Source: an uncultured Alphaproteobacteria bacterium (lineage in GTDB: Bacteria; Pseudomonadota; Alphaproteobacteria; Micavibrionales; Micavibrionaceae). Taken from it: a stretch of 64,000 bases of DNA. A model generated the notes under the pieces. It saw only the letters and a list, made by a program, of their open reading frames with translations. It was not told the origin of the DNA and searched no databases. Each line of letters begins with the position of its first letter. Within the stretch, counting starts at the first letter, position 1. The DNA is taken from positions 186,001-250,000 of the forward strand of contig CAADGI010000014.1 of assembly GCA_900696495.1 (NCBI GenBank), given 5' to 3'. Position numbers and translations under genes: made by a program. This document shows, piece by piece, positions 1 through 64,000 of this stretch.

Positions 1-259
1 TAAAACGCTGGGAAAGCCCCTGGCCTTGCCATTCCAGAATCCAGACACTTAGATTGTTTTTAAGAAGATCGCGTGCGGTTTCAAAATATTTCTCGGCATA
101 TTCATTCCGGCCGGGCAATAGGATAACGGCGGCAACAGGTTTTGCGGGGGAAACAGTCCCGAAACGCAGGCTGCAACCTTGTTTGTTTTTAAAAAAGCCC
201 CATTGCCAGCCCTGAGGTTCGAGAAACCGCTCTTCCAGCTGTGGAACGACGAGGGGCAT
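1..259 (-). CDS. alpha/beta hydrolase, lysophospholipase-like (3' part outside window)
   Basis: An open frame starts at the ATG at 257-259 and runs off the left edge; the first 86 residues are visible. They contain a strand followed by GRNEYAEKYFE and then WILEWQGQGLS. This is the pattern of PldB-type lysophospholipases and monoacylglycerol lipases (GRxEFxEKYFE, then DxRGQGxS), soluble serine hydrolases acting on lysophospholipids or monoglycerides. The nucleophile elbow and the rest of the triad lie outside the window, so activity cannot be judged. The start overlaps the pntB stop by one base (TAATG), so it is probably translationally coupled to the pnt operon. Confidence 0.72.
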   Translation of the reverse strand, partial: MPLVVPQLEERFLEPQGWQWGFFKNKQGCSLRFGTVSPAKPVAAVILLPGRNEYAEKYFETARDLLKNNLSVWILEWQGQGLSQRF

Positions 260-1659
260 TATTCCAGCGCCTTGATAATCGATTCCGTCATCGCCTTGGC
301 ATCGCCCAGCAGCATCATCGTGTTGTCGGCGAAGAAAAGCGGGTTGTCGATGCCCGCGTAACCCGAACCCATCGAGCGTTTCACGAATAATACGGTTTTT
401 GCTTTCTCGACATCAAGAATAGGCATGCCGTAGATCGGCGAGCCGGGATTATTTTTTGCGGAAGGATTGGTGATGTCATTCGCGCCGATGACATAGGCGA
501 CATCTGCCTGCGCGAAATCGCGGTTTATGTCTTCCATCTCGAAGACTTCATCGTAAGGTACGTTTGCTTCGGCGAGCAGTACGTTCATATGGCCGGGCAT
601 GCGGCCCGCGACCGGGTGAATGGCGTATTTCACCTCGACGCCTTCTTTTTTCAGGATATCAGCCATCTCGCGTAGCGCGTGCTGGGCTTGCGACACCGCC
701 ATGCCGTAGCCGGGCACGATCACGACTTTCGCCGCGTTTTTCATGATATAGGCGGCGTCTTCCGCCGCGCCGATTTTTGCGGATTTTCCTTCCGCGCTGA
801 CGCCCGCGCCCGCGCTCTGCTCGCCGCCAAAGCCGCCAAGAATGACGTTGAAGAACGAGCGGTTCATGCCCTTGCACATGATATAAGAGAGAATAGCGCC
901 CGAGGCGCCGACCAGCGCGCCGGTAATAATGAGAAGGTTGTTGTGCAGCGTAAAGCCAATGCCCGCCGCCGCCCAGCCGGAATAGGAGTTGAGCATCGAA
1001 ACAATCACCGGCATATCCGCGCCGCCGATGGGGATGATGAGCAGCACGCCGAGTAGCAATGAAACGAGCGCGATGCCCCAGAAATAAACCGGGTCCTGCG
1101 TCACGCACAACGCGGCGACAAGAACGACAAGGCCGATACCGAGCGCGGCATTCAGCGCATGCTGGCCCTTGAATACAACCGGCTTGCCGGAAATCGTGCC
1201 CTGCAATTTTCCCCACGCGATAATCGAGCCTGTAAATGTGACCGCGCCGATCGCAAGTCCAAGCGACATTTCAACCAGGCTCTGGAGATAAATGCTGCCG
1301 GGAAATCCTATGTGGTATGCCTCGGGATTGTAAAACGCAGCGGCGGCAACGCACACGGCCGCAAGACCGACCAGTGAGTGAAACGCAGCCATAAGCTGGG
1401 GCAGGGCGGTCATCGCGATTTTGTTGGCGATATAGGCCCCGATACCGCCGCCGATGGCGATGCCGGCAATAATGATGCCATAGGATTTTATATCAGGCAG
1501 GCCGAGCAGCGCGAGCGTGGTCAGGATGGCGAGCCCCATGCCAATCATGCCGTAAGTCAGGCCGCGGCGCGCCGTTTCCGGGTGGGATAATCCGCGCAGC
1601 GCTAAAATAAACAATATGGCGGCGAGAAGATAGGCGAGCGGGGCGAAGGTCGCGATCAT
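259..1659 (-). CDS. pntB: NAD(P) transhydrogenase subunit beta
   Basis: 466 residues, the normal length for PntB. The N-terminal half is a run of hydrophobic helices (about residues 1-260) forming part of the proton channel. The C-terminal half is the soluble NADP-binding domain III, with the fingerprint [12 protein letters not shown], then [20 protein letters not shown] and [10 protein letters not shown]. The enzyme couples hydride transfer from NADH to NADP+ to proton entry across the inner membrane and supplies NADPH. The start overlaps the stop of the upstream pntAB gene (ATGA at 1656-1659), so the three pnt genes form one operon. Confidence 0.97.
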
Positions 1660-1946
1660 GACGCTTTATCCTTCTTCCTGAACATCGCCAGCATGCGGCG
1701 CGTGATAATAAAACCGCCGAAAATATTCACTGAAGCAAGGACAACAGCAAGAAAGCCCATCCATGTCGAAAAGCCGCCCGATGACGCGCCCACCGCGATA
1801 ATCGCGCCGACGATAATGACGGATGAAATCGCATTCGTAATGCCCATCAGCGGTGAGTGCAACGCCGGCGTCACGCGCCAGACCACGTGATAACCGACAA
1901 AACAGGCGAGAACGAATACGGTGAAACCGGTGACGAGGAATTCCAT
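1656..1946 (-). CDS. pntAB: NAD(P) transhydrogenase subunit alpha part 2 (membrane part)
   Basis: 96 residues with three predicted membrane helices: [19 protein letters not shown] near the N-terminus, then [14 protein letters not shown], then [21 protein letters not shown]. This is the small separate membrane subunit PntAB (alpha-2), found in alphaproteobacteria such as Rhodospirillum where PntA is split in two. It completes the proton channel with PntB. Its ATG overlaps the pntAA stop by one base and its stop overlaps the pntB start by four, so coupling is tight. Confidence 0.95.
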
Positions 1947-3079
1947 TATTTCTTCTCCGAAAAGATTGGATGAATGACCGTGCCGTCGCGTGTCAGGGCA
2001 ATGCCCTTGATAATATCGTCATCCCAGTTGATGTTCATCTGCCCGTCCTTGACGATCAGCGTAAGAAGATTCAGCAGGTTTTTCGCATACAGGGCAGACG
2101 CATTGCCCGCGATGCGTCCCGGCACATTCTTATGCCCTAGAATGGAAACGCCGTTCGCATTCACAACTTCGCCTGCTTTTGAGAGTGCACAATTGCCGCC
2201 GCTCTCAACCGCGAGATCGACGATGACCGAGCCCGGTTTCATCGATTTCACCATCGAGGCCGTGATGAGCTTCGGCGCGGGCCTGCCGGGAATGAGAGCC
2301 GTGGTAATAACAATATCCTGCTTCTGGATATGCTCCTCGACCAGCGCCTGCTGTTTCTCCTGATATTCCGGCGACATTGGCTTCGCGTAACCCGCCGTGG
2401 TTTCGGCCTGTTTGAATTCATCATCTTCTACGGCAATAAAAGATGCGCCGAGCGATTTAACCTGTTCCTTCGCCGCCGGGCGAACATCCGTCGCGGAAAC
2501 AATAGCGCCTAAACGTTTCGCCGTTGCAATAGCTTGCAGCCCTGCAACACCCGCGCCCATCACAAAAACTTTCGCAGGCGGAACGGTTCCTGCCGCCGTC
2601 ATCATCATCGGGAAGGCGCGGTTGAAATATTCGGTGGCGTCGAGCACGGCCTTATATCCGGCGAGATTCGATTGCGACGAGAGAACATCCATCGACTGCG
2701 CGCGCGTAATGCGCGGCACCAACTCCATCGAAAACGCATTCACATTGGCAGCCGCGATTTTTTTCACGAAGGCTTCGTTGTTATGCGGCGACATCAGGCC
2801 GATCAGCAACGCGTCTTTTTTGAGGCCGTCCAGATCCTTTTCACGGGCCTGGACCTTGAGAACGATGTCGGCGTTCCGAGTCGCTTCAGCAGCCTGTGCA
2901 ACCATAACGGCGCCTGCCTCTTGGAACATTTCATCAGTGATTGAGGAATTACTACCTGCCCCTTTTTCTATAATCATGGAACAGCCCATTCCGCACAGTT
3001 TTTTCACGGTTTCGGGCGACGCCGCCACCCGCGTTTCGAATTCCGCGGTTTCTCTAGGGATTGCAATGGTCAGGGCCAA
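1946..3079 (-). CDS. pntAA: NAD(P) transhydrogenase subunit alpha part 1 (NAD-binding)
   Basis: The soluble NAD(H)-binding domain I of the transhydrogenase. It shows [24 protein letters not shown] with the GxGxxG NAD fold and [15 protein letters not shown] after it; the N-terminus [22 protein letters not shown] is family-typical. The first ATG in frame is at 3166, but that adds 29 residues unlike the family. A TTG at 3079 preceded by AGGAG with a 9-base gap gives [10 protein letters not shown] and a 377-residue protein, close to known PntAA lengths; I chose that start. It is the first gene of the pnt operon and diverges from the type I secretion operon. Confidence 0.93.
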
Positions 3080-3183
3080 GATTTTTAACTCCTGAATCGG
3101 CTTGAAACCCCCTGAAGATGCACGAACTTCCCGGGCTTGTGAAGGCCCGCATGGGATAGCGCACAACTTGTACGGGATCGCGC

Positions 3184-3212
3184 TTGAATAAAGGCCCGGT
3201 TTTCTTTAGATT
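3184..3212 (+). promoter_or_regulatory. putative promoter of the type I secretion operon
   Basis: TTGAAT at 3184-3189, a 17-base spacer and TAGATT at 3207-3212 match a sigma-70 type promoter. It lies 60 bases before the start of the TolC-like gene. Read by eye only. Confidence 0.4.
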
Positions 3213-3271
3213 CAATGATATAAGTTCGTTCCAAGTTCCCTCTCAAGTTTCCTGGCCCCTCCGGTCGTTTT

Positions 3272-4663
3272 ATGCAGTTTCGCAAGTATCTATTTTCTGC
3301 CTTGTTAATGGGCGTCGCCGCGTTTGTGCCGGTGACGGATCTGCATGCGGAAACACTCGAGCAGGCCATTCAGACAACGCTTCAGAACCACCCAAGCGTC
3401 ACGACGGCCAAAGTCGGATCCAGCATTGCCGAAGAACAAAAACGCGAGGAGCGTTCGGGGTATTTTCCCACCATCGGCATCAGCGGGCAGGGAGGGCGCA
3501 TTTACGGCGACAACAGCACGAGCCGCGGCCTGACGACCACGCGCGGCGCGGCCTATTCCAATTACTGGGAAGGCTCGTTCACCGCACGCCAGATGATTTA
3601 TGACGCGTCCGAGACTGGTAACCGCGTCAAATCCGCCAAGGCAAAAATTGAATCCGCAAAAATGAATATTGCCGATGTGTCCGAACGCCTGTCATTCAGC
3701 GTTGCGCAAGCTTATGTGGATTTGCTCCGTGCCCGTACGGGTCTTGCGATGATGGTCGCGCAAGCGAAAAAAGTCGCCGACTACCAATCGCGCATCAAGG
3801 CCATGGTCGATGACGGCGCGGCGGATGAGGCGGAATACCAGCAGGCGCGCGATATCAACGTCATCCTCGATAACATGATCGCGGAATATGACGGCCAGGT
3901 TAAAATGGCGGAGGCGTATTACACCGAATTGACCGGCAGCCCTCCGTCGGGAGAGCTCCAATCGCCTGTGCCGCGCATTGACCTGATCCCTGCCAGTGCC
4001 GACGAGGCCATTTTATACGCAAAGGCTAACCATCCGGCGCTGAAATCGGCGGCGCTGATGCAAAATTCGGCGGATTATGACGCAAAGGCCGAGAAGGCAG
4101 GACTGTATCCCGATGTAGACGGCGAGCTTTCCTATCTCGAGAGCGAGAAGGACGACGAGATCGGCGGCGAAGTGACGGATGCACGCGCTGTGGTGCGCAT
4201 GAACTGGGAATTTGAAACCGGCGGCGCGCAGATGGCGCGTATTGAGCAGAAAAAACTCAGGAAAAAAGAGGCCGCTTCGAAAACGCAGGAAATGGAGCGC
4301 CAGATCGAACGCACTATCAGGCTCGGTTACGCGGAATATGCCGCGGCTTTGCAGCAGGCCGACAGCCAGGAACGCCGCGTCGGGCTGAACGAAACATTGT
4401 TCGGCACCTATAACGTCCAGTTCGAAGGCGCGCGCATAACATTGCTGCAGCTCATGCAATCCGACAACCAGCTTTTCACCGCGCATCTCGAAAAAATGAA
4501 TGGCGCGTTCAGGGTTATGGCGGCGCGTTACGCGCTTCTCGCCGGTATGGGGAGATTGCAGGAATCCCTGAATATTGGCGCAATCCCGGTCGCTTCGGCC
4601 GCGCCGCAGAAACCCGCCGGAGGCGCGCTCCTGACGGGGCCCGCGACGGATGAGCAAAAATAA
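3272..4663 (+). CDS. TolC-family outer membrane protein of a type I secretion system
   Basis: 463 residues with a clear signal peptide (hydrophobic core ALLMGVAAFVPV, cleavage after LHA). The mature protein starts ETLEQAIQTTLQNHPSV, the usual opening of TolC-family channels (outer membrane efflux protein domains, two repeats). Long helical stretches with Ala, Gln and Glu follow (for example residues 120-190 and 325-400), as expected for the periplasmic barrel. The C-terminus is Pro/Ala-rich. The gene overlaps the following ABC exporter gene by 14 bases, so it is the channel of that exporter; the substrate is not encoded in the window. Confidence 0.9.
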   Translation: MQFRKYLFSALLMGVAAFVPVTDLHAETLEQAIQTTLQNHPSVTTAKVGSSIAEEQKREERSGYFPTIGISGQGGRIYGDNSTSRGLTTTRGAAYSNYWEGSFTARQMIYDASETGNRVKSAKAKIESAKMNIADVSERLSFSVAQAYVDLLRARTGLAMMVAQAKKVADYQSRIKAMVDDGAADEAEYQQARDINVILDNMIAEYDGQVKMAEAYYTELTGSPPSGELQSPVPRIDLIPASADEAILYAKANHPALKSAALMQNSADYDAKAEKAGLYPDVDGELSYLESEKDDEIGGEVTDARAVVRMNWEFETGGAQMARIEQKKLRKKEAASKTQEMERQIERTIRLGYAEYAAALQQADSQERRVGLNETLFGTYNVQFEGARITLLQLMQSDNQLFTAHLEKMNGAFRVMAARYALLAGMGRLQESLNIGAIPVASAAPQKPAGGALLTGPATDEQK

Positions 4664-6818
4664 TGCACCCGAAAAAATAAAAGCATCGGCTCCACACGAA
4701 GGGGCCGAAATTGATGCGCTGCTGGAATGCCTCGTATTCCTGACCGCGCATTTTGGCCATGCAAGATCGGCGCAGGCCGTGACGGCGGGCCTTCCCTACG
4801 ATGAAAAAAATATGGGTCCGGCGCTGTTTTGCGAGGCGGCGGAACGCATGGGCCTCAAAGCGCAGGTCGTCAAGCGCGCAAAACCCGAAGCCATCCCCAA
4901 TGCCGTCCTGCCCGCCGTTTTGATTCTTGAGAACAACCACGCGCTGGTGGTTCTCGAAAGAAAAGGCAGGGATGCGCGGGTTTATATTCCCGAAACGGGC
5001 TCGGTGCGTGATGTGGCGCTGAAAAATCTGCAGAATGACTATTCCGGTTACGCTATTTTCATCCACCCGCGCGCGGAATTCAGCGATCCTGCCGCCGCCG
5101 CGCACAAGGACGAAATTTCCGGCCACTGGTTCTGGAGCCTCGTGCGCGAAAATCGCAGCATCTACGGCGCGGCATTGCTCGGCGCGGTATTTATCAATCT
5201 TTTCGCGCTGGCCAGCCCGATTTTCATCATGAATGTCTATGACCGCGTCATACCGAACAACGCGATTGAAACGGGATGGGCGCTCGGCATCGGCGCGCTC
5301 ACGGTTTTCGTTTTCGATTTCATTATGCGTACATTGCGCGCTTATCTGATCGATCTCGCGGGCAGGCGCATCGACGTCATCGCCGCGCGGCGGATTTATG
5401 ATCACGTTCTGAACATGCGCCTTGCGGGCCGCCCTCGTTCAAGCGGCGTTTTCGCCAACATGCTGCGCGAATTCGACTCCGTGCGCGATTTTTTTACATC
5501 AGCGACGATTACGGTTCTCGTCGATTTGCCATTCTCCATCTTCTTCCTGTTCGTCGTTTACCATCTCGGCGGCGGGTTGGCCTTTATTCTCGTGGCGCTG
5601 ATGCTGATCGTCATGCTTGTCGGTCTGGCCATACAATTAAAGCTTAAAGCCCACGTCAAAAACGCCATCCGCAGCGCCGAAAGCAAGCATGGCCTGTTGG
5701 TCGAAACCATTCAGGGCTTGGAAACTGTAAAAGCCACAGGTGCCGACGGGCGTTTTCGCGCGCGCTATACCGAATATGCAGGGCAAAGCGCCGCGCACGG
5801 GCAGGATTCGCGTTTCTGGTCCGGGCTCGGTATCAACATCGCCGCTTTCGTGCAGATGATCGCTTCGGTCGTCGTCGTGCTGGCCGGCATGTACATGGTG
5901 CAGGCGGGCGATCTCAGCATCGGCGCCCTGATCGCCAGCGTCATCCTCGGCGGCCGCGCTCTCGCGCCGATCGGCGGCATTGCCAATCTGATGACACGTT
6001 ATCACCAGGCCGGAAGCTCCCTGAAAACCCTCGACAACATCATGGCGCAGCCGGTCGAGCGCCCGCCGGAAAAACGTTTCCTGCATCGCCCCGACCTGAA
6101 GGGAAAAATCGCGTTTGAAAAAGTCTCGTTTTCATACCCGCAGGTCAAAAGAAAAGTTCTCGACAATGTTTCCTTCTCGATCAATGCAGGCGAGAAGGTC
6201 GGTATTATCGGGCGCATTGGCTCGGGTAAAAGCACCATCGCCCGTTTGATGATGAATTTGTACGAACCCGACGAAGGCACGATTTCCGCCGACGATACTG
6301 ACTATCGCCAGATCGACCCCGCTGACTTGCGCCGCCGCACGGCCTATATCGCGCAGGATGTCGTGCTGTTCAGCGGCACGGTGCGCGACAACATCACCGC
6401 CAGCGTCCCGCACGCGAGCGAGGAGGAAATACTGGAAGCCGCCAAAATTTCCGGCGTGCATGAATTTATTTCCCGCCACCCGATGGGCTATGACGCGCCT
6501 GTCGGCGAAGCCGGACAGGGACTATCCGGCGGACAGCGTCAGGCCGTGGCGCTGGCCCGCGCGATGCTGCTCGACCCTGCAATCATGGTGTGCGACGAGC
6601 CCACGAACGCCATGGACGTGCAGGCCGAAGAATCTTTCAGGAATTACATCCAGAACCAGATCGAAGGCCGTACGTTGATCCTCATCACGCACAAGCAAGC
6701 CATGCTGCCGTTGGTCGACAGGCTCATCCTGCTTGATCAGGGACGCGTCATCATGGACGGCCCGCGCGATCGCGTCATTGAATCGCTGCAATCCGGGAAA
6801 ATCGAGGTGCCGCGATGA
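4650..6818 (+). CDS. type I secretion ABC exporter (permease-ATPase) with C39-like domain
   Basis: 722 residues, typical of LapB/HlyB-type exporters. Residues 20-135 form an N-terminal C39-like domain; it keeps a Cys in LLECLVFL and a His in NNHALVVLE, but the usual Gln before the Cys and the Asp-Pro motif are not evident, so it is probably a non-cleaving substrate-docking domain. Membrane helices occupy about residues 165-430. The nucleotide-binding domain has Walker A GRIGSGKST (about 520), signature LSGGQRQ (about 624) and Walker B IMVCDEPT. It overlaps the TolC-like gene upstream and the HlyD-like gene downstream (ATGA), forming a complete type I secretion operon, probably for a large RTX-type protein or adhesin encoded elsewhere. 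Confidence 0.93.
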   Translation: MSKNNAPEKIKASAPHEGAEIDALLECLVFLTAHFGHARSAQAVTAGLPYDEKNMGPALFCEAAERMGLKAQVVKRAKPEAIPNAVLPAVLILENNHALVVLERKGRDARVYIPETGSVRDVALKNLQNDYSGYAIFIHPRAEFSDPAAAAHKDEISGHWFWSLVRENRSIYGAALLGAVFINLFALASPIFIMNVYDRVIPNNAIETGWALGIGALTVFVFDFIMRTLRAYLIDLAGRRIDVIAARRIYDHVLNMRLAGRPRSSGVFANMLREFDSVRDFFTSATITVLVDLPFSIFFLFVVYHLGGGLAFILVALMLIVMLVGLAIQLKLKAHVKNAIRSAESKHGLLVETIQGLETVKATGADGRFRARYTEYAGQSAAHGQDSRFWSGLGINIAAFVQMIASVVVVLAGMYMVQAGDLSIGALIASVILGGRALAPIGGIANLMTRYHQAGSSLKTLDNIMAQPVERPPEKRFLHRPDLKGKIAFEKVSFSYPQVKRKVLDNVSFSINAGEKVGIIGRIGSGKSTIARLMMNLYEPDEGTISADDTDYRQIDPADLRRRTAYIAQDVVLFSGTVRDNITASVPHASEEEILEAAKISGVHEFISRHPMGYDAPVGEAGQGLSGGQRQAVALARAMLLDPAIMVCDEPTNAMDVQAEESFRNYIQNQIEGRTLILITHKQAMLPLVDRLILLDQGRVIMDGPRDRVIESLQSGKIEVPR

Positions 6819-8134
6819 GCCGGAACGTGCGCGATACGGATTTCATGGCGGAACTTGAAGCCGCGACCCATATGCGTCCCGCCGCACCGGTGATGGCGAT
6901 GCTGTTTTCGATTATGGCGCTGGTGCTGTTCCTGCTCATCTGGGCGGGCGTGTCGCAAATCGAGGAAATCACGCACGGGGAGGGACAGGTCGTGCCCTCG
7001 CAGGAAGTCCAGGTCGTGCAGAGCCTTGAGGGCGGCATCCTCGGCGAATTGCTGGTGAAAGAGGGGCAACAGGTAAAAAAAGGCGAAGTATTGCTTCGCC
7101 TCAGCGATGTGCAGTTTTCGTCTGAAAAGGGCGGCACCGAGGCCAGGTTTTTGGGCCTGAGCGCCAAGAAGGCGCGCTTGCAGGCCGAGGCCAACGGAAC
7201 AGAATTCGTGGTGCCCGCCGACATCACCGGGAAAAACCCCGAAATCGCCGCCAATGAGAAAGCGCTCTATAAGTCGCGCCAGCAGGAACTGAAAAATTCC
7301 TATGGAATCCTGGAAGACCGTATTAATAAGGCCAGCGCGGATTTATCCGCTGTGAAGGCCACGGTTGGTGGATTGTCGGAAAGCCGCCGCCATTTGCAGA
7401 AGGAACTCGACCTCACGCGCAGCATGGTGGAAAAGCGCGCGGTCTCGAAAATGGAACAGATGAAGCTCGAGCGCGAACTCAGCGATATCAGCGGCCAGAT
7501 CAATGCCGAGAGCCAGCGCCAGAGATCGCTGGAATCCGAAGTCCAGTCGGCGAAGAAGGAGCGGGAAAATCAGTCCGACAAATTCCGCTCGCAGGCGCTC
7601 GGTGAACTCAATGCCGTCGAAACCGAAATCTCGCAATTGCAGGAAAACCTTAAAACGCTGGGCGACCGCGTCGACCGCGCGGAAGTGCGCTCGCCCGTCG
7701 ACGGCATCGTCAACAGCATCGCCGTTAAAACCATCGGCGGCGTCATCCAGCCCGCGATGAAATTGGCGGAAATCGTTCCCGTCGATGATGAACTGAAAAT
7801 CGTCGCTCGCGTGCCGCCGGATGAAATCGCCTTCATTCGCCCGGGCCAGGATGTAAAGGTAAAAGTTACGGCCTATGACTCGCAGAAATACGGCGCGCTG
7901 GACGGCAAACTGGTGCGCATCGGCGCCAACAGCGTCACCGACCACCAGGGCAACGTGTTTTTTGAAATTGAAGTGCATACCGATAAAAATTTCCTCGGCA
8001 CGACGGAGCATCCGCTGCCGATCACGCCTGGCATGGTCGCGCAGGCGGAAGTGATCACGGGCAAGCGGACGATTCTGGAATATCTTCTGAAACCCGTCCT
8101 GAAAGCCCGCGATAAAGCGTTCACGGAGCGGTGA
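6815..8134 (+). CDS. HlyD-family periplasmic adaptor of type I secretion
   Basis: 439 residues. One membrane helix lies near residues 25-45 (MLFSIMALVLFLLIWAGV) after a short cytoplasmic tail. A lipoyl-like half motif follows (VQSLEGGILGELLVKEGQQVKKGEVLLRL), then a long coiled coil (about 150-280, rich in Lys, Glu and Gln), then the second lipoyl half and beta-barrel (RAEVRSPVDGIVNSIAVKT). This is the membrane fusion protein that bridges the ABC exporter and the TolC-like channel. Its first four bases overlap the exporter stop. The next gene begins only eight bases after its stop, so the cyclase may share the transcript. Confidence 0.93.
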   Translation: MSRNVRDTDFMAELEAATHMRPAAPVMAMLFSIMALVLFLLIWAGVSQIEEITHGEGQVVPSQEVQVVQSLEGGILGELLVKEGQQVKKGEVLLRLSDVQFSSEKGGTEARFLGLSAKKARLQAEANGTEFVVPADITGKNPEIAANEKALYKSRQQELKNSYGILEDRINKASADLSAVKATVGGLSESRRHLQKELDLTRSMVEKRAVSKMEQMKLERELSDISGQINAESQRQRSLESEVQSAKKERENQSDKFRSQALGELNAVETEISQLQENLKTLGDRVDRAEVRSPVDGIVNSIAVKTIGGVIQPAMKLAEIVPVDDELKIVARVPPDEIAFIRPGQDVKVKVTAYDSQKYGALDGKLVRIGANSVTDHQGNVFFEIEVHTDKNFLGTTEHPLPITPGMVAQAEVITGKRTILEYLLKPVLKARDKAFTER

Positions 8135-8141
8135 AGGGCGC

Positions 8142-10382
8142 ATGGAAGGCCTTCTGACAAACCGCTGGTTACAGACTTCCCTGCTTCTCACGCTGCTCTG
8201 CGTTTCGATCGCGTTCAGTTTTTCGAACACGCGCTGGCGCGAACAGATCCGCAATTTCACCTTCGATAATTACAATATGATGGAGCCGCGCGTTCCGTCA
8301 GACGATACTGTCATCATCGATATCGACGAAGCCTCGCTGAAAAAAATCGGCCAGATGCCGTGGCCGCGCAATGTCATGGCCGATCTCGTGATAAAACTCA
8401 AAGAAATGGGCGCGAAGGTCATCGTGTTCGACATCGTCTTTTCCGAACCCGACCGCAGTTCGCCGTCCTTTATCGCCGAAACGCTGGGCGGCATGCCGGA
8501 ATTTGCTGATGTAATGCAAAACATTGGCAATATTCCAAACAACGATGTCCTGTTCGGCGAGGCGATCAAAAATGCCGGTAACGTCGTAACAGGGTTTTCA
8601 TTCACCAATGAAAGCACGGATAAAACCCCGCTTCAGAAAGGGATTTTTCGAGGCAAGAACCTTGAAACTTTTGTGCCCGGCCTTGCCGGCGCAACCATCA
8701 ACTTAAGGGAAATCGGCAACGATGCGGCAGGCAATGGCAGTTTCTTCGTGTCCACCGACACCGATGGCATCATTCGCCGCGTGCCGATGCTGGTGGCGCA
8801 CAAGCGCCCTGGTTTGAACATCAACAGCATCTATCCCTCGCTCGCGCTGGAAGCGATCAGGGTTTATGAAGGCGAGCGCGGCGGCACGGTCAAGCTGGCG
8901 GATGAGCGCTATGCCGCGCTCGATCCGCGCCGCTTCGGTGTCGAGGAAATCGAGATCGGCAAGGGCAGAAAAATAATCCCGACGAACGCGCGCGGCGAAT
9001 TCCTGGTTCATTTCGCGAAATCAAACCGGGATTGGTACATTCCCGCGCATTCAATATTGGAAGGCACATACCCGGCGGAGAAAATAAACGGCAAGATCGT
9101 TCTTATAGGCACCAGCGCCGTTGGACTCAAGGATATCCGCTCGACCCCGCTCGACACCTTCATCGCGGGCGTCGAGGTCCACCTCAATATCATCGACCAG
9201 GTATTACAGGGTAAATTCCTGAGCCGACCGATCGAGGCGGAAGGGGGCGAGGCGGTCTCGATCTTCGCCATCGGCCTGTTCATCATCATTTTCTCGTCCT
9301 TTATCGGCGCGGTGGCACAGGCCCTTACGGTTATCCTCGTCATCGCCGCTGCAATTTTTATCGGCTCCTATGCATTCAGCACTTATGGTCTGCTGATCGA
9401 TGTCACTTACCCGTCCTTCTGCGTGCTGGCCATCTTCATGCTCTCGCCGATTCTCACCTATTTAAGAACCGAAAAAGAGCGCCGCGCCGTGCGGCAGGCT
9501 TTCGGCCTCTATATCTCGCCGGATTTCATGAAGGAACTGACGGCGAACCCGGAAAAGCTCCGGCTCGGCGGCGAAAACCGCGAACTGACAATCATGTTCA
9601 CCGACATCCGCAAATTCACGTCGATCTCCGAAGGCATGAAACCGGAAGAACTGATCCAGCTCATGAACGATTTCCTGACGCCGATGTCGGATCTCGTCAT
9701 GCAGAACCGCGGCACCATCGACAAATATATCGGCGACGCGATGATGGCGTTCTGGAACGCGCCGCTCGACGACCCCGATCACACCCGCCATGCCTGCAGG
9801 GCGGCCTTGGGCATGCAGGCGGCGATTGAACCTATCAACGCCATGCTGGAAGCCAGGGCAAAGGAGCGCGGTATAACCCCGGCGCTGCTTCAGACCGGCA
9901 TAGGCCTGAATACAGGGATGTGCGCTGTCGGCAATATGGGATCGAAACAGCGCTTTGCCTATTCTGTGCTGGGCGACGCGGTCAATCTCGCCTCGCGGCT
10001 TGAAAGCCAGACCAAAAATTATCAGGTGAATATCCTCATCGGCGAAAAAACATGGGAAGGCGTCAGGGATTTCGCCGGGCTTGAGCTCGACCTGGTGCAG
10101 GTTGTCGGACGCTCACAGCCCGTGCGTATTTATACCCTGCTGGGCGATGATAAATTCATGGCGAATGATAATTACGCGAAGCTGCGCGAAGTCCATGACA
10201 GGATGATCGAGGCCTATCAGAAAGGTAATTTTGAGGCGGCGATGAAGAGCGCGGAGGAAGCGGCTAAAATCCAGACCTTCGGCCTTGCGCATTTCTACGA
10301 TATGTATAAAGCCCGCATCGTTGAGCTGATCAGAAACAAGCCGTCCAGGTGGGACGGCGTTTATATCGCGAAATCCAAATAA
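8142..10382 (+). CDS. CHASE2-domain class III adenylate/guanylate cyclase
   Basis: 746 residues. An N-terminal membrane helix (about 10-30) is followed by an extracytoplasmic CHASE2 sensor domain (about 35-355; VIIDIDEASLKKIGQMPWPR is the characteristic start). Three helices lie at about 375-450. The class III cyclase domain (about 480-690) has MFTDIRKFTSISEGM with the first metal Asp, DKYIGDAMMAFWNAP with the second Asp and a purine-contacting Lys, and YSVLGDAVNLASRLES. The Lys/Asp pair favours ATP over GTP. It is therefore probably an inner-membrane cAMP synthase responding to an unknown periplasmic signal. It lies eight bases after the HlyD-like gene and converges on a cNMP-binding phosphodiesterase gene. 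Confidence 0.93.
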   Translation: MEGLLTNRWLQTSLLLTLLCVSIAFSFSNTRWREQIRNFTFDNYNMMEPRVPSDDTVIIDIDEASLKKIGQMPWPRNVMADLVIKLKEMGAKVIVFDIVFSEPDRSSPSFIAETLGGMPEFADVMQNIGNIPNNDVLFGEAIKNAGNVVTGFSFTNESTDKTPLQKGIFRGKNLETFVPGLAGATINLREIGNDAAGNGSFFVSTDTDGIIRRVPMLVAHKRPGLNINSIYPSLALEAIRVYEGERGGTVKLADERYAALDPRRFGVEEIEIGKGRKIIPTNARGEFLVHFAKSNRDWYIPAHSILEGTYPAEKINGKIVLIGTSAVGLKDIRSTPLDTFIAGVEVHLNIIDQVLQGKFLSRPIEAEGGEAVSIFAIGLFIIIFSSFIGAVAQALTVILVIAAAIFIGSYAFSTYGLLIDVTYPSFCVLAIFMLSPILTYLRTEKERRAVRQAFGLYISPDFMKELTANPEKLRLGGENRELTIMFTDIRKFTSISEGMKPEELIQLMNDFLTPMSDLVMQNRGTIDKYIGDAMMAFWNAPLDDPDHTRHACRAALGMQAAIEPINAMLEARAKERGITPALLQTGIGLNTGMCAVGNMGSKQRFAYSVLGDAVNLASRLESQTKNYQVNILIGEKTWEGVRDFAGLELDLVQVVGRSQPVRIYTLLGDDKFMANDNYAKLREVHDRMIEAYQKGNFEAAMKSAEEAAKIQTFGLAHFYDMYKARIVELIRNKPSRWDGVYIAKSK

Positions 10383-11606
10383 CTAAACGCTTATTTTACG
10401 GCCCTGTTCATTCACGAATTTCGTGACGTCGGCCTCGCTCAGGGGCTTGGCGAAATAATAACCTTGTGCAAGGTCACAGCCCAGGTCGCGCAGCACTTTT
10501 GCCTCGTCCTTGCTTTCGACGCCTTCGGCGATGACATGCATCTTCATGTTCTTGCCGAGCGCAATGATCGATTTCACCAGCTCCATGCTGCTTTCGTTCT
10601 TCTGCATGTCGCGGATGAAGCTCTGATCGATTTTAAGCGTATCGATGGGAAAATAATGAAGATAGCTGAGCGACGAATAACCGGTTCCGAAATCATCGAT
10701 GGAGATGCCGATGCCGGCCTTGCGGCACATCAGCAGCGTATCCTTGGCATTGTCCGGCTGCCCCATCAGCAGGCGCTCGGTGATCTCGAGATGGACGAAA
10801 TGCGGATCCACATCGGTCTCACTGATAGTCGTGTAAATCGTGTCGATGAAGTCTTCGGAGGCGAAATCGGTGCTCGAAAAATTCACGCTCATGGAGAGTT
10901 CATTCGAAAATCCGGCGCGGCTTTCAATACGCTTCAGCGCCATGCAGGCCTCGCGCAGTGCCCAGCGGCTGGCATCGACGATCAAACCGGATTGCTCGGC
11001 GATCGGGATGAAAAGGCCGGGAGAAATATAGCCGCGCTCGGGGTGATTCCAGCGCATCAGGGCCTCGAAGCCCGCAACCTTGCCTTTTTGCAGATCAATG
11101 ATCGGCTGGTAATGAAGCGCGAGCTGTTTTTTCTCAAGCGCCGTGCGGAAGTCATTGGCGATCTTGACGCTTTCAATCGCATCAGTCTGTCCGGCGTAGG
11201 TAAGCTCCTGCGCTTCGACCGGCGGCCAGCCGCTGCTCTCGTTGCTGATTTCTGCGCGGGTGAGAGTATCACGGTAACGGGTCAGGATAACCTGCGACGT
11301 CATGCGCAGGATCGGGTCGGCCTTCTGCAGGCGATTGGAAAAATCTTCTTTGGTGATTTCAAGCAGGACGCAATTCTCGACGGCCTGAACCGTGGCGGTG
11401 CGGGGGGCGTTATCGACCAGCGCCATTTCGCCGATCATGGTGCCGGGGCCGCGTGTGCCGACATTCTGGACCTTGCCGTTACGCCCTGTAACCAGGATTT
11501 CCACACGGCCGCTCTCAATAATATAGGCGCTCTCGCCGGGGTCGCCCTGGCGCATGATCACTTCGCCGCTTTTAAAAGTTTTTTTGGTTGGAATTGCCGA
11601 CGCCAT
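10383..11606 (-). CDS. cyclic-nucleotide-binding plus EAL-domain c-di-GMP phosphodiesterase
   Basis: 407 residues without membrane segments. Residues 8-115 are a cyclic nucleotide-binding domain with an intact phosphate cassette (GEMALVDNAPRTATV, residues 59-73). Residues 150-400 are an EAL domain with EALMRW (181-186), the metal Glu in ITERLL, the loop DDFGTGYSSLSYL, the catalytic Lys in TLKID and AEGVES, so it is probably an active c-di-GMP hydrolase. The design suggests cAMP or cGMP gating of c-di-GMP breakdown. It ends one base from the cyclase stop, tail to tail. The domain calls are firm; the signalling link is inference. Confidence 0.93.
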   Translation of the reverse strand: MASAIPTKKTFKSGEVIMRQGDPGESAYIIESGRVEILVTGRNGKVQNVGTRGPGTMIGEMALVDNAPRTATVQAVENCVLLEITKEDFSNRLQKADPILRMTSQVILTRYRDTLTRAEISNESSGWPPVEAQELTYAGQTDAIESVKIANDFRTALEKKQLALHYQPIIDLQKGKVAGFEALMRWNHPERGYISPGLFIPIAEQSGLIVDASRWALREACMALKRIESRAGFSNELSMSVNFSSTDFASEDFIDTIYTTISETDVDPHFVHLEITERLLMGQPDNAKDTLLMCRKAGIGISIDDFGTGYSSLSYLHYFPIDTLKIDQSFIRDMQKNESSMELVKSIIALGKNMKMHVIAEGVESKDEAKVLRDLGCDLAQGYYFAKPLSEADVTKFVNEQGRKISV

Positions 11607-11727
11607 TAGTAGTGTATGTCCCCGTTTTTATTAATTGTTTTATAAGATTATGACAAACAATATATTAGTAATTGGTTAATAATGGGCAGGTTCCACACTG
11701 AAATCAATGATCAACTTAGAGATATGC

Positions 11728-11756
11728 TTGACAAACTTGAACCCGAAACGCTAGTG
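11728..11756 (+). promoter_or_regulatory. putative rpmJ promoter
   Basis: TTGACA at 11728-11733, exactly 17 bases, then CTAGTG at 11751-11756. It lies 37 bases before the rpmJ start, in an otherwise empty divergent gap. Confidence 0.55.
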
Positions 11757-11793
11757 TCCGCAAGCTTTTTTACACCATTTGCAGGGCTATAAC

Positions 11794-11919
11794 ATGAAAG
11801 TCGTAAACTCGCTGAAAACGCTTAAGAAAAGAGACCGCAATTGCCGCGTTGTCCGCCGCAAGGGCAGGGTTTACGTCATCAATAAAATGAAGCCCCGCTG
11901 CAAGGCCCGCCAGGGTTAA
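11794..11919 (+). CDS. rpmJ: 50S ribosomal protein L36
   Basis: A 41-residue basic protein, [17 protein letters not shown] at the start and [13 protein letters not shown] at the end. This is the short L36 of the large ribosomal subunit, here of the form with few cysteines (two instead of the zinc-binding set), like the alternative L36 of many proteobacteria. It is a single-gene unit with its own promoter and sits between the EAL gene (divergent) and mreB. Confidence 0.93.
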
Positions 11920-12064
11920 CAGCCTCACTTACATTTTTTTCATTTTTGCCTGATAGTCTTTGAAGCGCCTGCCCGATGTCAGGCTGATTTGGTATAACCC
12001 TTTCGCCTGTCAAAAACCGTGAAATCCAAGCAGAATCCCGCTTGCGCGTCACAGACGGGTATGA

Positions 12065-13117
<1,053 letters not shown>

Positions 13118-13241
13118 TAAACCCGCTGGCCGTTTGTTTCAGGGGCCATTTTGCGGTAAAATAAAAGCTGGACCTTGCGTTCGCCCCTGATCTTCTTTAG
13201 TCGTAAATTAAGAAGATTATTCAAATAATAACGGGATTCCA

Positions 13242-14117
13242 TTGAAACGCCGTACCTGGTCAAAAAGCCTTTCACGTATCTCGCCTGTGCCGCTGGCGGG
13301 CGGAGGATTTGTCTCTTTTATTTTTGTTCTTGCCGCTATTGCGACCTTGTTTTTTTCCGCTGTTAATCCACAAGGAATTAGCACGCTGCGCTCGGGTGTG
13401 GCGGATATTCTTGGGCCCACTCTCGGAGCAATCAGCAGGCCGCTGCAATCAGCCGCTCTGTTCGTGCGTGATGTTTCCGGCCTTTCGGAATTGCAGGCGC
13501 AGAATGCCAGACTTGAACAGGAGAATATCCGCTTGCGCGAATGGTACCAGACGGCCCTGCAACTCGAGGCCGAGAATAAATCGCTGCGCGATCTTCTGCA
13601 TGTGAAGATCGAACCTGAAAACCGTTTCATTACTGCGCGCATTCTTGCTGACGCAGGCAGTACGTTCGTAAAAAGTTTGCTGGTCGAGGCGGGAACGAAA
13701 GACGGTGCGGCAAAAGGGCAGGCCGTAATTTCCGGCGAGGGACTCATTGGCCGCGTGATTGAATCAGGGCGTGGCGTTTCACGCGTCCTGCTGGTGACCG
13801 ACATCAACAGCCGCGTGCCGGTTCTGGTCGAGGACAGCAGCCAGCATGCCATTCTGGCAGGCCAGAACACTGTAAATCCGGTGCTTTTACACTTGCCGCC
13901 GGGCAGTTCCATCAAGAACGGCGCCCGTATCATAACCTCCGGCTATGGCGGTATTTTCCCGCACGGTTTGCCGGTTGGCCGCGTTTCTGTGGGCGAGGAT
14001 GGCGTCTACAAGGTCCAGCTTTTCGCCAATTTCGATCGGCTGATTCATGTGCGCATTGTTGACCGCAATGAAGACCCCAATTTACGCAGCGGAAATCCCG
14101 GCGGAGAACTGGATTAA
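13242..14117 (+). CDS. mreC: rod shape-determining protein MreC
   Basis: 291 residues. One membrane helix lies near residues 20-45 (VSFIFVLAAIATLFF). A short coiled coil follows (LSELQAQNARLEQENIRLREW) and then the two beta-barrel domains, with QAVISGEGLIGRVIESG typical of MreC. The likely start is a TTG at 13242, because no in-frame ATG precedes the basic N-terminus MKRRTWSKSL. MreC links MreB to the periplasmic side of the elongasome through PBP2. It lies 124 bases after mreB. Confidence 0.93.
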   Translation: MKRRTWSKSLSRISPVPLAGGGFVSFIFVLAAIATLFFSAVNPQGISTLRSGVADILGPTLGAISRPLQSAALFVRDVSGLSELQAQNARLEQENIRLREWYQTALQLEAENKSLRDLLHVKIEPENRFITARILADAGSTFVKSLLVEAGTKDGAAKGQAVISGEGLIGRVIESGRGVSRVLLVTDINSRVPVLVEDSSQHAILAGQNTVNPVLLHLPPGSSIKNGARIITSGYGGIFPHGLPVGRVSVGEDGVYKVQLFANFDRLIHVRIVDRNEDPNLRSGNPGGELD

Positions 14118-14143
14118 TCCCTCGTTTCAGGTAAATTAGCCCC

Positions 14144-14695
14144 ATGGGATACTTCTCCACATGGTCGGAACGCGCCGAGGCGGGCGCAAGACTTGTTGCT
14201 CCATACAGTCTGATGGCGCTGCTGCTTATCTTCAGCATCATTTCATTTTCATTTCCCGTCACCGGTTCCATCAAGGCGCCGCTCCTGCTTATGGCGATTT
14301 ATTACTGGGCGATTTACCGGCCGACGCTTATTCCGCCATGGTTGGTGTTCAGTGCCGGAATTCTGGTCGATCTCATCAGCGGCATCGGCGCAGTCGGTGT
14401 GAGCGCGCTGGTGTTCGTCATCGTGCAGTGGGTGGTCACGGACCAGCGCCGCTTTTTAATGGGACAGTCTTACCTGATGATCTGGATCGGCTTCATGATC
14501 GTCAGCATCGCCAGCGGCCTGATGCAATGGATGATTTTTGGAATGCTGAATGGGGTCTGGCCGCCGTTGCAGCAACTCGCATTTTCAATACTGCTGGGCG
14601 GCGCGCTGTTTCCCCTGATTTCCACGCTGCTGCATCTGACGCATAAAATTTTGCCCGAGCCCCGCGGCTTTACGCTTAAGTCCAAAGGCAGGTAA
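14144..14695 (+). CDS. mreD: rod shape-determining protein MreD
   Basis: 183 residues with about five hydrophobic helices, including LMALLLIFSIISFSF and ALVFVIVQWVV. Divergent sequence is normal for MreD. Identification rests on the helices, the conserved RPTLIPPWLVFSAGILVDLISG segment and its place between mreC and mrdA. It is an inner-membrane elongasome component. Confidence 0.85.
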   Translation: MGYFSTWSERAEAGARLVAPYSLMALLLIFSIISFSFPVTGSIKAPLLLMAIYYWAIYRPTLIPPWLVFSAGILVDLISGIGAVGVSALVFVIVQWVVTDQRRFLMGQSYLMIWIGFMIVSIASGLMQWMIFGMLNGVWPPLQQLAFSILLGGALFPLISTLLHLTHKILPEPRGFTLKSKGR

Positions 14696-14701
14696 GCTGT
14701 C

Positions 14702-16585
14702 ATGAAACGCTCAGCCGAAAACGAGAAATTCACACGCCGGGCCTTTTTTGTCGGCGCGGCGCAAGGCGCGTTTCTTGTTGTCCTCGGCGGACGGCTCGCA
14801 TGGCTGCAGATCGCGCAGGGTTCGCGTTATAAAACACTGTCCGACGAAAACCGGATCAATACCAAGATACTGCCGCCCACGCGGGGACAGATCGTCGACA
14901 GGTTCGGTGTGCCCCTCGCTGTCAACAACCAGAATTTCCGCGTCCTGATCATCCCCGAGCAGGCGGAAAACCTGGAAAAATCATTGCGCGCGCTTCAGAA
15001 ATATATCGATGTCGAGGAGTCGAGTGTCCAGACGGTTTTGAAGCAGGCGAAGAGAAGCCCGAAATACGTACCGCTGGAGATCAAGGATGATCTGAGCTGG
15101 GAAGAAGTGGCCAAGGTCGAGGTTAACCTGCCTGACCTGCCGGGACTATCGACGAACGTAGGGGAAATACGCGGTTATCCTCTGGGCGAAGCGACAGCGC
15201 ATTTAATTGGTTATGTCGGCGCGGTGAACAAAAATGAACTGACGGACGATCCGCTTCTCAGCGTTCCCGGTTTTAAAATCGGCAAAAGCGCCATCGAGAA
15301 AACCCACGATCTTGCGATGCGCGGCAAGGCGGGATCTTCCGATGTCGAGGTCAACGTGATCGGGCGCGAGGTGCGCGAACTTAAGCGCATCGATCCTGTT
15401 CCCGGCGAGCGCGTGATGCTGACGATCGACGGAGAACTGCAGCGTTTTGCGCAAAAGCGCCTTTCTGAACAACAAAGCGCCTCGGCGGTGGTGATGAACG
15501 TTCATTCCGGAGAGGTTTACGCTCTCGCATCCTACCCCGCTTTCGACCCGAACGTTTTTTCACGCGGCATTTCCGCGGCTTTGTGGGAAGAGTTGCTGGC
15601 CAATCCCGGCTTCCCGCTGACAAACAAGGCGATCGCCGGGCAATATCCGCCCGGTTCAACGTTCAAAATGATCACGGCGCTGGCAGGTCTGAAGACTGGA
15701 AAAATAACAACTAACCGCACTGTTTTTTGTCCTGGCCATTACATTCTGGGCAAAGGGCGTTTCCATTGCTGGAAAAAAGGCGGGCATGGCTATGTAAGCC
15801 TGGCGGATGCGCTGGCGAAATCATGCGACGTTTATTTTTACCAGATGGCGAACGAAATGGGGATTGATGCGATCTCGGAAATGGCGAGCCAGTTCGGCCT
15901 CGGCAAAAATTTCGGGTTTGACCTCTCGGAAGAGCGTCCGGGGCTGGTGCCGACGCGCGACTGGAAAAAAGCCAGATTTAATGAAACGTGGCAGCCTGGA
16001 GAAACCATCGTCAACGCGATCGGGCAGGGATATTTCCTGGCAACGCCGCTGCAGCTCGCGGTCATGACGGCGCGGCTGGTCAATGGGGGCTATGAGGTAA
16101 AACCGCGGATCACAGGCTATATCGGTGATAAAAATATAGCGCCGCAGAAATGGCCGAAAATGAAAATACCCGATGAGCATCTCAAGCTTATGATGCAGGG
16201 CATGAACAAGGTCGTTAACCATGAGCGCGGCACGGCATATGGGTCGCGGGTCAAGGATCCGCCGGAATTCGCGTATGGCGGCAAAACCGGAACCGCCCAG
16301 GTCAGGAGAATTACAATGCAGCAACGCGCCGCCGGTGTTAAAAACGAGGATCTCGCTTGGCGCGAACGCCACCACGCGCTGTTCGTCGGCTATGCGCCGC
16401 TGGACAAGCCGGTTTATGCGTGCGCTGTTGTGGTTGAACACGGGGTCGGAGGTGCATTGACGGCGGCGCCGATCGCAAGAGATTTGCTCGTGGAAGTGCA
16501 AAAGCGCAACCCGGCAGGGACGCCTAAAACTGTCCAGACTGCTCCGGCATCTGAAACTCAAACCAAGACCAAAAAACCGATATAG
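14702..16585 (+). CDS. mrdA: penicillin-binding protein 2 (elongasome transpeptidase)
   Basis: 627 residues. An N-terminal membrane anchor (RRAFFVGAAQGAFLVVLGG) precedes the dimerisation domain (PTRGQIVDRFGVPLAVN). The transpeptidase domain has the active-site motif STFK (about residue 320), the SxN-type motif as SCD in KSCDVYFY, and KTG in GGKTGTAQV. It crosslinks lateral-wall peptidoglycan with RodA. The C-terminus carries a low-complexity Thr/Lys tail. It lies six bases after mreD and twelve before rodA. Confidence 0.96.
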   Translation: MKRSAENEKFTRRAFFVGAAQGAFLVVLGGRLAWLQIAQGSRYKTLSDENRINTKILPPTRGQIVDRFGVPLAVNNQNFRVLIIPEQAENLEKSLRALQKYIDVEESSVQTVLKQAKRSPKYVPLEIKDDLSWEEVAKVEVNLPDLPGLSTNVGEIRGYPLGEATAHLIGYVGAVNKNELTDDPLLSVPGFKIGKSAIEKTHDLAMRGKAGSSDVEVNVIGREVRELKRIDPVPGERVMLTIDGELQRFAQKRLSEQQSASAVVMNVHSGEVYALASYPAFDPNVFSRGISAALWEELLANPGFPLTNKAIAGQYPPGSTFKMITALAGLKTGKITTNRTVFCPGHYILGKGRFHCWKKGGHGYVSLADALAKSCDVYFYQMANEMGIDAISEMASQFGLGKNFGFDLSEERPGLVPTRDWKKARFNETWQPGETIVNAIGQGYFLATPLQLAVMTARLVNGGYEVKPRITGYIGDKNIAPQKWPKMKIPDEHLKLMMQGMNKVVNHERGTAYGSRVKDPPEFAYGGKTGTAQVRRITMQQRAAGVKNEDLAWRERHHALFVGYAPLDKPVYACAVVVEHGVGGALTAAPIARDLLVEVQKRNPAGTPKTVQTAPASETQTKTKKPI

Positions 16586-16596
16586 GAAAACAGCGC

Positions 16597-17727
16597 ATGC
16601 CTAAATCGATCATATTGCAGTCCGAACAGGGAATTATTCACAAGTTGAGAAATCTCGACTGGGCGTTTATCGCGCTCATCGTCACGGTGGCGAGCATCGG
16701 GTTCACGGCGCTTTATTCCGCGGCAGGAGGAAGCTTCGAACCGTGGGCGGAAAACCAGATGAAGCGTTTTTTGGTGATTTTTTTCGGGATGTTGGTCATT
16801 GCGCTTGTCGATGTGCGCTGGTGGTACAAATTTTCGTGGTGGCTGTACGGCATTGGTTTTGTTTTGCTGGTATATGTCGAAATCATGGGCCATGTCGGAA
16901 TGGGGGCGCAGCGCTGGATCAATCTCGGCTTCATGAAGCTCCAGCCCTCGGAGTTGATGAAGGTCGCATTGGTTCTGACGCTGGCGCGTTATTTTCACGC
17001 TGCGACGCCGGAGGATATGAAACGGCTGAGTTTCCTGATTATGCCCGCCCTTCTCATCGGGGCGCCTGTCGGGCTCGTAATGCTGCAGCCTGATCTCGGC
17101 ACGGCGCTGATGACCAGCTTTGCAGGCGTTGCCATAGTGTTCGTTGCCGGGGCGCCGCTCTGGATTTTTATCGGCGGCGCGGTGGCGGTGGCGGCGGCAA
17201 TTCCCGTTGGTTGGCATTTCATGCATGATTATCAGCGCCAGCGCGTGCTGACATTCTTGAATCCGGAAAGCGATCCGCTGGGATCCGGCTATCACATTAC
17301 TCAATCTAAAATCGCGCTTGGATCGGGTGGATTAAAGGGCAAGGGATTTCTCGACGGTTCGCAAAGCCATCTGGATTTTCTGCCTGAAAAACAAACCGAT
17401 TTTATTTTTACGTTGTGGGCCGAGGAATGGGGCTTGGCCGGCGGCGTCGCGCTTTTGCTCCTGTTTGGTTTGATTATCTGGTATGGGCTGTGGATTTCGC
17501 TGCGCGCCCGTCACGATTTCGGACGCTATCTCGCCTTCGGCCTGACTTTCAATTTCTCTGTATATATTTTCGTCAATATCGCGATGGTGATGGGTCTCAT
17601 CCCGGTGGTCGGCGCGCCCTTGCCGCTGGTATCCTATGGAGGGACGGCGATGCTTGCCGCCATGATCGGCTTCGGTCTGATTTTATCGTGCAATCTTTAC
17701 CGCGATAGCAAGGTCACGCGTATTTAA
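16597..17727 (+). CDS. rodA: RodA, SEDS peptidoglycan glycosyltransferase
   Basis: 376 residues with about ten membrane helices. SEDS-family motifs are present: GAQRWINLGFMKLQPSELMK, LQPDLGTALM and FTLWAEEWGLAG, ending with VPLPLVSYGGTAML-like PLPLVSYGGTAML. It polymerises lipid II in the elongasome with PBP2. It is the last gene of the shape cluster; its stop overlaps the convergent grxD stop by four bases. Confidence 0.96.
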   Translation: MPKSIILQSEQGIIHKLRNLDWAFIALIVTVASIGFTALYSAAGGSFEPWAENQMKRFLVIFFGMLVIALVDVRWWYKFSWWLYGIGFVLLVYVEIMGHVGMGAQRWINLGFMKLQPSELMKVALVLTLARYFHAATPEDMKRLSFLIMPALLIGAPVGLVMLQPDLGTALMTSFAGVAIVFVAGAPLWIFIGGAVAVAAAIPVGWHFMHDYQRQRVLTFLNPESDPLGSGYHITQSKIALGSGGLKGKGFLDGSQSHLDFLPEKQTDFIFTLWAEEWGLAGGVALLLLFGLIIWYGLWISLRARHDFGRYLAFGLTFNFSVYIFVNIAMVMGLIPVVGAPLPLVSYGGTAMLAAMIGFGLILSCNLYRDSKVTRI

Positions 17728-18056
17728 AGTACGCCGCGGTCTTCCAAAAGCGCCTGTAATTCACCGCTCAACGCCATTTCCCGCACAATGTCGGCGCCGC
17801 CGATAAATTCGCCGCGTATATAAAGCTGCGGAAAATTCGGCCATTCGGCAAAATCCATCAGGCCCTGACGAAGCTCGCCATCGCCGAGTATGTCGATATC
17901 GCGGAACTGCACGCCCGCCTGCGAAAGAACCTGCACGATGAAAGCGGAAAAACTGCATTGCGGGAAAGCGGCCGTGCCTTTCATGTAAAGAACCACATTA
18001 TGCGACGCGATTTCGCGTTCGATGCGTTCAAACATGGCCCTTTGCATGAGAGCCAT
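17724..18056 (-). CDS. grxD: monothiol glutaredoxin, Grx4 family
   Basis: 110 residues from the ATG at 18056, which follows GGAGAAG (part of the bolA 3' end). The active-site region is MKGTAAFPQCSFSA (the family has CGFS; here CSFS, a Gly to Ser change). TFPQLYI-like NFPQLYIRGEFIGGADIV is the glutathione- and partner-binding part. Grx4 proteins carry a glutathione-ligated [2Fe-2S] cluster and act with BolA proteins. The bolA stop lies one base before this start. An upstream ATG at 18110 is possible but would run into bolA. Confidence 0.92.
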   Translation of the reverse strand: MALMQRAMFERIEREIASHNVVLYMKGTAAFPQCSFSAFIVQVLSQAGVQFRDIDILGDGELRQGLMDFAEWPNFPQLYIRGEFIGGADIVREMALSGELQALLEDRGVL

Positions 18057-18057
18057 T

Positions 18058-18285
18058 TTACTTCTCCAGGGCGACGGTCTGTATCGCGACGGCGACGTTA
18101 TTGTTAACATGCCCTCTCAGCGCGGCATGGACCATGCGGTGCTGCTGAACGCGGGTCTTTCCTGCGAAAGCGGGAGCGGCGACTGTGGCTGTATAATGCG
18201 CGCCATCTCCGCGCACATCCTCGATGCTGACCTGCGCGTCCGGAAGAGCGTTCAGAATAAGAATCTGGAGGGTGCTGGCATCCAT
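18058..18285 (-). CDS. bolA: BolA-family protein
   Basis: About 75 residues from the ATG at 18285: MDASTLQILILNALPDAQV, then the conserved C-terminal helix VQQHRMVHAALRGHV with the His used for cluster binding. BolA proteins pair with Grx4 to form [2Fe-2S] complexes in iron signalling and cluster transfer. The grxD gene follows at once, so the pair is an operon. Alternative in-frame starts at 18303 and 18342 add residues without family similarity. Confidence 0.9.
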   Translation of the reverse strand: MDASTLQILILNALPDAQVSIEDVRGDGAHYTATVAAPAFAGKTRVQQHRMVHAALRGHVNNNVAVAIQTVALEK

Positions 18286-18420
18286 ATTTAACACTCTGGG
18301 CATGTTTTTCGGTAAAAACAAGGAGCCGCAAACTGAATTCACATGAAACTATGTTACGATCTATGGTTGATTTTTGTTACAAAATTTTAAAAAAATAAAC
18401 CCCAAAACCATTTTGCGCTT

Positions 18421-18573
18421 GGAAAGCTGGCGGCATTGGGCTAGGAATCAAACATTCATTTAAAAAAACAACAGCCAGCGGACGCCCTCTGAAAACATGA
18501 TTTTCAGCAGGAAGCAGGGCCGGATGGCGGGTTGAACAGGAACTAAAAAGCCCCGGTCTTGCCGGGGCTTTTT
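18421..18573 (+). ncRNA. candidate structured small RNA ending in a terminator
   Basis: The gap 18286-18600 holds no gene. Arms GCTGGC (18426-18431) and GCCAGC (18474-18479) can pair. Then GCCCT (18484-18488) pairs with AGGGC (18516-18520), enclosing CTGAAAA (18489-18495) and TTTTCAG (18501-18507). A strong intrinsic terminator follows. This nested structure with its own terminator but no upstream plus-strand gene suggests a small RNA of about 150 bases. I do not recognise the family; a clear match to 4.5S or 6S RNA was not seen. Confidence 0.4.
18546..18573 (+). terminator. intrinsic terminator
   Basis: Arms GCCCCGG and CCGGGGC with a five-base loop, flanked by A-run and T-run, so it can work in both directions. 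It ends the candidate RNA on the plus strand and may also serve the DUF1476 gene on the minus strand, whose stop is 28 bases away. Confidence 0.8.
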
Positions 18574-18600
18574 GAATTTTTAAGGCTATAGCTTCAGGGC

Positions 18601-18930
18601 CTACGAGCCGCTTTCGTCGAGGATCTGGTCTCTCGCGTCCTCGCGAATCCTCTCCAGTTCCGATTGCAGGCCGTGATCGGTGATTTCCACGCCCTTGGCG
18701 GCCAGGTCGGCCTTGATTTTGGGCATAATATGCTGAAAACCGGGTTTCTCGATATTGGCGCTGATGATATCGCCCGCATAGCTGAGGGCTGCATCGCCGG
18801 AAAGTCCTTGTTTTTCAGCGGCCCAGAGCCCGAAAAGCTTGGCGCAGCGCGCGTCTATTTTAAAATTCAGCTTTTCGTCATGTGCAAATTTGTTTTCAAA
18901 AGCATTCTCGCGGTCATTCAGTTTCGCCAT
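18601..18930 (-). CDS. DUF1476 protein, F1-ATPase inhibitor zeta-type
   Basis: 109 residues, all-helical and highly charged, opening with LNDRENAFENKFAHDEKLNFK and containing ARCAKLFGLWAAEK, the DUF1476 signature. The Paracoccus member of this family is the zeta subunit, a natural inhibitor of the F1Fo-ATP synthase in alphaproteobacteria; the inhibitory N-terminus is the conserved part. Here the family match is firm and the role is taken from that member. It stands alone, divergent from purC. Confidence 0.85.
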   Translation of the reverse strand: MAKLNDRENAFENKFAHDEKLNFKIDARCAKLFGLWAAEKQGLSGDAALSYAGDIISANIEKPGFQHIMPKIKADLAAKGVEITDHGLQSELERIREDARDQILDESGS

Positions 18931-18991
18931 TTTAGCCTCTTCTCCCTGGTCGTTTTTCCATACAAAAGTGCAAAGTGCACGATTTGTAGCA

Positions 18992-19020
18992 TTGGAATCA
19001 TGTAAAATGCAATGCTATAT
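18992..19020 (+). promoter_or_regulatory. putative purC promoter
   Basis: TTGGAA at 18992-18997, a 17-base spacer, then CTATAT at 19015-19020, 24 bases before the purC start. Confidence 0.5.
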
Positions 19021-19044
19021 AAGGGGATATAGGGAAGGGATGAG

Positions 19045-19905
19045 ATGTTTTCCATGTCACGACGCAGAGTTATTTATGAGGGCAAGGCCAAGAACTTGTA
19101 TGAGGGGCCGGATCCCAACACGGTCATCCAGTATTTCAAGGATGATGCCACGGCTGGCAACGGCGCCAAGCATGCCGTCATCGCCGGAAAGGGCGTATTG
19201 AACAATCGCATTTCCGCGCATCTGATGACCAGGCTCGAATCGATCGGCATCCCGACGCACTTCATCCGTTCGATCAATATGCGCGAACAACTGGTGAGAA
19301 AAGTTGAAATTATTCCGATTGAACTGGTCGTGCGTAACGTTGCTGCCGGTTCTTTGGTCAAGCGCCTGGGCATCAAGGAAGGCACGTTTCTGGGTCGTCC
19401 GCTGGTTGAGTTCTATTATAAAAAAGACGCGCTCGGCGACCCGATGGTCAGCGAGGATCACATCATTACGTTCGGCTGGGCCGACCCGTACGAACTGGAT
19501 GAAATGGTGGCGATGGCCTGGCGCGTGAACGATTATCTCAACGGTTTATTCGCAGGCATCGGTCTGAAACTCGTGGATTTCAAGCTCGAATTCGGACGCA
19601 TCTGGGGCGATCACGGCGAGCTTTATATCATTCTCGCCGATGAAATCTCGCCGGACAATTGCCGCCTCTGGGATATGAAGACGGGTGAGAAGCTGGACAA
19701 GGACCGTTTCCGCTTCGATCTCGGCGATCTCGTTGAAGGTTATCAATATATCGCGCAGCGGCTCGGTCTTATCCCTGAGGGCGGCATCATCAAGGCGGGC
19801 GGCATCGACGAACAGGCGGCTGAAAAACTTGGCGTCATCGAAAATGATCTCGCCCGCGAAAGACAGCTCCGCGAAATCAAGCCTTCAAAGCCGAGAAAAC
19901 ATTAA
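19045..19905 (+). CDS. purC: phosphoribosylaminoimidazole-succinocarboxamide synthase
   Basis: 286 residues. It joins CAIR and aspartate using ATP to make SAICAR in purine synthesis. Recognised by [10 protein letters not shown] at the N-terminus, the ATP-site segment [15 protein letters not shown], and [10 protein letters not shown] and [13 protein letters not shown], all SAICAR synthetase signatures. AGGGATGAG precedes the ATG at 19045; an ATG at 19054 is an alternative start. The C-terminal tail ([12 protein letters not shown]) is slightly longer than usual. Confidence 0.96.
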
Positions 19906-19906
19906 T

Positions 19907-20049
19907 GTCGTCATCCCCGGCAGCGAGCCGAAGGCGAGCGTGAACGGGGTGAACGGGGACCCGGAACATAAATGCCGCGAAGCGGCCATCCATTAAAAAA
20001 GACCGGACCCCCGCGCAAGGCGGGGGGTGACAAAGGTTCCGGGGATGAC
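19907..20049. repeat. dispersed intergenic repeat, family A copy 1
   Basis: About 140 bases between the convergent purC and nadK genes. They hold GTCATCCCCGGCAGCGAG at one end, a middle part with GGGGACCCGGAACATAA and CCGCGAAGCGG, and a GC-rich hairpin (CCCCCGCGCAAGGCGGGGG) at the other. The same elements recur in reverse orientation at 48860-48987. This copy has a short internal duplication of GGGGTGAAC. There is no ORF. Confidence 0.75.
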
Positions 20050-20050
20050 G

Positions 20051-20821
20051 TCAGTTAGAGGTTTCATTCGCGAACTGCTCGCGCGAAATCCGCTCTTCCA
20101 GCGAATAATCGGGGTCGAACAGCAGCGTCTTGGAAATGCTGCGCGCCTCGCGCACGACGACCTCGCGTACATCGCGAACCTCTTTCGAATCCGCCGTCGC
20201 GGAAACCATGCGCTCCACCGGCTTTAAAATCTCGAAACGGATTTCATGCTTGTTATGGATGAGCGCGCCCGTCCAGCGGCGCGGCCGGAACGGGCTGATC
20301 GGCGTCAGTGGCAGAACATTGGCGTCGAGCGGCAAAATCGGGCCGCCTGCCGAGGAGTTATAGGCCGTGCTGCCAACCGGCGTTGAAACCATGACGCCAT
20401 CACAAACAAGCTCCGGCACACGTACCTTGTCGTCGATATGGATGCGGATTTTTGCCGAATTGTGGCTTTCCCGAAGCAAAGAAACTTCATTGAAAGCGAC
20501 TTCCGTATGCGGCTTTCCGTCCTTGTCGATGGCATCCATTTGTAAGGGATGAATGACAAAACGCGTCGCGGATTTGATGCGTTCTTCAAGACCGTCAACG
20601 ATGTGTTTATTCAAAAGAAAACCAAGCGTTCCCAGATTCATGCCAAAGATCGGCGCCTTATGATCCACGTAAGTGTGCAAGGCGCGGAGCATGGTGCCGT
20701 CGCCGCCGATAACGACGATGACTTCCGCATCCGCGGGATCGGCATTGCCGTATTTTCCTTTAAGCTCCTCAAGAGCTTTTTGCGCGCGCGGTTTTTTCGA
20801 AGAGTGAAAAGCGATTTTCAT
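20051..20821 (-). CDS. nadK: NAD kinase
   Basis: 256 residues. It phosphorylates NAD to NADP. The GGDG motif lies in VIGGDGTMLRALH and NLGTLGFL follows; the second conserved block is CDGVMVSTPVGSTAYN. This is the compact form usual in alphaproteobacteria. The start overlaps the pyrE stop by four bases, so the two are co-transcribed. Confidence 0.95.
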   Translation of the reverse strand: MKIAFHSSKKPRAQKALEELKGKYGNADPADAEVIVVIGGDGTMLRALHTYVDHKAPIFGMNLGTLGFLLNKHIVDGLEERIKSATRFVIHPLQMDAIDKDGKPHTEVAFNEVSLLRESHNSAKIRIHIDDKVRVPELVCDGVMVSTPVGSTAYNSSAGGPILPLDANVLPLTPISPFRPRRWTGALIHNKHEIRFEILKPVERMVSATADSKEVRDVREVVVREARSISKTLLFDPDYSLEERISREQFANETSN

Positions 20822-21498
20822 GATGAGGAAACGGTTGCGGAGTTGTTTTTATCCCAGCCTTCGGGATCGTTCAGGAAGGATTCGACCGATGCCAGAGTCT
20901 CGCTATCAAAATAGCCCTCTTCGCGGGCCGCGTCCAGAACATCGCGCCAGGTGCATAAGGCATGCAGTTTTACGCCCATCTCCTGCATATTTTGCGCGCT
21001 GCTGGCATGGCCGTGGCTGAAAATAACCAGCAGATGCTCGATAACCGCATGGGCGGCGCGCAGGGCATCGATGAAAATTTTCACGCTCGTGCCGAAATTC
21101 TGGACGTCTTCGATAAGGACGATGTTCTTGCCTTCATTCTCCATATGTCCCTCGATCTGGGCCATCCGGCCGAAGCCCTTCGGTTTTTTCCGGATATACA
21201 ACATCGGCTTCTGCATTTTCTGCGAAAGAAACGCCGCGTAGGGAATGCCCGCCGTTTCGCCGCCGGCGATGTAATCGATATTTTTAGCGCCGATTTCCTG
21301 CTCAAGAATTTCCGCGGCGAAGCTCATAAGCGTCTCGCGCTCTTTAGGAAATGAAATCAGGCGGCGGCAATCGGCGTAGCAGGGGCCTTTGCGCCCGGAT
21401 GTATAGGTGAACGGTTCGCGGGCGTTCAGAAGAACGGATTTCGTTTCGAGAAGAATTTTTGCCGTTTCGCGGGCGATTGTCTTTTTGTCTGCCATCAC
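20818..21498 (-). CDS. pyrE: orotate phosphoribosyltransferase
   Basis: 226 residues. It makes OMP from orotate and PRPP in pyrimidine synthesis. Motifs: FTYTSGRKGPCYADCR (substrate loop), YIAGGETAGIPYAAFL, YIRKKPKGFGR (catalytic Lys loop) and VLIEDVQNFGTS, the PRPP-binding loop, with QNF where many members have VTT. It overlaps nadK and is preceded by the divergently spaced S24 regulator region on the same strand. Confidence 0.93.
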   Translation of the reverse strand: MMADKKTIARETAKILLETKSVLLNAREPFTYTSGRKGPCYADCRRLISFPKERETLMSFAAEILEQEIGAKNIDYIAGGETAGIPYAAFLSQKMQKPMLYIRKKPKGFGRMAQIEGHMENEGKNIVLIEDVQNFGTSVKIFIDALRAAHAVIEHLLVIFSHGHASSAQNMQEMGVKLHALCTWRDVLDAAREEGYFDSETLASVESFLNDPEGWDKNNSATVSSS

Positions 21499-21577
21499 AA
21501 ACCCTTAAGCCGGGAAAGCCCGCTATTTGTGCATGTTTTGGCGTAGCTTTGCAAATTATTCCTGTCCGGGGCGTGAA

Positions 21578-22222
21578 TTACTGGCTAACCCACAGAATCC
21601 GGGCCATCCAGCCGACTTCATCCAGCGTCAGCGAGCGGTCCTCGAAAGCGGGGTTCAGGGATTTAAGGCTGATTTTACCCGCGCTCTGGCGGATGAGTTC
21701 CTTGGCCATGACCTCGCCGTTCTTGGTTTTGACGATGATGCGGTCGCCCTTGCGGATTCTCTCCTGCGGAGAGACGACGATAATATCGCCATTCCGGTAA
21801 AGAGGCTGCATGGAATCGCCGTTGACCTGCAGCGCGAAAATGCTTTTGCTGTTCTGGTATTCCGCGTTCGGAAATGCGACCTCGTCCCAGCCATCGCCCG
21901 AAGGATAACCGTCCTCATCGAAATAGCCCGCCTTGCCCGCCTGCGCGAAGCCGACCATGGGAATCGTGCGCAGGCCCGAATTTTCGTTGTCGTTCTCGCC
22001 GATCAGCCCGATGAAATCGCTCATCGTCGCGCCGGTGACGGAAAGAATCTTTGAAAGGCTCTCCGTGGAAGGCCAGCGCGGTTTCCCGTCCGGGCTCAGC
22101 CGCTTGCTTTTGTTGAATGATGTGGGGTCTAGGCCCGCTTTTTTGGCAAGGCCGGAGGCGGAGTAGCCGCAGCTCGCGGCGAGGCGGTCGATTCCCCGCC
22201 AGATATCTTTATGCGAAAACAT
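21578..22222 (-). CDS. S24-family repressor (HTH plus LexA-like protease domain)
   Basis: 214 residues. The N-terminal helix-turn-helix (about 10-70; SASGLAKKAGLDPTSFNKSK) is followed by an S24 peptidase domain. The cleavage Ala-Gly lies in GFAQAGKAGY (residues 91-100), the nucleophile Ser137 in GDSMQPLY and the general base Lys174 in VMAKEL, so RecA-stimulated self-cleavage is possible. Such regulators control prophages and also occur as chromosomal genes in alphaproteobacteria. It diverges from the phage module at 22346 and is the likely master regulator of that module; this link is inferred from position and shared palindromes. Confidence 0.88.
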   Translation of the reverse strand: MFSHKDIWRGIDRLAASCGYSASGLAKKAGLDPTSFNKSKRLSPDGKPRWPSTESLSKILSVTGATMSDFIGLIGENDNENSGLRTIPMVGFAQAGKAGYFDEDGYPSGDGWDEVAFPNAEYQNSKSIFALQVNGDSMQPLYRNGDIIVVSPQERIRKGDRIIVKTKNGEVMAKELIRQSAGKISLKSLNPAFEDRSLTLDEVGWMARILWVSQ

Positions 22223-22257
22223 AGGATTACAGTCCCATTATCCTTCCTGAAAATAAA

Positions 22258-22310
22258 TAAGAATAAATTCCTATTTTTTCCTTGACGTCCCAAAAAATTT
22301 GTATCATAAA
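22258..22310 (+). promoter_or_regulatory. promoter and candidate operator of the phage module
   Basis: TTGACG at 22282-22287, a 17-base spacer, then CATAAA at 22305-22310, 36 bases before the first phage gene. Upstream lies the imperfect palindrome TAAGAA-TAAA-TTCCTA (22258-22273). The stretch TTTTCCTTGAC recurs at the capsid promoter (26346-26355), where a perfect version of the palindrome sits in the spacer. Confidence 0.55.
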
Positions 22311-22345
22311 CGAGAACATAAAGTGAACAAAAAGATTAAAAGGCC

Positions 22346-22771
22346 ATGACCTCCTATTCTGAATATATACCTAAACAACACACGGCAGCGGGAATTGTTC
22401 CCTTTGAAAGCGCTGAGGAGGCATGGTTCTGGTTTATTAATGCCCAGCAGGCCCGCAATGACGGCGCACGTTATGCGGCCGGGCAGGGAACCGTTCTTCG
22501 CCCCTGCGAACCTGTGGATATCCTCAGGATCCTCGACCGGCTTTACCGCCAGCGCCGCCTGCTGCGCGATCATTTGATGGTTTTACGCTATTACGGCCGC
22601 CGCCGCATGCCGCCCGATTCCCGCCGCGTCCGTGAAATGCGCGCCTATAAAATCTGGAGCGAAGCCCTGGCGCGGCTTGAAAGCGCGCTGGTTGCCAAGG
22701 GCATCGTTTTGCCGCCGCAGAAAATTCCCCTGAACGACAGCTTCGATTTATTCATGGAGGCTGCCGAATGA
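22346..22771 (+). CDS. phage-module hypothetical protein
   Basis: 141 residues, rich in Arg and Ala, predicted mostly helical. The segment FESAEEAWFWFINAQQARNDGA and a basic block LRYYGRRRMPPDSRRVREM suggest DNA contact, but I recognise no family. It is the first gene of the phage module, directly after the promoter, and overlaps the next gene by four bases. By position it could be a small regulator or an early packaging factor. Confidence 0.7.
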   Translation: MTSYSEYIPKQHTAAGIVPFESAEEAWFWFINAQQARNDGARYAAGQGTVLRPCEPVDILRILDRLYRQRRLLRDHLMVLRYYGRRRMPPDSRRVREMRAYKIWSEALARLESALVAKGIVLPPQKIPLNDSFDLFMEAAE

Positions 22772-23181
22772 GCGCGCTCTCCAATACAGAAAAAGCGCCG
22801 GATGCATGGGTCGTCTTCAGCGGCCAGTGCGATGACATTCCATGGCTGCGCATCTTGCGTCCCGGTTTCCGGCATTGCTACGCGTTGTTGAATGATGGCA
22901 AGCACTGGGTCTGTTTCGATCCGTTGTCGAATTACACCGATATCAATGTTCACGAACTGCCCGCCGCGTTCGATTTGCCGTTATGGCTGAAAGATCACGG
23001 CCACACCGTCGTAAAGGCAAAAGTCAAACGCGGCGTAAAGGAAGCGCCATGGATGCCACATACATGCGTCGAGGCGGTCAAGAGAGTCATCGGGCTGCAT
23101 GCGCGCTTCGTCATCACGCCGTGGCAGCTTTACCGGCATTTAACCCTTCAACACGAAAACAGCCAGAGAAAGGAAACATAA
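22768..23181 (+). CDS. phage-module hypothetical protein, possibly papain-like fold
   Basis: 137 residues. Conserved-looking polar residues are His and Cys in PGFRHCYALL, Asp in CFDPLS, and Cys in PHTCVEAVKRVIGLHA, followed by TPWQLYRHL. A His-then-Cys order with TCVEAVK at the start of a helix resembles permuted NlpC/P60-type papain folds, which would make it a peptidase or amidase. This is a weak pattern match, not an identification. It overlaps its upstream neighbour by four bases and precedes the portal gene region. Confidence 0.65.
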   Translation: MSALSNTEKAPDAWVVFSGQCDDIPWLRILRPGFRHCYALLNDGKHWVCFDPLSNYTDINVHELPAAFDLPLWLKDHGHTVVKAKVKRGVKEAPWMPHTCVEAVKRVIGLHARFVITPWQLYRHLTLQHENSQRKET

Positions 23182-23182
23182 T

Positions 23183-23407
23183 ATGGGCGGAGTCATAGGC
23201 AAGGCCGTTACTGAAACGCGTGCTGCCGAACAGGCTTATATCAAGGCATCTACGCCACCATCGCCTGAACAGCAGGCGAGCGATGCAAGGCGGCGCGATT
23301 TGCTGAATCGCGATCGCGGAATTTTTGGAACCATCCAGACGGGTTTTCGCGGCCTGCTTGGCATGGCAACCCAGAACAAGATTCGTAAAACGCTGTTGGG
23401 AGAATAA
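23183..23407 (+). CDS. small phage-module hypothetical protein
   Basis: 74 residues starting at an ATG with AGGAAAC upstream. Charged centre (SDARRRDLLNRDRG) and a Gly-rich hydrophobic part (GTIQTGFRGLLGMA). It fits exactly in the space between its neighbours: one base after the previous stop, one base before the portal ATG. No family was recognised. Confidence 0.65.
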   Translation: MGGVIGKAVTETRAAEQAYIKASTPPSPEQQASDARRRDLLNRDRGIFGTIQTGFRGLLGMATQNKIRKTLLGE

Positions 23408-23408
23408 T

Positions 23409-24863
23409 ATGGAGCAGACACTGGAAAATATTTTCACCCGTTTTGAATCCGCCCGTAAAATGCGCGGCAACTGGGAGAGTCTGTGGCAGGAATGTTACGA
23501 CTACGCTTTGCCGCAGCGGGCCGGATTCCTTTATGAGCAAATCCCCGGCGCCCGCCGCACCGACCGGATTTTCGACGCCACCGCCATGGACGCCGCCGAC
23601 CAGCTCGCGGCGAGCCTGCTTGGTAATCTTACGCCCGCGTGGTCGCAATGGTTCGGCCTTAAGCCCGGCCCGGACCTGACGCCTGAAGAAGCCGAAAAGC
23701 TTGCGCCCGTCCTCGAAAAAGCGGGACGCACGATGCAGGATCATTTCGACCGTTCCAATTTTTCGGTCGAAATTCATCAATGCTATCTCGACCTCGTCGT
23801 CGGCGGCACCGCCAGCCTTTCATTCGAGGAATCGGACCCGGGAAGTTTCTCGGCTTTTCGCTTCGCCGCCGTGCCGCTCAGCAGCATTATATTAGAGGAG
23901 GGCGAAAGCGGTTTTCTCGACGGCGCCTTCCGTGCGATGGAACTGAACGCCGCGCAAATCCGCGCGCGCTACCCCCAGGCTGAAATCCCGCCCCACATCC
24001 TGCGCAAGGGCGAAAAAGACCCGCAGCTTCAATTCAAAATCCTCGAAGCCGTGATTCCAGATGGGCTGGTCTACGCCTATAAGGCTTTCCTCGCCGAAAA
24101 CGCATCGCCGGTTTTGCTCGCCGAGGGAAAATTTGTTGAATCACCTTTCATTTCATTCCGCTGGCTGAAATCGCCGGGGGAGATTTATGGCCGCTCGCCG
24201 GTCATGAAGGCGCTCCCTGACATCAAGACCGCGAACAAGGTGGTTGAACTCATCCTGAAGAACGCTTCCATCGCCGTGACCGGGATCTGGCAAGCGGACG
24301 ACGACGGCGTTCTCAACCCGGCCAATATCGAACTTGTCCCCGGCAGCATCATCCCCAAAGCCGTTGGCTCGCAGGGGTTGCAGCCGCTCGATATGCCAGG
24401 CCGCTTCGATGTTTCGCAGCTCATGCTCGAAAATTTGCAGGCCCGCATCCGTCACGCTTTGCTGGCCGACCGCCTCGCGCCTGTCGCCGGTCCGCGCATG
24501 ACGGCAACCGAAGTCATGGAGCGCTCCTCCGAAATGACATTGCTGCTCGGCGCGACCTATGGACGGCTGCAAAGCGAGCTGCTCACCCCGCTCATCCGCC
24601 GCGCCTATGCGATCCTGCGCCGCCGTGGCGAAGTGCCCGACATCGCGCTCGATGGCCGTTTAATCACTATCGACTATCGTTCGCCTCTCGCCCGCGCGCA
24701 GGGCCAGCGCAATGTGCAAAGTACGCTGTCATGGATCGCCTCTGTCATGTCCATGGGCCCGGAAGCTGTTCAGGCCGTCGATATGGCGCAGGCCGCGCGT
24801 TTCCTCGGCGACGCCCTCGCGGTGCCGCGCAACTTGATAAGACAAGGAGAAAGCAATGTTTAA
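23409..24863 (+). CDS. phage portal (head-tail connector) protein, podovirus type
   Basis: 484 residues from the ATG at 23409. The frame is open further left to 23325, but that would overlap the previous gene. Features of T7-like head-tail connectors: RTDRIFDATAMDAADQLAASL, then LTPAWSQWFGL, the wing LDLVVGGTASLSFEES, and PGEIYGRSPVMKALPDIKTANK, followed by GPRMTATEVMER. The protein forms the twelve-part ring through which DNA enters the head. It overlaps the next gene by eight bases. Confidence 0.92.
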   Translation: MEQTLENIFTRFESARKMRGNWESLWQECYDYALPQRAGFLYEQIPGARRTDRIFDATAMDAADQLAASLLGNLTPAWSQWFGLKPGPDLTPEEAEKLAPVLEKAGRTMQDHFDRSNFSVEIHQCYLDLVVGGTASLSFEESDPGSFSAFRFAAVPLSSIILEEGESGFLDGAFRAMELNAAQIRARYPQAEIPPHILRKGEKDPQLQFKILEAVIPDGLVYAYKAFLAENASPVLLAEGKFVESPFISFRWLKSPGEIYGRSPVMKALPDIKTANKVVELILKNASIAVTGIWQADDDGVLNPANIELVPGSIIPKAVGSQGLQPLDMPGRFDVSQLMLENLQARIRHALLADRLAPVAGPRMTATEVMERSSEMTLLLGATYGRLQSELLTPLIRRAYAILRRRGEVPDIALDGRLITIDYRSPLARAQGQRNVQSTLSWIASVMSMGPEAVQAVDMAQAARFLGDALAVPRNLIRQGESNV

Positions 24864-25134
24864 AGCCTTCGCCCGCCCGCCATCGGCGCTGGCAAGCAAG
24901 GGATTGATTTATTCCCTGCCGGAGCCGCCGAAACCAGAAATGCGCGAGATTGAAAAATCCTACGCCCGCCTGTTTTCCACCGACGATGGTCGCAGGGTTC
25001 TCGCGCACCTGCAGACCATAACGTTTCACCGCGCGCTGGGCGCCGCAACGCCCGACGAGCAGATCCGCTATGCCGAAGGGCAGCGTTCGCTGGTCGCCAC
25101 CATTTTGCGGCTCATCGACCGTGGCCGTAATTAA
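24856..25134 (+). CDS. Bbp19-like small phage protein
   Basis: 92 residues. YARLFSTDDGRRVLAHLQTITFHR and YAEGQRSLVATILRLI match the short family typified by Bordetella phage Bbp19, which lies between portal and scaffold genes in many podoviruses. Function is unknown. The start overlaps the end of the portal gene by eight bases. Confidence 0.78.
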   Translation: MFKAFARPPSALASKGLIYSLPEPPKPEMREIEKSYARLFSTDDGRRVLAHLQTITFHRALGAATPDEQIRYAEGQRSLVATILRLIDRGRN

Positions 25135-25159
25135 TTCCAACCAAAAAGGAGACTGAAGT

Positions 25160-25798
25160 ATGACTGAGAATTTACTGACGAATGAAATCCCCGAAAAATT
25201 CAAGGACCCCGAAACCGGCGGCCTGAAAGCCGACGCGCTCCTGCGTTCCTACAAGGAACTCGAGAAAAAACTCTCGCAGGGCGGCGGCGCGCCGAAATCC
25301 CCGGAGGATTATTGCATCGACTGTTCGCACGGCATGTTCGAACCCGACGTCGAGGTAAATGCCCGCATGCACGCGAAAGGTTTTTCGCACGAACAGGCGC
25401 AGGAGCTGTATAATCTTGCTGCCGAGAAAATGATGCCCCTGATTGCGGAAATCGCTGCCGAGTTCCAGGCCGACCGCGAGGTCGAGCGCCTCATCAATCA
25501 TTTCGGCGGTTTGGAAAAATGGAAAGAAGTCTCTCGCCAGTTGCTGGCCTTCGGCCGCCAGAATGTCTCGCCGGATGTGTTGAAAAACCTGTCAGGCAGC
25601 TACGAAGGCGTATTGGCCTTGCATCGCATGATGAAATCGGAAGAGCCGGGCCTCAAACGCGGTGTTTCCGTCACTGCCATCGAGGAAAAAGACCTCCATT
25701 CCATGATGCGCGACCCGCGCTATTGGCGCGACAAGGATCCGTCCTTCATCGCGAAGGTGACCGACGGATTTCAGAAAATTTACGGGAATAAAAACTAG
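25160..25798 (+). CDS. phage capsid scaffolding protein
   Basis: 212 residues, acidic and helical with the segment KADALLRSYKELEKKL near the N-terminus, the usual opening of podovirus scaffold proteins, and a charged C-terminus (MMRDPRYWRDKDPSFIAKVTDGFQKIYG). It would guide procapsid assembly and be removed on packaging. AAAAAGGAG precedes its ATG. A strong terminator follows directly, so scaffold and capsid are on separate transcripts here, unlike in most phages. Confidence 0.82.
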   Translation: MTENLLTNEIPEKFKDPETGGLKADALLRSYKELEKKLSQGGGAPKSPEDYCIDCSHGMFEPDVEVNARMHAKGFSHEQAQELYNLAAEKMMPLIAEIAAEFQADREVERLINHFGGLEKWKEVSRQLLAFGRQNVSPDVLKNLSGSYEGVLALHRMMKSEEPGLKRGVSVTAIEEKDLHSMMRDPRYWRDKDPSFIAKVTDGFQKIYGNKN

Positions 25799-25807
25799 AA
25801 ACGAGAA

Positions 25808-25831
25808 AGCCCTCCACCGGAGGGCTTTTTT
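25808..25831 (+). terminator. intrinsic terminator after the scaffold gene
   Basis: Arms AGCCCTCC and GGAGGGCT around a three-base loop, followed by five or more T. It splits the phage structural genes into two transcription units and ends on the stop side of the PilZ gene. Confidence 0.88.
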
Positions 25832-26228
25832 ATGCCAGGTGCGAATCCGCAAATTCGGCCGCGAGGAAATCGTCGACGACCGTCTGGAACGATTTCTTGA
25901 TCTGCTGGGTGAGAGGAGCGAACTTGAACGCAACCTTGTCATAGCTTTTGCGGATGACCCTTGCTTTGTGCGGCACGTCGATCACTTCGTTGCGCAGGCG
26001 GAATTTCAAAGTGACGGCGATTTCATCATTGATGCCGAACGGCCGGCTGTCGCCGTAAATCAGCACGCCGCCGGGCGACCAGTTCTCGACCGGGTAGGTT
26101 TTGCCATCGATGACGCTGACGCAATGATCCGCGCTGCGGCGCTCGAAAAGCCGGCGCTTCGCTTCGTTAAGGGAAGAATCGGATTCGCCCTTGAGCTTGG
26201 AAAGAAGTGATTCAAACATAATGCGCAT
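25830..26228 (-). CDS. PilZ-domain protein (c-di-GMP receptor) inside the phage module
   Basis: 132 residues. The c-di-GMP binding signature is complete: RxxxR (R26-LFE-R30 in RRLFERR) and, 19 residues on, NxSxxG (N49-W-S51-P-G-G54 in NWSPGG). A beta-rich PilZ barrel follows to about residue 115. No other domain is present, so it is probably a stand-alone adaptor. It is transcribed against the phage genes, between scaffold and capsid, with palindromes in its upstream region. An ATG at 26219 is an alternative start. It may be cargo (a moron) rather than a structural gene. Confidence 0.85.
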   Translation of the reverse strand: MRIMFESLLSKLKGESDSSLNEAKRRLFERRSADHCVSVIDGKTYPVENWSPGGVLIYGDSRPFGINDEIAVTLKFRLRNEVIDVPHKARVIRKSYDKVAFKFAPLTQQIKKSFQTVVDDFLAAEFADSHLA

Positions 26229-26586
26229 GGTCCCCCTGACCAGATTTCAAGTTATGTTAACATATCCGTGCTTCTATAACCTAAGAAAAATATAGGTTTT
26301 GCATAGAATATGCGTAGCCCTAAAAATAATAAAAAATCATCCGATTTTCCTTGACATCATAGGAATTATTTCCTATTACTTAATTATCAAAGCCCGAATT
26401 GCAACCTTTTGCAGCCATGCATATGGCGAAAAGGCATCGCGGCTTTCCCTCAGCGAACGACGACAACCCATCTTCCCGCGGCCCGCATTCGCTTCCCGGA
26501 CGTATCGGCCTTCGGACATTTCGTCCCTGACAACCGTCCCGCACCGGCATCTCAACCCATCCCTTAACCCCAACAAGGAGTTTGAT
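26229..26586. promoter_or_regulatory. divergent control region between PilZ and capsid genes
   Basis: A 358-base gap without a gene. It holds TATGTTAACATA (26253-26264, perfect palindrome), AACCTA-N9-TAGGTT (26278-26298), GCATA-GAA-TATGC (26301-26313) and the capsid promoter TTGACA-17-TATTAC (26351-26379). The perfect palindrome TAGGAA-TTAT-TTCCTA (26360-26375) lies inside that promoter's spacer. The remaining 200 bases would be a long capsid mRNA leader. The frame is open upstream of the capsid ATG, but its codon use and sequence do not look coding. Confidence 0.6.
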
Positions 26587-27423
26587 ATGTCCACCACATT
26601 CGACCAGGCATTCATCAAGCAGTTCGAACGCGAAGTGCATGAAGCCTATCAGCGCCAGGGTTCCAAGCTGCGGAACGCCGTGCGCATTTCCAATAACGTT
26701 AATGGTTCTTCCGCCGTCTTCCAGAAAATCGGCAAGGGCACAGCCTCGACAAAATCGACGCACGGCATGGTGCCGGTGATGAATCTTGACCATACTAATG
26801 TCGAGGTTACGCTCGCCGATTATTACGCAGGCGACTGGGTCGACCGTCTCGAGGAACTCAAGAGCAACATCAACGAGCGCCAGGTGATCGCCAGCGCCGG
26901 TGCCTATGCTCTGGGCCGCAAGACCGATGAACTCATCATCACAGCGCTTGCAACCGCGTCGACGCACACCGTCGCCGAAGCCAACACCGGCCTGACCAAG
27001 GCTAAAATCCTCAGCGCCTTTGAAACGCTCGGCGAAAACGACGTGCCTGATGATGGCCAACGTTTTGCTGTCGTCGGCTGGAAGCAATGGACCGAACTGC
27101 TCGCCATTCCCGAATTCGTCAGCTCCGATTATGTCGGCGACACTGGCCTGCCGTTCGCTACGGCCATGCAGGCGAAGCAATGGCTCGGCACGGTCTGGAT
27201 CCCGCATTCGGGATTGCCGATCGACGGCAGCGACATCCGCTCCTGCTACTGGTTCCACAAAAATGCCGTCGGCCACGCATCGGCCTCCGACATCCAGACG
27301 GACATCACCTGGCATGGCGACCGCGCCGCGCACTTCGTCAACAACATGATGAGCCAGGGCGCAGGGCTGATCGACCAGAACGGCATCGTCACGATCTTCT
27401 GTGATGAAACGCCTGACGCTTAA
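26587..27423 (+). CDS. phage major capsid protein
   Basis: 278 residues from the ATG at 26587, with AAGGAG six bases upstream; an upstream in-frame start at 26299 lacks a ribosome site and is not credible. The N-terminus FDQAFIKQFEREVHEAYQRQ, then VTLADYYAGDWVDRLEELKS and the central FAVVGWKQWTELLAIPEF match capsid proteins of Bbp17-like podoviruses. Highest-expressed structural gene by design: own promoter, strong ribosome site. Confidence 0.85.
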   Translation: MSTTFDQAFIKQFEREVHEAYQRQGSKLRNAVRISNNVNGSSAVFQKIGKGTASTKSTHGMVPVMNLDHTNVEVTLADYYAGDWVDRLEELKSNINERQVIASAGAYALGRKTDELIITALATASTHTVAEANTGLTKAKILSAFETLGENDVPDDGQRFAVVGWKQWTELLAIPEFVSSDYVGDTGLPFATAMQAKQWLGTVWIPHSGLPIDGSDIRSCYWFHKNAVGHASASDIQTDITWHGDRAAHFVNNMMSQGAGLIDQNGIVTIFCDETPDA

Positions 27424-27431
27424 TCCTTTTT

Positions 27432-27523
27432 CGTCATTGCGAGGAGCGAATGCGACGAAGCAATCCAGAAAACGTACCACCAAACTGGATTGCTTCGCTC
27501 CCGTTGGTCGCTCGCAATGACGA
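27432..27523. repeat. palindromic repeat, family B copy 1
   Basis: About 92 bases forming a long hairpin. CGTCATTGCGAG at the left pairs with CTCGCAATGACG at the right, and GAAGCAATCCAG pairs with CTGGATTGCTTC inside. A second copy at 54426-54583 lies beside a chromosomal housekeeping gene. Its presence between two phage structural genes suggests long residence of the module in this genome. Confidence 0.85.
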
Positions 27524-27560
27524 TTGGAAAGAAATTTGAAATTAAGAAGGAGATTTTAAA

Positions 27561-27800
27561 ATGGCTTACTCAGCATCCAATCTCAGCGTGCTCGCTTACG
27601 CGAATAATTTCACGCTCTGGCACTACACCACCACCGACGCCAACGTTACGGACTCGGGATACTTCAACAGCGCAGTCAGTATGCTGCGCAAGGGCGATTT
27701 CATTATCGTCAACGTCGACACCGACGGCACCCCGGCCAACAAATTTTATGTTGTGACCGGCAACACGGGCAGCGCCGTATCCCTGACGGTTTACTCGTAA
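27561..27800 (+). CDS. small phage head-associated hypothetical protein
   Basis: 79 residues, beta-rich, beginning MAYSASNLSVLAYANNFTLW. The composition (Thr, Val, Ser) and position directly after the capsid gene fit a head decoration or stabilising protein, but no family is certain. AGAAGGAGA precedes the ATG. Confidence 0.72.
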   Translation: MAYSASNLSVLAYANNFTLWHYTTTDANVTDSGYFNSAVSMLRKGDFIIVNVDTDGTPANKFYVVTGNTGSAVSLTVYS

Positions 27801-27970
27801 CCGTCCGTTCCCTGAGCGGCGCGTAAGGCTCGAAGCGTATCCCCCCAATCAACGCTCGCCGCCCTTCTGCCGCGTGTCGACAACCTGTGGCGGGCGATGG
27901 TTTGCAAAAACCCTCGTCCGCCACTTTTTTAACGATTTACGCTTATATCTTTTAATTCTATAATAATAAA

Positions 27971-28174
27971 ATGCAGAGATTGGATCTGAAGATCATGGTT
28001 CCTAAAGCAAAACGGACTGCATTGTTTTTTAGCATCTTGTTTTTGATTTTTGTGCTGCCTTATTTGGCTGTTCTATCGACTGCTTCAGATTTTAATCCCG
28101 ATTTTCTATCCATTGACAGCTGCCTGGACTCGGGCGGTGTATGGGACGAACAAAATCGTCAATGCAGACATTGA
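27971..28174 (+). CDS. small membrane protein with Cys motif, phage module
   Basis: 67 residues. One hydrophobic segment (FFSILFLIFVLPYLAVLST) follows a basic start. The C-terminal part IDSCLDSGGVWDEQNRQC resembles the short Cys motif CxDxGGxW....C found in many small exported proteins. It is AT-richer than its neighbours and is separated from them by empty stretches. Possibly cargo; function unknown. Confidence 0.55.
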   Translation: MQRLDLKIMVPKAKRTALFFSILFLIFVLPYLAVLSTASDFNPDFLSIDSCLDSGGVWDEQNRQCRH

Positions 28175-28213
28175 AATCTAAACTTTAAATCATAAAATTT
28201 CAGGAGACTTACA

Positions 28214-28783
28214 ATGGCACTCAACGATGTTGCCCTGTGCAGCCGCGCGCTCATTCGCATCGGCGCCGCACCAATCACTTCTTTCGACGACGGCACGGCG
28301 GAATCCGAAATCGCCGGCGCTTTGTTCGGTCCCGTGCGTGATGCGCTTCTCTCGGCCTATGCCTGGAGTTTCGCGACCGCGCAGGCGGCGCTGGAGGAGC
28401 TCGAAACCCCGCCGCTCGCCGATTACAGTAACGCCTTCGACCTCCCCGAGGATTTCCTGCGCGCTCTCTCGGCGGGCAGCGGCACCAAGGGCAGGGGCCT
28501 CAATTACCGCATCGCGCGCGGCGGCCTGCACACCAATTCCACCGACGTGATGCTCACTTATATTTTCCGCCCGGAGGAGGAGGAATTCCCGCCTTACTTC
28601 GACCAGGCGCTGATCACGCGTCTCGCCGCCGAATTCACAATCCCCGTCACCGAAAATACCGGCCGCGCCGAAACGCTCTACAAGATCGCGGACATCGAAT
28701 ACCAGCGCGCCCGCCAGATCGACGCGCAGCAGGACACGCCGAATAAACTCGAGAATTTCAGTCTTATTGACGCGAGGAAATAA
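28214..28783 (+). CDS. phage tail tubular protein A-like
   Basis: 189 residues. ALNDVALCSRALIRIGAAPI at the N-terminus, then ALLSAYAWSFATAQA and, later, YFDQALITRLAAEFTIPVT are the usual pattern of T7 gp11-like tail tubular A proteins, which form the adaptor ring between portal and nozzle. The stop overlaps the next start by one base (TAATG). Confidence 0.85.
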   Translation: MALNDVALCSRALIRIGAAPITSFDDGTAESEIAGALFGPVRDALLSAYAWSFATAQAALEELETPPLADYSNAFDLPEDFLRALSAGSGTKGRGLNYRIARGGLHTNSTDVMLTYIFRPEEEEFPPYFDQALITRLAAEFTIPVTENTGRAETLYKIADIEYQRARQIDAQQDTPNKLENFSLIDARK

Positions 28784-30684
28784 TGACCCGCATGCATGAA
28801 CAAAAAACGACATTCACCGCCGGTGAATTGTCGCCCGAACTGCTGGGCCGCGGCGATCTCGCGGCATATCAGAACGGTGCGCTGGAACTGCGCAATGTCT
28901 TCATCAACCCGACCGGCGGCGTGAAACGCCGGGCAGGGCTGGCCTTCATCGATACAGCCGAAGGCGATGGTAAACTCATCGCGTTCGAATTCAACACCGA
29001 GCAGACCTATTTGCTCGTCCTCACCGACGAGGAAATCAATATCTATGCCGACGGCGTGCTGGATGAGACGATTCCCGCGCCGTGGACGCTGACGCAAATC
29101 CGTCAGCTCGCCTGGACGCAAAGCGCCGACACGATTTTATTCACCCATCCCGACGTCGCGCCGAAAAAACTGACGCGCGGCAGCGGCGGCACATGGACGC
29201 TCAGCGACTGGGCGTTCTTCACGGACGGCAACAACGTGATGCACCAGCCTTATTTCAAATTCGCGGACACAGCCATGACCCTGACGCCGGGCGGCACCAC
29301 CGGCTCGGTCACGATCACGGCATCCGCTTCCGTGTTCGATGCGGGTCACAACAACACGCGCCTGCGCGTCGGCGGCAAGGAAGTGCTGATCACGGCTGTC
29401 GGCTCGGCGACCAGCGTGACCGTGACGGTCATCGAAACCCTCGCCGGCACCGGCGCGACCCTCGACTGGGAGGAGCAGGCATTCAGCCCCGTGCGCGGCT
29501 ATCCGGTAACATCCGCCTTCCATCAGGACAGATTGGTTATCGGCGGCAGCCGCGATCTGCCTAACCGTTTATGGTTCTCGCGCTCGGGCGATCTGATGAA
29601 CTTCAATCCCGGCACCGGGCTCGACGACGAGGCGATCGAATTCGCGATCCTCTCCGACCAGGTCAACGCTATCCGCGGTATTTTCTCGGGCCGCCATTTG
29701 CAGGTCTTCACCTCCGGCGCCGAGTGGATGGTCAGCGGCGACCCGCTCACGCCTGCCGAAGTGCAGATCAGAAGGCAAACCCGCATTGGTTCGGTCATCG
29801 AGCGTTACATCCCTCCGGTCAATGTCGACGGCGCGACCATGTTCATCGCGCGCAGCGGGCGCGGCATCCAGGAATTCCTTTATACCGATCTCGAGCAAGC
29901 CTACCGCTCGACCGATATCGCGCTGCTGGCGCGGCATATGATCCTCGATCCCGTCGATCAGGATTACGACCAGAAAAACCGCCTGCTTTACGTGCTGCGC
30001 GGGGACGGGCAATTCGCGACCTACACCGCGCTGCGCTCTGAAAATGTCGGCGGCTGGACGCTCCACACCACCGAAGGCCTCATGAAATCCATCGCCGTGG
30101 TAGGCGACGACGTTTACGTTCTCGTCAACCGCGACGGCGTCTACACGATCGAGCAGTTCGATGAAACGCTCAACTTGGATTCAGCGCTGACCGGAACGTC
30201 GGAAACTCCCGCCGATACGTGGTCCGGCCTCGGCCATCTCGAAGGGCTCGGCGTCGTGGCGCTCGCCGACGGCTTCGTCCAGCCCGCGCAGACAGTCACC
30301 GGCGGCGAAATCACGCTGGATGAAGAAGCAAGCGAAGTCGTCATCGGCCTGCCTTACGCCCACATCATCGAGCCGCTGCCGCCGAGCGAGATCGGCATCG
30401 CGGGCAGCCGGCTGAAACTGCGGCTCGTGCAGGCGATCTACCGCATCCAGGAAACCGCGGCGCTGAAACTCGATGTCGGGCGTGGGCTGAAAGACATCTC
30501 GCTGCTTCGCATCGGCGAGGAGGAAAACCCGGCCGAGCCGCCGCCCCTCGTCAGCGGCGACATCAAGGTCCGCGCCCTCGGCTGGCAGTCGGACCGCACG
30601 CGCGGCCTCTGGCGCATCGAGCAAAGCGCGCCGCTGCCATTCACGCTTTTATCGGTCAACGCCGAAATCAAGGTCAACGACTAA
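28783..30684 (+). CDS. phage tail tubular protein B-like (tail nozzle)
   Basis: 633 residues. TTFTAGELSPELLGRGDLAAYQNG and the following NVFINPTGGVKRRAGLAFI are the hallmark of tail nozzle proteins of podoviruses. The rest is beta-rich (propeller-like) with VTSAFHQDRLVIGGS and LWFSRSGDLMNFN. It is somewhat shorter than T7 gp12. It is translationally coupled to the preceding gene. Confidence 0.88.
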   Translation: MTRMHEQKTTFTAGELSPELLGRGDLAAYQNGALELRNVFINPTGGVKRRAGLAFIDTAEGDGKLIAFEFNTEQTYLLVLTDEEINIYADGVLDETIPAPWTLTQIRQLAWTQSADTILFTHPDVAPKKLTRGSGGTWTLSDWAFFTDGNNVMHQPYFKFADTAMTLTPGGTTGSVTITASASVFDAGHNNTRLRVGGKEVLITAVGSATSVTVTVIETLAGTGATLDWEEQAFSPVRGYPVTSAFHQDRLVIGGSRDLPNRLWFSRSGDLMNFNPGTGLDDEAIEFAILSDQVNAIRGIFSGRHLQVFTSGAEWMVSGDPLTPAEVQIRRQTRIGSVIERYIPPVNVDGATMFIARSGRGIQEFLYTDLEQAYRSTDIALLARHMILDPVDQDYDQKNRLLYVLRGDGQFATYTALRSENVGGWTLHTTEGLMKSIAVVGDDVYVLVNRDGVYTIEQFDETLNLDSALTGTSETPADTWSGLGHLEGLGVVALADGFVQPAQTVTGGEITLDEEASEVVIGLPYAHIIEPLPPSEIGIAGSRLKLRLVQAIYRIQETAALKLDVGRGLKDISLLRIGEEENPAEPPPLVSGDIKVRALGWQSDRTRGLWRIEQSAPLPFTLLSVNAEIKVND

Positions 30685-30702
30685 CAGCAAAGGAAAATCC
30701 AG

Positions 30703-31194
30703 ATGGGATCAGCAACAAAAGCAGTCGGCATCCTGCCCGTTCTGTCAACATTCATCCCCGGCGCGCAGGCTTTCGCTCCGGCTCTCGGTTTGATAGCCAG
30801 GTACGGCATGATGAGGCATGAAACGCGCGCGCAGAAAAAAAGGGAAAACCTGCGCTACAGCAACGAGCAGCGGCAACTGGCGATGAACGAACGCATCCGC
30901 GCCGCGGATGTCCGGTTCGCGGAAAATGAACGAATCCAGACTCTCCGCCGCGCCGTGGCGCGCCAGCGTGCAAGGTTCGGCGCGCAAGGCATCGGCAACA
31001 ATGGCGGCTCGTCCGAAGCGGTTTTGCTCGGCCTCTTTGAGGAGAGCGAACAGGAAAAGCTCAAGCGCGAACAGATGGACAATCTCAGAAATCAATCGGC
31101 GCGGCTGGACGTGGAGGGAAGACACTCCTTGAATCTTCTGGAACTGACGTCGCAGGCCGAACGACGGAACCTGGAATTCTTATATTCGAATTGA
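30703..31194 (+). CDS. phage internal core-like protein
   Basis: 163 residues. A short hydrophobic N-terminal part (ILPVLSTFIPGAQAFAPALGLIA) is followed by a long coiled coil rich in Arg, Glu and Gln. GNNGGSSEAVLLGLFEESEQEKLKREQ is reminiscent of T7 gp14-type internal virion proteins, where this arrangement lets the protein enter the host envelope. The place after the nozzle gene fits. The match is by pattern only. Confidence 0.7.
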   Translation: MGSATKAVGILPVLSTFIPGAQAFAPALGLIARYGMMRHETRAQKKRENLRYSNEQRQLAMNERIRAADVRFAENERIQTLRRAVARQRARFGAQGIGNNGGSSEAVLLGLFEESEQEKLKREQMDNLRNQSARLDVEGRHSLNLLELTSQAERRNLEFLYSN

Positions 31195-31212
31195 TCGATC
31201 AGGAGAGTATCA

Positions 31213-31842
31213 ATGGCAAAGCAGGAAACATTTGGGCCGCCGCGCCCTTATGGACCATACAGACCCGTAATAAATTTAGAAAAAGAGAGAGAAAAATATC
31301 TCAAGGAAGACAAGCCGGCGATTTTTCAAATCTCCGACCGTAGGCTCCCGGCCAATGCCGTCAAGCGGACGGCTATGCAGTCTTTTAATGAAGAGAGGAA
31401 AGAATTTCTTAGGAATTTTGCTTCACCATCTGCCGGCCGGGCTGCGGTTCAGAAGCATGATAAAACCATTCTCAAATATTCTGAAAAACACAATATTGAC
31501 CCTGATCTTGTAAGAGCAGTTATGTATGCTGAAAACACGCGCGGATGGTATGGTAAAGCAGCTGAAGCGATTAACTTGTCCGATAGTATTTTACCTATGA
31601 ACATAAAAAAGCAAAAGTGGTCCGGCCTTGTTAACAAGAAGCAAGATGACATGCATAATGCTGATGTCAATATTGAGGCAGGAACGGTTTTATTAAAAAG
31701 AATCCGTGATAGGATAGAGCGCCCTACGCCAGAAAAAATTGGTTCCATATGGCATTATACCGGCAAGGAAAATATAGATGAGTTTGGAAATTTCATTGGT
31801 GAAGTCTATAAGAAAAAACCGTGGCTTGAATTGGGCGATTAA
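31213..31842 (+). CDS. lysozyme-like (SLT-type) domain protein, cassette 1
   Basis: 209 residues. The first 80 are Pro- and Lys-rich; residues 80-205 form an SLT lysozyme-like domain with the likely catalytic Glu107 in DPDLVRAVMYAEN, then SILPMNI and LLKRI. The same domain, with the same ending (YKKKPW versus YKEKPW), forms the C-terminus of the protein at 35412. No signal peptide. It could be a reduced virion-associated transglycosylase, as its place after the core gene suggests, or a toxin. The gene is AT-rich against its neighbours, and its 3' end is overlapped by a membrane protein gene. Confidence 0.78.
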   Translation: MAKQETFGPPRPYGPYRPVINLEKEREKYLKEDKPAIFQISDRRLPANAVKRTAMQSFNEERKEFLRNFASPSAGRAAVQKHDKTILKYSEKHNIDPDLVRAVMYAENTRGWYGKAAEAINLSDSILPMNIKKQKWSGLVNKKQDDMHNADVNIEAGTVLLKRIRDRIERPTPEKIGSIWHYTGKENIDEFGNFIGEVYKKKPWLELGD

Positions 31843-32134
31843 GATTTGCACTTGGTATGTTATCTTCATGTCCGCTTTTTGTTCGGTATTAATCGCTATA
31901 ATTTGGCTCTTACACTTAGATGAATACCATTGGCCAGAATATTGTATGGTCGTGAATGGTAATCAGGCGCACGACTTTATGGTTGATGATGTCGCTTGCA
32001 AGATTAAATGGTCATTTTTCATGCAACCTTTAATACTTTCTGCGCTGTGTTATCTTATTTTAGTAGGACCGGTTGCGCTTGTGGGATTTCTTTTGAAAAT
32101 ATTTAATAATAAAAATGCCACGATACACTCTTAA
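31778..32134 (+). CDS. two-helix membrane protein overlapping cassette 1 (immunity-like)
   Basis: 118 residues if the ATG at 31778 is used; it then overlaps the lysozyme-like gene by 65 bases. Two membrane helices (WYVIFMSAFCSVLIAIIWLL and the stretch before GPVALVGFLLKIF) flank a loop with two Cys. Its arrangement equals that of the 36334 gene beside the paralogous cassette. Candidate immunity protein or holin-like partner; the start is uncertain (a TTG at 31826 or the ATG at 31868 are alternatives). It overlaps the next gene by 20 bases. Confidence 0.6.
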   Translation: MSLEISLVKSIRKNRGLNWAIKICTWYVIFMSAFCSVLIAIIWLLHLDEYHWPEYCMVVNGNQAHDFMVDDVACKIKWSFFMQPLILSALCYLILVGPVALVGFLLKIFNNKNATIHS

Positions 32135-32825
32135 AATTGCAATTTTTTTATCTTGTATTGTCACGGCCTTGGTTGTTGCATACTTTGCCTACACGCACGG
32201 CCTGTGGCGATTTAATTATCCAACGCATGAGCAATATTCTGTGCACGGGCTTGATGTCTCGCATCACCAGGGCGACATCCGCTGGAATGAAATCCCGCAG
32301 GACCGTTTTCGCTTCGTTTATATCAAGGCAACCGAGGGCGGCGACCACAAGGACAAAAAATTCCTGCAAAACTGGAGTGAAGCCCGCGCCGCCGGTTTTA
32401 AGACGGGGGCTTATCATTTCTTCACTTTATGCAGGAAAGGCGCTGAGCAGGCCGCGAATTTTATAAATTCCGTACCGAAGGAATCCGGCGCCCTGGCGCC
32501 GGTCATCGATCTGGAATTTGTGGGCAACTGCAGTGAGCGACCATCGCGCGGCGCCTTTTTAAAGGAGTTGCAAGATTACGTTGATGCGGTGGAGAAACAC
32601 TATGACGCGCAACCTGTTTTATACACGACATATCAGTTTTACAGGCGATATTTGAAGAGCGCAGAATTTGAATCATATCCGCTCTGGGCGCGCGATGTTT
32701 TCAGAGAGCCGGACGCGTCTGTTTTTCCGGAGTGGAAAATATGGCAGTACGCCGACAATGCGCGCATCCCCGGCATATCCGGTCCCGTGGATTTGAACGC
32801 TTTGAATCCGCATTCTGAATTTTAA
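32115..32825 (+). CDS. GH25 lysozyme (muramidase) with N-terminal membrane anchor
   Basis: 236 residues. An N-terminal hydrophobic segment (IFLSCIVTALVVAYFAYTHGL, about 10-30) could act as an anchor or a signal-arrest sequence. The GH25 fold is clear: GLDVSHHQGDIRW with Asp47, FVYIKATEGG, GAYHFF, VIDLEF with Asp132 and Glu134, and WQYADNARIPG. It cuts the N-acetylmuramyl-glucosamine bond. By position it is the phage endolysin. A terminator follows. Confidence 0.92.
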   Translation: MPRYTLKIAIFLSCIVTALVVAYFAYTHGLWRFNYPTHEQYSVHGLDVSHHQGDIRWNEIPQDRFRFVYIKATEGGDHKDKKFLQNWSEARAAGFKTGAYHFFTLCRKGAEQAANFINSVPKESGALAPVIDLEFVGNCSERPSRGAFLKELQDYVDAVEKHYDAQPVLYTTYQFYRRYLKSAEFESYPLWARDVFREPDASVFPEWKIWQYADNARIPGISGPVDLNALNPHSEF

Positions 32826-32849
32826 ACTATTTTCTATTTCTTCACTTTA

Positions 32850-32876
32850 AGCCCGCTGATTACGCGGGCTTTTTTT
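32850..32876 (+). terminator. intrinsic terminator after the GH25 gene
   Basis: Arms AGCCCGC (32850-32856) and GCGGGCT (32864-32870), followed by six T or more. It ends the capsid-to-endolysin transcript. Confidence 0.85.
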
Positions 32877-32890
32877 ATTGCAGGATAATT

Positions 32891-33193
32891 ATGCAGAAAG
32901 AAACGATGGAAGAGGCCCTGCGCGGTTTTGCCGCGGAGTTGCCGGGCGCCATGCGCGAAGCATGGCAATCATATAAAGACAGCCAGCACCCGGATCTCAC
33001 CGAAAAGGAAATCAAAAAAATGAAGCTGCGGCAGGATGCCGGCAAGGCGGCGATGGCGCACATGATGTTGATATTGAAAGCAACAAAAACAGCCGGCGCC
33101 ATGGATGGCGGCGGCGATGAACTCGCCGGTCAAATAGAAAAAGCGGAAGCGGAAATCAATGAAATCCGCCAGCAGCAAAAGAGGGATGAATGA
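32891..33193 (+). CDS. terminase small subunit-like protein
   Basis: 100 residues, helical and charged (ALRGFAAELPGAMREAWQSYKD, then a C-terminal coiled segment IEKAEAEINEIRQQQKRDE). No firm family match. The call rests on size, the four-base overlap with the terminase large subunit gene, and the usual order. It would recognise DNA for packaging. Confidence 0.62.
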   Translation: MQKETMEEALRGFAAELPGAMREAWQSYKDSQHPDLTEKEIKKMKLRQDAGKAAMAHMMLILKATKTAGAMDGGGDELAGQIEKAEAEINEIRQQQKRDE

Positions 33194-34548
33194 GCCGATA
33201 TGCAATCCGCGAGGCGGATTTTCATTTGTTTATGGTTCTGTGGAATCAACAGATGAAATTCGGCACCCCGGTTTTGCATTCAAAAATGGCGGACTGGCTG
33301 GAATGGAACTGGAAGAAGAAAAACACGCATCTGCTTATGATGGCGTTCCGTTCCAGCGGCAAGAGTACGATCATGGGGCTTTTTGCGGCGTGGCTTTTGT
33401 ATCGCGACAGGGATTTGCGTATCCTTGTTTTGGCGGCGGACTCCATCCTTGCGCGCAAGATGGTGCGGCAGGTGAAAAAAATCATCGAGCTGCATCCGCT
33501 CACGAAGGAGATGAAGCCGGACGATCCCGATCAATGGGCGTCCAGCCGCTTTACCGTGAAACGCATGATTCAATTGCGCGATCCGTCCATGCTTGCGCGC
33601 GGCATCACGTCGAATATCACCGGCAGCCGCGCCGATATCGTGATCTGCGACGACGTCGAGGTTCCCAACACCTGCGACACGGCGCAGAAACGCGAGGATC
33701 ATGCGTTCCTGCACGGCTATGAACGGCTTGTCCTGCCCGTGCTGGATGAAAAGGGAGAATCCGCGTGGCCGGAAAAATACACGACCTATCTGCTGGACCG
33801 CATCAAAACCCAGACCGGCCCGAACAAATTCGCGTCGCAAATGATGCTGAGGCCCGTGAATATCATGGAAGGGCGGCTCGATCCGGAATTGCTGCAAGTC
33901 TATAGCGAAGAACTCGATTACACTAAGGAAATTCAATCGCTTTTTTTGAAAGGGGAGAAACTTGCCGGCGCCTCGGGCTGGTGGGACCCGGCTTATGGTT
34001 CGCCGCGCGGCGATAATTCGGTGTTTGCGATCGTCTTCACGGATGAAAAAGGAAATTTATATCTGCACCGCATCGTTTATCTCGAAACCGGCAAGCAGGA
34101 CGATCTCGACGAGGCAACGATGCAATGCAGGCAAGTCGCGCATATAGCAAAGGAAAACTACCTGCCCGCGCTTTCTGTCGAAAATAACGGCATCGGAAAA
34201 TTTCTTCCGCCAATCCTGCGCAATGAAATGGCGCGCTCGAAAACGCCTTGCGCCGTGAAGGAAATAAGCAATACGCGGCCCAAGGATATCCGCATTCTGG
34301 AAGCCTTTGATGCCGTGCTCGCGGCGCGTCGCCTGTTCGTTCACGAATCCGTTTTGAAAACGCCCTTCATGACGGAGATACGAGAATGGCGCCCCGGCAT
34401 GGCGCGCGGTCAGGATGACGGCCTCGATGCCGCGGCGGGAGCGATTTCGCAGCAACCTGTGCGGCTGCCGAGAATTTACGGCAAGGGCGCGCAGAACTGG
34501 ACGAAGGCAAAGAAAGCGCATCGCGCTGAAACGGATTTTGAGGTTTAA
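33190..34548 (+). CDS. phage terminase large subunit
   Basis: 452 residues. ATPase domain: Walker A FRSSGKST (residues 53-60), Walker B DIVICDD. The nuclease (RNase H-like) domain keeps its acidic residues in GWWDPAYGSPRGDN, in the VENNGIGKF segment and in GQDDGLDAAAGAI. It is a T7 gp19-like packaging motor. All key residues are intact, so packaging could still work. It directly follows the small subunit gene. Confidence 0.92.
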   Translation: MSRYAIREADFHLFMVLWNQQMKFGTPVLHSKMADWLEWNWKKKNTHLLMMAFRSSGKSTIMGLFAAWLLYRDRDLRILVLAADSILARKMVRQVKKIIELHPLTKEMKPDDPDQWASSRFTVKRMIQLRDPSMLARGITSNITGSRADIVICDDVEVPNTCDTAQKREDHAFLHGYERLVLPVLDEKGESAWPEKYTTYLLDRIKTQTGPNKFASQMMLRPVNIMEGRLDPELLQVYSEELDYTKEIQSLFLKGEKLAGASGWWDPAYGSPRGDNSVFAIVFTDEKGNLYLHRIVYLETGKQDDLDEATMQCRQVAHIAKENYLPALSVENNGIGKFLPPILRNEMARSKTPCAVKEISNTRPKDIRILEAFDAVLAARRLFVHESVLKTPFMTEIREWRPGMARGQDDGLDAAAGAISQQPVRLPRIYGKGAQNWTKAKKAHRAETDFEV

Positions 34549-34552
34549 AATC

Positions 34553-34876
34553 ATGATGGATATTTCAAGCGATCTGGCCTGGTGGATCACGGTGTTCGAT
34601 CTGCCGGCCATGGCCGGCCTCTTCTGGCTCATCTGGCGGACGCGCCAGGAATCCGAAAACGCCGTCGACGATCTGCGCGCGCTGCTGGCGCGGCGGAGCG
34701 ACCAGCTGCGCGAGGCGCTGAACGCCTTCAAGCTCGAGGTCGCGAAAACCTACGCCTCGCAAACCGACCTCCGCGATCTTGAAGGGCGCCTCACCGGCCA
34801 CCTGCTGCGTATCGAATCCAAGCTCGACGCCACGGCGCTGAAGGCCGAGGCGCTGAAAGCCAAAACCTCCGACTAG
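34553..34876 (+). CDS. phage-module membrane protein with coiled coil
   Basis: 107 residues. A short N-terminal helix (LAWWITVFDLPAMAGLFWLIW) is followed by a charged coiled coil ending in ATALKAEALKAKTSD. The arrangement is like spanin- or holin-associated proteins of alphaproteobacterial phages and GTA-type clusters, but the role is not certain. The start is ATGATG; either Met is possible. Confidence 0.68.
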   Translation: MMDISSDLAWWITVFDLPAMAGLFWLIWRTRQESENAVDDLRALLARRSDQLREALNAFKLEVAKTYASQTDLRDLEGRLTGHLLRIESKLDATALKAEALKAKTSD

Positions 34877-34887
34877 GAAAATCAAAA

Positions 34888-35406
34888 ATGAAAAAACCGA
34901 AACTGATCGCGCTCAAGATGGGCGCGGGGAAAAACGAGCGCGTTAAGGCAAAACAAGTAAAGGAAAAAGACATGAATGATTTTTACCGCGGCATCGAAAC
35001 CGACGTGCTCGCCCGCACGCTCTGGGGCGAGGCGAGGGGCGAGGGCACAGCCGGCATGGAGGCGGTGGCGGGCGTCGTGCTGAACCGGGTGAAAGTCGCC
35101 GAGGAAAATAACGGCCGCTGGTGGTGGGGCGCCAACATCATCCAGGTCTGCCAGAAACCGTACCAGTTCTCCTGCTGGAACCGCGCCGATCCGAACTTCC
35201 AGAAACTCCAGGCCGTCGACGAAAGGGACCTGTACTTCGCCACCGCCCTTCGCATCGCCCGCCGCGCCGCCGAAGGGCAAATCCCGGATTCCACCAACGG
35301 CGCGACGCATTACCACGCCCGCGGCGCCGACCCGTACTGGGTGCGCGGCGAAACCCCCGTCGCCGCCATCGGCAACCATATTTTCTACAGGCTCACGGAA
35401 GGATAA
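34888..35406 (+). CDS. SleB-type cell wall hydrolase
   Basis: 172 residues. The Hydrolase_2 (SleB) domain spans about 35-165, with the catalytic Glu48 in LWGEARGEG, then VAGVVLNRV, QFSCW and GATHYHA. It is a peptidoglycan-cleaving enzyme frequent in alphaproteobacterial phage and GTA lysis regions. A Lys-rich 28-residue stretch precedes a second good start (ATG at 34972 with AAGGAA upstream). There is no signal peptide, so holin-dependent export is probable. Confidence 0.88.
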   Translation: MKKPKLIALKMGAGKNERVKAKQVKEKDMNDFYRGIETDVLARTLWGEARGEGTAGMEAVAGVVLNRVKVAEENNGRWWWGANIIQVCQKPYQFSCWNRADPNFQKLQAVDERDLYFATALRIARRAAEGQIPDSTNGATHYHARGADPYWVRGETPVAAIGNHIFYRLTEG

Positions 35407-35411
35407 ACAGA

Positions 35412-36392
35412 ATGTTCAGGCAAATAACCGGCACCATCGGCGACATGATGCGGAATTTCGAAGACGACGTTCTGCAGGTCAAATCCGCGCTCGAAAAACT
35501 GGGCCGATTCGGTTTCGCAAGCCAGCCCGAACCGCATAAATACATGACGAAGGAACTCGACGGCTCCATCCGCGAATACCAGCGCGATCGCGGCCTGAAG
35601 ATCGACGGCTGGCTGCGCCCCGGCGGCGAAACCGAGCGCAGCCTTACACGCGAAATACAGGACAAAACGACAACGCGGAATATTTTTCTGCCGACCCGGG
35701 ATCCCTCATTCCTGCCACCGCGTTACGAATTCCCAACTAGCACGCTGCCGCACTTCAACAAGGATAAGGTCGCCGTCGCCCTGGAAAATTACGTGACCGC
35801 TAAAAACCAACCCCAGCCCGCCGCGCCGCAAACCACGCACAAATTATCTGCGCAAAACAAGCCGGCTGAACCCTACGGCCCGCCTGCACCCTCTCAACAA
35901 AGAAAGAAAATTATTATTAATGACCGTGCTGTAGGCTTTCCGATAGCATCAAATCCAGATGCCAAAGAAAATAAGCCATGGTATGAATTTCCTAAGTTAA
36001 GTCAGGTAAAAAAATACGAAAGTTCAATAGAAGAACGAGCAAAAAAGGCAGACGTTGATCCAGACTTAGTTAAAGCAATAATGTATGCGGAAACAACGCA
36101 CGGATATTATGATAAAGTTGTTGACCTGGTAGATATGAATAAAAGTATTCTACCAATGAATATTCATACAAAATATTGGAAAGATTTAGGTTTTAGCCGG
36201 GATGATTTGCGCGATCCGGAAAAAAATATTCAGGTTGGAGTTGCGCTGCTTAAAAGAATTAAGAAACAAGTTCCGGATGGTGATATCAAAAAGATTGCAA
36301 CATTGTATAATAATCTTAATGCTGAAGAAGTAAGTGATTATGGAGCTAGAGTTGCATCAATATATAAAGAAAAACCTTGGAAGCGTAAGTAA
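35412..36392 (+). CDS. peptidoglycan-binding plus lysozyme-like protein, cassette 2
   Basis: 326 residues from the ATG at 35412. Residues 20-85 look like a peptidoglycan-binding domain (VKSALEKLGRFGF, REYQRDRGLKIDGWLRPGG). A Pro-rich linker covers about 95-165. Residues 195-322 form the SLT-type domain, with Glu227 in DPDLVKAIMYAETTHGYY, SILPMNI, LLKRI and the end YKEKPW, paralogous to the 31213 protein. The DNA changes sharply from GC-rich to AT-rich near base 35890 (codon 160), at the domain boundary. This is the pattern of polymorphic toxins with exchanged C-terminal domains. Its 3' end is overlapped by a membrane protein gene. Confidence 0.8.
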   Translation: MFRQITGTIGDMMRNFEDDVLQVKSALEKLGRFGFASQPEPHKYMTKELDGSIREYQRDRGLKIDGWLRPGGETERSLTREIQDKTTTRNIFLPTRDPSFLPPRYEFPTSTLPHFNKDKVAVALENYVTAKNQPQPAAPQTTHKLSAQNKPAEPYGPPAPSQQRKKIIINDRAVGFPIASNPDAKENKPWYEFPKLSQVKKYESSIEERAKKADVDPDLVKAIMYAETTHGYYDKVVDLVDMNKSILPMNIHTKYWKDLGFSRDDLRDPEKNIQVGVALLKRIKKQVPDGDIKKIATLYNNLNAEEVSDYGARVASIYKEKPWKRK

Positions 36393-36600
36393 GGCCTTTT
36401 TATTTTTTGGCTTTTTCTTGGCCTGTGTAGTGGGATTTTTCATGAGCCTTATAGCTGTCGCTCATAATCCGCAAGGCGAATACACTTCAGATTTTTGGTC
36501 TCTGTATCTTGTTTTTATATTATGGTGCTTCTTTATCTTCAGCCCTTTCTTTTTAGTTTTCCTTTTGGCGAAGATCGTACAGAGATTTTTTCAGAAATAA
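36334..36600 (+). CDS. two-helix membrane protein overlapping cassette 2 (immunity-like)
   Basis: 88 residues; it overlaps the lysozyme-like gene by 59 bases. Two membrane helices (AFLFFGFFLACVVGFFMSLIA and LVFILWCFFIFSPFFLVFLL) flank a short loop. Same size class, same topology and same overlapping position as the 31778 protein beside the paralogous domain, although the sequences share little. Candidate immunity protein; it could instead be a holin-like helper. AT-rich like the domain it overlaps. Confidence 0.58.
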   Translation: MIMELELHQYIKKNLGSVSKAFLFFGFFLACVVGFFMSLIAVAHNPQGEYTSDFWSLYLVFILWCFFIFSPFFLVFLLAKIVQRFFQK

Positions 36601-37012
36601 TTATTGGATGTAGTCATATTCTATGAGTTGCTCATATATATCGACAAGTATGGAACTCAATAAATCCACGTACATGGAATTATGCATAGAGTGATATTGT
36701 GAGCCACACTGAATGCCCCTTTTTTTATCGTAACAGCGATCATGCGAGTTATATAAATTCCAGTAAAGGCGCCCATACGAAAAACGCAATTTCTCCAGAT
36801 CATCTTTAGTTTCGTTTCTATACTGTTGGTCCTCAAGGAAAAGAGTTTTGTTCGTCAGTTCTGTAATATGATCTTCCAGGCAAAGCGCCGTATCTAAAAT
36901 TCCTTCTCGCATTATTACATTTTTCCCGCTTAACGGCATATTCGTCAACCTCCGCTGATGCAGGAAGAGCGAAAGAAACCAGTGCCAAAATAACCAATAA
37001 AAACTGTCTCAT
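36601..37012 (-). pseudogene. exported LprI-like lysozyme inhibitor, frameshifted
   Basis: From the ATG at 37012 a signal peptide is read (MRQFLLVILALVSFALPASA), then some twenty residues. The frame then drifts and stops, while a second frame (continuous from 36948) supplies a domain to 36601. The latter has LCLEDHITELTN, then LRFSYGRLYWNLYNSHDRC and GIQCGSQY, which resembles the DUF1311/LprI family (lysozyme inhibitors; aligned Cys and a WxxYRxxxC-like block). Joining the frames near 36905-36920 needs a one- or two-base change. It is AT-rich and transcribed against the lysozyme-like cassette. The family call is tentative. Confidence 0.5.
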
Positions 37013-37116
37013 GGATAGAAATCCATCCTATAGTTGCACCGCCTGCAATTACCTCAAAAGTTGTTTTCTTCAATCCCTGATAAGCCGCCCGTCTGCGGCA
37101 AAGGAGTTCTATTATC

Positions 37117-37647
37117 ATGCTTCCGCAAATCATCGCGCAGATCGGCGTGCCCGTTCTTGTCGCCATTCTCTCCGACGCGCTCGGCAAAATGAATTCGCCG
37201 CTGAGCCAGACCGCCGCCGATGCGCTCGGCAAAATCACCGGCGCGATCCAGACCGGCGAAATCTCGTCCGAGCAGATCGCCGAGGCCAACCGCCACGCCG
37301 AAAAAATGGCCGAGCTGGAAATTCAGCAAAACCAATTACTGCTCTCCGAAACCGCCCAGAGTCTCCGCGCCGAAATCGCTTCCGACGATAAATTCGTCCG
37401 CCGCATGCGTCCCACTTTCGGCTATTTCATGGCCGTCACCTGGGCGGCGCAGATGCTCGCCATCGCCTATGTCATCGTTTTCCAGACTGAAAAATCCGCC
37501 TTCGTGCTGAACGCCATGGGCAACCTCAGCGCCATTTGGGCGATGGGGCTCTCGGTGCTCGGTATATACGTGTATAAACGCAGCGAGGAAAAGAAAAAAC
37601 CCGCACATGGTCCCGAAATTATCGGCTGGAACAATGCAAAACCATGA
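37117..37647 (+). CDS. 3TM phage holin, GTA type
   Basis: 176 residues. The N-terminal amphipathic and hydrophobic part is followed by a charged helix, and then FVRRMRPTFGYFMAVTWAAQML and two helices before VYKRSEEKKKPAH. The RRxRPTFGY motif with three helices marks the GTA_holin_3TM family. It would release the murein hydrolases. It is the last gene of the phage module, 12 bases before nhaA. Confidence 0.86.
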   Translation: MLPQIIAQIGVPVLVAILSDALGKMNSPLSQTAADALGKITGAIQTGEISSEQIAEANRHAEKMAELEIQQNQLLLSETAQSLRAEIASDDKFVRRMRPTFGYFMAVTWAAQMLAIAYVIVFQTEKSAFVLNAMGNLSAIWAMGLSVLGIYVYKRSEEKKKPAHGPEIIGWNNAKP

Positions 37648-37659
37648 TATGATCCCCTC

Positions 37660-38841
37660 ATGAAAAAGATCGTCGATTTCATCAGGCTTGAATCGTTTTC
37701 GGGGGTTTTACTTGTTTTCTCCGCCGCGGTGGCGATCATCATCGCCAACACGCCGCTTTACGGCCTTTATGATTACATCCTGCACAATGTTTATTTCCGC
37801 ATTGGTTTTATCAATAAAGACGCAGGCATGGATATCGAGGTCACCAAGTCGATCCTGCACTGGATCAACGATGGCTTCATGGCAATTTTCTTTTTCCTTG
37901 TCGGGCTGGAGATCAAGAGGGAGTTCGTCGAGGGCGAATTGTCCACTCCGTCGCAGGCCCTGTTGCCCGCGCTGGTGGCGGTTGGCGGTATGGTGGTGCC
38001 AGCCGCGATTTTCTGGTTCATCAACCGCGATATCCCCGGCAACCTGTCCGGCTGGGCCATTCCCACGGCGACGGACATTGCATTTGCGCTCGGTGTGCTC
38101 GCGCTCCTCGGGAGCAGGGCACCCATCCAGATGAAAATTCTCCTGACCGCGATTGCGGTGCTGGACGATCTTGGCGCTATCATCGTTATTGCCCTCTTTT
38201 ATTCCGGCAATATATTTTTTGGCTCTTTTTATATGGTGATTGCGCTGCTCGCCGCCTTGCTCATGCTGAACCGCTGGCATGTGATGCGCACGGCACCTTA
38301 TATCATTCTCGGCATAATTTTATGGCTGGCGGTTCTGAAATCCGGCGTTCACGCGACATTGGCAGGTGTGGCGGTTGCAATGTTCATCCCCGTGCGCAGC
38401 ATGAAAGACCCGGAACATTCCCCGGTAGAGAATCTCATTCATACGCTTCACCCGTGGGTCGCATTCCTGATCCTGCCGGTTTTCGCTTTTGCCAATGCGG
38501 GCGTGCCATTCACCGGCATGGGCCTGCATTCATTGCTCGACCCATTAACCCTCGGCATCATCGCCGGGCTTTTCATCGGCAAGCAGCTCGGCATCTTCGC
38601 CGCATTATATGGCGCGGTTAGATCCGGCCTGTGCCCGATGCCGAAAGACACGACCTGGAAACAGCTCTACGGCATGTCCATCCTCTGCGGCATCGGCTTT
38701 ACCATGTCGCTCTTCATCGGCGGGCTGGCATTCACAGGCATCGCGCAGCAGGCGGAAATCAGGATCGGCGTCCTCGCCGGCTCCATCCTCTCCGCCGCGA
38801 TTGGTTATGGAATCATCCGCCGCTCCACCCGAGCCCAATGA
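37660..38841 (+). CDS. nhaA: Na+/H+ antiporter NhaA
   Basis: 393 residues with about twelve helices. Signature parts: FFLVGLEIKREFVEGEL, PTATDIAFALGVLALLG and AVLDDLGAIIVIALFYS with the paired ion-binding Asp residues, then LCGIGFTMSLFIGGLAF. It exchanges sodium for protons at the inner membrane for pH and salt control. It marks the right-hand chromosomal border of the phage module. Confidence 0.96.
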   Translation: MKKIVDFIRLESFSGVLLVFSAAVAIIIANTPLYGLYDYILHNVYFRIGFINKDAGMDIEVTKSILHWINDGFMAIFFFLVGLEIKREFVEGELSTPSQALLPALVAVGGMVVPAAIFWFINRDIPGNLSGWAIPTATDIAFALGVLALLGSRAPIQMKILLTAIAVLDDLGAIIVIALFYSGNIFFGSFYMVIALLAALLMLNRWHVMRTAPYIILGIILWLAVLKSGVHATLAGVAVAMFIPVRSMKDPEHSPVENLIHTLHPWVAFLILPVFAFANAGVPFTGMGLHSLLDPLTLGIIAGLFIGKQLGIFAALYGAVRSGLCPMPKDTTWKQLYGMSILCGIGFTMSLFIGGLAFTGIAQQAEIRIGVLAGSILSAAIGYGIIRRSTRAQ

Positions 38842-38875
38842 CATGCCCCTGAAACAATGGTAGAATCACCGCTCA

Positions 38876-40351
38876 ATGACGGGGGTTCTTATGTTCGGTA
38901 AATCATCAAAATCTGTTCCCATTACGGTCGCGCACGGCGACGGCATCGGGCCGGAAATCATGGACGCGACGCTGAAGATCCTGAAAGAGGCGGGCGCGAG
39001 GCTCGACATCGAAACCATCGAGATCGGCATGGGCGTCTATAACCGCGGCGTCAAGAACGGCATCGAGGACTCGGCCTGGGAATCGCTCCGCCGCACGCGC
39101 GTATTCCTGAAGGCCCCGATCACCACGCCGCAGGGCGGCGGCTTCAAATCGCTGAACGTCACCATCCGCAAATCGCTCTCGCTGTATGCCAACGTGCGCC
39201 CGTGCGTGTCCTACGCGCCCTATGTCGACACCAACCACCCCAACATGGACATGGTCATCATCCGCGAGAACGAGGAAGACCTCTATGGCGGCATCGAATA
39301 CCGCGAGTCTCAAGAGGTCATGGCGTCGATCAAGCTGATCTCGCGCCCCGGCACCGAGCGCATCGTGCGCTACGCCTTCGAATATGCCCGCGCCAACGGC
39401 CGCAAGAAGGTCACCTGCATGACCAAGGACAACATCATGAAATTGTCCGACGGCCTGTTCCACAAGATCTTCGACGAGATCGGCAAGGAATATCCCGATA
39501 TCAAGCAAGACCACATGATCATCGATATCGGCACGGCCAAGGTCGCCAACGCGCCGCACATGTTCGACGTCATCGTCCTGCCCAACCTCTACGGCGACAT
39601 CCTCTCCGACGTCGCGGCGGAAGTGACCGGCTCGGTCGGCCTCGGCGGCTCTTCCAACATCGGCGAGAGCTTCGCCATGTTCGAGGCCGTGCACGGCTCC
39701 GCCCCCGACATCGCGGGCAAGGGTCTCGCGAACCCGTCCGGCCTGCTGCTCGGCGCGGTCATGATGCTCGTCCATATCGGCCAGGGCGAAGTCGCCACCA
39801 ACATCCACAACGCCTGGCTCAAAACCATCGAGGACGGAATCCACACCGGCGATATTTTCCGCGCCAAGACCTCGAAGGAAAAAGTCGGCACCGACGGTTT
39901 CTGCAAGGCGGTGCTCGAGCGTCTCGGCCAGAAACCCGAACGCATGAAGATCGTCGATTACAGCGGCGCCAGCGCCGGCGGCATGACCATGCCCCCGCTC
40001 AAGGCCTATAAAGATGACGTCAAGGAACGCGTCGGCGTCGATATCGGCCTCAACTGGGGCAATACCGTCGAAAAACTTCTCGAAAAAGTTTTGCCCTGCG
40101 TCACCGACAATCTCGAGCTTGCAATGATCTCGAACCGCGGCACGAAAGTCTGGCCGGATGGAAATCCTGAAACCTTCTGCTCCGACAACTGGCGGTTGCG
40201 GTTTAAGGGCAAGGACGGCTCGACCGTGAGAACCTCGCAGGTCATCGCCCTGATCGACCGCCTGAACAAAGCCGACATGAACTTCACCAACGCCATTATG
40301 CTGAACAAATTCAACGGCGTTCCCGGCTTCACGGTCGCGCAGGGCGAATAA
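38876..40351 (+). CDS. icd: NADP-dependent isocitrate dehydrogenase (long form)
   Basis: 491 residues. VAHGDGIGPEIMDATLKIL opens the fold; NVTIRKSLSLYANVRPC holds the substrate Ser and Arg residues and ENEEDLYGGIEYR follows, then LPNLYGDILSDVAAE with metal Asp residues and EAVHGSAPDIAGKG. The additional C-terminal domain (about 345-490) is that of the long Thermus/Rickettsia-type enzymes. It converts isocitrate to 2-oxoglutarate. Two Met codons lie close together (38876 and 38891); the second is also plausible. Confidence 0.93.
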   Translation: MTGVLMFGKSSKSVPITVAHGDGIGPEIMDATLKILKEAGARLDIETIEIGMGVYNRGVKNGIEDSAWESLRRTRVFLKAPITTPQGGGFKSLNVTIRKSLSLYANVRPCVSYAPYVDTNHPNMDMVIIRENEEDLYGGIEYRESQEVMASIKLISRPGTERIVRYAFEYARANGRKKVTCMTKDNIMKLSDGLFHKIFDEIGKEYPDIKQDHMIIDIGTAKVANAPHMFDVIVLPNLYGDILSDVAAEVTGSVGLGGSSNIGESFAMFEAVHGSAPDIAGKGLANPSGLLLGAVMMLVHIGQGEVATNIHNAWLKTIEDGIHTGDIFRAKTSKEKVGTDGFCKAVLERLGQKPERMKIVDYSGASAGGMTMPPLKAYKDDVKERVGVDIGLNWGNTVEKLLEKVLPCVTDNLELAMISNRGTKVWPDGNPETFCSDNWRLRFKGKDGSTVRTSQVIALIDRLNKADMNFTNAIMLNKFNGVPGFTVAQGE

Positions 40352-40408
40352 ATGGTTAAGAAAGGCGTGCAATAGATATCTGGATCGCGCGCTGGGCTGT
40401 GCTGTATA

Positions 40409-41110
40409 ATGGATTTAATGAAAAGATTTCTGCTGATCGTCCTGCTTGCGGCTTTTGCGCCTTATCCTGCTCTGGCCCAGAAGGATAATACCGGCATGCT
40501 CGTGAAGGATATGGGCAATCCCGTCATCCTGAGATATGAGCCTCCGCCCGAGCCGCAGATCCAGCCCGTTAAATTCCTTAAAAAAGATCCGCCGCTCAAC
40601 CTGCGTGAGCGCGTCGACCGGCTTTTGCATGGCATCAAGGCCGCCGTCCCGCCTGAATACGACCACTACGGCTATGAACTGCGGCGCTACATGGCGCATA
40701 TCTCCGGCCCTTCGGTCTTCAACAATCCTGAAAGAATTAAGGAAGAGCTGTCCAACATTAAAAAAGCCGATATCATTCTTAAATACTGGCGCCAGGAAAT
40801 CATGCGCGAGAATACCGAGATTGTAAAACTGATCGACGAGCAGAACGCGCCCACCAATACGCGCACCAGTTTCAAATATAATTCCGGGACGGCGATGGCG
40901 TTTCTGTCCGAATGCCATACATGGATTCAAAAGAACAGGGAGTTGCTCGAATTCCTTCTCGCGAACCAGGGCAATTTTGTTTATGCCGACGGCAGGTTCG
41001 AATTTCCGAGCATGGCCGACCGTGATACTTTCGCTGCAATATTCATGGCCGCCATCCAGTCCCGCAGCTACGTCAATGAATACGTCCCCTTCGCAGGGAT
41101 GGTTTACTAG
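40409..41110 (+). CDS. exported hypothetical protein
   Basis: 233 residues. Signal peptide [20 protein letters not shown] (the Met at 40418 with GGA upstream is the better start). The mature part is rich in Pro at first and then helical and charged ([30 protein letters not shown]). No family was recognised. It ends four bases inside the folD stop on the opposite strand. Confidence 0.75.
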
Positions 41111-41955
41111 GATTTTCCCGCCGCTTTCAGCGTATTCGCCATCAGGCACGCGATGGTCATCGGCCCGACGCCGCCCGGCACCGGCGTGATCGCGCCCGCG
41201 ACGTTTATAGCGCCGTTGTAATCGACATCGCCCGTCAGCTTCCCCGTATCGAGGCGGTTAATACCGACGTCAATGACAATCGCGCCCGGTTTGATCCATT
41301 CGCGCTTGACCATTTCGGGACGGCCGACGGCGGCCACGAGAATATCCGCGCCGCGGCAAACTTCGTCGAGATTTTTCGTTTTCGAATGCGCCTGCGTTAC
41401 CGTGCAGTTCTCGGCCAGCAGCAGTTGCGCCATCGGCTTCCCGAACAGCAGCGAGCGACCGATCACCACGGCATTCAGGCCCGTTAAATTTTTCTCGACG
41501 CTTTTGATCAGCAGCAACGCGCCCTGCGGCGTGCACGGCACCATGCCCGGCAGGCCCGCGACAAGTTTGCCGACATTCGAAATCGTCAGCCCGTCGACAT
41601 CCTTTTCCGGCGCGATGGTCTGTACGAGTTCATCTTCGTCCTTCGACAAACGCTCCGGCAGCGGCAACTGCATTAAAATCCCGTGCACTTTCGGGTCGTG
41701 GTTCAATTGCCTGATCGTGTCGCGAATTTTGGAGGACGAAACATTCGCGTCCATCTTGCGCTCGAAACTCTCGATGCCGACTTCCTTGCACGCCTTGATC
41801 TTGTTGCCGACATAGACATGCGAGGCAGGGTCGTCGCCGACCAAAATCACGGCCAGGCCCGGTTTGGTTTTCATGCCCGAAACCTGCCGCGCGATATCGG
41901 CGCGCAAATTTGCGGCGAGAGATTTGCCGTCGATGATGCGCGCCGTCCCGGTCAT
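41107..41955 (-). CDS. folD: bifunctional methylenetetrahydrofolate dehydrogenase/cyclohydrolase
   Basis: 282 residues. Interconverts methylene-, methenyl- and formyl-tetrahydrofolate. Motifs: [21 protein letters not shown] with the catalytic Lys region, [25 protein letters not shown] (NADP site; family VVGRSxxVGKP) and [13 protein letters not shown] at the C-terminus. It follows the YggT-family gene by six bases on the minus strand. Confidence 0.96.
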
Positions 41956-41961
41956 GGCGGC

Positions 41962-42240
41962 CTAGTAGATGATGCTGATGAGAAGGCTCTTCAGGATCGT
42001 CAGCAGAATGATGACGATCAATGGCGTAATGTCGATGCCCCCGATCGGCGGAACATATTTCTGGATCGGCTTGTAGACCGGGTCGGTCAGTTTTTTCAGG
42101 AGCTGGACGAGATTCTGCGCGCGCTCGTTATTGGCGTTGATGACTTCGAAATTGATCAGCCAGCTGACCGCCACCTGCAGCAGGATGATGCCGACATAAA
42201 TCTGATAAGCCAGGATGATAAGGGTATAGATGATTCCCAT
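41962..42240 (-). CDS. YggT-family membrane protein
   Basis: 92 residues from the ATG at 42240 with AAGGAA upstream; a start at 42279 is less likely. Two hydrophobic segments: IIYTLIILAYQIYVGIILLQVAV and TPLIVIILLTILKSLLISI. Between them lies LTDPVYKPIQKYVPPIGGIDITP, the YggT pattern. Related proteins are linked with osmotic tolerance and cell division; the precise role is unknown. It probably shares a transcript with folD. Confidence 0.88.
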   Translation of the reverse strand: MGIIYTLIILAYQIYVGIILLQVAVSWLINFEVINANNERAQNLVQLLKKLTDPVYKPIQKYVPPIGGIDITPLIVIILLTILKSLLISIIY

Positions 42241-42381
42241 TGCATGTTCCTTTGCGTTGTCCCTCCCTGTATTTAGCACACTTGACCGCCCGCCGCAAAG
42301 CCGCTGCCGCTACATTTCCTAATGTTTTCTAAGGGTTTTTTGGTGTAAAATGATTGAAAGGACGGGTTTAAAAAGGCGGCA

Positions 42382-43149
42382 ATGCGTCAATTTTCTCTTT
42401 TGGTTGCAGGAATATTCATGGCGCTGGCGGCAATGCCTGCCGGACAGGCATGGGCCCAGCCTGCGCAGCCCGCAAACCCGTGCCCGCTGGTCAAGCCGGC
42501 CCAGATCAACGTCGTTCCCGCCACCGAAAAGGTCCGCTACGATTATTCAAAAACCATGGCCGAGCTTCAAAGCACCGAAGTGGACACCATCAATCCATAC
42601 GGGTTTTCGGGCGTGACTTCCGTGAACGGCTATATGAAGGGAACGGTCAGCATCAAGCCGCAGGTCCGCATCTCCCGTCAGGCCAACGCGCGGGGCACGT
42701 CTTGCCTGTGGTATGACAGCATCGATGTGCGGATTGAAATCGCGCCCACGATTGTTATCGCCAGGGAAATCTATCAGGATTCATGTTTGCGCAAGGTCAC
42801 GCTCGATCATGAAATGAAGCATGTGAATGCCGACCGCCAGATCGTGAATAAATACGCGAACATCATAGGTCAGAAGATTTACGCCGCCATCGAGGCGCGC
42901 GGATTCCGCACGCCGCCGGTGCCGAACGAGCATGTGCCCGGCATGAACGAACGCATGAGCAAGGTGATCGCGCAGGTCGTCGAGCTTGAGCATAACAAGA
43001 TGCAGCTTGAGAGGATGGAGATCCAGCAGGCCATCGACAGCCTCGAGGAATATACCCGTATCAGCGCCTTGTGCGAGGAATCGCGCGCGAAGCTGCCCGC
43101 CTGGGCGACATCCGCGGCCAAATCCAAAGCCAAGAAAAAATACCGCTGA
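42382..43149 (+). CDS. exported putative zinc metalloprotease (HExxH)
   Basis: 255 residues. Signal peptide with cleavage after AWA. A central part shows VTLDHEMKHVNAD, in which H143-E-M-K-H147 is an HExxH zinc site. The arrangement of a beta-rich N-terminal half followed by this motif and a helical C-terminal part with CEES resembles DUF922-like zincins. A Lys-rich tail ends the protein. The ribosome site is AAGGCGG. The zinc site is seen; activity is inferred. Confidence 0.7.
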   Translation: MRQFSLLVAGIFMALAAMPAGQAWAQPAQPANPCPLVKPAQINVVPATEKVRYDYSKTMAELQSTEVDTINPYGFSGVTSVNGYMKGTVSIKPQVRISRQANARGTSCLWYDSIDVRIEIAPTIVIAREIYQDSCLRKVTLDHEMKHVNADRQIVNKYANIIGQKIYAAIEARGFRTPPVPNEHVPGMNERMSKVIAQVVELEHNKMQLERMEIQQAIDSLEEYTRISALCEESRAKLPAWATSAAKSKAKKKYR

Positions 43150-43158
43150 AAGTGAAAA

Positions 43159-43182
43159 CCGCTGCCTGGTAGGGGGCAGCGG
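43159..43182 (+). terminator. hairpin, possible weak terminator
   Basis: Arms CCGCTGCC and GGCAGCGG just after the metalloprotease-like gene. There is no T-run, so termination is uncertain. The rest of the gap to 43439 holds only a promoter. Confidence 0.35.
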
Positions 43183-43378
43183 CTTCAAATCTGTGTGAGC
43201 TAACCGGCAACAGAGGGAACCGTATAAATCCATATCTTTTGCCTGTAATACCACTATGGCTTCAAATTATGGCGAAAAAATGAGCAGAAATGGCCGTTTT
43301 TGGGGTATTTTATAAACGACTGATTTTAAATCATTTTTTGCTGGTTAACACGTTAATACTTATCCCCCCTCATTTAAA

Positions 43379-43408
43379 TTGACATATTAAATGCAATTTT
43401 TTTAGTAT
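43379..43408 (+). promoter_or_regulatory. putative promoter of the TPR-protein gene
   Basis: TTGACA at 43379-43384, an 18-base spacer, then TAGTAT at 43403-43408, 31 bases before the gene, in AT-rich DNA. Confidence 0.55.
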
Positions 43409-43439
43409 GTGCCTTTACTAATATGGGAGACGGGTCCGC

Positions 43440-44327
43440 ATGCCGCTTTACGAAATTTTCGATACTTCTGTACGCCGCCGGAAAGAAATCAGCAAAATAA
43501 AATCCGTCCGGGATTTTTTGCAGACATATATCGATTATACGGCAGAAAGAAATCAGAGAAACCGCGGCGCATTGCGCGACCTGGGAATAGCCCTCGAAAG
43601 ATATAAAAGCAACCAGGCGAATGGACTTCTGGCTTTCGATCGCTTTCTCAATGCATGGGGATCGAGCGGTTCGAAAGAGGTTCAGAACATAAAAACTTAT
43701 GTCATTGAATTAAAAGGTGACCCCGAAGCATTTAGCGTTCTGCAAGATATTTACGCAAATTATATAAGGAGCGAGTCGGATCTGCATCTCGCTTACGGGG
43801 ATAAGGACGCTTCCGAAGGGCAGATGATTGGTGCATTCGATTATTACCGGCAAGCGAAAAACATTGATCCATCCAATGCGAGAGCGCTTACCACTTACGC
43901 CCGGGAGTTAATGATAAGAAAAAAATTCGCTGAGGCTGAAGATATTTTGCGCTGCGCTTTAAACCTGAGTCCCGAAGATCCGCGTATTCTGTTGACGATC
44001 GGCGTCTGTCAAATGGAAAGCAAGCAGATGCCCAAAGCCATCGAGACCTTTAACAAGCTGGTCCAGTATAGGCCTCAATACGCGCCGACTTATTTGTTGT
44101 TGGCTGAAATATATCAAAGCGGCGGACACACGAAAGATGCCAACATATGTTACATGCAGGCTGGAGAATTCGCTTTGAGGGGCGATCCGTATCTGGACCC
44201 GGAAGAGGCCAAGGTTATCCTGGATATTGCAATGGCTCGTTCCCCGAAAAAGCGCCTGATGCTGCCCGCGCCCAAGCCCGATCCGGGCGCCGATGCCGCC
44301 GGTTCGGGGCCGGGACCCCTTTATTAA
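43440..44327 (+). CDS. tetratricopeptide repeat protein
   Basis: 295 residues, no signal peptide. TPR-like repeats occupy about 125-260: GAFDYYRQAKNIDPSNARALTTYARELM, then FAEAEDILRCALNLSPEDPRILLTIG, then PKAIETFNKLVQYRPQYAPTYLLLAEIY (each about 34 residues). It is probably a soluble protein-interaction scaffold. The C-terminus is Pro/Gly-rich. The partner is unknown. Confidence 0.8.
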   Translation: MPLYEIFDTSVRRRKEISKIKSVRDFLQTYIDYTAERNQRNRGALRDLGIALERYKSNQANGLLAFDRFLNAWGSSGSKEVQNIKTYVIELKGDPEAFSVLQDIYANYIRSESDLHLAYGDKDASEGQMIGAFDYYRQAKNIDPSNARALTTYARELMIRKKFAEAEDILRCALNLSPEDPRILLTIGVCQMESKQMPKAIETFNKLVQYRPQYAPTYLLLAEIYQSGGHTKDANICYMQAGEFALRGDPYLDPEEAKVILDIAMARSPKKRLMLPAPKPDPGADAAGSGPGPLY

Positions 44328-44360
44328 TCCCTTTTTAACCCTCTACCCTTAGTGTAAAAT

Positions 44361-44383
44361 CACACGTGGATTTCCTGCGTGTG
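44361..44383 (+). promoter_or_regulatory. hairpin upstream of acnA
   Basis: CACACG and CGTGTG arms around an 11-base loop, 42 bases before the acnA start. It could be a weak terminator for the TPR gene or an RNA control element; nothing decides between these. Confidence 0.3.
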
Positions 44384-44424
44384 TTTCCCCCTGTCATTCA
44401 ATGACATATTCAAAGGATTTCACT

Positions 44425-47117
<2,693 letters not shown>

Positions 47118-47121
<4 letters not shown>

Positions 47122-48029
47122 GTTTTTTTCCCCGGCGTCGGCAGGATTTTCTGAGCCAAAGCTTCGGCCTCGGCGACGAGCGGGTGGAATTCCGGCTTCT
47201 CCGGCCTGTAATGCACGTCGAACGTTCCCTCGAGATTCATGATCTCCCCGTTGAGGCGGGCCAGGCGCCGCCCGGCTTCCTGCGTGTGTTTTTCTTCGAT
47301 GGAATGGCGCGCGATCATGCCGCGGCGGATTTTCTCGCCGTTCATGCCGACAGTGAAGGCAAGCTGGATACCCTCCAAAAACGCGGCCGCCGAGCCCAGC
47401 ACCTGCGGGAAATTCAGCATCATGCCTTTTTTGCCCGCGACCGAAAAATTGAAGGTCGTGGTCTTGTGCGGGCTGCGGATGATAAGGCCGACGCGGCCCT
47501 GTTTCTGTTCGAGATTCACGTTCAGCGCGATATTGCCGTCATATTCGATGCGGACGGCGCGGCCCGTCTTGCGGATGACGTCTTCGGCCAGCTCGATGGA
47601 TTTCTCATACCCGGCCTTCGACGTGACGTTGCAGTTTTCGATGATGTCGAGCAGCGCATGGCGCTCGCCATTTTCAAAAATGACCTTGCCCTGTTTGTAG
47701 ACGGCAATCCAGCGCTGGGGGTTGAAGCTTTGTTCGTAATCGCCCGAGGCCAGGTCCCACGCGGATTCCCAGTCGTACGGGCTGGCGCGGTCGAGCAGGG
47801 GGCCGCCGCTGACGAAGGACTGGATCATGCGCGCCGCCATGCGGATGCAGCTATGCATGTTCTGGGCGCGCACGGTCATGATTTCCTGCGTCTCGCCCTT
47901 TTCGTTTTTAAGCGCGATGACGACACGGTTGGAGAGGGCGATGGTCATGCCCTTGCCGTCCTTGAGGCTGGCCGAAGGATCGTGAATAACGAATTTTTCA
48001 CGCAGCAGCTCTGTAACCAGTTCTTTCAT
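47118..48029 (-). CDS. conserved hypothetical protein
   Basis: 303 residues, soluble, no signal peptide. It contains [33 protein letters not shown], a central [22 protein letters not shown], and a charged C-terminal helix ([24 protein letters not shown]). I recognise no family. The stop overlaps the convergent acnA stop by four bases. Confidence 0.75.
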
Positions 48030-48091
48030 GCAGGCTCGCCTGTTGTAGCGCGTTAATACTACCGGGAGTTTATTCCGCAGGCCAGCGCGTT

Positions 48092-48334
48092 TTAGGCGGC
48101 CAGCGACGGCGTTTCACCGCAATCGCGCAGCGCCGTCATCAGGCGGCGGGTGGCGGCCAGGCGGCGCTCGAGGCCGAGGCGGCGGGGCATGTTGCAGACA
48201 ATGCTGTTTGAATTGAAGCGGCGTGTGATTGAACGGGGAAAAGTGTGGTCTGGACGAGGAGCCAGTTGTTCCAGCTCTCTCTCCAGACCGTAAATAACAC
48301 CCTCTAGTTTTTTTATTTGAAGGGTCTTGCCCAT
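48092..48334 (-). CDS. small hypothetical protein
   Basis: 80 residues with AGAGGGC before the ATG. Short coiled N-terminus (KKLEGVIYGLERELEQLAP) and a basic second half (PRRLGLERRLAATRRLMTAL). No family known. Upstream lies AT-rich DNA suited to promoters. Probable but unproven gene. Confidence 0.55.
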   Translation of the reverse strand: MGKTLQIKKLEGVIYGLERELEQLAPRPDHTFPRSITRRFNSNSIVCNMPRRLGLERRLAATRRLMTALRDCGETPSLAA

Positions 48335-48528
48335 CTTTGCCCTCTACTTGAGGCTTATCTTAGAGAGGCAAAGTAAAAATCAATTTAACTATAGATTGGA
48401 TTTTAACTAATGGATTTTTTACTTGTATGGTATTTGTCTAAAATTTTATCTATTTGGATAAAACCGTGAGGAGGGGGTGACAACGCGTTGTTTTCAATTT
48501 AACTTTCAAGACGGAGAAAAGAGTCGCC

Positions 48529-48852
48529 ATGCCCCGCGAAGACCGCCGCATCAGTTTCGAGAACGACGAGGTTTACAAAGCCGTCTATGCGCTGTGCACG
48601 CAGAAGCAGATGAAAAAGCCGATTCCCGGCACGGTTGTAAAAATCAGCGAGGGCCCCGGCGAAAGCGGCGCCATCTTTCTCGACTACGAAAATCCCTTGG
48701 ACAAGAGCGCCGAGCAGGCCGAGTACACCCGCGACTTCATCGCGGCGGCGCTGATGCTGTTTTGCCGTGGCTGCGGCATCCCGCTGCCAAAGACGGCGAA
48801 GAAATCAGTCATGATTGTTGAGAATGCGCTGATCCTGCGCGTACAGATATAG
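48529..48852 (+). CDS. conserved hypothetical protein
   Basis: 107 residues, soluble. REDRRISFENDEVYKAVYALC, then KPIPGTVVKISEG and FIAAALMLFCRGCGIPLPKTAKKSV, with a CRGC pair that might bind metal. No family assigned. The ribosome site is GGAGAAAAGAG. It is followed by a repeat. Confidence 0.65.
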   Translation: MPREDRRISFENDEVYKAVYALCTQKQMKKPIPGTVVKISEGPGESGAIFLDYENPLDKSAEQAEYTRDFIAAALMLFCRGCGIPLPKTAKKSVMIVENALILRVQI

Positions 48853-48859
48853 TTTTTCA

Positions 48860-48987
48860 TTGTCACCCCGCGAAAGCGGGGGCCCAGACTTTTTTGCCAC
48901 TCTTTTTAACGGCAGGCCGCTTCGCGGCGCTTATGTTCCGGGTCCCCGTTCACGCTCGGCTTCGCCTCGCTGCCGGGGATGACATTA
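48860..48987. repeat. dispersed intergenic repeat, family A copy 2
   Basis: About 128 bases, the reverse complement of the repeat at 19907-20049. It shows CACCCCGCGAAAGCGGGGG at the left, CCGCTTCGCGG and TTATGTTCCGGGTCCCC in the middle, and CTCGCTGCCGGGGATGAC at the right. It touches the stop of the following minus-strand gene. Confidence 0.78.
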
Positions 48988-50001
48988 CAGCGCCGACGGG
49001 CTGGCCTTGTAGATATCAAAAATATCGATGATCTCGAGAATGCGCTCGATCTCGCGCTTGCATTGCAACGCGTGCTGCTTGCTGGAGACGGGCATGAACA
49101 TGGTCGATGGCTCGAACATGTCGCCCTTGCTCGGGATCATCATGAACACATATTTGCTCCGGAAAAAAACCGCCGTCAGCTCGGCCTTGCCGAAAACTTC
49201 CGAGGCTTCCGAAAGCTCCTTCAGCAATTTATCGCCGACCAGCAGCGCCGCGTCTTCCGGTTTGTCGGAAAAAACCACGAAGCGTTCCCACTCGGGATTT
49301 GCGGTCTTTATATGAACCTGCGACAGCCGCGCCCAGCGCGTGCCCGCCGAACGTTTCGCCATCGCGCGGTCGGCGGTAACAATCGTATGCCCTTCGAAAA
49401 CCTTGTGCGACGCTTCCAATAAAACAAAGATGCCCTTGAACACCGGCTCGGCCGAGCGTCCGGCGCGCAGCTGCGCCTCGCTGAAAATAACCTTGGCGCC
49501 CTTGTAGCTGCCCATGAAGCAATCTTCGGCCCTGTAGTAATCATGCGCGGGCACGACGCCGGTCTTGCCGATGACATCGCGCGGAATGCCGCGCGAGGGA
49601 TAGAATTTAAACCCGCCAAGCGCCTCGGCCATCTTGGGCATGAACAGTTTCTTGTAATCGCGCAGGTAATTTTTGATCGGCGCCTCGCTCCATGAATGCA
49701 TAAGAACAGGCACCAACAGGGCCGGGATCATGCATAGGGCGGCCCTGAACAGGTCGAATTCCACGAAGAAAAACCAGCCGAACGCCGCCGCCCCGAGCAG
49801 GGCCAGCGCCATGCCGAAACTCATGGTCATAAAGGCCCGGCTGCCGTGCTGGCGCATATAGCGCATGCGCATATTCTCGGATTCCTTAACCACTTCATCC
49901 AAAGCAGCCGTAAAGCGGCTTTCATCCACCCGGCGGATGGCTGAGAGGTCGGTGATCTGGGAAGGCTGGATTTCGTATTCGTCTTTCTTGGGCCCCATCA
50001 T
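48985..50001 (-). CDS. DUF3137 membrane protein
   Basis: 338 residues. Two hydrophobic segments close together (MSFGMALALLGAAAFGWFFFV and ALCMIPALLVPVLMH, about 58-105), then a soluble domain with AEDCFMGSYKGAKVIFSEAQL and VFKGIFVLLEASHKVFEGHTIVTAD. These match the DUF3137 family of inner-membrane proteins of unknown function. It ends inside the flanking repeat. Confidence 0.8.
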   Translation of the reverse strand: MMGPKKDEYEIQPSQITDLSAIRRVDESRFTAALDEVVKESENMRMRYMRQHGSRAFMTMSFGMALALLGAAAFGWFFFVEFDLFRAALCMIPALLVPVLMHSWSEAPIKNYLRDYKKLFMPKMAEALGGFKFYPSRGIPRDVIGKTGVVPAHDYYRAEDCFMGSYKGAKVIFSEAQLRAGRSAEPVFKGIFVLLEASHKVFEGHTIVTADRAMAKRSAGTRWARLSQVHIKTANPEWERFVVFSDKPEDAALLVGDKLLKELSEASEVFGKAELTAVFFRSKYVFMMIPSKGDMFEPSTMFMPVSSKQHALQCKREIERILEIIDIFDIYKASPSAL

Positions 50002-50060
50002 TTAAGGTTACAGGATTGCGCCTTTTCTGTCATCCGGGGACAGACCGTCCACAATTACGC

Positions 50061-50160
50061 CGTCACCCCAGCGAAGGCTGGGGTCCATTCATCCGTTTGT
50101 TCAGAGAAATGAACTATTATCCCCGGTCTTTCCATGGATCCCTGCCTCCGCAGGGATGAC
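50061..50160. repeat. palindromic repeat pair, family C
   Basis: Two hairpins facing opposite ways: CCCCAGCGAAGGCTGGGG with GTCA on its left, and ATGGATCCCTGCCTCCGCAG with GGGATGAC at the end. They share the frames GTCA-CCC and TGGATCCC-GGGATGAC with the copies at 57738 and 58121. Between DUF3137 and typA (divergent). Confidence 0.75.
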
Positions 50161-50260
50161 GTGGAAAGATTAATATAATTGCCGAAAAAGCTACCATTTT
50201 CCGTACTTTTCCTGTACAAAGCCCCCGTTTGTAAAAAAAGGCTTATTAGAGAGTGTTCAT

Positions 50261-52102
50261 ATGACCCGGCCCACCATCCGCAATATCGCGATCATCGCGC
50301 ACGTCGACCACGGCAAAACCACGTTGCTCGACTCGATCCTGAAGCAATCCGGCTCGTTCCGCGAGAACCAGCAGGTCGCCGAACGCGTCATGGACAGTAA
50401 CGATCTCGAAAAAGAGCGGGGCATCACCATTCTCGCGAAATGCACGTCCGTGAACTGGGACGGCGCGCGCATCAATATCGTCGACACGCCGGGCCACGCC
50501 GATTTCGGCGGCGAGGTCGAGCGTATCCTCAGTATGTGCGACGGCGTTATTCTTCTGTGCGACGCGGCTGAAGGCCCGTTGCCGCAGACGAAATTCGTGT
50601 TGTCCAAGGCGCTGGCGCTTGGCATCCGCCCGATCGTGATGATCAACAAGATCGACCGCGGCGACGCGCGCCCCGACGACGTGCTCAACGAAGTCTTCGA
50701 CCTGTTTGTGTCGCTGGACGCGAGTGAAGAGCAACTCGATTTCCCAATTCTCTACGCATCGGGCCGCGAAGGCTGGTGCACCGACAGCCTGGACGGCCCG
50801 CGCGAAAACCTGCACCCGCTGCTGGACCTCGTTCTCAAGCATGTGCCCGCGCCGAAAGTCGATGACAAGGCGCCGTTCTCCATGCTCGCCACGCTGCTTG
50901 AATCCGACCCGTTCCTCGGCCGCGTCCTGACCGGGAAGGTTTATAACGGCGAAGCGAAAGTGAACATGCAGGTTAATGCGCTCAGCCTCGACGGCAAGAA
51001 GGTTGAATCCTTCCGCCTGACGAAACTGCTGGCATTCGACGGTATCGAGCGCAAACCCATCGATGTGGCCTATGCGGGCGACATCATCTGCATCGCCGGC
51101 ATGGAAAAAACATCCGTCGCCGATACGATTGCCGATCCGTCCGTCACCACGCCGATCAAGTCGCAACCGATCGACCCGCCGACCATCGCGGTAACCATTA
51201 CCGTCAACACGTCGCCGCTCGCCGGAACCGAAGGCAAGAAACTGACCTCGACCATGATCCGCGACCGCCTGATGGCCGAAGCCGAAACCAACGTCGCGAT
51301 CAAGGTCAATGAAAATGCCGGGCGCGATGCGTTCGAACTGGCTGGCCGCGGCGAACTTCAGCTCGGTGTCCTGATCGAGACCATGCGCCGCGAGGGATTT
51401 GAGCTTTCCGTCTCGCGCCCGCGCGTCGTCATGAAAAAAGATGAAAACGGCCAGATGCAGGAGCCATATGAAGAAATCATCATCGACGTCGATGATGCGT
51501 ATTCCAGCACCGTCATCAATAAAATGAACATGCGCAAGGCGGAAATGACCGACATGCGCCCCTCCGGCCACGGCAAGACGCGCATTAAATTCCTCGCGCC
51601 GTCACGGGGTTTGATCGGTTACCGTTCCGAATTCCTGACCGATACGCGCGGCACGGGCCTCATGAACCGCCTGTTCTCGCACTATGGGCCCTATAAGGGC
51701 GATATCGAAGGCCGTCGCAACGGCGCCCTCATTTCCACGGACCAGGGCGAAGCGGTTGCCTACGCGATCTTCAACCTGCAGGACCGCGGCTTCATGTTCA
51801 TCGGCCACGGCGAGAAGGTTTACCAGGGCATGGTCGTCGGCGAGCACAGCCGCGACAATGATCTCGAGATCAACGTGCTGAAGGGCAAGAAGCTGACGAA
51901 CGTCCGCGCCTCCGGCGCCGATGAGGCCGTCATTCTCGTGCCGCCGCGCCGCATGACGCTCGAGGAAATGATGTCATACATCAACGACGACGAACTCGTT
52001 GAAGTGACGCCGAAAAGCCTCCGCCTGCGCAAGGCCCTGCTGACCTCGAACGAGCGCGAAATCGCCAAAAAGAGAGAAAAAGCTGCCGCTGCGGCGCAGT
52101 AA
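50261..52102 (+). CDS. typA: ribosome-associated GTPase TypA/BipA
   Basis: 613 residues, full length. G-domain motifs IAHVDHGKTTLLD, ITILAKCTSV (switch I), DTPGHADFGGEVERIL and NKIDR are intact. Domain V-type region and the TypA C-terminal domain (LAPSRGLIGYRSEFLTDTRG) follow, with the C-terminal tail KKREKAAAAAQ. It helps large-subunit assembly and translation under stress, including cold. AGAGTGTTCAT lies before the start. Confidence 0.95.
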   Translation: MTRPTIRNIAIIAHVDHGKTTLLDSILKQSGSFRENQQVAERVMDSNDLEKERGITILAKCTSVNWDGARINIVDTPGHADFGGEVERILSMCDGVILLCDAAEGPLPQTKFVLSKALALGIRPIVMINKIDRGDARPDDVLNEVFDLFVSLDASEEQLDFPILYASGREGWCTDSLDGPRENLHPLLDLVLKHVPAPKVDDKAPFSMLATLLESDPFLGRVLTGKVYNGEAKVNMQVNALSLDGKKVESFRLTKLLAFDGIERKPIDVAYAGDIICIAGMEKTSVADTIADPSVTTPIKSQPIDPPTIAVTITVNTSPLAGTEGKKLTSTMIRDRLMAEAETNVAIKVNENAGRDAFELAGRGELQLGVLIETMRREGFELSVSRPRVVMKKDENGQMQEPYEEIIIDVDDAYSSTVINKMNMRKAEMTDMRPSGHGKTRIKFLAPSRGLIGYRSEFLTDTRGTGLMNRLFSHYGPYKGDIEGRRNGALISTDQGEAVAYAIFNLQDRGFMFIGHGEKVYQGMVVGEHSRDNDLEINVLKGKKLTNVRASGADEAVILVPPRRMTLEEMMSYINDDELVEVTPKSLRLRKALLTSNEREIAKKREKAAAAAQ

Positions 52103-52118
52103 ATTCCCTAAATGCTTT

Positions 52119-52164
52119 CCCCGCGAAAGCGGGGATATTCCTAAGGCCCCCGCTTTCGCGGGGG
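52119..52164. repeat. pair of opposed GC palindromes after typA
   Basis: CCCCGCGAAAGCGGGG (52119-52134) and CCCCCGCTTTCGCGGGGG (52147-52164) are inverted versions of one hairpin. They resemble family C palindromes and may also stop transcription after typA; there is no T-run. Confidence 0.7.
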
Positions 52165-52215
52165 AGACAGTTTAGGCCTTGAAAGAATGTTTTCCCGGTC
52201 CAGATCGTATATAAT

Positions 52216-52584
52216 ATGGATATGACCCGGATATTGACCTTATTGGCGTTTCTGTTGATTTTCACGGCTGCCCCGGCTTTTGCCGACACGGTCGTCAAGC
52301 GGGGCAACACTACCTATATCTATAAAGGCGACAAGCCGCCGATCGTCATCGATACCGGCAAGCGGAAATACATCATTTCATCCGACTCGGAAAAGATGCG
52401 CGAGATTCTTCTGCGCGCCGACCGCATCAAAGTTGTGCGCAGGAAGAAAGACTGGCGCGAGGATTACTACGGGAATTATTACCGCCATCATAAAAACATC
52501 CGCGACCACGAAGACGATCCCCACAGCACGTCTTATTATTCCGGTTATGGCGCCGGTTATCTTCTGAAAAAAGACCGCGACTAG
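52216..52584 (+). CDS. small exported hypothetical protein
   Basis: 122 residues. Signal peptide (ILTLLAFLLIFTAAPAFA), then a basic mature part (VVKRGNTTYIYKGDKPPIVID) and a Tyr- and His-rich tail (YYGNYYRHHKN, then YYSGYGAGY). Probable periplasmic or surface protein; no family known. Confidence 0.7.
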   Translation: MDMTRILTLLAFLLIFTAAPAFADTVVKRGNTTYIYKGDKPPIVIDTGKRKYIISSDSEKMREILLRADRIKVVRRKKDWREDYYGNYYRHHKNIRDHEDDPHSTSYYSGYGAGYLLKKDRD

Positions 52585-52697
52585 GAATAAATCCATCTCC
52601 TGAAAATAAACGAAGGGTTAAAAATTCTGCCGCGTACAAATTGCGTGGAAAGAAACAATCAAGCTTTTCCCGTTTGTACTCGATAGGAGATTTACGC

Positions 52698-53189
52698 ATG
52701 ACTTTCAAAAAACTCGCCCTCGCAGGAGCATTTCTCGCGCCGCTGGCTTTCGCCCAGCCCGCCGAAGCGGGCGAATATTGCCGCGAATACCAGAAATCCA
52801 TCCGCGTCGGCGGCCACATCGAATCCGGCTACGGCACGGCCTGCATGCAGCCTGACGGATCGTGGATGATCGTATCGACGCGCGGCACGGTCGACCCGTT
52901 CGACGATCTGCGCCGCCAGAATGTCGTCCTCGTCACCGACCAGCGCCCGGTTTACTACAATTACGGCCCGTCCTTCCGGCCCGTGACCTATTACCCGCGC
53001 AAGCATCACCACTATAACAATTACTATTACGGCCGCCCCAATTCCGGCCTGTCGCTCAGCTTCATCTTCGATGACGACGACAACCGCCGCCGCTGGAATA
53101 ACCGCGGCTGGGACCGCGATGACCGCTGGCGCGGTCGCGGGCACGGCCATAACGACCGCCGCCATGGCGGCAGGCACGGCCGCGATTAA
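52698..53189 (+). CDS. exported hypothetical protein with His/Arg-rich tail
   Basis: 163 residues from the ATG at 52698 (AGGAGA upstream; the frame is open to 52641). Signal peptide LALAGAFLAPLAFAQPAEA. The mature part has GEYCREYQKSIRVGGHIESG and YGTACMQPDGSWMIV, a pattern found in small exported alphaproteobacterial proteins. The tail is extremely rich in Arg, Asp, Gly and His. Function unknown. Confidence 0.75.
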   Translation: MTFKKLALAGAFLAPLAFAQPAEAGEYCREYQKSIRVGGHIESGYGTACMQPDGSWMIVSTRGTVDPFDDLRRQNVVLVTDQRPVYYNYGPSFRPVTYYPRKHHHYNNYYYGRPNSGLSLSFIFDDDDNRRRWNNRGWDRDDRWRGRGHGHNDRRHGGRHGRD

Positions 53190-53252
53190 ACAAGTTCCCC
53201 CGGGGAAGCCGGCCCCACACTCATTGGCACTCATCGGCTTCCCTCTCTCTGG

Positions 53253-53287
53253 CGCTCCCGCTGCTTCCCCGGCGGGGGCGTTTTTTT
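53253..53287 (+). terminator. intrinsic terminator
   Basis: CGCTCCCGC and GCGGGGGCG (with one G-T pair) followed by seven T, 64 bases after the 52698 gene. Confidence 0.7.
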
Positions 53288-53298
53288 GCCCGAAAGAT

Positions 53299-53333
53299 AA
53301 CCGGCCCGTCCTCAAGGGACAGGGCCGGTTTTT
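53299..53333. terminator. bidirectional intrinsic terminator
   Basis: AACCGGCCC (53299-53307) and GGGCCGGTT (53322-53330), with inner pairing GTCC/GGAC and T-run. It lies between convergent genes and probably serves both. Confidence 0.7.
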
Positions 53334-53360
53334 CGGGGCAGGGTAGAACTTGATGAATGC

Positions 53361-53861
53361 TTAGGCGGCTTCCTGCATCGCCTCGCGGTTGATGCCGCCC
53401 TCGGCCAGGTCACTGAGACGGCGGTCGGTCGCGCGCTCCTCTTCCAGCGTTTCAGCGAGGATGGACGCGGCTTCCATGTGGCCCAGCGTGTTGGCCAGCG
53501 AAATCAGCGATCCATAAGCGGCGATTTCATAGTGCTCGACTTTCTGCGCGGCGGTGATCATCGCGGCGTCGCGCACCGGGCCCTCGTCCGTGTTCTTGAT
53601 CAGCTCTTCAGCCTCGGTGATCAGGCCTTTCATCGCTTCGCACTTTTCCGATTTTTCTTTGATGGAAAGAAGCTCGAAAATCTTTTCAATGCGGCGGACC
53701 TGGCCTTCCGTCTCCTCAAGGTGGCTGCGGAAACCTTCCGCGAGACGGGGGTCGGTGGCTTTTTCGGCCATCTTCGGCAGCGCTTTCGTCAGCTGCTGCT
53801 CACCGTTATAAATGTCAAAGAGTTCATCTTCGAATAGCTCTTCCAGGTTCTTCATTTTCAT
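53361..53861 (-). CDS. ferritin-like DUF892 protein (YciF-like)
   Basis: 166 residues from the ATG at 53861 preceded by AGGAGAAG. Four-helix ferritin-like bundle with EDELFDIYNGEQQLTKALPKM, then HLEETEGQVRRIEKIF and AAQKVEHYEIAAYGSL, where Glu and His residues form a di-iron-like site. LAETLEEERATDRRLSDLAEG is the last helix. Stress-linked in other bacteria; the biochemical role is not settled. Confidence 0.9.
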   Translation of the reverse strand: MKMKNLEELFEDELFDIYNGEQQLTKALPKMAEKATDPRLAEGFRSHLEETEGQVRRIEKIFELLSIKEKSEKCEAMKGLITEAEELIKNTDEGPVRDAAMITAAQKVEHYEIAAYGSLISLANTLGHMEAASILAETLEEERATDRRLSDLAEGGINREAMQEAA

Positions 53862-54075
53862 GTTTCTTCTCCTGCATGGGGTTATCTCTATCGCCAACGG
53901 GCAGGGGGGCGAAAAGTTTCATGGCCCCGGAAAGACCCTGAAAAAGGGCTGAAAACCCCCGTTTTTAGCCAAAAAAGCGTGAAAAACCCTTATTTTATGC
54001 ATTTACAACCCCCTTTCTTTGGGCTGTAATACCGTCAATTACAGGATTTTTCACAACGAAGGAAAGGTGCTCACC

Positions 54076-54369
54076 ATGGCAACACAACCGACTATTACCC
54101 TTAAGCAAATCTCTGCTGATCTCGCCGACAAGCATGGCCTGTCGAAAAAGCAGGTCCAGGAAGTTATGGACGACATGATTACGCTGTTCGGCAAGAACCT
54201 GAAAAAGGGTAACCGCATCCGTATTCCGGGCCTCGGCATCCTCCAGGTGAAGCAAACCAAAGCCCGCCAGGGCCGTAACCCGGCGACCGGCGAAACCATC
54301 CAGATCCCCGCGAAGAAAAAAGTTGCCTTCCGCGTGGCGAAAGATCTGAAAGAGTCGGTCCTGAAATAA
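54076..54369 (+). CDS. HU-family DNA-binding protein
   Basis: 97 residues from the ATG at 54076 (GAAGGAAAGG upstream). The HU/IHF fold is clear: LKQISADLADKHGLSKKQV at the N-terminus, GKNLKKGNRIRIPGLGILQV and the DNA-binding arm QGRNPATGETIQIPAKKKVAFR. Its N-terminus differs from the usual HU. Nucleoid-associated protein. A strong terminator follows. Confidence 0.9.
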   Translation: MATQPTITLKQISADLADKHGLSKKQVQEVMDDMITLFGKNLKKGNRIRIPGLGILQVKQTKARQGRNPATGETIQIPAKKKVAFRVAKDLKESVLK

Positions 54370-54391
54370 GAGACTCTCCTTCGAATGCGAA

Positions 54392-54420
54392 AACGGCGGC
54401 CGAATGCGCCGCCGTTTTTT
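54392..54420 (+). terminator. intrinsic terminator after the HU gene
   Basis: AACGGCGGC (54392-54400) and GCCGCCGTT (54408-54416), with a seven-base loop and six T. Confidence 0.88.
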
Positions 54421-54425
54421 ATTCT

Positions 54426-54583
54426 GTCATTGCGAGGCTGAAAGCCGAAGCAATCCAGAAAACTATTTAACCACAGCGATCACAGCGAATACACAGGAGC
54501 TTGAAGCGCAAAACGCGCTGTGATTTCGCCTGTGGCCGCTGTGGTAAAATGGATTGCTTCGTCACTACGTTCCTCGCAATGAC
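54426..54583. repeat. palindromic repeat, family B copy 2, with nested element
   Basis: Outer arms GTCATTGCGAG and CTCGCAATGAC with inner GAAGCAATCCAG and TGGATTGCTTC, as in the copy at 27432. The loop, only a dozen bases there, is replaced here by about 80 bases carrying their own palindrome: ACCACAGCG (54470-54478) and CGCTGTGGT (54537-54545), with CACAGG and CCTGTG inside. It lies between the HU terminator and prmB. Confidence 0.85.
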
Positions 54584-54586
54584 GAG

Positions 54587-55465
54587 TTAAACAAAATCTT
54601 TTTTCCTGAGCCAGTAAACCTCGCCCTCGCTGTTTTCGGTCTCCAGCCACAGGAAGGGCAGGTGAGGCCAGGCCTTTTCGACATTATCCTTGCCGCGCCC
54701 GATCTCGCACAGAAGCCCGCCCTTTTCGGTCAGGTGCGCGGGCGCCTGTTCCATGATCCTGCGAACGATATCGAGGCCGTCTTCACCGCACAGGCCCAGC
54801 GCCATTTCCGGCTCGAATTTATGCTCCGGCGGCAAATCGTCCATCCCGGCCTGATCGACATAAGGCGGGTTGGTGATGATAAGGTCGTATTTTTTGCCCT
54901 CAAGCGGCTCGAACAGGTCGCCGTTATAAAGCGTGATGCAATCCTCGAGCCCGTGCTCCTTCACATTTCGTTTTGCAACTTCGAAAGCGCCAGGCGAAAG
55001 CTCCACCGCGTCGATATGCGCTTCCGGGTAAACATGCGCGGCGAGAATGGCAAGGCAGCCGGAACCGGTGCAAAGATCAAGAACATTTTTAATTTGCTTC
55101 GGAAATCCCGGCGGTTCAAACCCGTCTTCATGGTTGATGAGTTCAGCGATAAAGGAGCGGGGAACGATCACGCGCTCATCGACATAAAACGGCAACCCCT
55201 GCAAATAGGTTTTGTTAAAGAGGTAAGGGGCAGGGATGCGTTTTTCGATCCGGGTCTTGACAAGGCTTTCAATATTCTCTTCCTCGGCTTTCGTCAGTTC
55301 GCGTGGCCAGATTTCCTCGAGCACGGCATCGACCGGGTAGCCGAGCGCCTCCATCGCGATAAAGGCGGCTTCGTCAAAGGAATTATCCGTTCCATGGCCG
55401 AATACGAGGCCCGCCTCGTCGAAGCGTTCCGCTGCATTCTCAATCACTTGGCCCAAGGTTTTCAT
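54587..55465 (-). CDS. prmB: ribosomal protein L3 glutamine methyltransferase
   Basis: 292 residues. The PrmB-type N-terminal domain ends in RIPAPYLFNKTYLQGLPFYV, followed by VPRSFIAELI. The SAM fold has VLDLCTGSGCLAILAA and the catalytic NPPY is in LIITNPPYVDQAG. The N5-glutamine target in PrmB is L3; PrmA/PrmC-type alternatives fit less well because of the YLFN and PRSF segments. The stop abuts the repeat. Confidence 0.9.
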   Translation of the reverse strand: MKTLGQVIENAAERFDEAGLVFGHGTDNSFDEAAFIAMEALGYPVDAVLEEIWPRELTKAEEENIESLVKTRIEKRIPAPYLFNKTYLQGLPFYVDERVIVPRSFIAELINHEDGFEPPGFPKQIKNVLDLCTGSGCLAILAAHVYPEAHIDAVELSPGAFEVAKRNVKEHGLEDCITLYNGDLFEPLEGKKYDLIITNPPYVDQAGMDDLPPEHKFEPEMALGLCGEDGLDIVRRIMEQAPAHLTEKGGLLCEIGRGKDNVEKAWPHLPFLWLETENSEGEVYWLRKKDFV

Positions 55466-55529
55466 GCCGCATGAAATAGCATACTGGCCGCGTATTGACT
55501 ACAGGAACCCTGCGGCCCAGTTTTATAAA

Positions 55530-56165
55530 ATGAAAACAGCGTTTTTATTGATCCCGGCGCTTATGCTGGCCGCCTGCGCGCAGGTCACGGCGACGCGCGG
55601 CTCCAGCTTTACCGACCCGGCTTTTGCCGGCGGAAGATTTTCTTCGCTGGTGATCGATGCCCGTACCGGGTCGCTGACCGAGCGCGAGTCCATCGAAAGA
55701 AGCGCCGCCGCGGAGGCGCAGCGCATCGGCATCCCGGCCACGGCCTCGATCGATATCGTGCCGCCGACGCGCGACACCGGCGAGCAGGCCCGCCGCCGCA
55801 AGATCATGAACACGGGCGCCGCCGCTGTTCTTGAAATCCGCCCGCGTGAAAAACAGATCGTCCGCGATTACATTCCCGGCACCCGCTACCGCGACAGCGC
55901 CTGGCATCACCGCGGCTGGCGCCATGGCCGCCACGGCTATGACCATCCGTTTTATTTTGACGATCCGCCCTTGATTCTCGAGGAACCGGAATCGCATTAC
56001 GAGGCAATTCTTTTCACCCTGCCGCATTACCGGAAGGCATGGGCGGGGGATCTTGCGACACGGGGGCCGACAGGCATGGGCTTCGATGAGGTCGCGGCGA
56101 ATTACGGGCGCGAACTGATCGAACGCCTCGCGGCGGATGGCCTGCTTGCCGCGCCCGCGCCGTGA
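55530..56165 (+). CDS. lipoprotein of unknown function
   Basis: 211 residues from the ATG at 55530; the upstream frame to 55464 overlaps prmB and lacks a ribosome site. Lipoprotein signal: LLIPALMLAACAQ with lipobox LAAC. The mature part resembles DUF4136-like lipoproteins (SSLVIDARTGSLTERESIERS, then AAVLEIRPREKQIV). A His- and Arg-rich stretch (HHRGWRHGRHGYDH) may bind metal. Role unknown. Confidence 0.75.
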   Translation: MKTAFLLIPALMLAACAQVTATRGSSFTDPAFAGGRFSSLVIDARTGSLTERESIERSAAAEAQRIGIPATASIDIVPPTRDTGEQARRRKIMNTGAAAVLEIRPREKQIVRDYIPGTRYRDSAWHHRGWRHGRHGYDHPFYFDDPPLILEEPESHYEAILFTLPHYRKAWAGDLATRGPTGMGFDEVAANYGRELIERLAADGLLAAPAP

Positions 56166-56231
56166 AAGGGAACCAATTGCGTATCCGCCTATTAATGTGT
56201 ATAGAGAGATCAGATGAAAAATGGAGCAGAA

Positions 56232-56732
56232 ATGAAAAAATCCCTGTTATTGACGGCTGTTCTTGTTAGCGCAATGTCCGGCGCGGCGATGGCCGCGACA
56301 GAAAAAACCGTGACCTTCAACGATCCCGAAGGGCTCGAAACCGGCACGGCGATTCTGACCGATACCGGCAACGGCTTGTTGATTAAATTGAACCTGCGCA
56401 ATCTGCCGCCGGGGCAGCATGCCTTCCACATTCATGAGAACGGCATTTGCGACGGCGCGGCGAAATTTGAATCAGCCGGCGCGCATTACAATCCCGACGG
56501 CGACGAGCACGGCTATCATGCGCCGGAAGGTCATCACGAGGGTGACATGCCGAACCTGACCGTTCTTCCGGACGGCACGCTGGACACGGAGATTTTCAAC
56601 GAAGAGGCCGATCTGGATGAAATGCTCGCGGATAACGGCACGACGCTGATGATCCACGAAAAAGCCGACGATTATAAAACCCAGCCATCCGGCAATGCCG
56701 GCGGCCGCATTGCCTGCGCGGTTGTGAAATAA
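56232..56732 (+). CDS. periplasmic Cu/Zn superoxide dismutase family protein
   Basis: 166 residues from the ATG at 56232 with GGAG upstream (an ATG at 56214 is also in frame). Signal peptide LLLTAVLVSAMSGAAMA. Copper ligands in HAFHIHENGIC, zinc loop AGAHYNPDGDEHGYHAPEGHHEGDMPN, then the C-terminal MIHEKADDY and NAGGRIACAVV, with the disulfide Cys pair. All metal ligands seem present. It removes superoxide in the periplasm. Confidence 0.92.
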   Translation: MKKSLLLTAVLVSAMSGAAMAATEKTVTFNDPEGLETGTAILTDTGNGLLIKLNLRNLPPGQHAFHIHENGICDGAAKFESAGAHYNPDGDEHGYHAPEGHHEGDMPNLTVLPDGTLDTEIFNEEADLDEMLADNGTTLMIHEKADDYKTQPSGNAGGRIACAVVK

Positions 56733-56755
56733 AGGCTTCAAATGAATTCCTGAAA

Positions 56756-56827
56756 TAAAAAGCTCCCGCAATCCGTGAGGATCGCGGGAGCCGTCAAGAT
56801 AAAAACAATTTATTCGTGAGAATAAAT
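56756..56827 (-). other. hairpins after the SOD gene
   Basis: GCTCCCGC and GCGGGAGC (56762-56791) form a hairpin. Its T-run lies on the minus strand, not the plus. A second perfect inverted repeat, ATTTATTC-GTGA-GAATAAAT, is at 56808-56827. This may be a terminator for minus-strand transcription in a region without a minus gene. The rest of the gap to 57011 shows nothing else. Confidence 0.35.
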
Positions 56828-57011
56828 CATTTCTTATCTATGTTTTTCCAACGGGCCTGCGCCTAAAAGGTTTCAGTTTTTTTTAAAAAATTTTATGCAG
56901 TTTTATCAAGTAGTTCGCGCGGTAAATGAAGGATCGCGCCTTCCGCGCTTGCCGCCCGCCGCCGCCCGGATTATAATGAGAGAGTAATCATTCAACGCGG
57001 GAGGTTTGCTT

Positions 57012-57236
57012 ATGGCGATCAACTATCTTGAACTGATTGACGGCATGAAATTCCCGGCCACGCGCGCCGAGATCGTGGAATACGCGATTGAAAACGACGC
57101 GTCTCATGAGGCTTTGGATGCCTTCCGCGCGATGCCGCAGCAGCATTTCCCGACCCTCGCGCATGTCAGCCGCGCCATCGGCCTCTTCGACCGCCTTCCC
57201 GGCGACCTCGACGTCCAGAGCCAGCAGGCGGATTAA
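57012..57236 (+). CDS. small conserved protein, DUF2795-like
   Basis: 74 residues with GGGAGG before the ATG. FPATRAEIVEYAIENDASHEALDAFRAMPQQHF fits the short DUF2795 pattern (FPATKxDIVxxA, then LxxLPxxxY). Role unknown. It ends three bases before the convergent next gene. Confidence 0.68.
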   Translation: MAINYLELIDGMKFPATRAEIVEYAIENDASHEALDAFRAMPQQHFPTLAHVSRAIGLFDRLPGDLDVQSQQAD

Positions 57237-57239
57237 GCG

Positions 57240-57716
57240 CTACAGCCAGCGCCGGACTTCATCCTTGTAATCGGTATAAACGGTGCCGAATTTTTCGCTG
57301 AGATAATTCTCTTCCGGCACGATGACGCGCTGGTCGAGGATGTAGAACAGCACGAAACCCAGCAGCAGCATCGCCGGCGCGTCGGCCAGCAGCGACAGGC
57401 CGATATAGCCCGCCATGAACGCGACATACATCGGGTTGCGGCTGTATTGATAGGGCCCGCTCGTGACGATCGCCGTCGCCGGCTGGTTCGGCGGCACCGG
57501 CGTGCCCGCAATGTCGAACAACTTCTTCGCCCACGCGATAATGCCGAAGCAGGTGAGCAGGAGAACGAGGCCGAGCCACCCCCACGCGTGCCCGAAATTC
57601 ACCGGGAACAGAAAGTCGAGCACGATCCCCGCGATCACGTGCAGGAAAATCAAGATCGGCGGCAGCATGATGACGTTGGGGGTGTCTGGTTTTTGCTCTG
57701 TTTTTTCTTCGGTCAT
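57240..57716 (-). CDS. isoprenylcysteine carboxyl methyltransferase-family membrane protein
   Basis: 158 residues with about four helices. The conserved C-terminal block is VTSGPYQYSRNPMYVAFMAGYIGLSLLA and then EENYLSEKFGTVYTDYKDEVRRWL, the signature of ICMT/PEMT-like SAM-dependent membrane methyltransferases. The bacterial substrate is unknown. Confidence 0.88.
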   Translation of the reverse strand: MTEEKTEQKPDTPNVIMLPPILIFLHVIAGIVLDFLFPVNFGHAWGWLGLVLLLTCFGIIAWAKKLFDIAGTPVPPNQPATAIVTSGPYQYSRNPMYVAFMAGYIGLSLLADAPAMLLLGFVLFYILDQRVIVPEENYLSEKFGTVYTDYKDEVRRWL

Positions 57717-57737
57717 TTTCCCTCCACTTCCGATTTT

Positions 57738-57806
57738 ATGGATCCCCGCTCAAGGCGGGGGTGACGAAGATAAAGACGTCATGCCCGACTTGACCGGGCA
57801 TCCATA
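57738..57806. repeat. palindromic repeat pair, family C
   Basis: ATGGATCCCCGC...GCGGGGGTGAC and GTCATGCCCG...CGGGCATCCAT, two hairpins in opposite orientation, between the methyltransferase gene and the GIY-YIG gene. Confidence 0.78.
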
Positions 57807-57814
57807 CATAATTG

Positions 57815-58107
57815 CTATGATGCTATAGTCTCAAACAAATCCTGCCAATCGGGATTTTGTTTCTGAATAAGCTCGATTTTCCACTTCCTGTCCCATCTTT
57901 TCAGCCGCTTTTCGCGTTTTATCGCGGATTCTGCGTTTTCATGAACTTCATAATAAACGAGCTTGTCCAGGTCGTATTTTTGGGAAAATCCCTCGACGAC
58001 TTGTTTTTATGCTCCCAGATTCTTTTTGGCAGATTGGACGTTACGCCGACATAAAGCGTGCCGTAAATTTTATTGGTCAGGATGTAGACGCAAAAAGTCT
58101 TTTCCAT
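57815..58107 (-). pseudogene. GIY-YIG endonuclease-like gene with a frameshift
   Basis: From the ATG at 58107 the GIY-YIG core is read: VYILTNKIYGTLYVGVTSNLPKR and WEHKNK. In that frame it soon ends in unrelated residues. Skipping one position in the A-run of that segment restores a typical remainder: VVEGFSQKYDLDKLVYYE, then KREKRLKRW and NPDWQDLFE, to the stop at 57815-57817. The intact protein would be about 97 residues. It is either truly broken or carries a one-base sequencing error in a homopolymer. Repeats of family C lie on both sides. Confidence 0.75.
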
Positions 58108-58120
58108 GCTGCCCCGGGTT

Positions 58121-58150
58121 ATGGATGCCCGCGCGGAAGCGGGCATGACG
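58121..58150. repeat. palindromic repeat, family C single
   Basis: ATGGATGCCCGCGCGGAAGC followed by GGGCATGACG: a hairpin directly before the GIY-YIG start and beside the lepA stop. Confidence 0.75.
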
Positions 58151-58157
58151 CAGTAAG

Positions 58158-60029
58158 TTATTTCTTCTCATCCCCCATCTTCAGCGCATTGATGAACGCG
58201 CTTTGCGGGATTTCGACGCTGCCATACTGGCGCATCTTCTTTTTGCCTTTTTTCTGCTTTTCGAGCAGTTTCTTTTTCCGCGTGATGTCGCCGCCGTAAC
58301 ATTTCGCAGTGACGTCTTTCCTCAAGGCAGAAATATCCTCGCGCGCGATGATCTTGCCGCCGATGGCCGCCTGCACCGCGATCTTGAACATCTGGCGCGG
58401 GATGAGGTCTTTCAGCCGCTCGCACATGCCGCGCCCGCGCGTCTCGGCGTTCGAGCGGTGCACGATCATGGTGAGCGCGTCGACCGGCTCGTCATTCACC
58501 TTGATATCCAGCTTCACCAGCTCGCCCTCGGTGTAGCCGTCGAGTTCGTAATCGAACGAGGCGTAACCTTGCGAGATGGATTTGAGGCGGTCATAGAAAT
58601 CGAACACGACTTCGTTGAGCGGCAGGCGGTAAACGAGCATCGCCCGCGCGCCGGCATATGTGAGTTCCTGCTGCACGCCGCGCCGGTCCTGGCAGAGCTT
58701 GAGCAGGCCGCCGAGATATTCATCGGGCGTCAAAATCGTCGCCTTGATCCACGGCTCCTCGATATGCTTGATCTTCATCACGTCGGGCAGATCGCTCGGG
58801 TTATACAGATCAAGCACCGTGCCGTCGGTCTTGTGAATTTTATAAACCACGCTCGGCGCGGTCGGAATCAGGTCGAGATCGAATTCGCGCTCCAGCCGCT
58901 CCTGGATAATCTCCATGTGCAGGAGACCGAGGAATCCGCAGCGGAAACCGAGGCCGAGCGCTTGGCTCGATTCCATCTCGTAATGCAGCGAAGAGTCGTT
59001 CAGCGCGAGTTTGCCGAGAGAGTCCTTCAGCTTTTCAAAATCGCTCGCATCCGCCGGGAAGAGGGAGCAGAACACCATCGGGATCGAGGGCTTGAATCCG
59101 GGCAGCGCCTCGGCGCAGGGTTTTTTGTCGTCGGTGATCGTGTCGCCGATGCGCGTGTCGTGAATGTCCTTGATCGCCGCGGTGATGAAACCCATTTCGC
59201 CGGGGCCGAGCGCATCCAGCATGACTTTCTTGGGCGTGAACATGCCGACGCGGTCGATCTCGCGCACCGCGCCCGCTTTCATGAATTTTATTTTCTGGCC
59301 CTTGCGCAGGTAGCCGTCGACCACGCGCACGAGAACGACGACGCCCAGATAGGGGTCGTACCATGAATCGACGAGCAGGGCTTTGGTCGGCCGGGTATAT
59401 GGGTTATCCCCCTCACCCTCCCGCTGCGCGGGTCCCTCCCTCTCCCCGGAGGGGAGAGGGCCGGGGTGAGGAGGTGGAAGTTTCGTGACAATCGCTTCCA
59501 GCAATTCATCAATGCCGACGCCCGATTTGCCCGAGCACAAAACCGCTTCCGATGCATCCAGGCCGATCGTGTCTTCCACTTCCCGGCGCACTTTTTCAGG
59601 CTCGGCGGCGGGCAGGTCTATTTTATTGATGACGGTGATGATCTCGTGATTGTTTTCGATGGCTTTGTAAACATTGGCCAGCGTCTGCGCCTCGACGCCC
59701 TGCGATGCATCCACGACGAGGAGAGAGCCTTCACAAGAGGCGAGCGAGCGCGAAACCTCGTAGGAAAAATCCACGTGCCCCGGCGTATCCATCAAATTGA
59801 GTTGGTATTCGATGCCGTCCTTGGCCTTATAAGCCAGCCGCACGGTCTGGGCCTTGATCGTGATGCCGCGCTCTTTCTCGATGTCCATATTGTCGAGAAC
59901 CTGCTCGGTCATCTCGCGCGCCTCGAGCCCGCCGCAGGTTTGAATCAGGCGGTCGGCGAGGGTGCTTTTGCCATGGTCGATATGGGCGATGATGGCGAAG
60001 TTGCGTATATGTTCTAAAGGCTTGGTCAT
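58158..60029 (-). CDS. lepA: elongation factor 4 (LepA) with an in-frame repeat insertion
   Basis: 623 residues, about 24 more than usual. GTPase motifs [33 protein letters not shown] and NKIDLP are intact, as are [15 protein letters not shown] and the LepA C-terminal domain ([20 protein letters not shown]). Residues about 186-207 ([20 protein letters not shown]) are encoded by a palindromic repeat at 59408-59472 in the linker after the G domain. Since the frame is kept, the factor is probably functional. LepA back-translocates or remodels stalled ribosomes. Confidence 0.93.
59408..59472. repeat. palindromic repeat inserted in lepA
   Basis: About 65 bases: CCCCTCACCC at one end pairs with GGGGTGAGG at the other, with CTCCCCGG-AGGGGAG inside. 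Such CTCACC palindromes are normally intergenic. Here it adds about 22 codons in frame. Confidence 0.82.
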
Positions 60030-60117
60030 GCGGCCTTATGAATAGGGGGAAGTTGCGCCAAATACAAGCTTCTGATAAGAATTTGGGGCAGATTTCACCC
60101 TCGAAAGGATGCCTCCC

Positions 60118-60576
60118 ATGGCCGATAAACCCGAAGCTCCCAAGCCTCCCAAAAAGGAGAAGACAATCGAGGACATCCTGAACCGGGATAGCCAGATGAT
60201 GCGCAGCCCCATCCTGTGGTTTTTCCTGCTGGGCCTGCCTGTCGTCCTGTGCTTTTACATCGCCTTCGCAAACGACGATGCAGGACCCGCCAAGGAACCG
60301 CCAAAAATCATCGAGTACACGCCCGAAGGTGTGGTGAGCGCGCCGGCTGTTTATGATGATAATGAGCCTCCCGGCCGGGATATGGCGACGCCCTGCGATT
60401 TCAATGAATGGCTGGGAAAACCGGCCGATGCGGCGCTGGAGGCGGCCATAAAGCCGTTAAACCGCCCTTACAGAATACTGCCGCCGGGGTCGATGATCAC
60501 CCAGGATTTCAGCCCGAGCCGCATTAACTTTGATCTGGACGCGGGTGGGAAGATCATCCGCGCCTGGTGTGGTTAA
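60118..60576 (+). CDS. membrane-anchored I78-like peptidase inhibitor protein
   Basis: 152 residues from the ATG at 60118 (AAAGG at a good distance; the ATG at 60109 is too close). One membrane helix (SPILWFFLLGLPVVLCFYIAF, about 35-57). The C-terminal 60 residues, CDFNEWLGKPADAAL, then ILPPGSMITQDFSPSRINFDLD and GGKIIRAWCG, follow the I78 inhibitor pattern (WxGK, RxLxPGDxxTxDxxxxRLNxxxD, CG). It is therefore probably a periplasmic serine protease inhibitor; the function is inferred. Confidence 0.78.
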   Translation: MADKPEAPKPPKKEKTIEDILNRDSQMMRSPILWFFLLGLPVVLCFYIAFANDDAGPAKEPPKIIEYTPEGVVSAPAVYDDNEPPGRDMATPCDFNEWLGKPADAALEAAIKPLNRPYRILPPGSMITQDFSPSRINFDLDAGGKIIRAWCG

Positions 60577-60725
60577 ATTTTAGGGGTAGTCAGGGTTAAA
60601 TCTGCGTTATTGTCCACCTTAAGAACATTGCCGCCCCCATGATCAAGGCGCACAGTGGGCGAACCGTCATCAAATACGCGTGCCGCAAAAGATGCCTTGT
60701 TGAATTCGTTATAAAGATTGTTCAT
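60573..60725 (-). CDS. small hypothetical protein (50 residues)
   Basis: A short gene with AGAGGAG in front of the ATG at 60725: MNNLYNEFNKASFAARVF, then LDHGGGNVLKVDNNADLTLT. Its stop overlaps the convergent I78-like stop. The strong ribosome site and codon use support it. No family was recognised. It follows the minus-strand gene at 60796 and may be its downstream partner. Confidence 0.55.
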   Translation of the reverse strand: MNNLYNEFNKASFAARVFDDGSPTVRLDHGGGNVLKVDNNADLTLTTPKI

Positions 60726-60795
60726 TACACACTCCTCTTTATGTTAAATATTGTACCGCTCTATTTATTAATGCCTTATTAATTTTTTTATATTT

Positions 60796-61173
60796 TTAAC
60801 TACTGTGAATTATTAACGGGACATAGGCTCCCTGCGCTGCTTCTCCTGTTTCAAAATCAATCAAAACCATCAAAATCTGGTGCGTGTTCTGCATATACTT
60901 GGCGACATCTGGACTTAAAGGTAATCCCACATCGCGAACTTCACCATTATCTATTACAAAGTCCAATTTGTTAGTTTTCAGATCAAACTCAAACCACGAA
61001 ACTTCTTTTTTAAAAGGACGGTCATAAAACAAAACCACCCGGTTATCCTGTTTTATTGCCACCTCGATATCGAGGTGTTTTCTTTTTTCGTCGGGAACTA
61101 CGAAGTCAGTCAGGTTACCGACAGGCGGGCGTTCCGTATATGGCGCAGAGGGTTCGGTCATGGGTTCCAGCAT
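60796..61173 (-). CDS. hypothetical protein, paralogue of the 61273 product
   Basis: 125 residues, no signal peptide. After a loose N-terminus, residues 30-120 align by eye with the C-terminal part of the 61273 protein: hydrophobic strand (VVLFYDRPF versus VFIFHGKVV), then WFEFDLKTNKLDFVIDNG, and LMVLIDFETGEAAQGAYVPL versus IMIVQTKDGESVNGTSVLI. A beta-rich small domain, function unknown. AT-richer than the surroundings. Confidence 0.68.
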   Translation of the reverse strand: MLEPMTEPSAPYTERPPVGNLTDFVVPDEKRKHLDIEVAIKQDNRVVLFYDRPFKKEVSWFEFDLKTNKLDFVIDNGEVRDVGLPLSPDVAKYMQNTHQILMVLIDFETGEAAQGAYVPLIIHSS

Positions 61174-61272
61174 ATCACTGTTGTAACGTTACCGTTACCC
61201 TCTTTTTTACCCGCCTTATAAATATCGTAACACACCATTTTTATTCTTCGCAAAATTTATATTTTTGAATTT

Positions 61273-61713
61273 CTATTTTTTTTCTTTGTGTTTTATAAGA
61301 ACGCTCGTTCCGTTCACGGATTCTCCATCTTTCGTCTGCACGATCATGATTTCCTGCGCCTTGGTGAAGTAGGGGCGAACGAGCCACTGAATCTTCACGC
61401 CGAGATCCATGCGCGATCCGTTTTTCATCACCACGTCGACGCTGTAATCGGACGGATCGTATTCGAGATAATCCAGGCTCTCGTAATCGACGACCTTGCC
61501 GTGAAAAATAAAAACCTCGCGCGTCACCTTGTTGCAGTAGATGTCCATTTCCTCCGGCAGGAAAAGCGCAGGCTTCGACGATCCGGATTTGCCTTTCGGA
61601 TCCCAGTCTTTTTTTATCGAACTTTTTTTGCCTGTATCTTCGGAAGACATGATCAATTGCGCCAGGACAGCTTCGTGCGGGATACCGGGTGCGATGTCCC
61701 TGTGTAACATCAT
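61273..61713 (-). CDS. hypothetical protein, paralogue of the 60796 product
   Basis: 146 residues from the ATG at 61713 (AAGGCGG upstream); 61650 is an alternative. N-terminal part charged, low complexity (KKSSIKKDWDPKGKSGSSK). The C-terminal 90 residues are the same small beta domain as in the 60796 product (LDYLEYDPSDYSVDVVMKNG). It lies between that gene and the large 61775 gene on the same strand. Confidence 0.68.
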   Translation of the reverse strand: MMLHRDIAPGIPHEAVLAQLIMSSEDTGKKSSIKKDWDPKGKSGSSKPALFLPEEMDIYCNKVTREVFIFHGKVVDYESLDYLEYDPSDYSVDVVMKNGSRMDLGVKIQWLVRPYFTKAQEIMIVQTKDGESVNGTSVLIKHKEKK

Positions 61714-61774
61714 ACCATCCGCCTTTCCGGGGATAAAGCGCTAGTTTTGCTGCGTTTTTGACCTGTTTTGTCCA

Positions 61775-63998
61775 TTAGCGCGGCTCCAGGGCCAGATCGG
61801 CGAATGTCTTGCCTTGGTCGAGGGCGAAGAGATGATTCTTGTCGCCGACCTTTGTAATAAAGCTGTCGCCGCCGACATGGCTGACGGTTTCAAACTCAAG
61901 GTCTCTGGCCATGCCGCCGTTGGCGTTGAGGCGGTCGTAAGGCACGTTGATGTTGCCCTTGATCTTGGCCGCGCTCTGGGTGACCGTGTCCTCGCTGACA
62001 ATGCCCTTCGATATATAGGTCTGGCCGTTATCCGTGCGGATTTGCACCACGGGCTTGCCGGCTTTCATATCGATGGCGATCGCTTGCGCCGCGTTTTCGT
62101 CATTCGTATCCCAGTAAACGACGGTCGATTTTGACGGCGTGCCGCCGCTGTGGGATTGCGAATAGACGGGCTGGCCGTCCGCAAACCGCGGCAGATAGTT
62201 CCGTTGTTCGGGCGTGCGTTCGCCGCTGCCGGCCTGCACGACACCGGTCGCGGGCTCCAGCTTCGGCGCGGGATCCATGCCCGTGTCCAGCCACTTGCGG
62301 AACAGCATGAAAGTGAGAACGAGGGAGCCCAGCTTCAGGATCGAGCCGACGATCGGAATCTGGCCGACCCACATTTTATCCCAGAACGGGCTGATGAGTG
62401 TCGATGCGGCGATAACCGCGCCGATGCCGGCGCCGACGTCGCGGATCATCGTGCGGCCGCCGCCGCCCGGTTTGTTGCGGATGTGGGAATAGGCGTTGCC
62501 AAGCCAGTTGAAGCCGCTCGACACGGCGGAGCCGAACGCGTCGCCTAGTGAATTGACGCCGGACCCGCTTTCATCGGTGCTTGTATAGCCTTTATAAGAA
62601 TTCCACCAGTCGCCGACATGATCGCCCAGGCTTTTTTCACTGCCGTCCGGGGTTCTGGCCGGTTCGCTGGCTTTGGGTTTGATTCTGTCCGCGCCGGGTT
62701 TTTTTCCGTCGTCTTTGTGACCGTCCTTGCCTGCGTCTTTTTGCTTCGCCAGTAATTCTTTGCGCGCTTTTTCCTGCTTCGCGGCTTCTTCTTTTTCTTT
62801 TTTCAGCTTTTCCGCTTCTTCCGCTTTGCGTATGTCATCCAGCCGCTTCTGTTCCGCTTCCGGGTTCTCCGGAGGAATATCGGTTCTCCGCACATGCGAC
62901 AGGGCGGGGTTATCGGCTTTCGCGGCGCCCGCCAGCGTTTTCAGCATCTCGAGGCCGCGCTTGTCGGTTTCCTGCAGGTCCGGGCGCAGGAAAGCGATAT
63001 CGCTGGCGAAAGCATCGTGTTCCGCCTGAAGCTGGGCAGGAAGCGTTTTTTTATTCGCATCCCAGCCTTTTTGAACTTCAACATTCAGCGCGCGAACCCG
63101 GTCATGCCAGATTCTGACTTTGTCGCCGTACTCATGCTGTCTCCGGTTTTCCTCTTCCTGGAAAGTCGGGACGCGGGTCGGCCAGCCATGCGTCATGTTA
63201 TTTCGAAGCTGGAAATCCAGCGTCTCCGTGGCTTGTTTCAGAATATCATTGGCGTAATTGCCGAGCCCGAGATTCTTGACCTGGGCTTCAAGCGCGATGC
63301 GCTGCTTCTCCAGGTTTTTAACTGTTTCCTGCCTGCTTTCCGTCCATTTGCCGTCGTCTGCGATCGAATTCGTCAGGCTGGCAACCGTGCGGCCGAATAT
63401 GCGCAGATCTTCTCTGGCTATTGCTCGGGCTTCTTCCGTCTCTTTTTCTATTTTAGCTTGCTCCGCTAATTTCGGATCAGCTGAGCCGTCTTTTTTAACT
63501 TCTTTTTCGCGCACTATTACCGGCTTCGGAGTCGTTATCTTTGAATCATCTGAATCCCGCGCGGATTTCAAGTTTTTACCTTTGTCCTTATCCTTGTCGT
63601 CGTCCGCCTTTGTTCCAAATACACTGAATGTCGGAATATAGCTGAGAGGATTTCCTATATCGCCAAGTACGGTCTCCTGTGCGTCCTTGACGCCTTCCTT
63701 GAATCCTTGGGCCGCGCCGGTCACGCCGCCCGCGTTCAAGAATTTCTTGGTGTTCCACCAGGTTTCACCCCAGCCCTTCGCAGCGCCCCAGACAGTTTTG
63801 CCTGGGATCAGGCCGAACTGCAGGAGTTGGTAAGCTGTATAATCTTTCCTCTTCTCCCAGGAAATGTCATTGCCGTTCGAGAAATCATATATGAGGCCCG
63901 CGGCGCCCAGAGTGCCGTAAGTGATCAGGCCCGGCGCGGAAGCAATGCCGCCAGTCATCATCCGGACCGGCGATTTGATCCAGAACGGGGAGCGATTG
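61775..63998 (-). CDS. large hypothetical protein with coiled coil and membrane segments (5' end outside window)
   Basis: 728 residues from the ATG at 63961, but the frame stays open to the window edge (SPFWIKSPVR before that Met) and no ribosome site precedes it, so the true start is probably outside. Residues 125-410 are highly charged and helical, with a coiled coil rich in Lys, Glu and Ala (EEAEKLKKEKEEAAKQEKA). Hydrophobic segments lie near the N-terminus and about 530-585 (GSILKLGSLVLTFMLF). The C-terminal part is beta-rich. No family, no RTX repeats. It heads the minus-strand group at 60573-61713. Confidence 0.65.
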   Translation of the reverse strand, partial: NRSPFWIKSPVRMMTGGIASAPGLITYGTLGAAGLIYDFSNGNDISWEKRKDYTAYQLLQFGLIPGKTVWGAAKGWGETWWNTKKFLNAGGVTGAAQGFKEGVKDAQETVLGDIGNPLSYIPTFSVFGTKADDDKDKDKGKNLKSARDSDDSKITTPKPVIVREKEVKKDGSADPKLAEQAKIEKETEEARAIAREDLRIFGRTVASLTNSIADDGKWTESRQETVKNLEKQRIALEAQVKNLGLGNYANDILKQATETLDFQLRNNMTHGWPTRVPTFQEEENRRQHEYGDKVRIWHDRVRALNVEVQKGWDANKKTLPAQLQAEHDAFASDIAFLRPDLQETDKRGLEMLKTLAGAAKADNPALSHVRRTDIPPENPEAEQKRLDDIRKAEEAEKLKKEKEEAAKQEKARKELLAKQKDAGKDGHKDDGKKPGADRIKPKASEPARTPDGSEKSLGDHVGDWWNSYKGYTSTDESGSGVNSLGDAFGSAVSSGFNWLGNAYSHIRNKPGGGGRTMIRDVGAGIGAVIAASTLISPFWDKMWVGQIPIVGSILKLGSLVLTFMLFRKWLDTGMDPAPKLEPATGVVQAGSGERTPEQRNYLPRFADGQPVYSQSHSGGTPSKSTVVYWDTNDENAAQAIAIDMKAGKPVVQIRTDNGQTYISKGIVSEDTVTQSAAKIKGNINVPYDRLNANGGMARDLEFETVSHVGGDSFITKVGDKNHLFALDQGKTFADLALEPR

Positions 63999-64000
63999 TA

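Follow-up and report, generated by a model that had tools for sequence, protein, structure and literature searches.

Organization of the locus

The window, i.e. the whole stretch of DNA analysed here, comprises 64,000 nucleotides of contig CAADGI010000014.1 from an uncultured bacterium of the Micavibrionaceae. It holds a cluster of about 15 kb with T7-like portal, terminase, capsid, tail and lysis genes, which would be under the control described below ( Table 1 ). The gene following that of the GTA_holin_3TM protein encodes a Na+/H+ antiporter. Among the proteins scanned (orf92 and other small ORFs were outside the scan), no integrase, replicase or phage polymerase was found; within this set, head, tail, packaging and lysis genes thus occur without replication or integration genes, as in a gene transfer agent (GTA). 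Neither Rfam matches nor tRNA genes were found in the window.

Table 1. Positions of genes and predicted control elements in the window.
Feature	Position	Strand	Basis
nadK and pyrE, usual chromosomal neighbours	20051..21498	-	neighbourhood comparison
Probable S24 repressor, 214 aa	21578..22222	-	Pfam Peptidase_S24 7e-25; phrog_4 transcriptional repressor 1.1e-30 over residues 13-213
Predicted operator O2 TAGGATTACAGTCCCA, 9/12, over S24 start codon	22222..22237	.	read from sequence
Inferred S24 promoter TTTATT-17-GACTGT, perhaps leaderless	22229..22257	-	TTTAC-like sequence there in relatives
Predicted operator O1 TAAGAATAAATTCCTA, 11/12	22258..22273	.	sequence match; recurs in relatives
Early phage promoter TTGACG-17-CATAAA	22282..22310	+	sequence; geometry in relatives
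LexA/SOS-type box GAACATAAAGTGAAC at inferred early start point	22314..22328	.	perfect alphaproteobacterial SOS motif
Early operon: orf141, orf137, orf74, portal (23409-24863), orf92	22346..25134	+	Head-tail_con PF12236 4.4e-146; synteny
T7-type capsid assembly (scaffold) protein	25160..25798	+	PF05396 6.4e-14
PilZ-domain gene, antisense	25830..26228	-	PF07238 5.9e-5
Capsid promoter TTGACA-17-TATTAC	26351..26379	+	sequence; same geometry in relatives
Predicted capsid operator, 12/12, fills spacer	26360..26375	.	final TA is start of -10
Major capsid protein	26587..27423	+	Phage_capsid_2 PF19821 4.3e-81; phrog_3437 major head protein 3e-71
Two tail proteins (28214-28783 and 28783-30684)	28214..30684	+	phrog_394 1e-43, also tail tubular family 1.8e-12; phrog_376 5.4e-146
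Endolysin	32115..32825	+	phrog_6219 3.9e-31
Terminase large subunit, T7 type	33190..34548	+	NF033889 termin_lrg_T7 357.7 bits, cut-off 150
Cell wall hydrolase	34888..35406	+	PF07486 1.6e-20
GTA_holin_3TM protein, taken as final gene of the element	37117..37647	+	PF11351 1.2e-9

The S24 protein

The closest structures to the AF2 model of the S24 protein were those of lambda repressor and LexA, the best Foldseek match being lambda repressor 3bdn (E = 2.1e-8, TM 0.44 by query). Pfam detected no HTH model in the protein, and the helices were taken from the AF2 model. The HTH spans approximately residues 1-78 and is followed by a putative cleavage site at A95-G96 and an S137/K174 dyad. Among 22 phage-linked S24 proteins, A95, S137 and K174 are each found in 22/22 and G96 in 21/22. 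The protein combines an HTH and S24 fold with the Ala-Gly site and Ser-Lys dyad of CI/LexA-like proteins, and a palindromic operator lies at its own promoter. Judging from these features, it is very probably a phage-type repressor resembling lambda CI and LexA and predicted to cut itself.

The palindrome and the shared box in the window and the source genome

A preliminary description of this DNA had proposed that the palindrome TAGGAA-N4-TTCCTA, present at both the early and the capsid promoters, is the operator of the S24 protein. The palindrome is indeed found at both, without mismatch (12/12) at 26360-26375 and with one mismatch at 22258-22273; a third match, with two mismatches, lies at 13104. 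Since 0.94 matches with at most two mismatches are expected in the window and 9/100 shuffles reached three, the window by itself is weak evidence. In the source genome (2.04 Mb), 13 palindromes with at most one mismatch were found, against 5 for the reversed-pattern control; with at most two mismatches there was no excess (53 versus 53).

O2, a weaker palindrome, had been overlooked. A weaker palindrome at a distance of 36 bp from O1 recurs among relatives.

The box TTTTCCTTGAC, also described as common to both promoters, occurs exactly at 22276-22286 and 26345-26355 and nowhere else in the window, and TTGAC begins at 22282 and 26351 as had been noted. Its count in the genome is 6, against 1 for the control. 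In 23 capsid promoters including that of the source, C precedes TTGAC in 16/23 and the T-run is not conserved. The shared box, as judged from these promoters, is therefore mainly a -35 element. A special regulatory role of TTTTCCTTGAC was ruled out by its six genomic copies and the unconserved T-run.

The palindrome among relatives

At the capsid promoter, the 17-bp spacer is occupied by the palindrome in 24/30 loci including the source (23 with at most two mismatches), where 0.27 would be expected; a recognisable capsid operator is absent from 6/30. This comparison supports a repressor position for the capsid-promoter palindrome. Ahead of the regulator gene, a palindrome of at least 10/12 was found in 27/30 loci. 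In the phage-linked loci, a set that overlaps with the former in genomes, the palindrome precedes the repressor gene in 39/43 cases, against 0.38 expected, and the proposed assignment as an S24 operator is supported by this comparison.

The composite site was found 360 times (control, 30) in the 82 genomes that hold the DNA-binding domain of the repressor, and 14 times (control, 8) in 32 genomes without it. Some composite sites occur despite the lack of a clear regulator match: six in G078, two each in G011 and G112, one in G104 and one in each of three genomes of family f3. In G066, which belongs to another genus and has the HTH, the palindrome is not enriched at up to one mismatch (4 versus 7 for the control). 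The palindrome was thus not found to be common genome-wide without a link to S24; good sites number 13, and the composite site tracks the regulator.

It is conceivable that the sites reflect constraints of promoter architecture on the spacer and -10, or arose by chance in intergenic DNA that is rich in AT, as the AT-richness of the spacers and the lack of enrichment at two mismatches in the source genome would allow. Reversed-pattern controls and base shuffles, however, gave far lower counts, and families f3 and f5 (25 genomes, no clear HTH match) hold 3 composite sites against 8 for the control. We consider this explanation extremely improbable. Given its position across relatives, the palindrome very probably serves the adjacent HTH-S24 repressor as its operator.

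Sites at host genes

It is worth noting that 11/13 of the source-genome palindromes lie outside the element and that, for 11/13, one or both of two sister species have a corresponding site. These facts could be explained if the palindrome belonged to another regulator of the host, with a regulon specific to the genus (argS, argH, aspS, mnmA, nrdB), and had been recruited by the phage promoters. Such a regulator appears quite improbable, because the composite site co-occurs with the HTH and because the nrdB and argS sites, unlike those of the regulator gene and the capsid, are not conserved in the family. Among 30 loci, each of the two sites was found in the source and one sister, with one additional poor match for nrdB and one weak match for argS. 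A deeply conserved regulon comprising argS and nrdB was ruled out on these counts. Host-gene sites are, as far as this comparison goes (host genes other than argS and nrdB were compared in the sister species only), restricted to the genus.

A second geometry was observed at L005 (mnmA), L006, L008 (aspS), L011 and L012 (nrdB), where the palindrome abuts the -35 and is centred near -41.5. The -35 is weak in four of these promoters and is TTGACA in L006. A palindrome abutting the -35 looks like one in an activator position. Behind spacer-type operators in six genomes (L003, L044, L062, L063, L073 and L194/L195) lie small ORFs, and those that were scanned gave no convincing family match.

The early promoter and its SOS box

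A site between the -35 and -10 had been named as the classic position of a repressor. The palindrome of the capsid promoter lies there, within the 17-bp spacer, but that of the early promoter does not: its last position, 22273, precedes the -35 at 22282. O1 is centred near -51.5 of the early promoter and is not a classical repressor site. TTGAC begins 22-25 nt after the operator start in 38/40 of the relatives' regions.

A perfect SOS motif, which had also been overlooked, lies at 22314-22328. The box is found 31-32 nt after TTGAC in 32/38 early promoters of relatives, and is mostly absent from copies without the PilZ gene (present in 2/17). The same motif is located ahead of the lexA of the source genome. 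GTTC-N7-GTTC is therefore shared by the early promoter and lexA within one genome, as in an alphaproteobacterial LexA regulon. An SOS box of the LexA type thus belongs to the early promoter itself, and the suggestion that a single LexA-like switch governs both transcripts does not hold as it stands. In 20/43 phage-linked loci, moreover, the same operators accompany a fusion of the HTH to PyrE that lacks the S24 domain. With a host-type LexA box on the early promoter, the arrangement looks like a two-repressor circuit of the S24 repressor and host LexA.

HTH-PyrE fusions of this kind, in which PyrE takes the place of S24, were found in 21/79 related loci. The putative recognition region (residues 32-41) is near-identical between S24-type and HTH-only or fused proteins, and the operator is common to both. 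L128, the one fused protein scanned, still scores as a full orotate phosphoribosyltransferase. The S24 protein and PyrE are encoded separately in the window, and the repressor is not of the PRTase-fused (PurR-like) type.

Conservation of the cluster

The gene order of the element is conserved among relatives, and the PilZ gene is present in 32/33 phage-linked loci holding both scaffold and capsid. The element lies beside nadK or pyrE in 35/43 phage-linked loci; neither gene is within 10 kb in 8/43. It might be asked whether the locus is an ordinary temperate podophage, an active prophage with frequent insertion at nadK-pyrE, to which the CI-like repressor and the operators belong. A CI-like repressor with a divergent early promoter resembles a phage switch, relatives have been entered as viral contigs in IMG/VR, and 8/43 loci are located elsewhere. 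However, no integrase, replicase or phage polymerase was found in the scan described above, and 65/76 sampled family genomes have a capsid match (in several genomes the capsid is broken, fragmentary or absent). The genes of the element are under purifying selection (omega 0.03-0.12) like host genes, and the most similar capsid of an annotated phage in the collection shows 50% identity. Capsid distances track those of nadK weakly (r = 0.24, some capsids being cut by contig ends), as a podophage would allow; portal distances correlate with nadK distances at r = 0.76. The capsid is also found in other Alphaproteobacteria. We regard an ordinary podophage as unlikely. Vertical descent is supported by the shared position in 35/43 loci and by the portal correlation, but less so by the capsid distances and the 8/43 loci located elsewhere. 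The element is most likely a domesticated cluster for a T7-like particle, probably inherited for the most part vertically in the Micavibrionaceae, and resembles a GTA.

Discussion

Taken together, the observations are best explained, with good probability, by a palindrome that is the operator of the S24 repressor, a circuit of S24 and LexA, and a domesticated, GTA-like cluster for a T7-like particle. The S24 repressor would keep the capsid promoter closed from the spacer and would regulate its own gene through O1 and O2. Host LexA would keep the divergent early operon, from orf141 to the portal and perhaps the scaffold, closed via the box at the start point. Upon DNA damage, both repressors would be induced by RecA to cleave themselves, and the two operons would be released together. 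The genes so released would encode a T7-like particle, most likely resembling a GTA.

The proposed switch shares with lambda CI and LexA the HTH and S24 domain, the Ala-Gly pair, the Ser-Lys dyad, palindromic operators, divergent promoters and the layout of autoregulation. It differs in the single spacer operator at the capsid promoter, in the LexA-type box also present on the early promoter, and in the fusion of the HTH to PyrE in 20/43 phage-linked loci. The SOS regulon of Alphaproteobacteria is reported to use the direct repeat GTTC-N7-GTTC (PMC3323433). The same repeat is found here ahead of the source lexA and repair-like genes and, unlike in that regulon as reported, on a phage-derived operon.

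RcGTA requires LexA by a route that is described as not precisely known (PMC9638019). As RcGTA is described, both are phage-derived head-tail-packaging-lysis clusters kept in Alphaproteobacteria, with a GTA-holin-family protein and a link to LexA. The present element differs from that description in its T7-type terminase and scaffold family matches, the adjacent CI-like repressor and an SOS motif on its own promoter. Its family matches are T7-type or other (PF12236, PF05396, NF033889, PF19821). BaGTA (Bartonella, type II), another alphaproteobacterial GTA lineage reported to have co-evolved with its hosts, differs by description in its capsid gene of the HK97 type and in a replication origin of phage descent reported close by (PMC9662315). 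Among the matches listed in the open literature (titles and abstract openings), none described this element or a Micavibrio GTA.

The fusions pair a DNA-binding domain with a PRTase-type domain, as does the Bacillus repressor PurR, the PRTase-like pocket of which is reported to bind PRPP and ppGpp (PMC8789054). In contrast to PurR as described there, they carry a different HTH, and L128 scores as a complete enzyme. As a tentative and rather doubtful extension, the cluster may be a T7-like alphaproteobacterial GTA as old as the class, distinct from RcGTA and BaGTA, with a sensor-swapping repressor. One DNA-binding domain and one operator code would be read, in response to DNA damage, via a RecA-cleavable S24 domain. 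In sister genera they would instead be read via an orotate phosphoribosyltransferase fused to the DNA-binding domain, and particle production would then depend on the pyrimidine/PRPP (or ppGpp) state as well as on LexA.

The analysis provides a concrete, testable control circuit, with two repressors of the damage-sensing type and defined operators, for a phage-derived element that most sampled members of the Micavibrio family have kept. Bacteria of the Micavibrio type appear to have retained the particle cluster as they would their own genes, for the most part at a single chromosomal position. If the particles move DNA, the element would add to the GTA lineages one that has its own SOS box and a CI-like switch dedicated to it, and the HTH-PyrE fusion would couple particle production to nucleotide metabolism.

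Operator positions at the two promoters

The palindrome TAGGAA-N4-TTCCTA of the preliminary description was recovered by a pattern search of the window, without mismatch at the capsid promoter and with one mismatch at O1, and TTTTCCTTGAC, described as common to both promoters, was found exactly twice, once at each. The gene downstream of the second promoter encodes the major capsid protein. The idea of a site between -35 and -10 held for the capsid promoter, where the operator fills the 17-bp spacer and its final TA opens the -10 hexamer, but not for the early promoter, where O1 lies between the divergent S24 gene and the promoter and ends eight bases ahead of the -35. Many relatives have two palindromes with a spacing of 36 bp, frequently placed at -51 and -15 relative to the start codon. 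At up to two mismatches the window contained three matches against 0.94 expected. Since three matches were also reached in 9 of 100 shuffles, the window alone is weak evidence, and the case rests on comparison.

Window coordinates of the features discussed
Feature	Position	Strand	Remark
S24 gene	21578-22222	-	
O2	22222-22237		weaker second palindrome, over S24 start codon
O1	22258-22273		one mismatch
Early promoter -35	22282-22287	+	TTGACG
SOS box, GAACATAAAGTGAAC	22314-22328		
Phage-like element	22346-37647		
PilZ-domain gene	25830-26228	antisense	between scaffold and capsid
Capsid promoter -35	from 26351	+	TTGACA
Capsid operator	26360-26375		no mismatch
Capsid promoter -10	from 26374	+	TATTAC
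Major capsid gene	26587-27423	+	
Short repeat containing GAAGCAATCCAG	27457-27496, 50341, 54447-54560		five matches, 0.34 expected

The phage-derived element and its inheritance

The element consists of three small ORFs, portal, another small ORF, scaffold, the PilZ gene and capsid, followed by tail proteins, endolysin, a T7-type terminase, cell wall hydrolase and GTA_holin_3TM; a Na+/H+ antiporter gene comes next. Protein scans that excluded orf92 and some other small ORFs revealed no integrase, replicase or phage RNA polymerase. The gene order is kept in relatives, whose family name, Micavibrionaceae, was taken from record titles (loci L074 and L083, for example). In 35 of the 43 phage-linked loci (regulator linked to phage genes) nadK or pyrE adjoins the element; in the other eight neither was found within 10 kb on that side. 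A further five loci pair the regulator with pyrE but lack portal and orf141.

Of 76 family genomes sampled, 65 gave a capsid match, as did 80 of the 114 genomes in the order; some matches are fragments or contain stops. Class-wide, 92 of 385 genomes had one, 59 at 54% identity or more, including by our count four family genomes. The best capsid matches among phage records were 62% (unannotated, faecal samples) and 50% (a Pelagibacter phage). Compared with two sister loci, the element genes showed dN/dS of 0.03-0.12 at dS of 0.58-2.07 (dS of 0.70-1.18 for nadK and pyrE). Distances correlated with those of nadK for portal (r=0.76, 31 loci), scaffold (0.68) and PilZ (0.62), and for capsid at only 0.24. 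Judged by these gene-level features, the element bears the marks of a domesticated, gene transfer agent (GTA)-like unit.

The PilZ-domain gene, possibly linked to c-di-GMP, accompanies scaffold and capsid in 32 of the 33 phage-linked loci that have both, and the capsid operator sits between it and the capsid gene. On seven IMG/VR contigs of about 18 kb (L257, L262, L267, L271, L273, L274, L276), S24, portal, capsid and terminase are arranged as in the window, with capsids about 70% identical. Isolate OFTM66 has two contigs (L137, L139), each with nadK, pyrE, HTH and phage genes, by duplication or strain mixture.

Among the titles and abstract openings listed by open-literature searches, none describes the element, and the available portions of PMC2697382, PMC7947584, PMC6473078 and PMC8522061 describe no T7-like GTA of this kind. 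According to excerpts, RcGTA depends on LexA through a mechanism that is not precisely understood (PMC9638019), and BaGTA classification uses an HK97-type capsid gene (PMC9662315).

The operator across genomes

A palindrome matching at least 10 of 12 positions lay upstream of S24 homologues in 27 of 30 loci, the 30 being the top scorers among 106 genomes that gave a match. A named set of 78 loci with sufficient sequence upstream (L116 was excluded from the 79 found), which overlaps the first in genomes, is not independent of it and includes two loci from OFTM66, had the palindrome upstream of the regulator in 39 of 43 phage-linked, 2 of 5 pyrE-only and 8 of 30 other loci (0.38, 0.05 and 0.16 expected from base shuffling). 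The composite site TTGAC-N4-TAGGAA-N4-TTCCTA was surveyed at up to two mismatches in 114 genomes of the order, which we grouped by presence of the HTH. It occurred 360 times against 30 for the reversed control in the 82 HTH-bearing genomes, and 14 times against 8 in the 32 without a clear HTH match. Genomes G078, G011, G112 and G104 have sites without a clear regulator match; since G078 alone holds six of the 14, its assembly may lack a regulator.

Upstream of capsid, among 30 loci taken as the highest-scoring from 80 genomes that match the capsid, the composite site was found in 24 at up to four mismatches and 23 at up to two, our own included (0.27 expected); six lack it. The -10 of the 23 promoters starts with TA, with T as third base in 17 and as sixth base in 17.

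A spacer-type operator also precedes an operon in six genomes of different genera (L003, L044, L062, L063, L073, L194/L195), which encodes a small ORF and/or a protein with the motif W-PW-KSTGPKT..GK, sometimes with a HAD hydrolase. No convincing family match was found for those of these proteins that were scanned; the operon might supply a component that the element lacks, for instance a small terminase.

Our own genome (2.04 Mb) contained 13 palindromes at up to one mismatch against 5 for the reversed control, and 53 against 53 at up to two. In the two sister species the one-mismatch counts were 13 against 5 (G061) and 11 against 1 (G081); in G066, of another genus, they were 4 against 7. 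Six of the 13 have the capsid-type geometry, with TTGAC (TTGTC in one) four bases upstream: L001 (capsid), L002 (argH), L003 (small-ORF operon), L004, L007 (argS) and L013 (GDPD), host gene names being read by us from translations. The composite pattern at up to two mismatches occurred six times against none for the control. Five palindromes abut a -35, centred near -41.5, an activator-like position: L005 (mnmA), L006, L008 (aspS), L011 and L012 (nrdB). The remaining two are O1 itself and L010, without a visible promoter. For eleven of the 13 a counterpart exists in G061, G081 or both; none was found in either for L004 and L011. Among 30 loci, the nrdB site was seen in our genome and one sister, plus one poor match, and the argS site likewise, plus one weak match. 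Because these host-gene sites are genus-restricted, a host regulon of the palindrome may be recent or incidental.

The S24 regulator and the SOS box

The 214-aa regulator matches Peptidase_S24 and the phage repressor family phrog_4. Its AlphaFold2 model (pLDDT 85, pTM 0.55) shows five helices at the N terminus and a C-terminal region resembling S24. The best structural matches are lambda repressor and LexA, with a TM of about 0.44 over the whole chain and of up to 0.71, by target, for single domains. Among 22 phage-linked S24 proteins, our own included, A95, S137 and K174 are kept in 22 and G96 in 21; lambda CI aligns across this stretch. We take A95-G96 and S137/K174 to be self-cleavage residues, so that self-cleavage of the repressor is likely.

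The other strand of the SOS box, directly downstream of the inferred early -10, reads GTTC-N7-GTTC, the alphaproteobacterial LexA repeat (PMC3323433, in excerpt). Counting both strands, the exact motif occurs 54 times in the genome against 29 for the control; at only about twofold, individual sites require corroboration. Of the 54 places, twelve, picked largely because their spacers are AT-rich, were inspected. One lies upstream of lexA (a 150-residue piece scoring 95.8 bits with the LexA model, whole-protein cut-off 110.95), three precede genes read as ruvC, radA and rarA, and the others are not near repair genes. In relatives, TTGAC lies 22-25 nt after the operator start in 38 of 40 intergenic regions read (three more, too long, were dropped), and the SOS box lies 31-32 nt beyond TTGAC in 32 of these 38. 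Among 22 IMG/VR regions, all 5 that have the PilZ gene contain the box, versus 2 of the 17 that lack it, whereas 15 of these 17 carry an O1-like palindrome (at least 9 of 12) equally far from the start codon. This difference indicates that the operator predates the SOS box or has been better conserved.

Proposed control circuit

Two repressors, S24 and LexA, most likely control the particle genes. In the uninduced state, S24 dimers on the spacer operator would block the capsid promoter and, at O1 and O2, limit their own synthesis, while LexA would block the early operon. O1, centred near -51.5 at the early promoter, might activate, help repression or do nothing. Upon DNA damage, active RecA would cause both repressors to cut themselves, and the two halves of the particle genes would be transcribed together. 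Against this picture stand the genus restriction of the host-gene sites, the composite sites in genomes without a clear regulator, the six of 30 capsid loci without a site, the poor tracking of the host by capsid and the eight of 43 loci located elsewhere.

The regulator itself varies: the 43 phage-linked loci comprise 21 with HTH-S24, 20 with the HTH fused in frame to PyrE and two with a short HTH-only frame. The putative recognition region (32-41) is near-identical between S24-type and PyrE-fused HTH, and the operators are alike. The PyrE part of L128, the only fused protein scanned, scored 325.9 bits with a curated orotate phosphoribosyltransferase model (cut-off 245). The fused loci (L128-L150) combine a pyrimidine-synthesis enzyme with the DNA-binding domain of a phage-type repressor. 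Since S24 and pyrE are separate neighbours in the window, we infer that a deletion joining the HTH to pyrE would be a simple origin. Bacillus PurR, which has a PRTase-like pocket binding PRPP and ppGpp (PMC8789054), offers a precedent for the nucleotide-state sensing proposed for HTH-PyrE. In genomes with the fusion, control of the capsid arm would depend on nucleotide state, and the early arm would remain under LexA.
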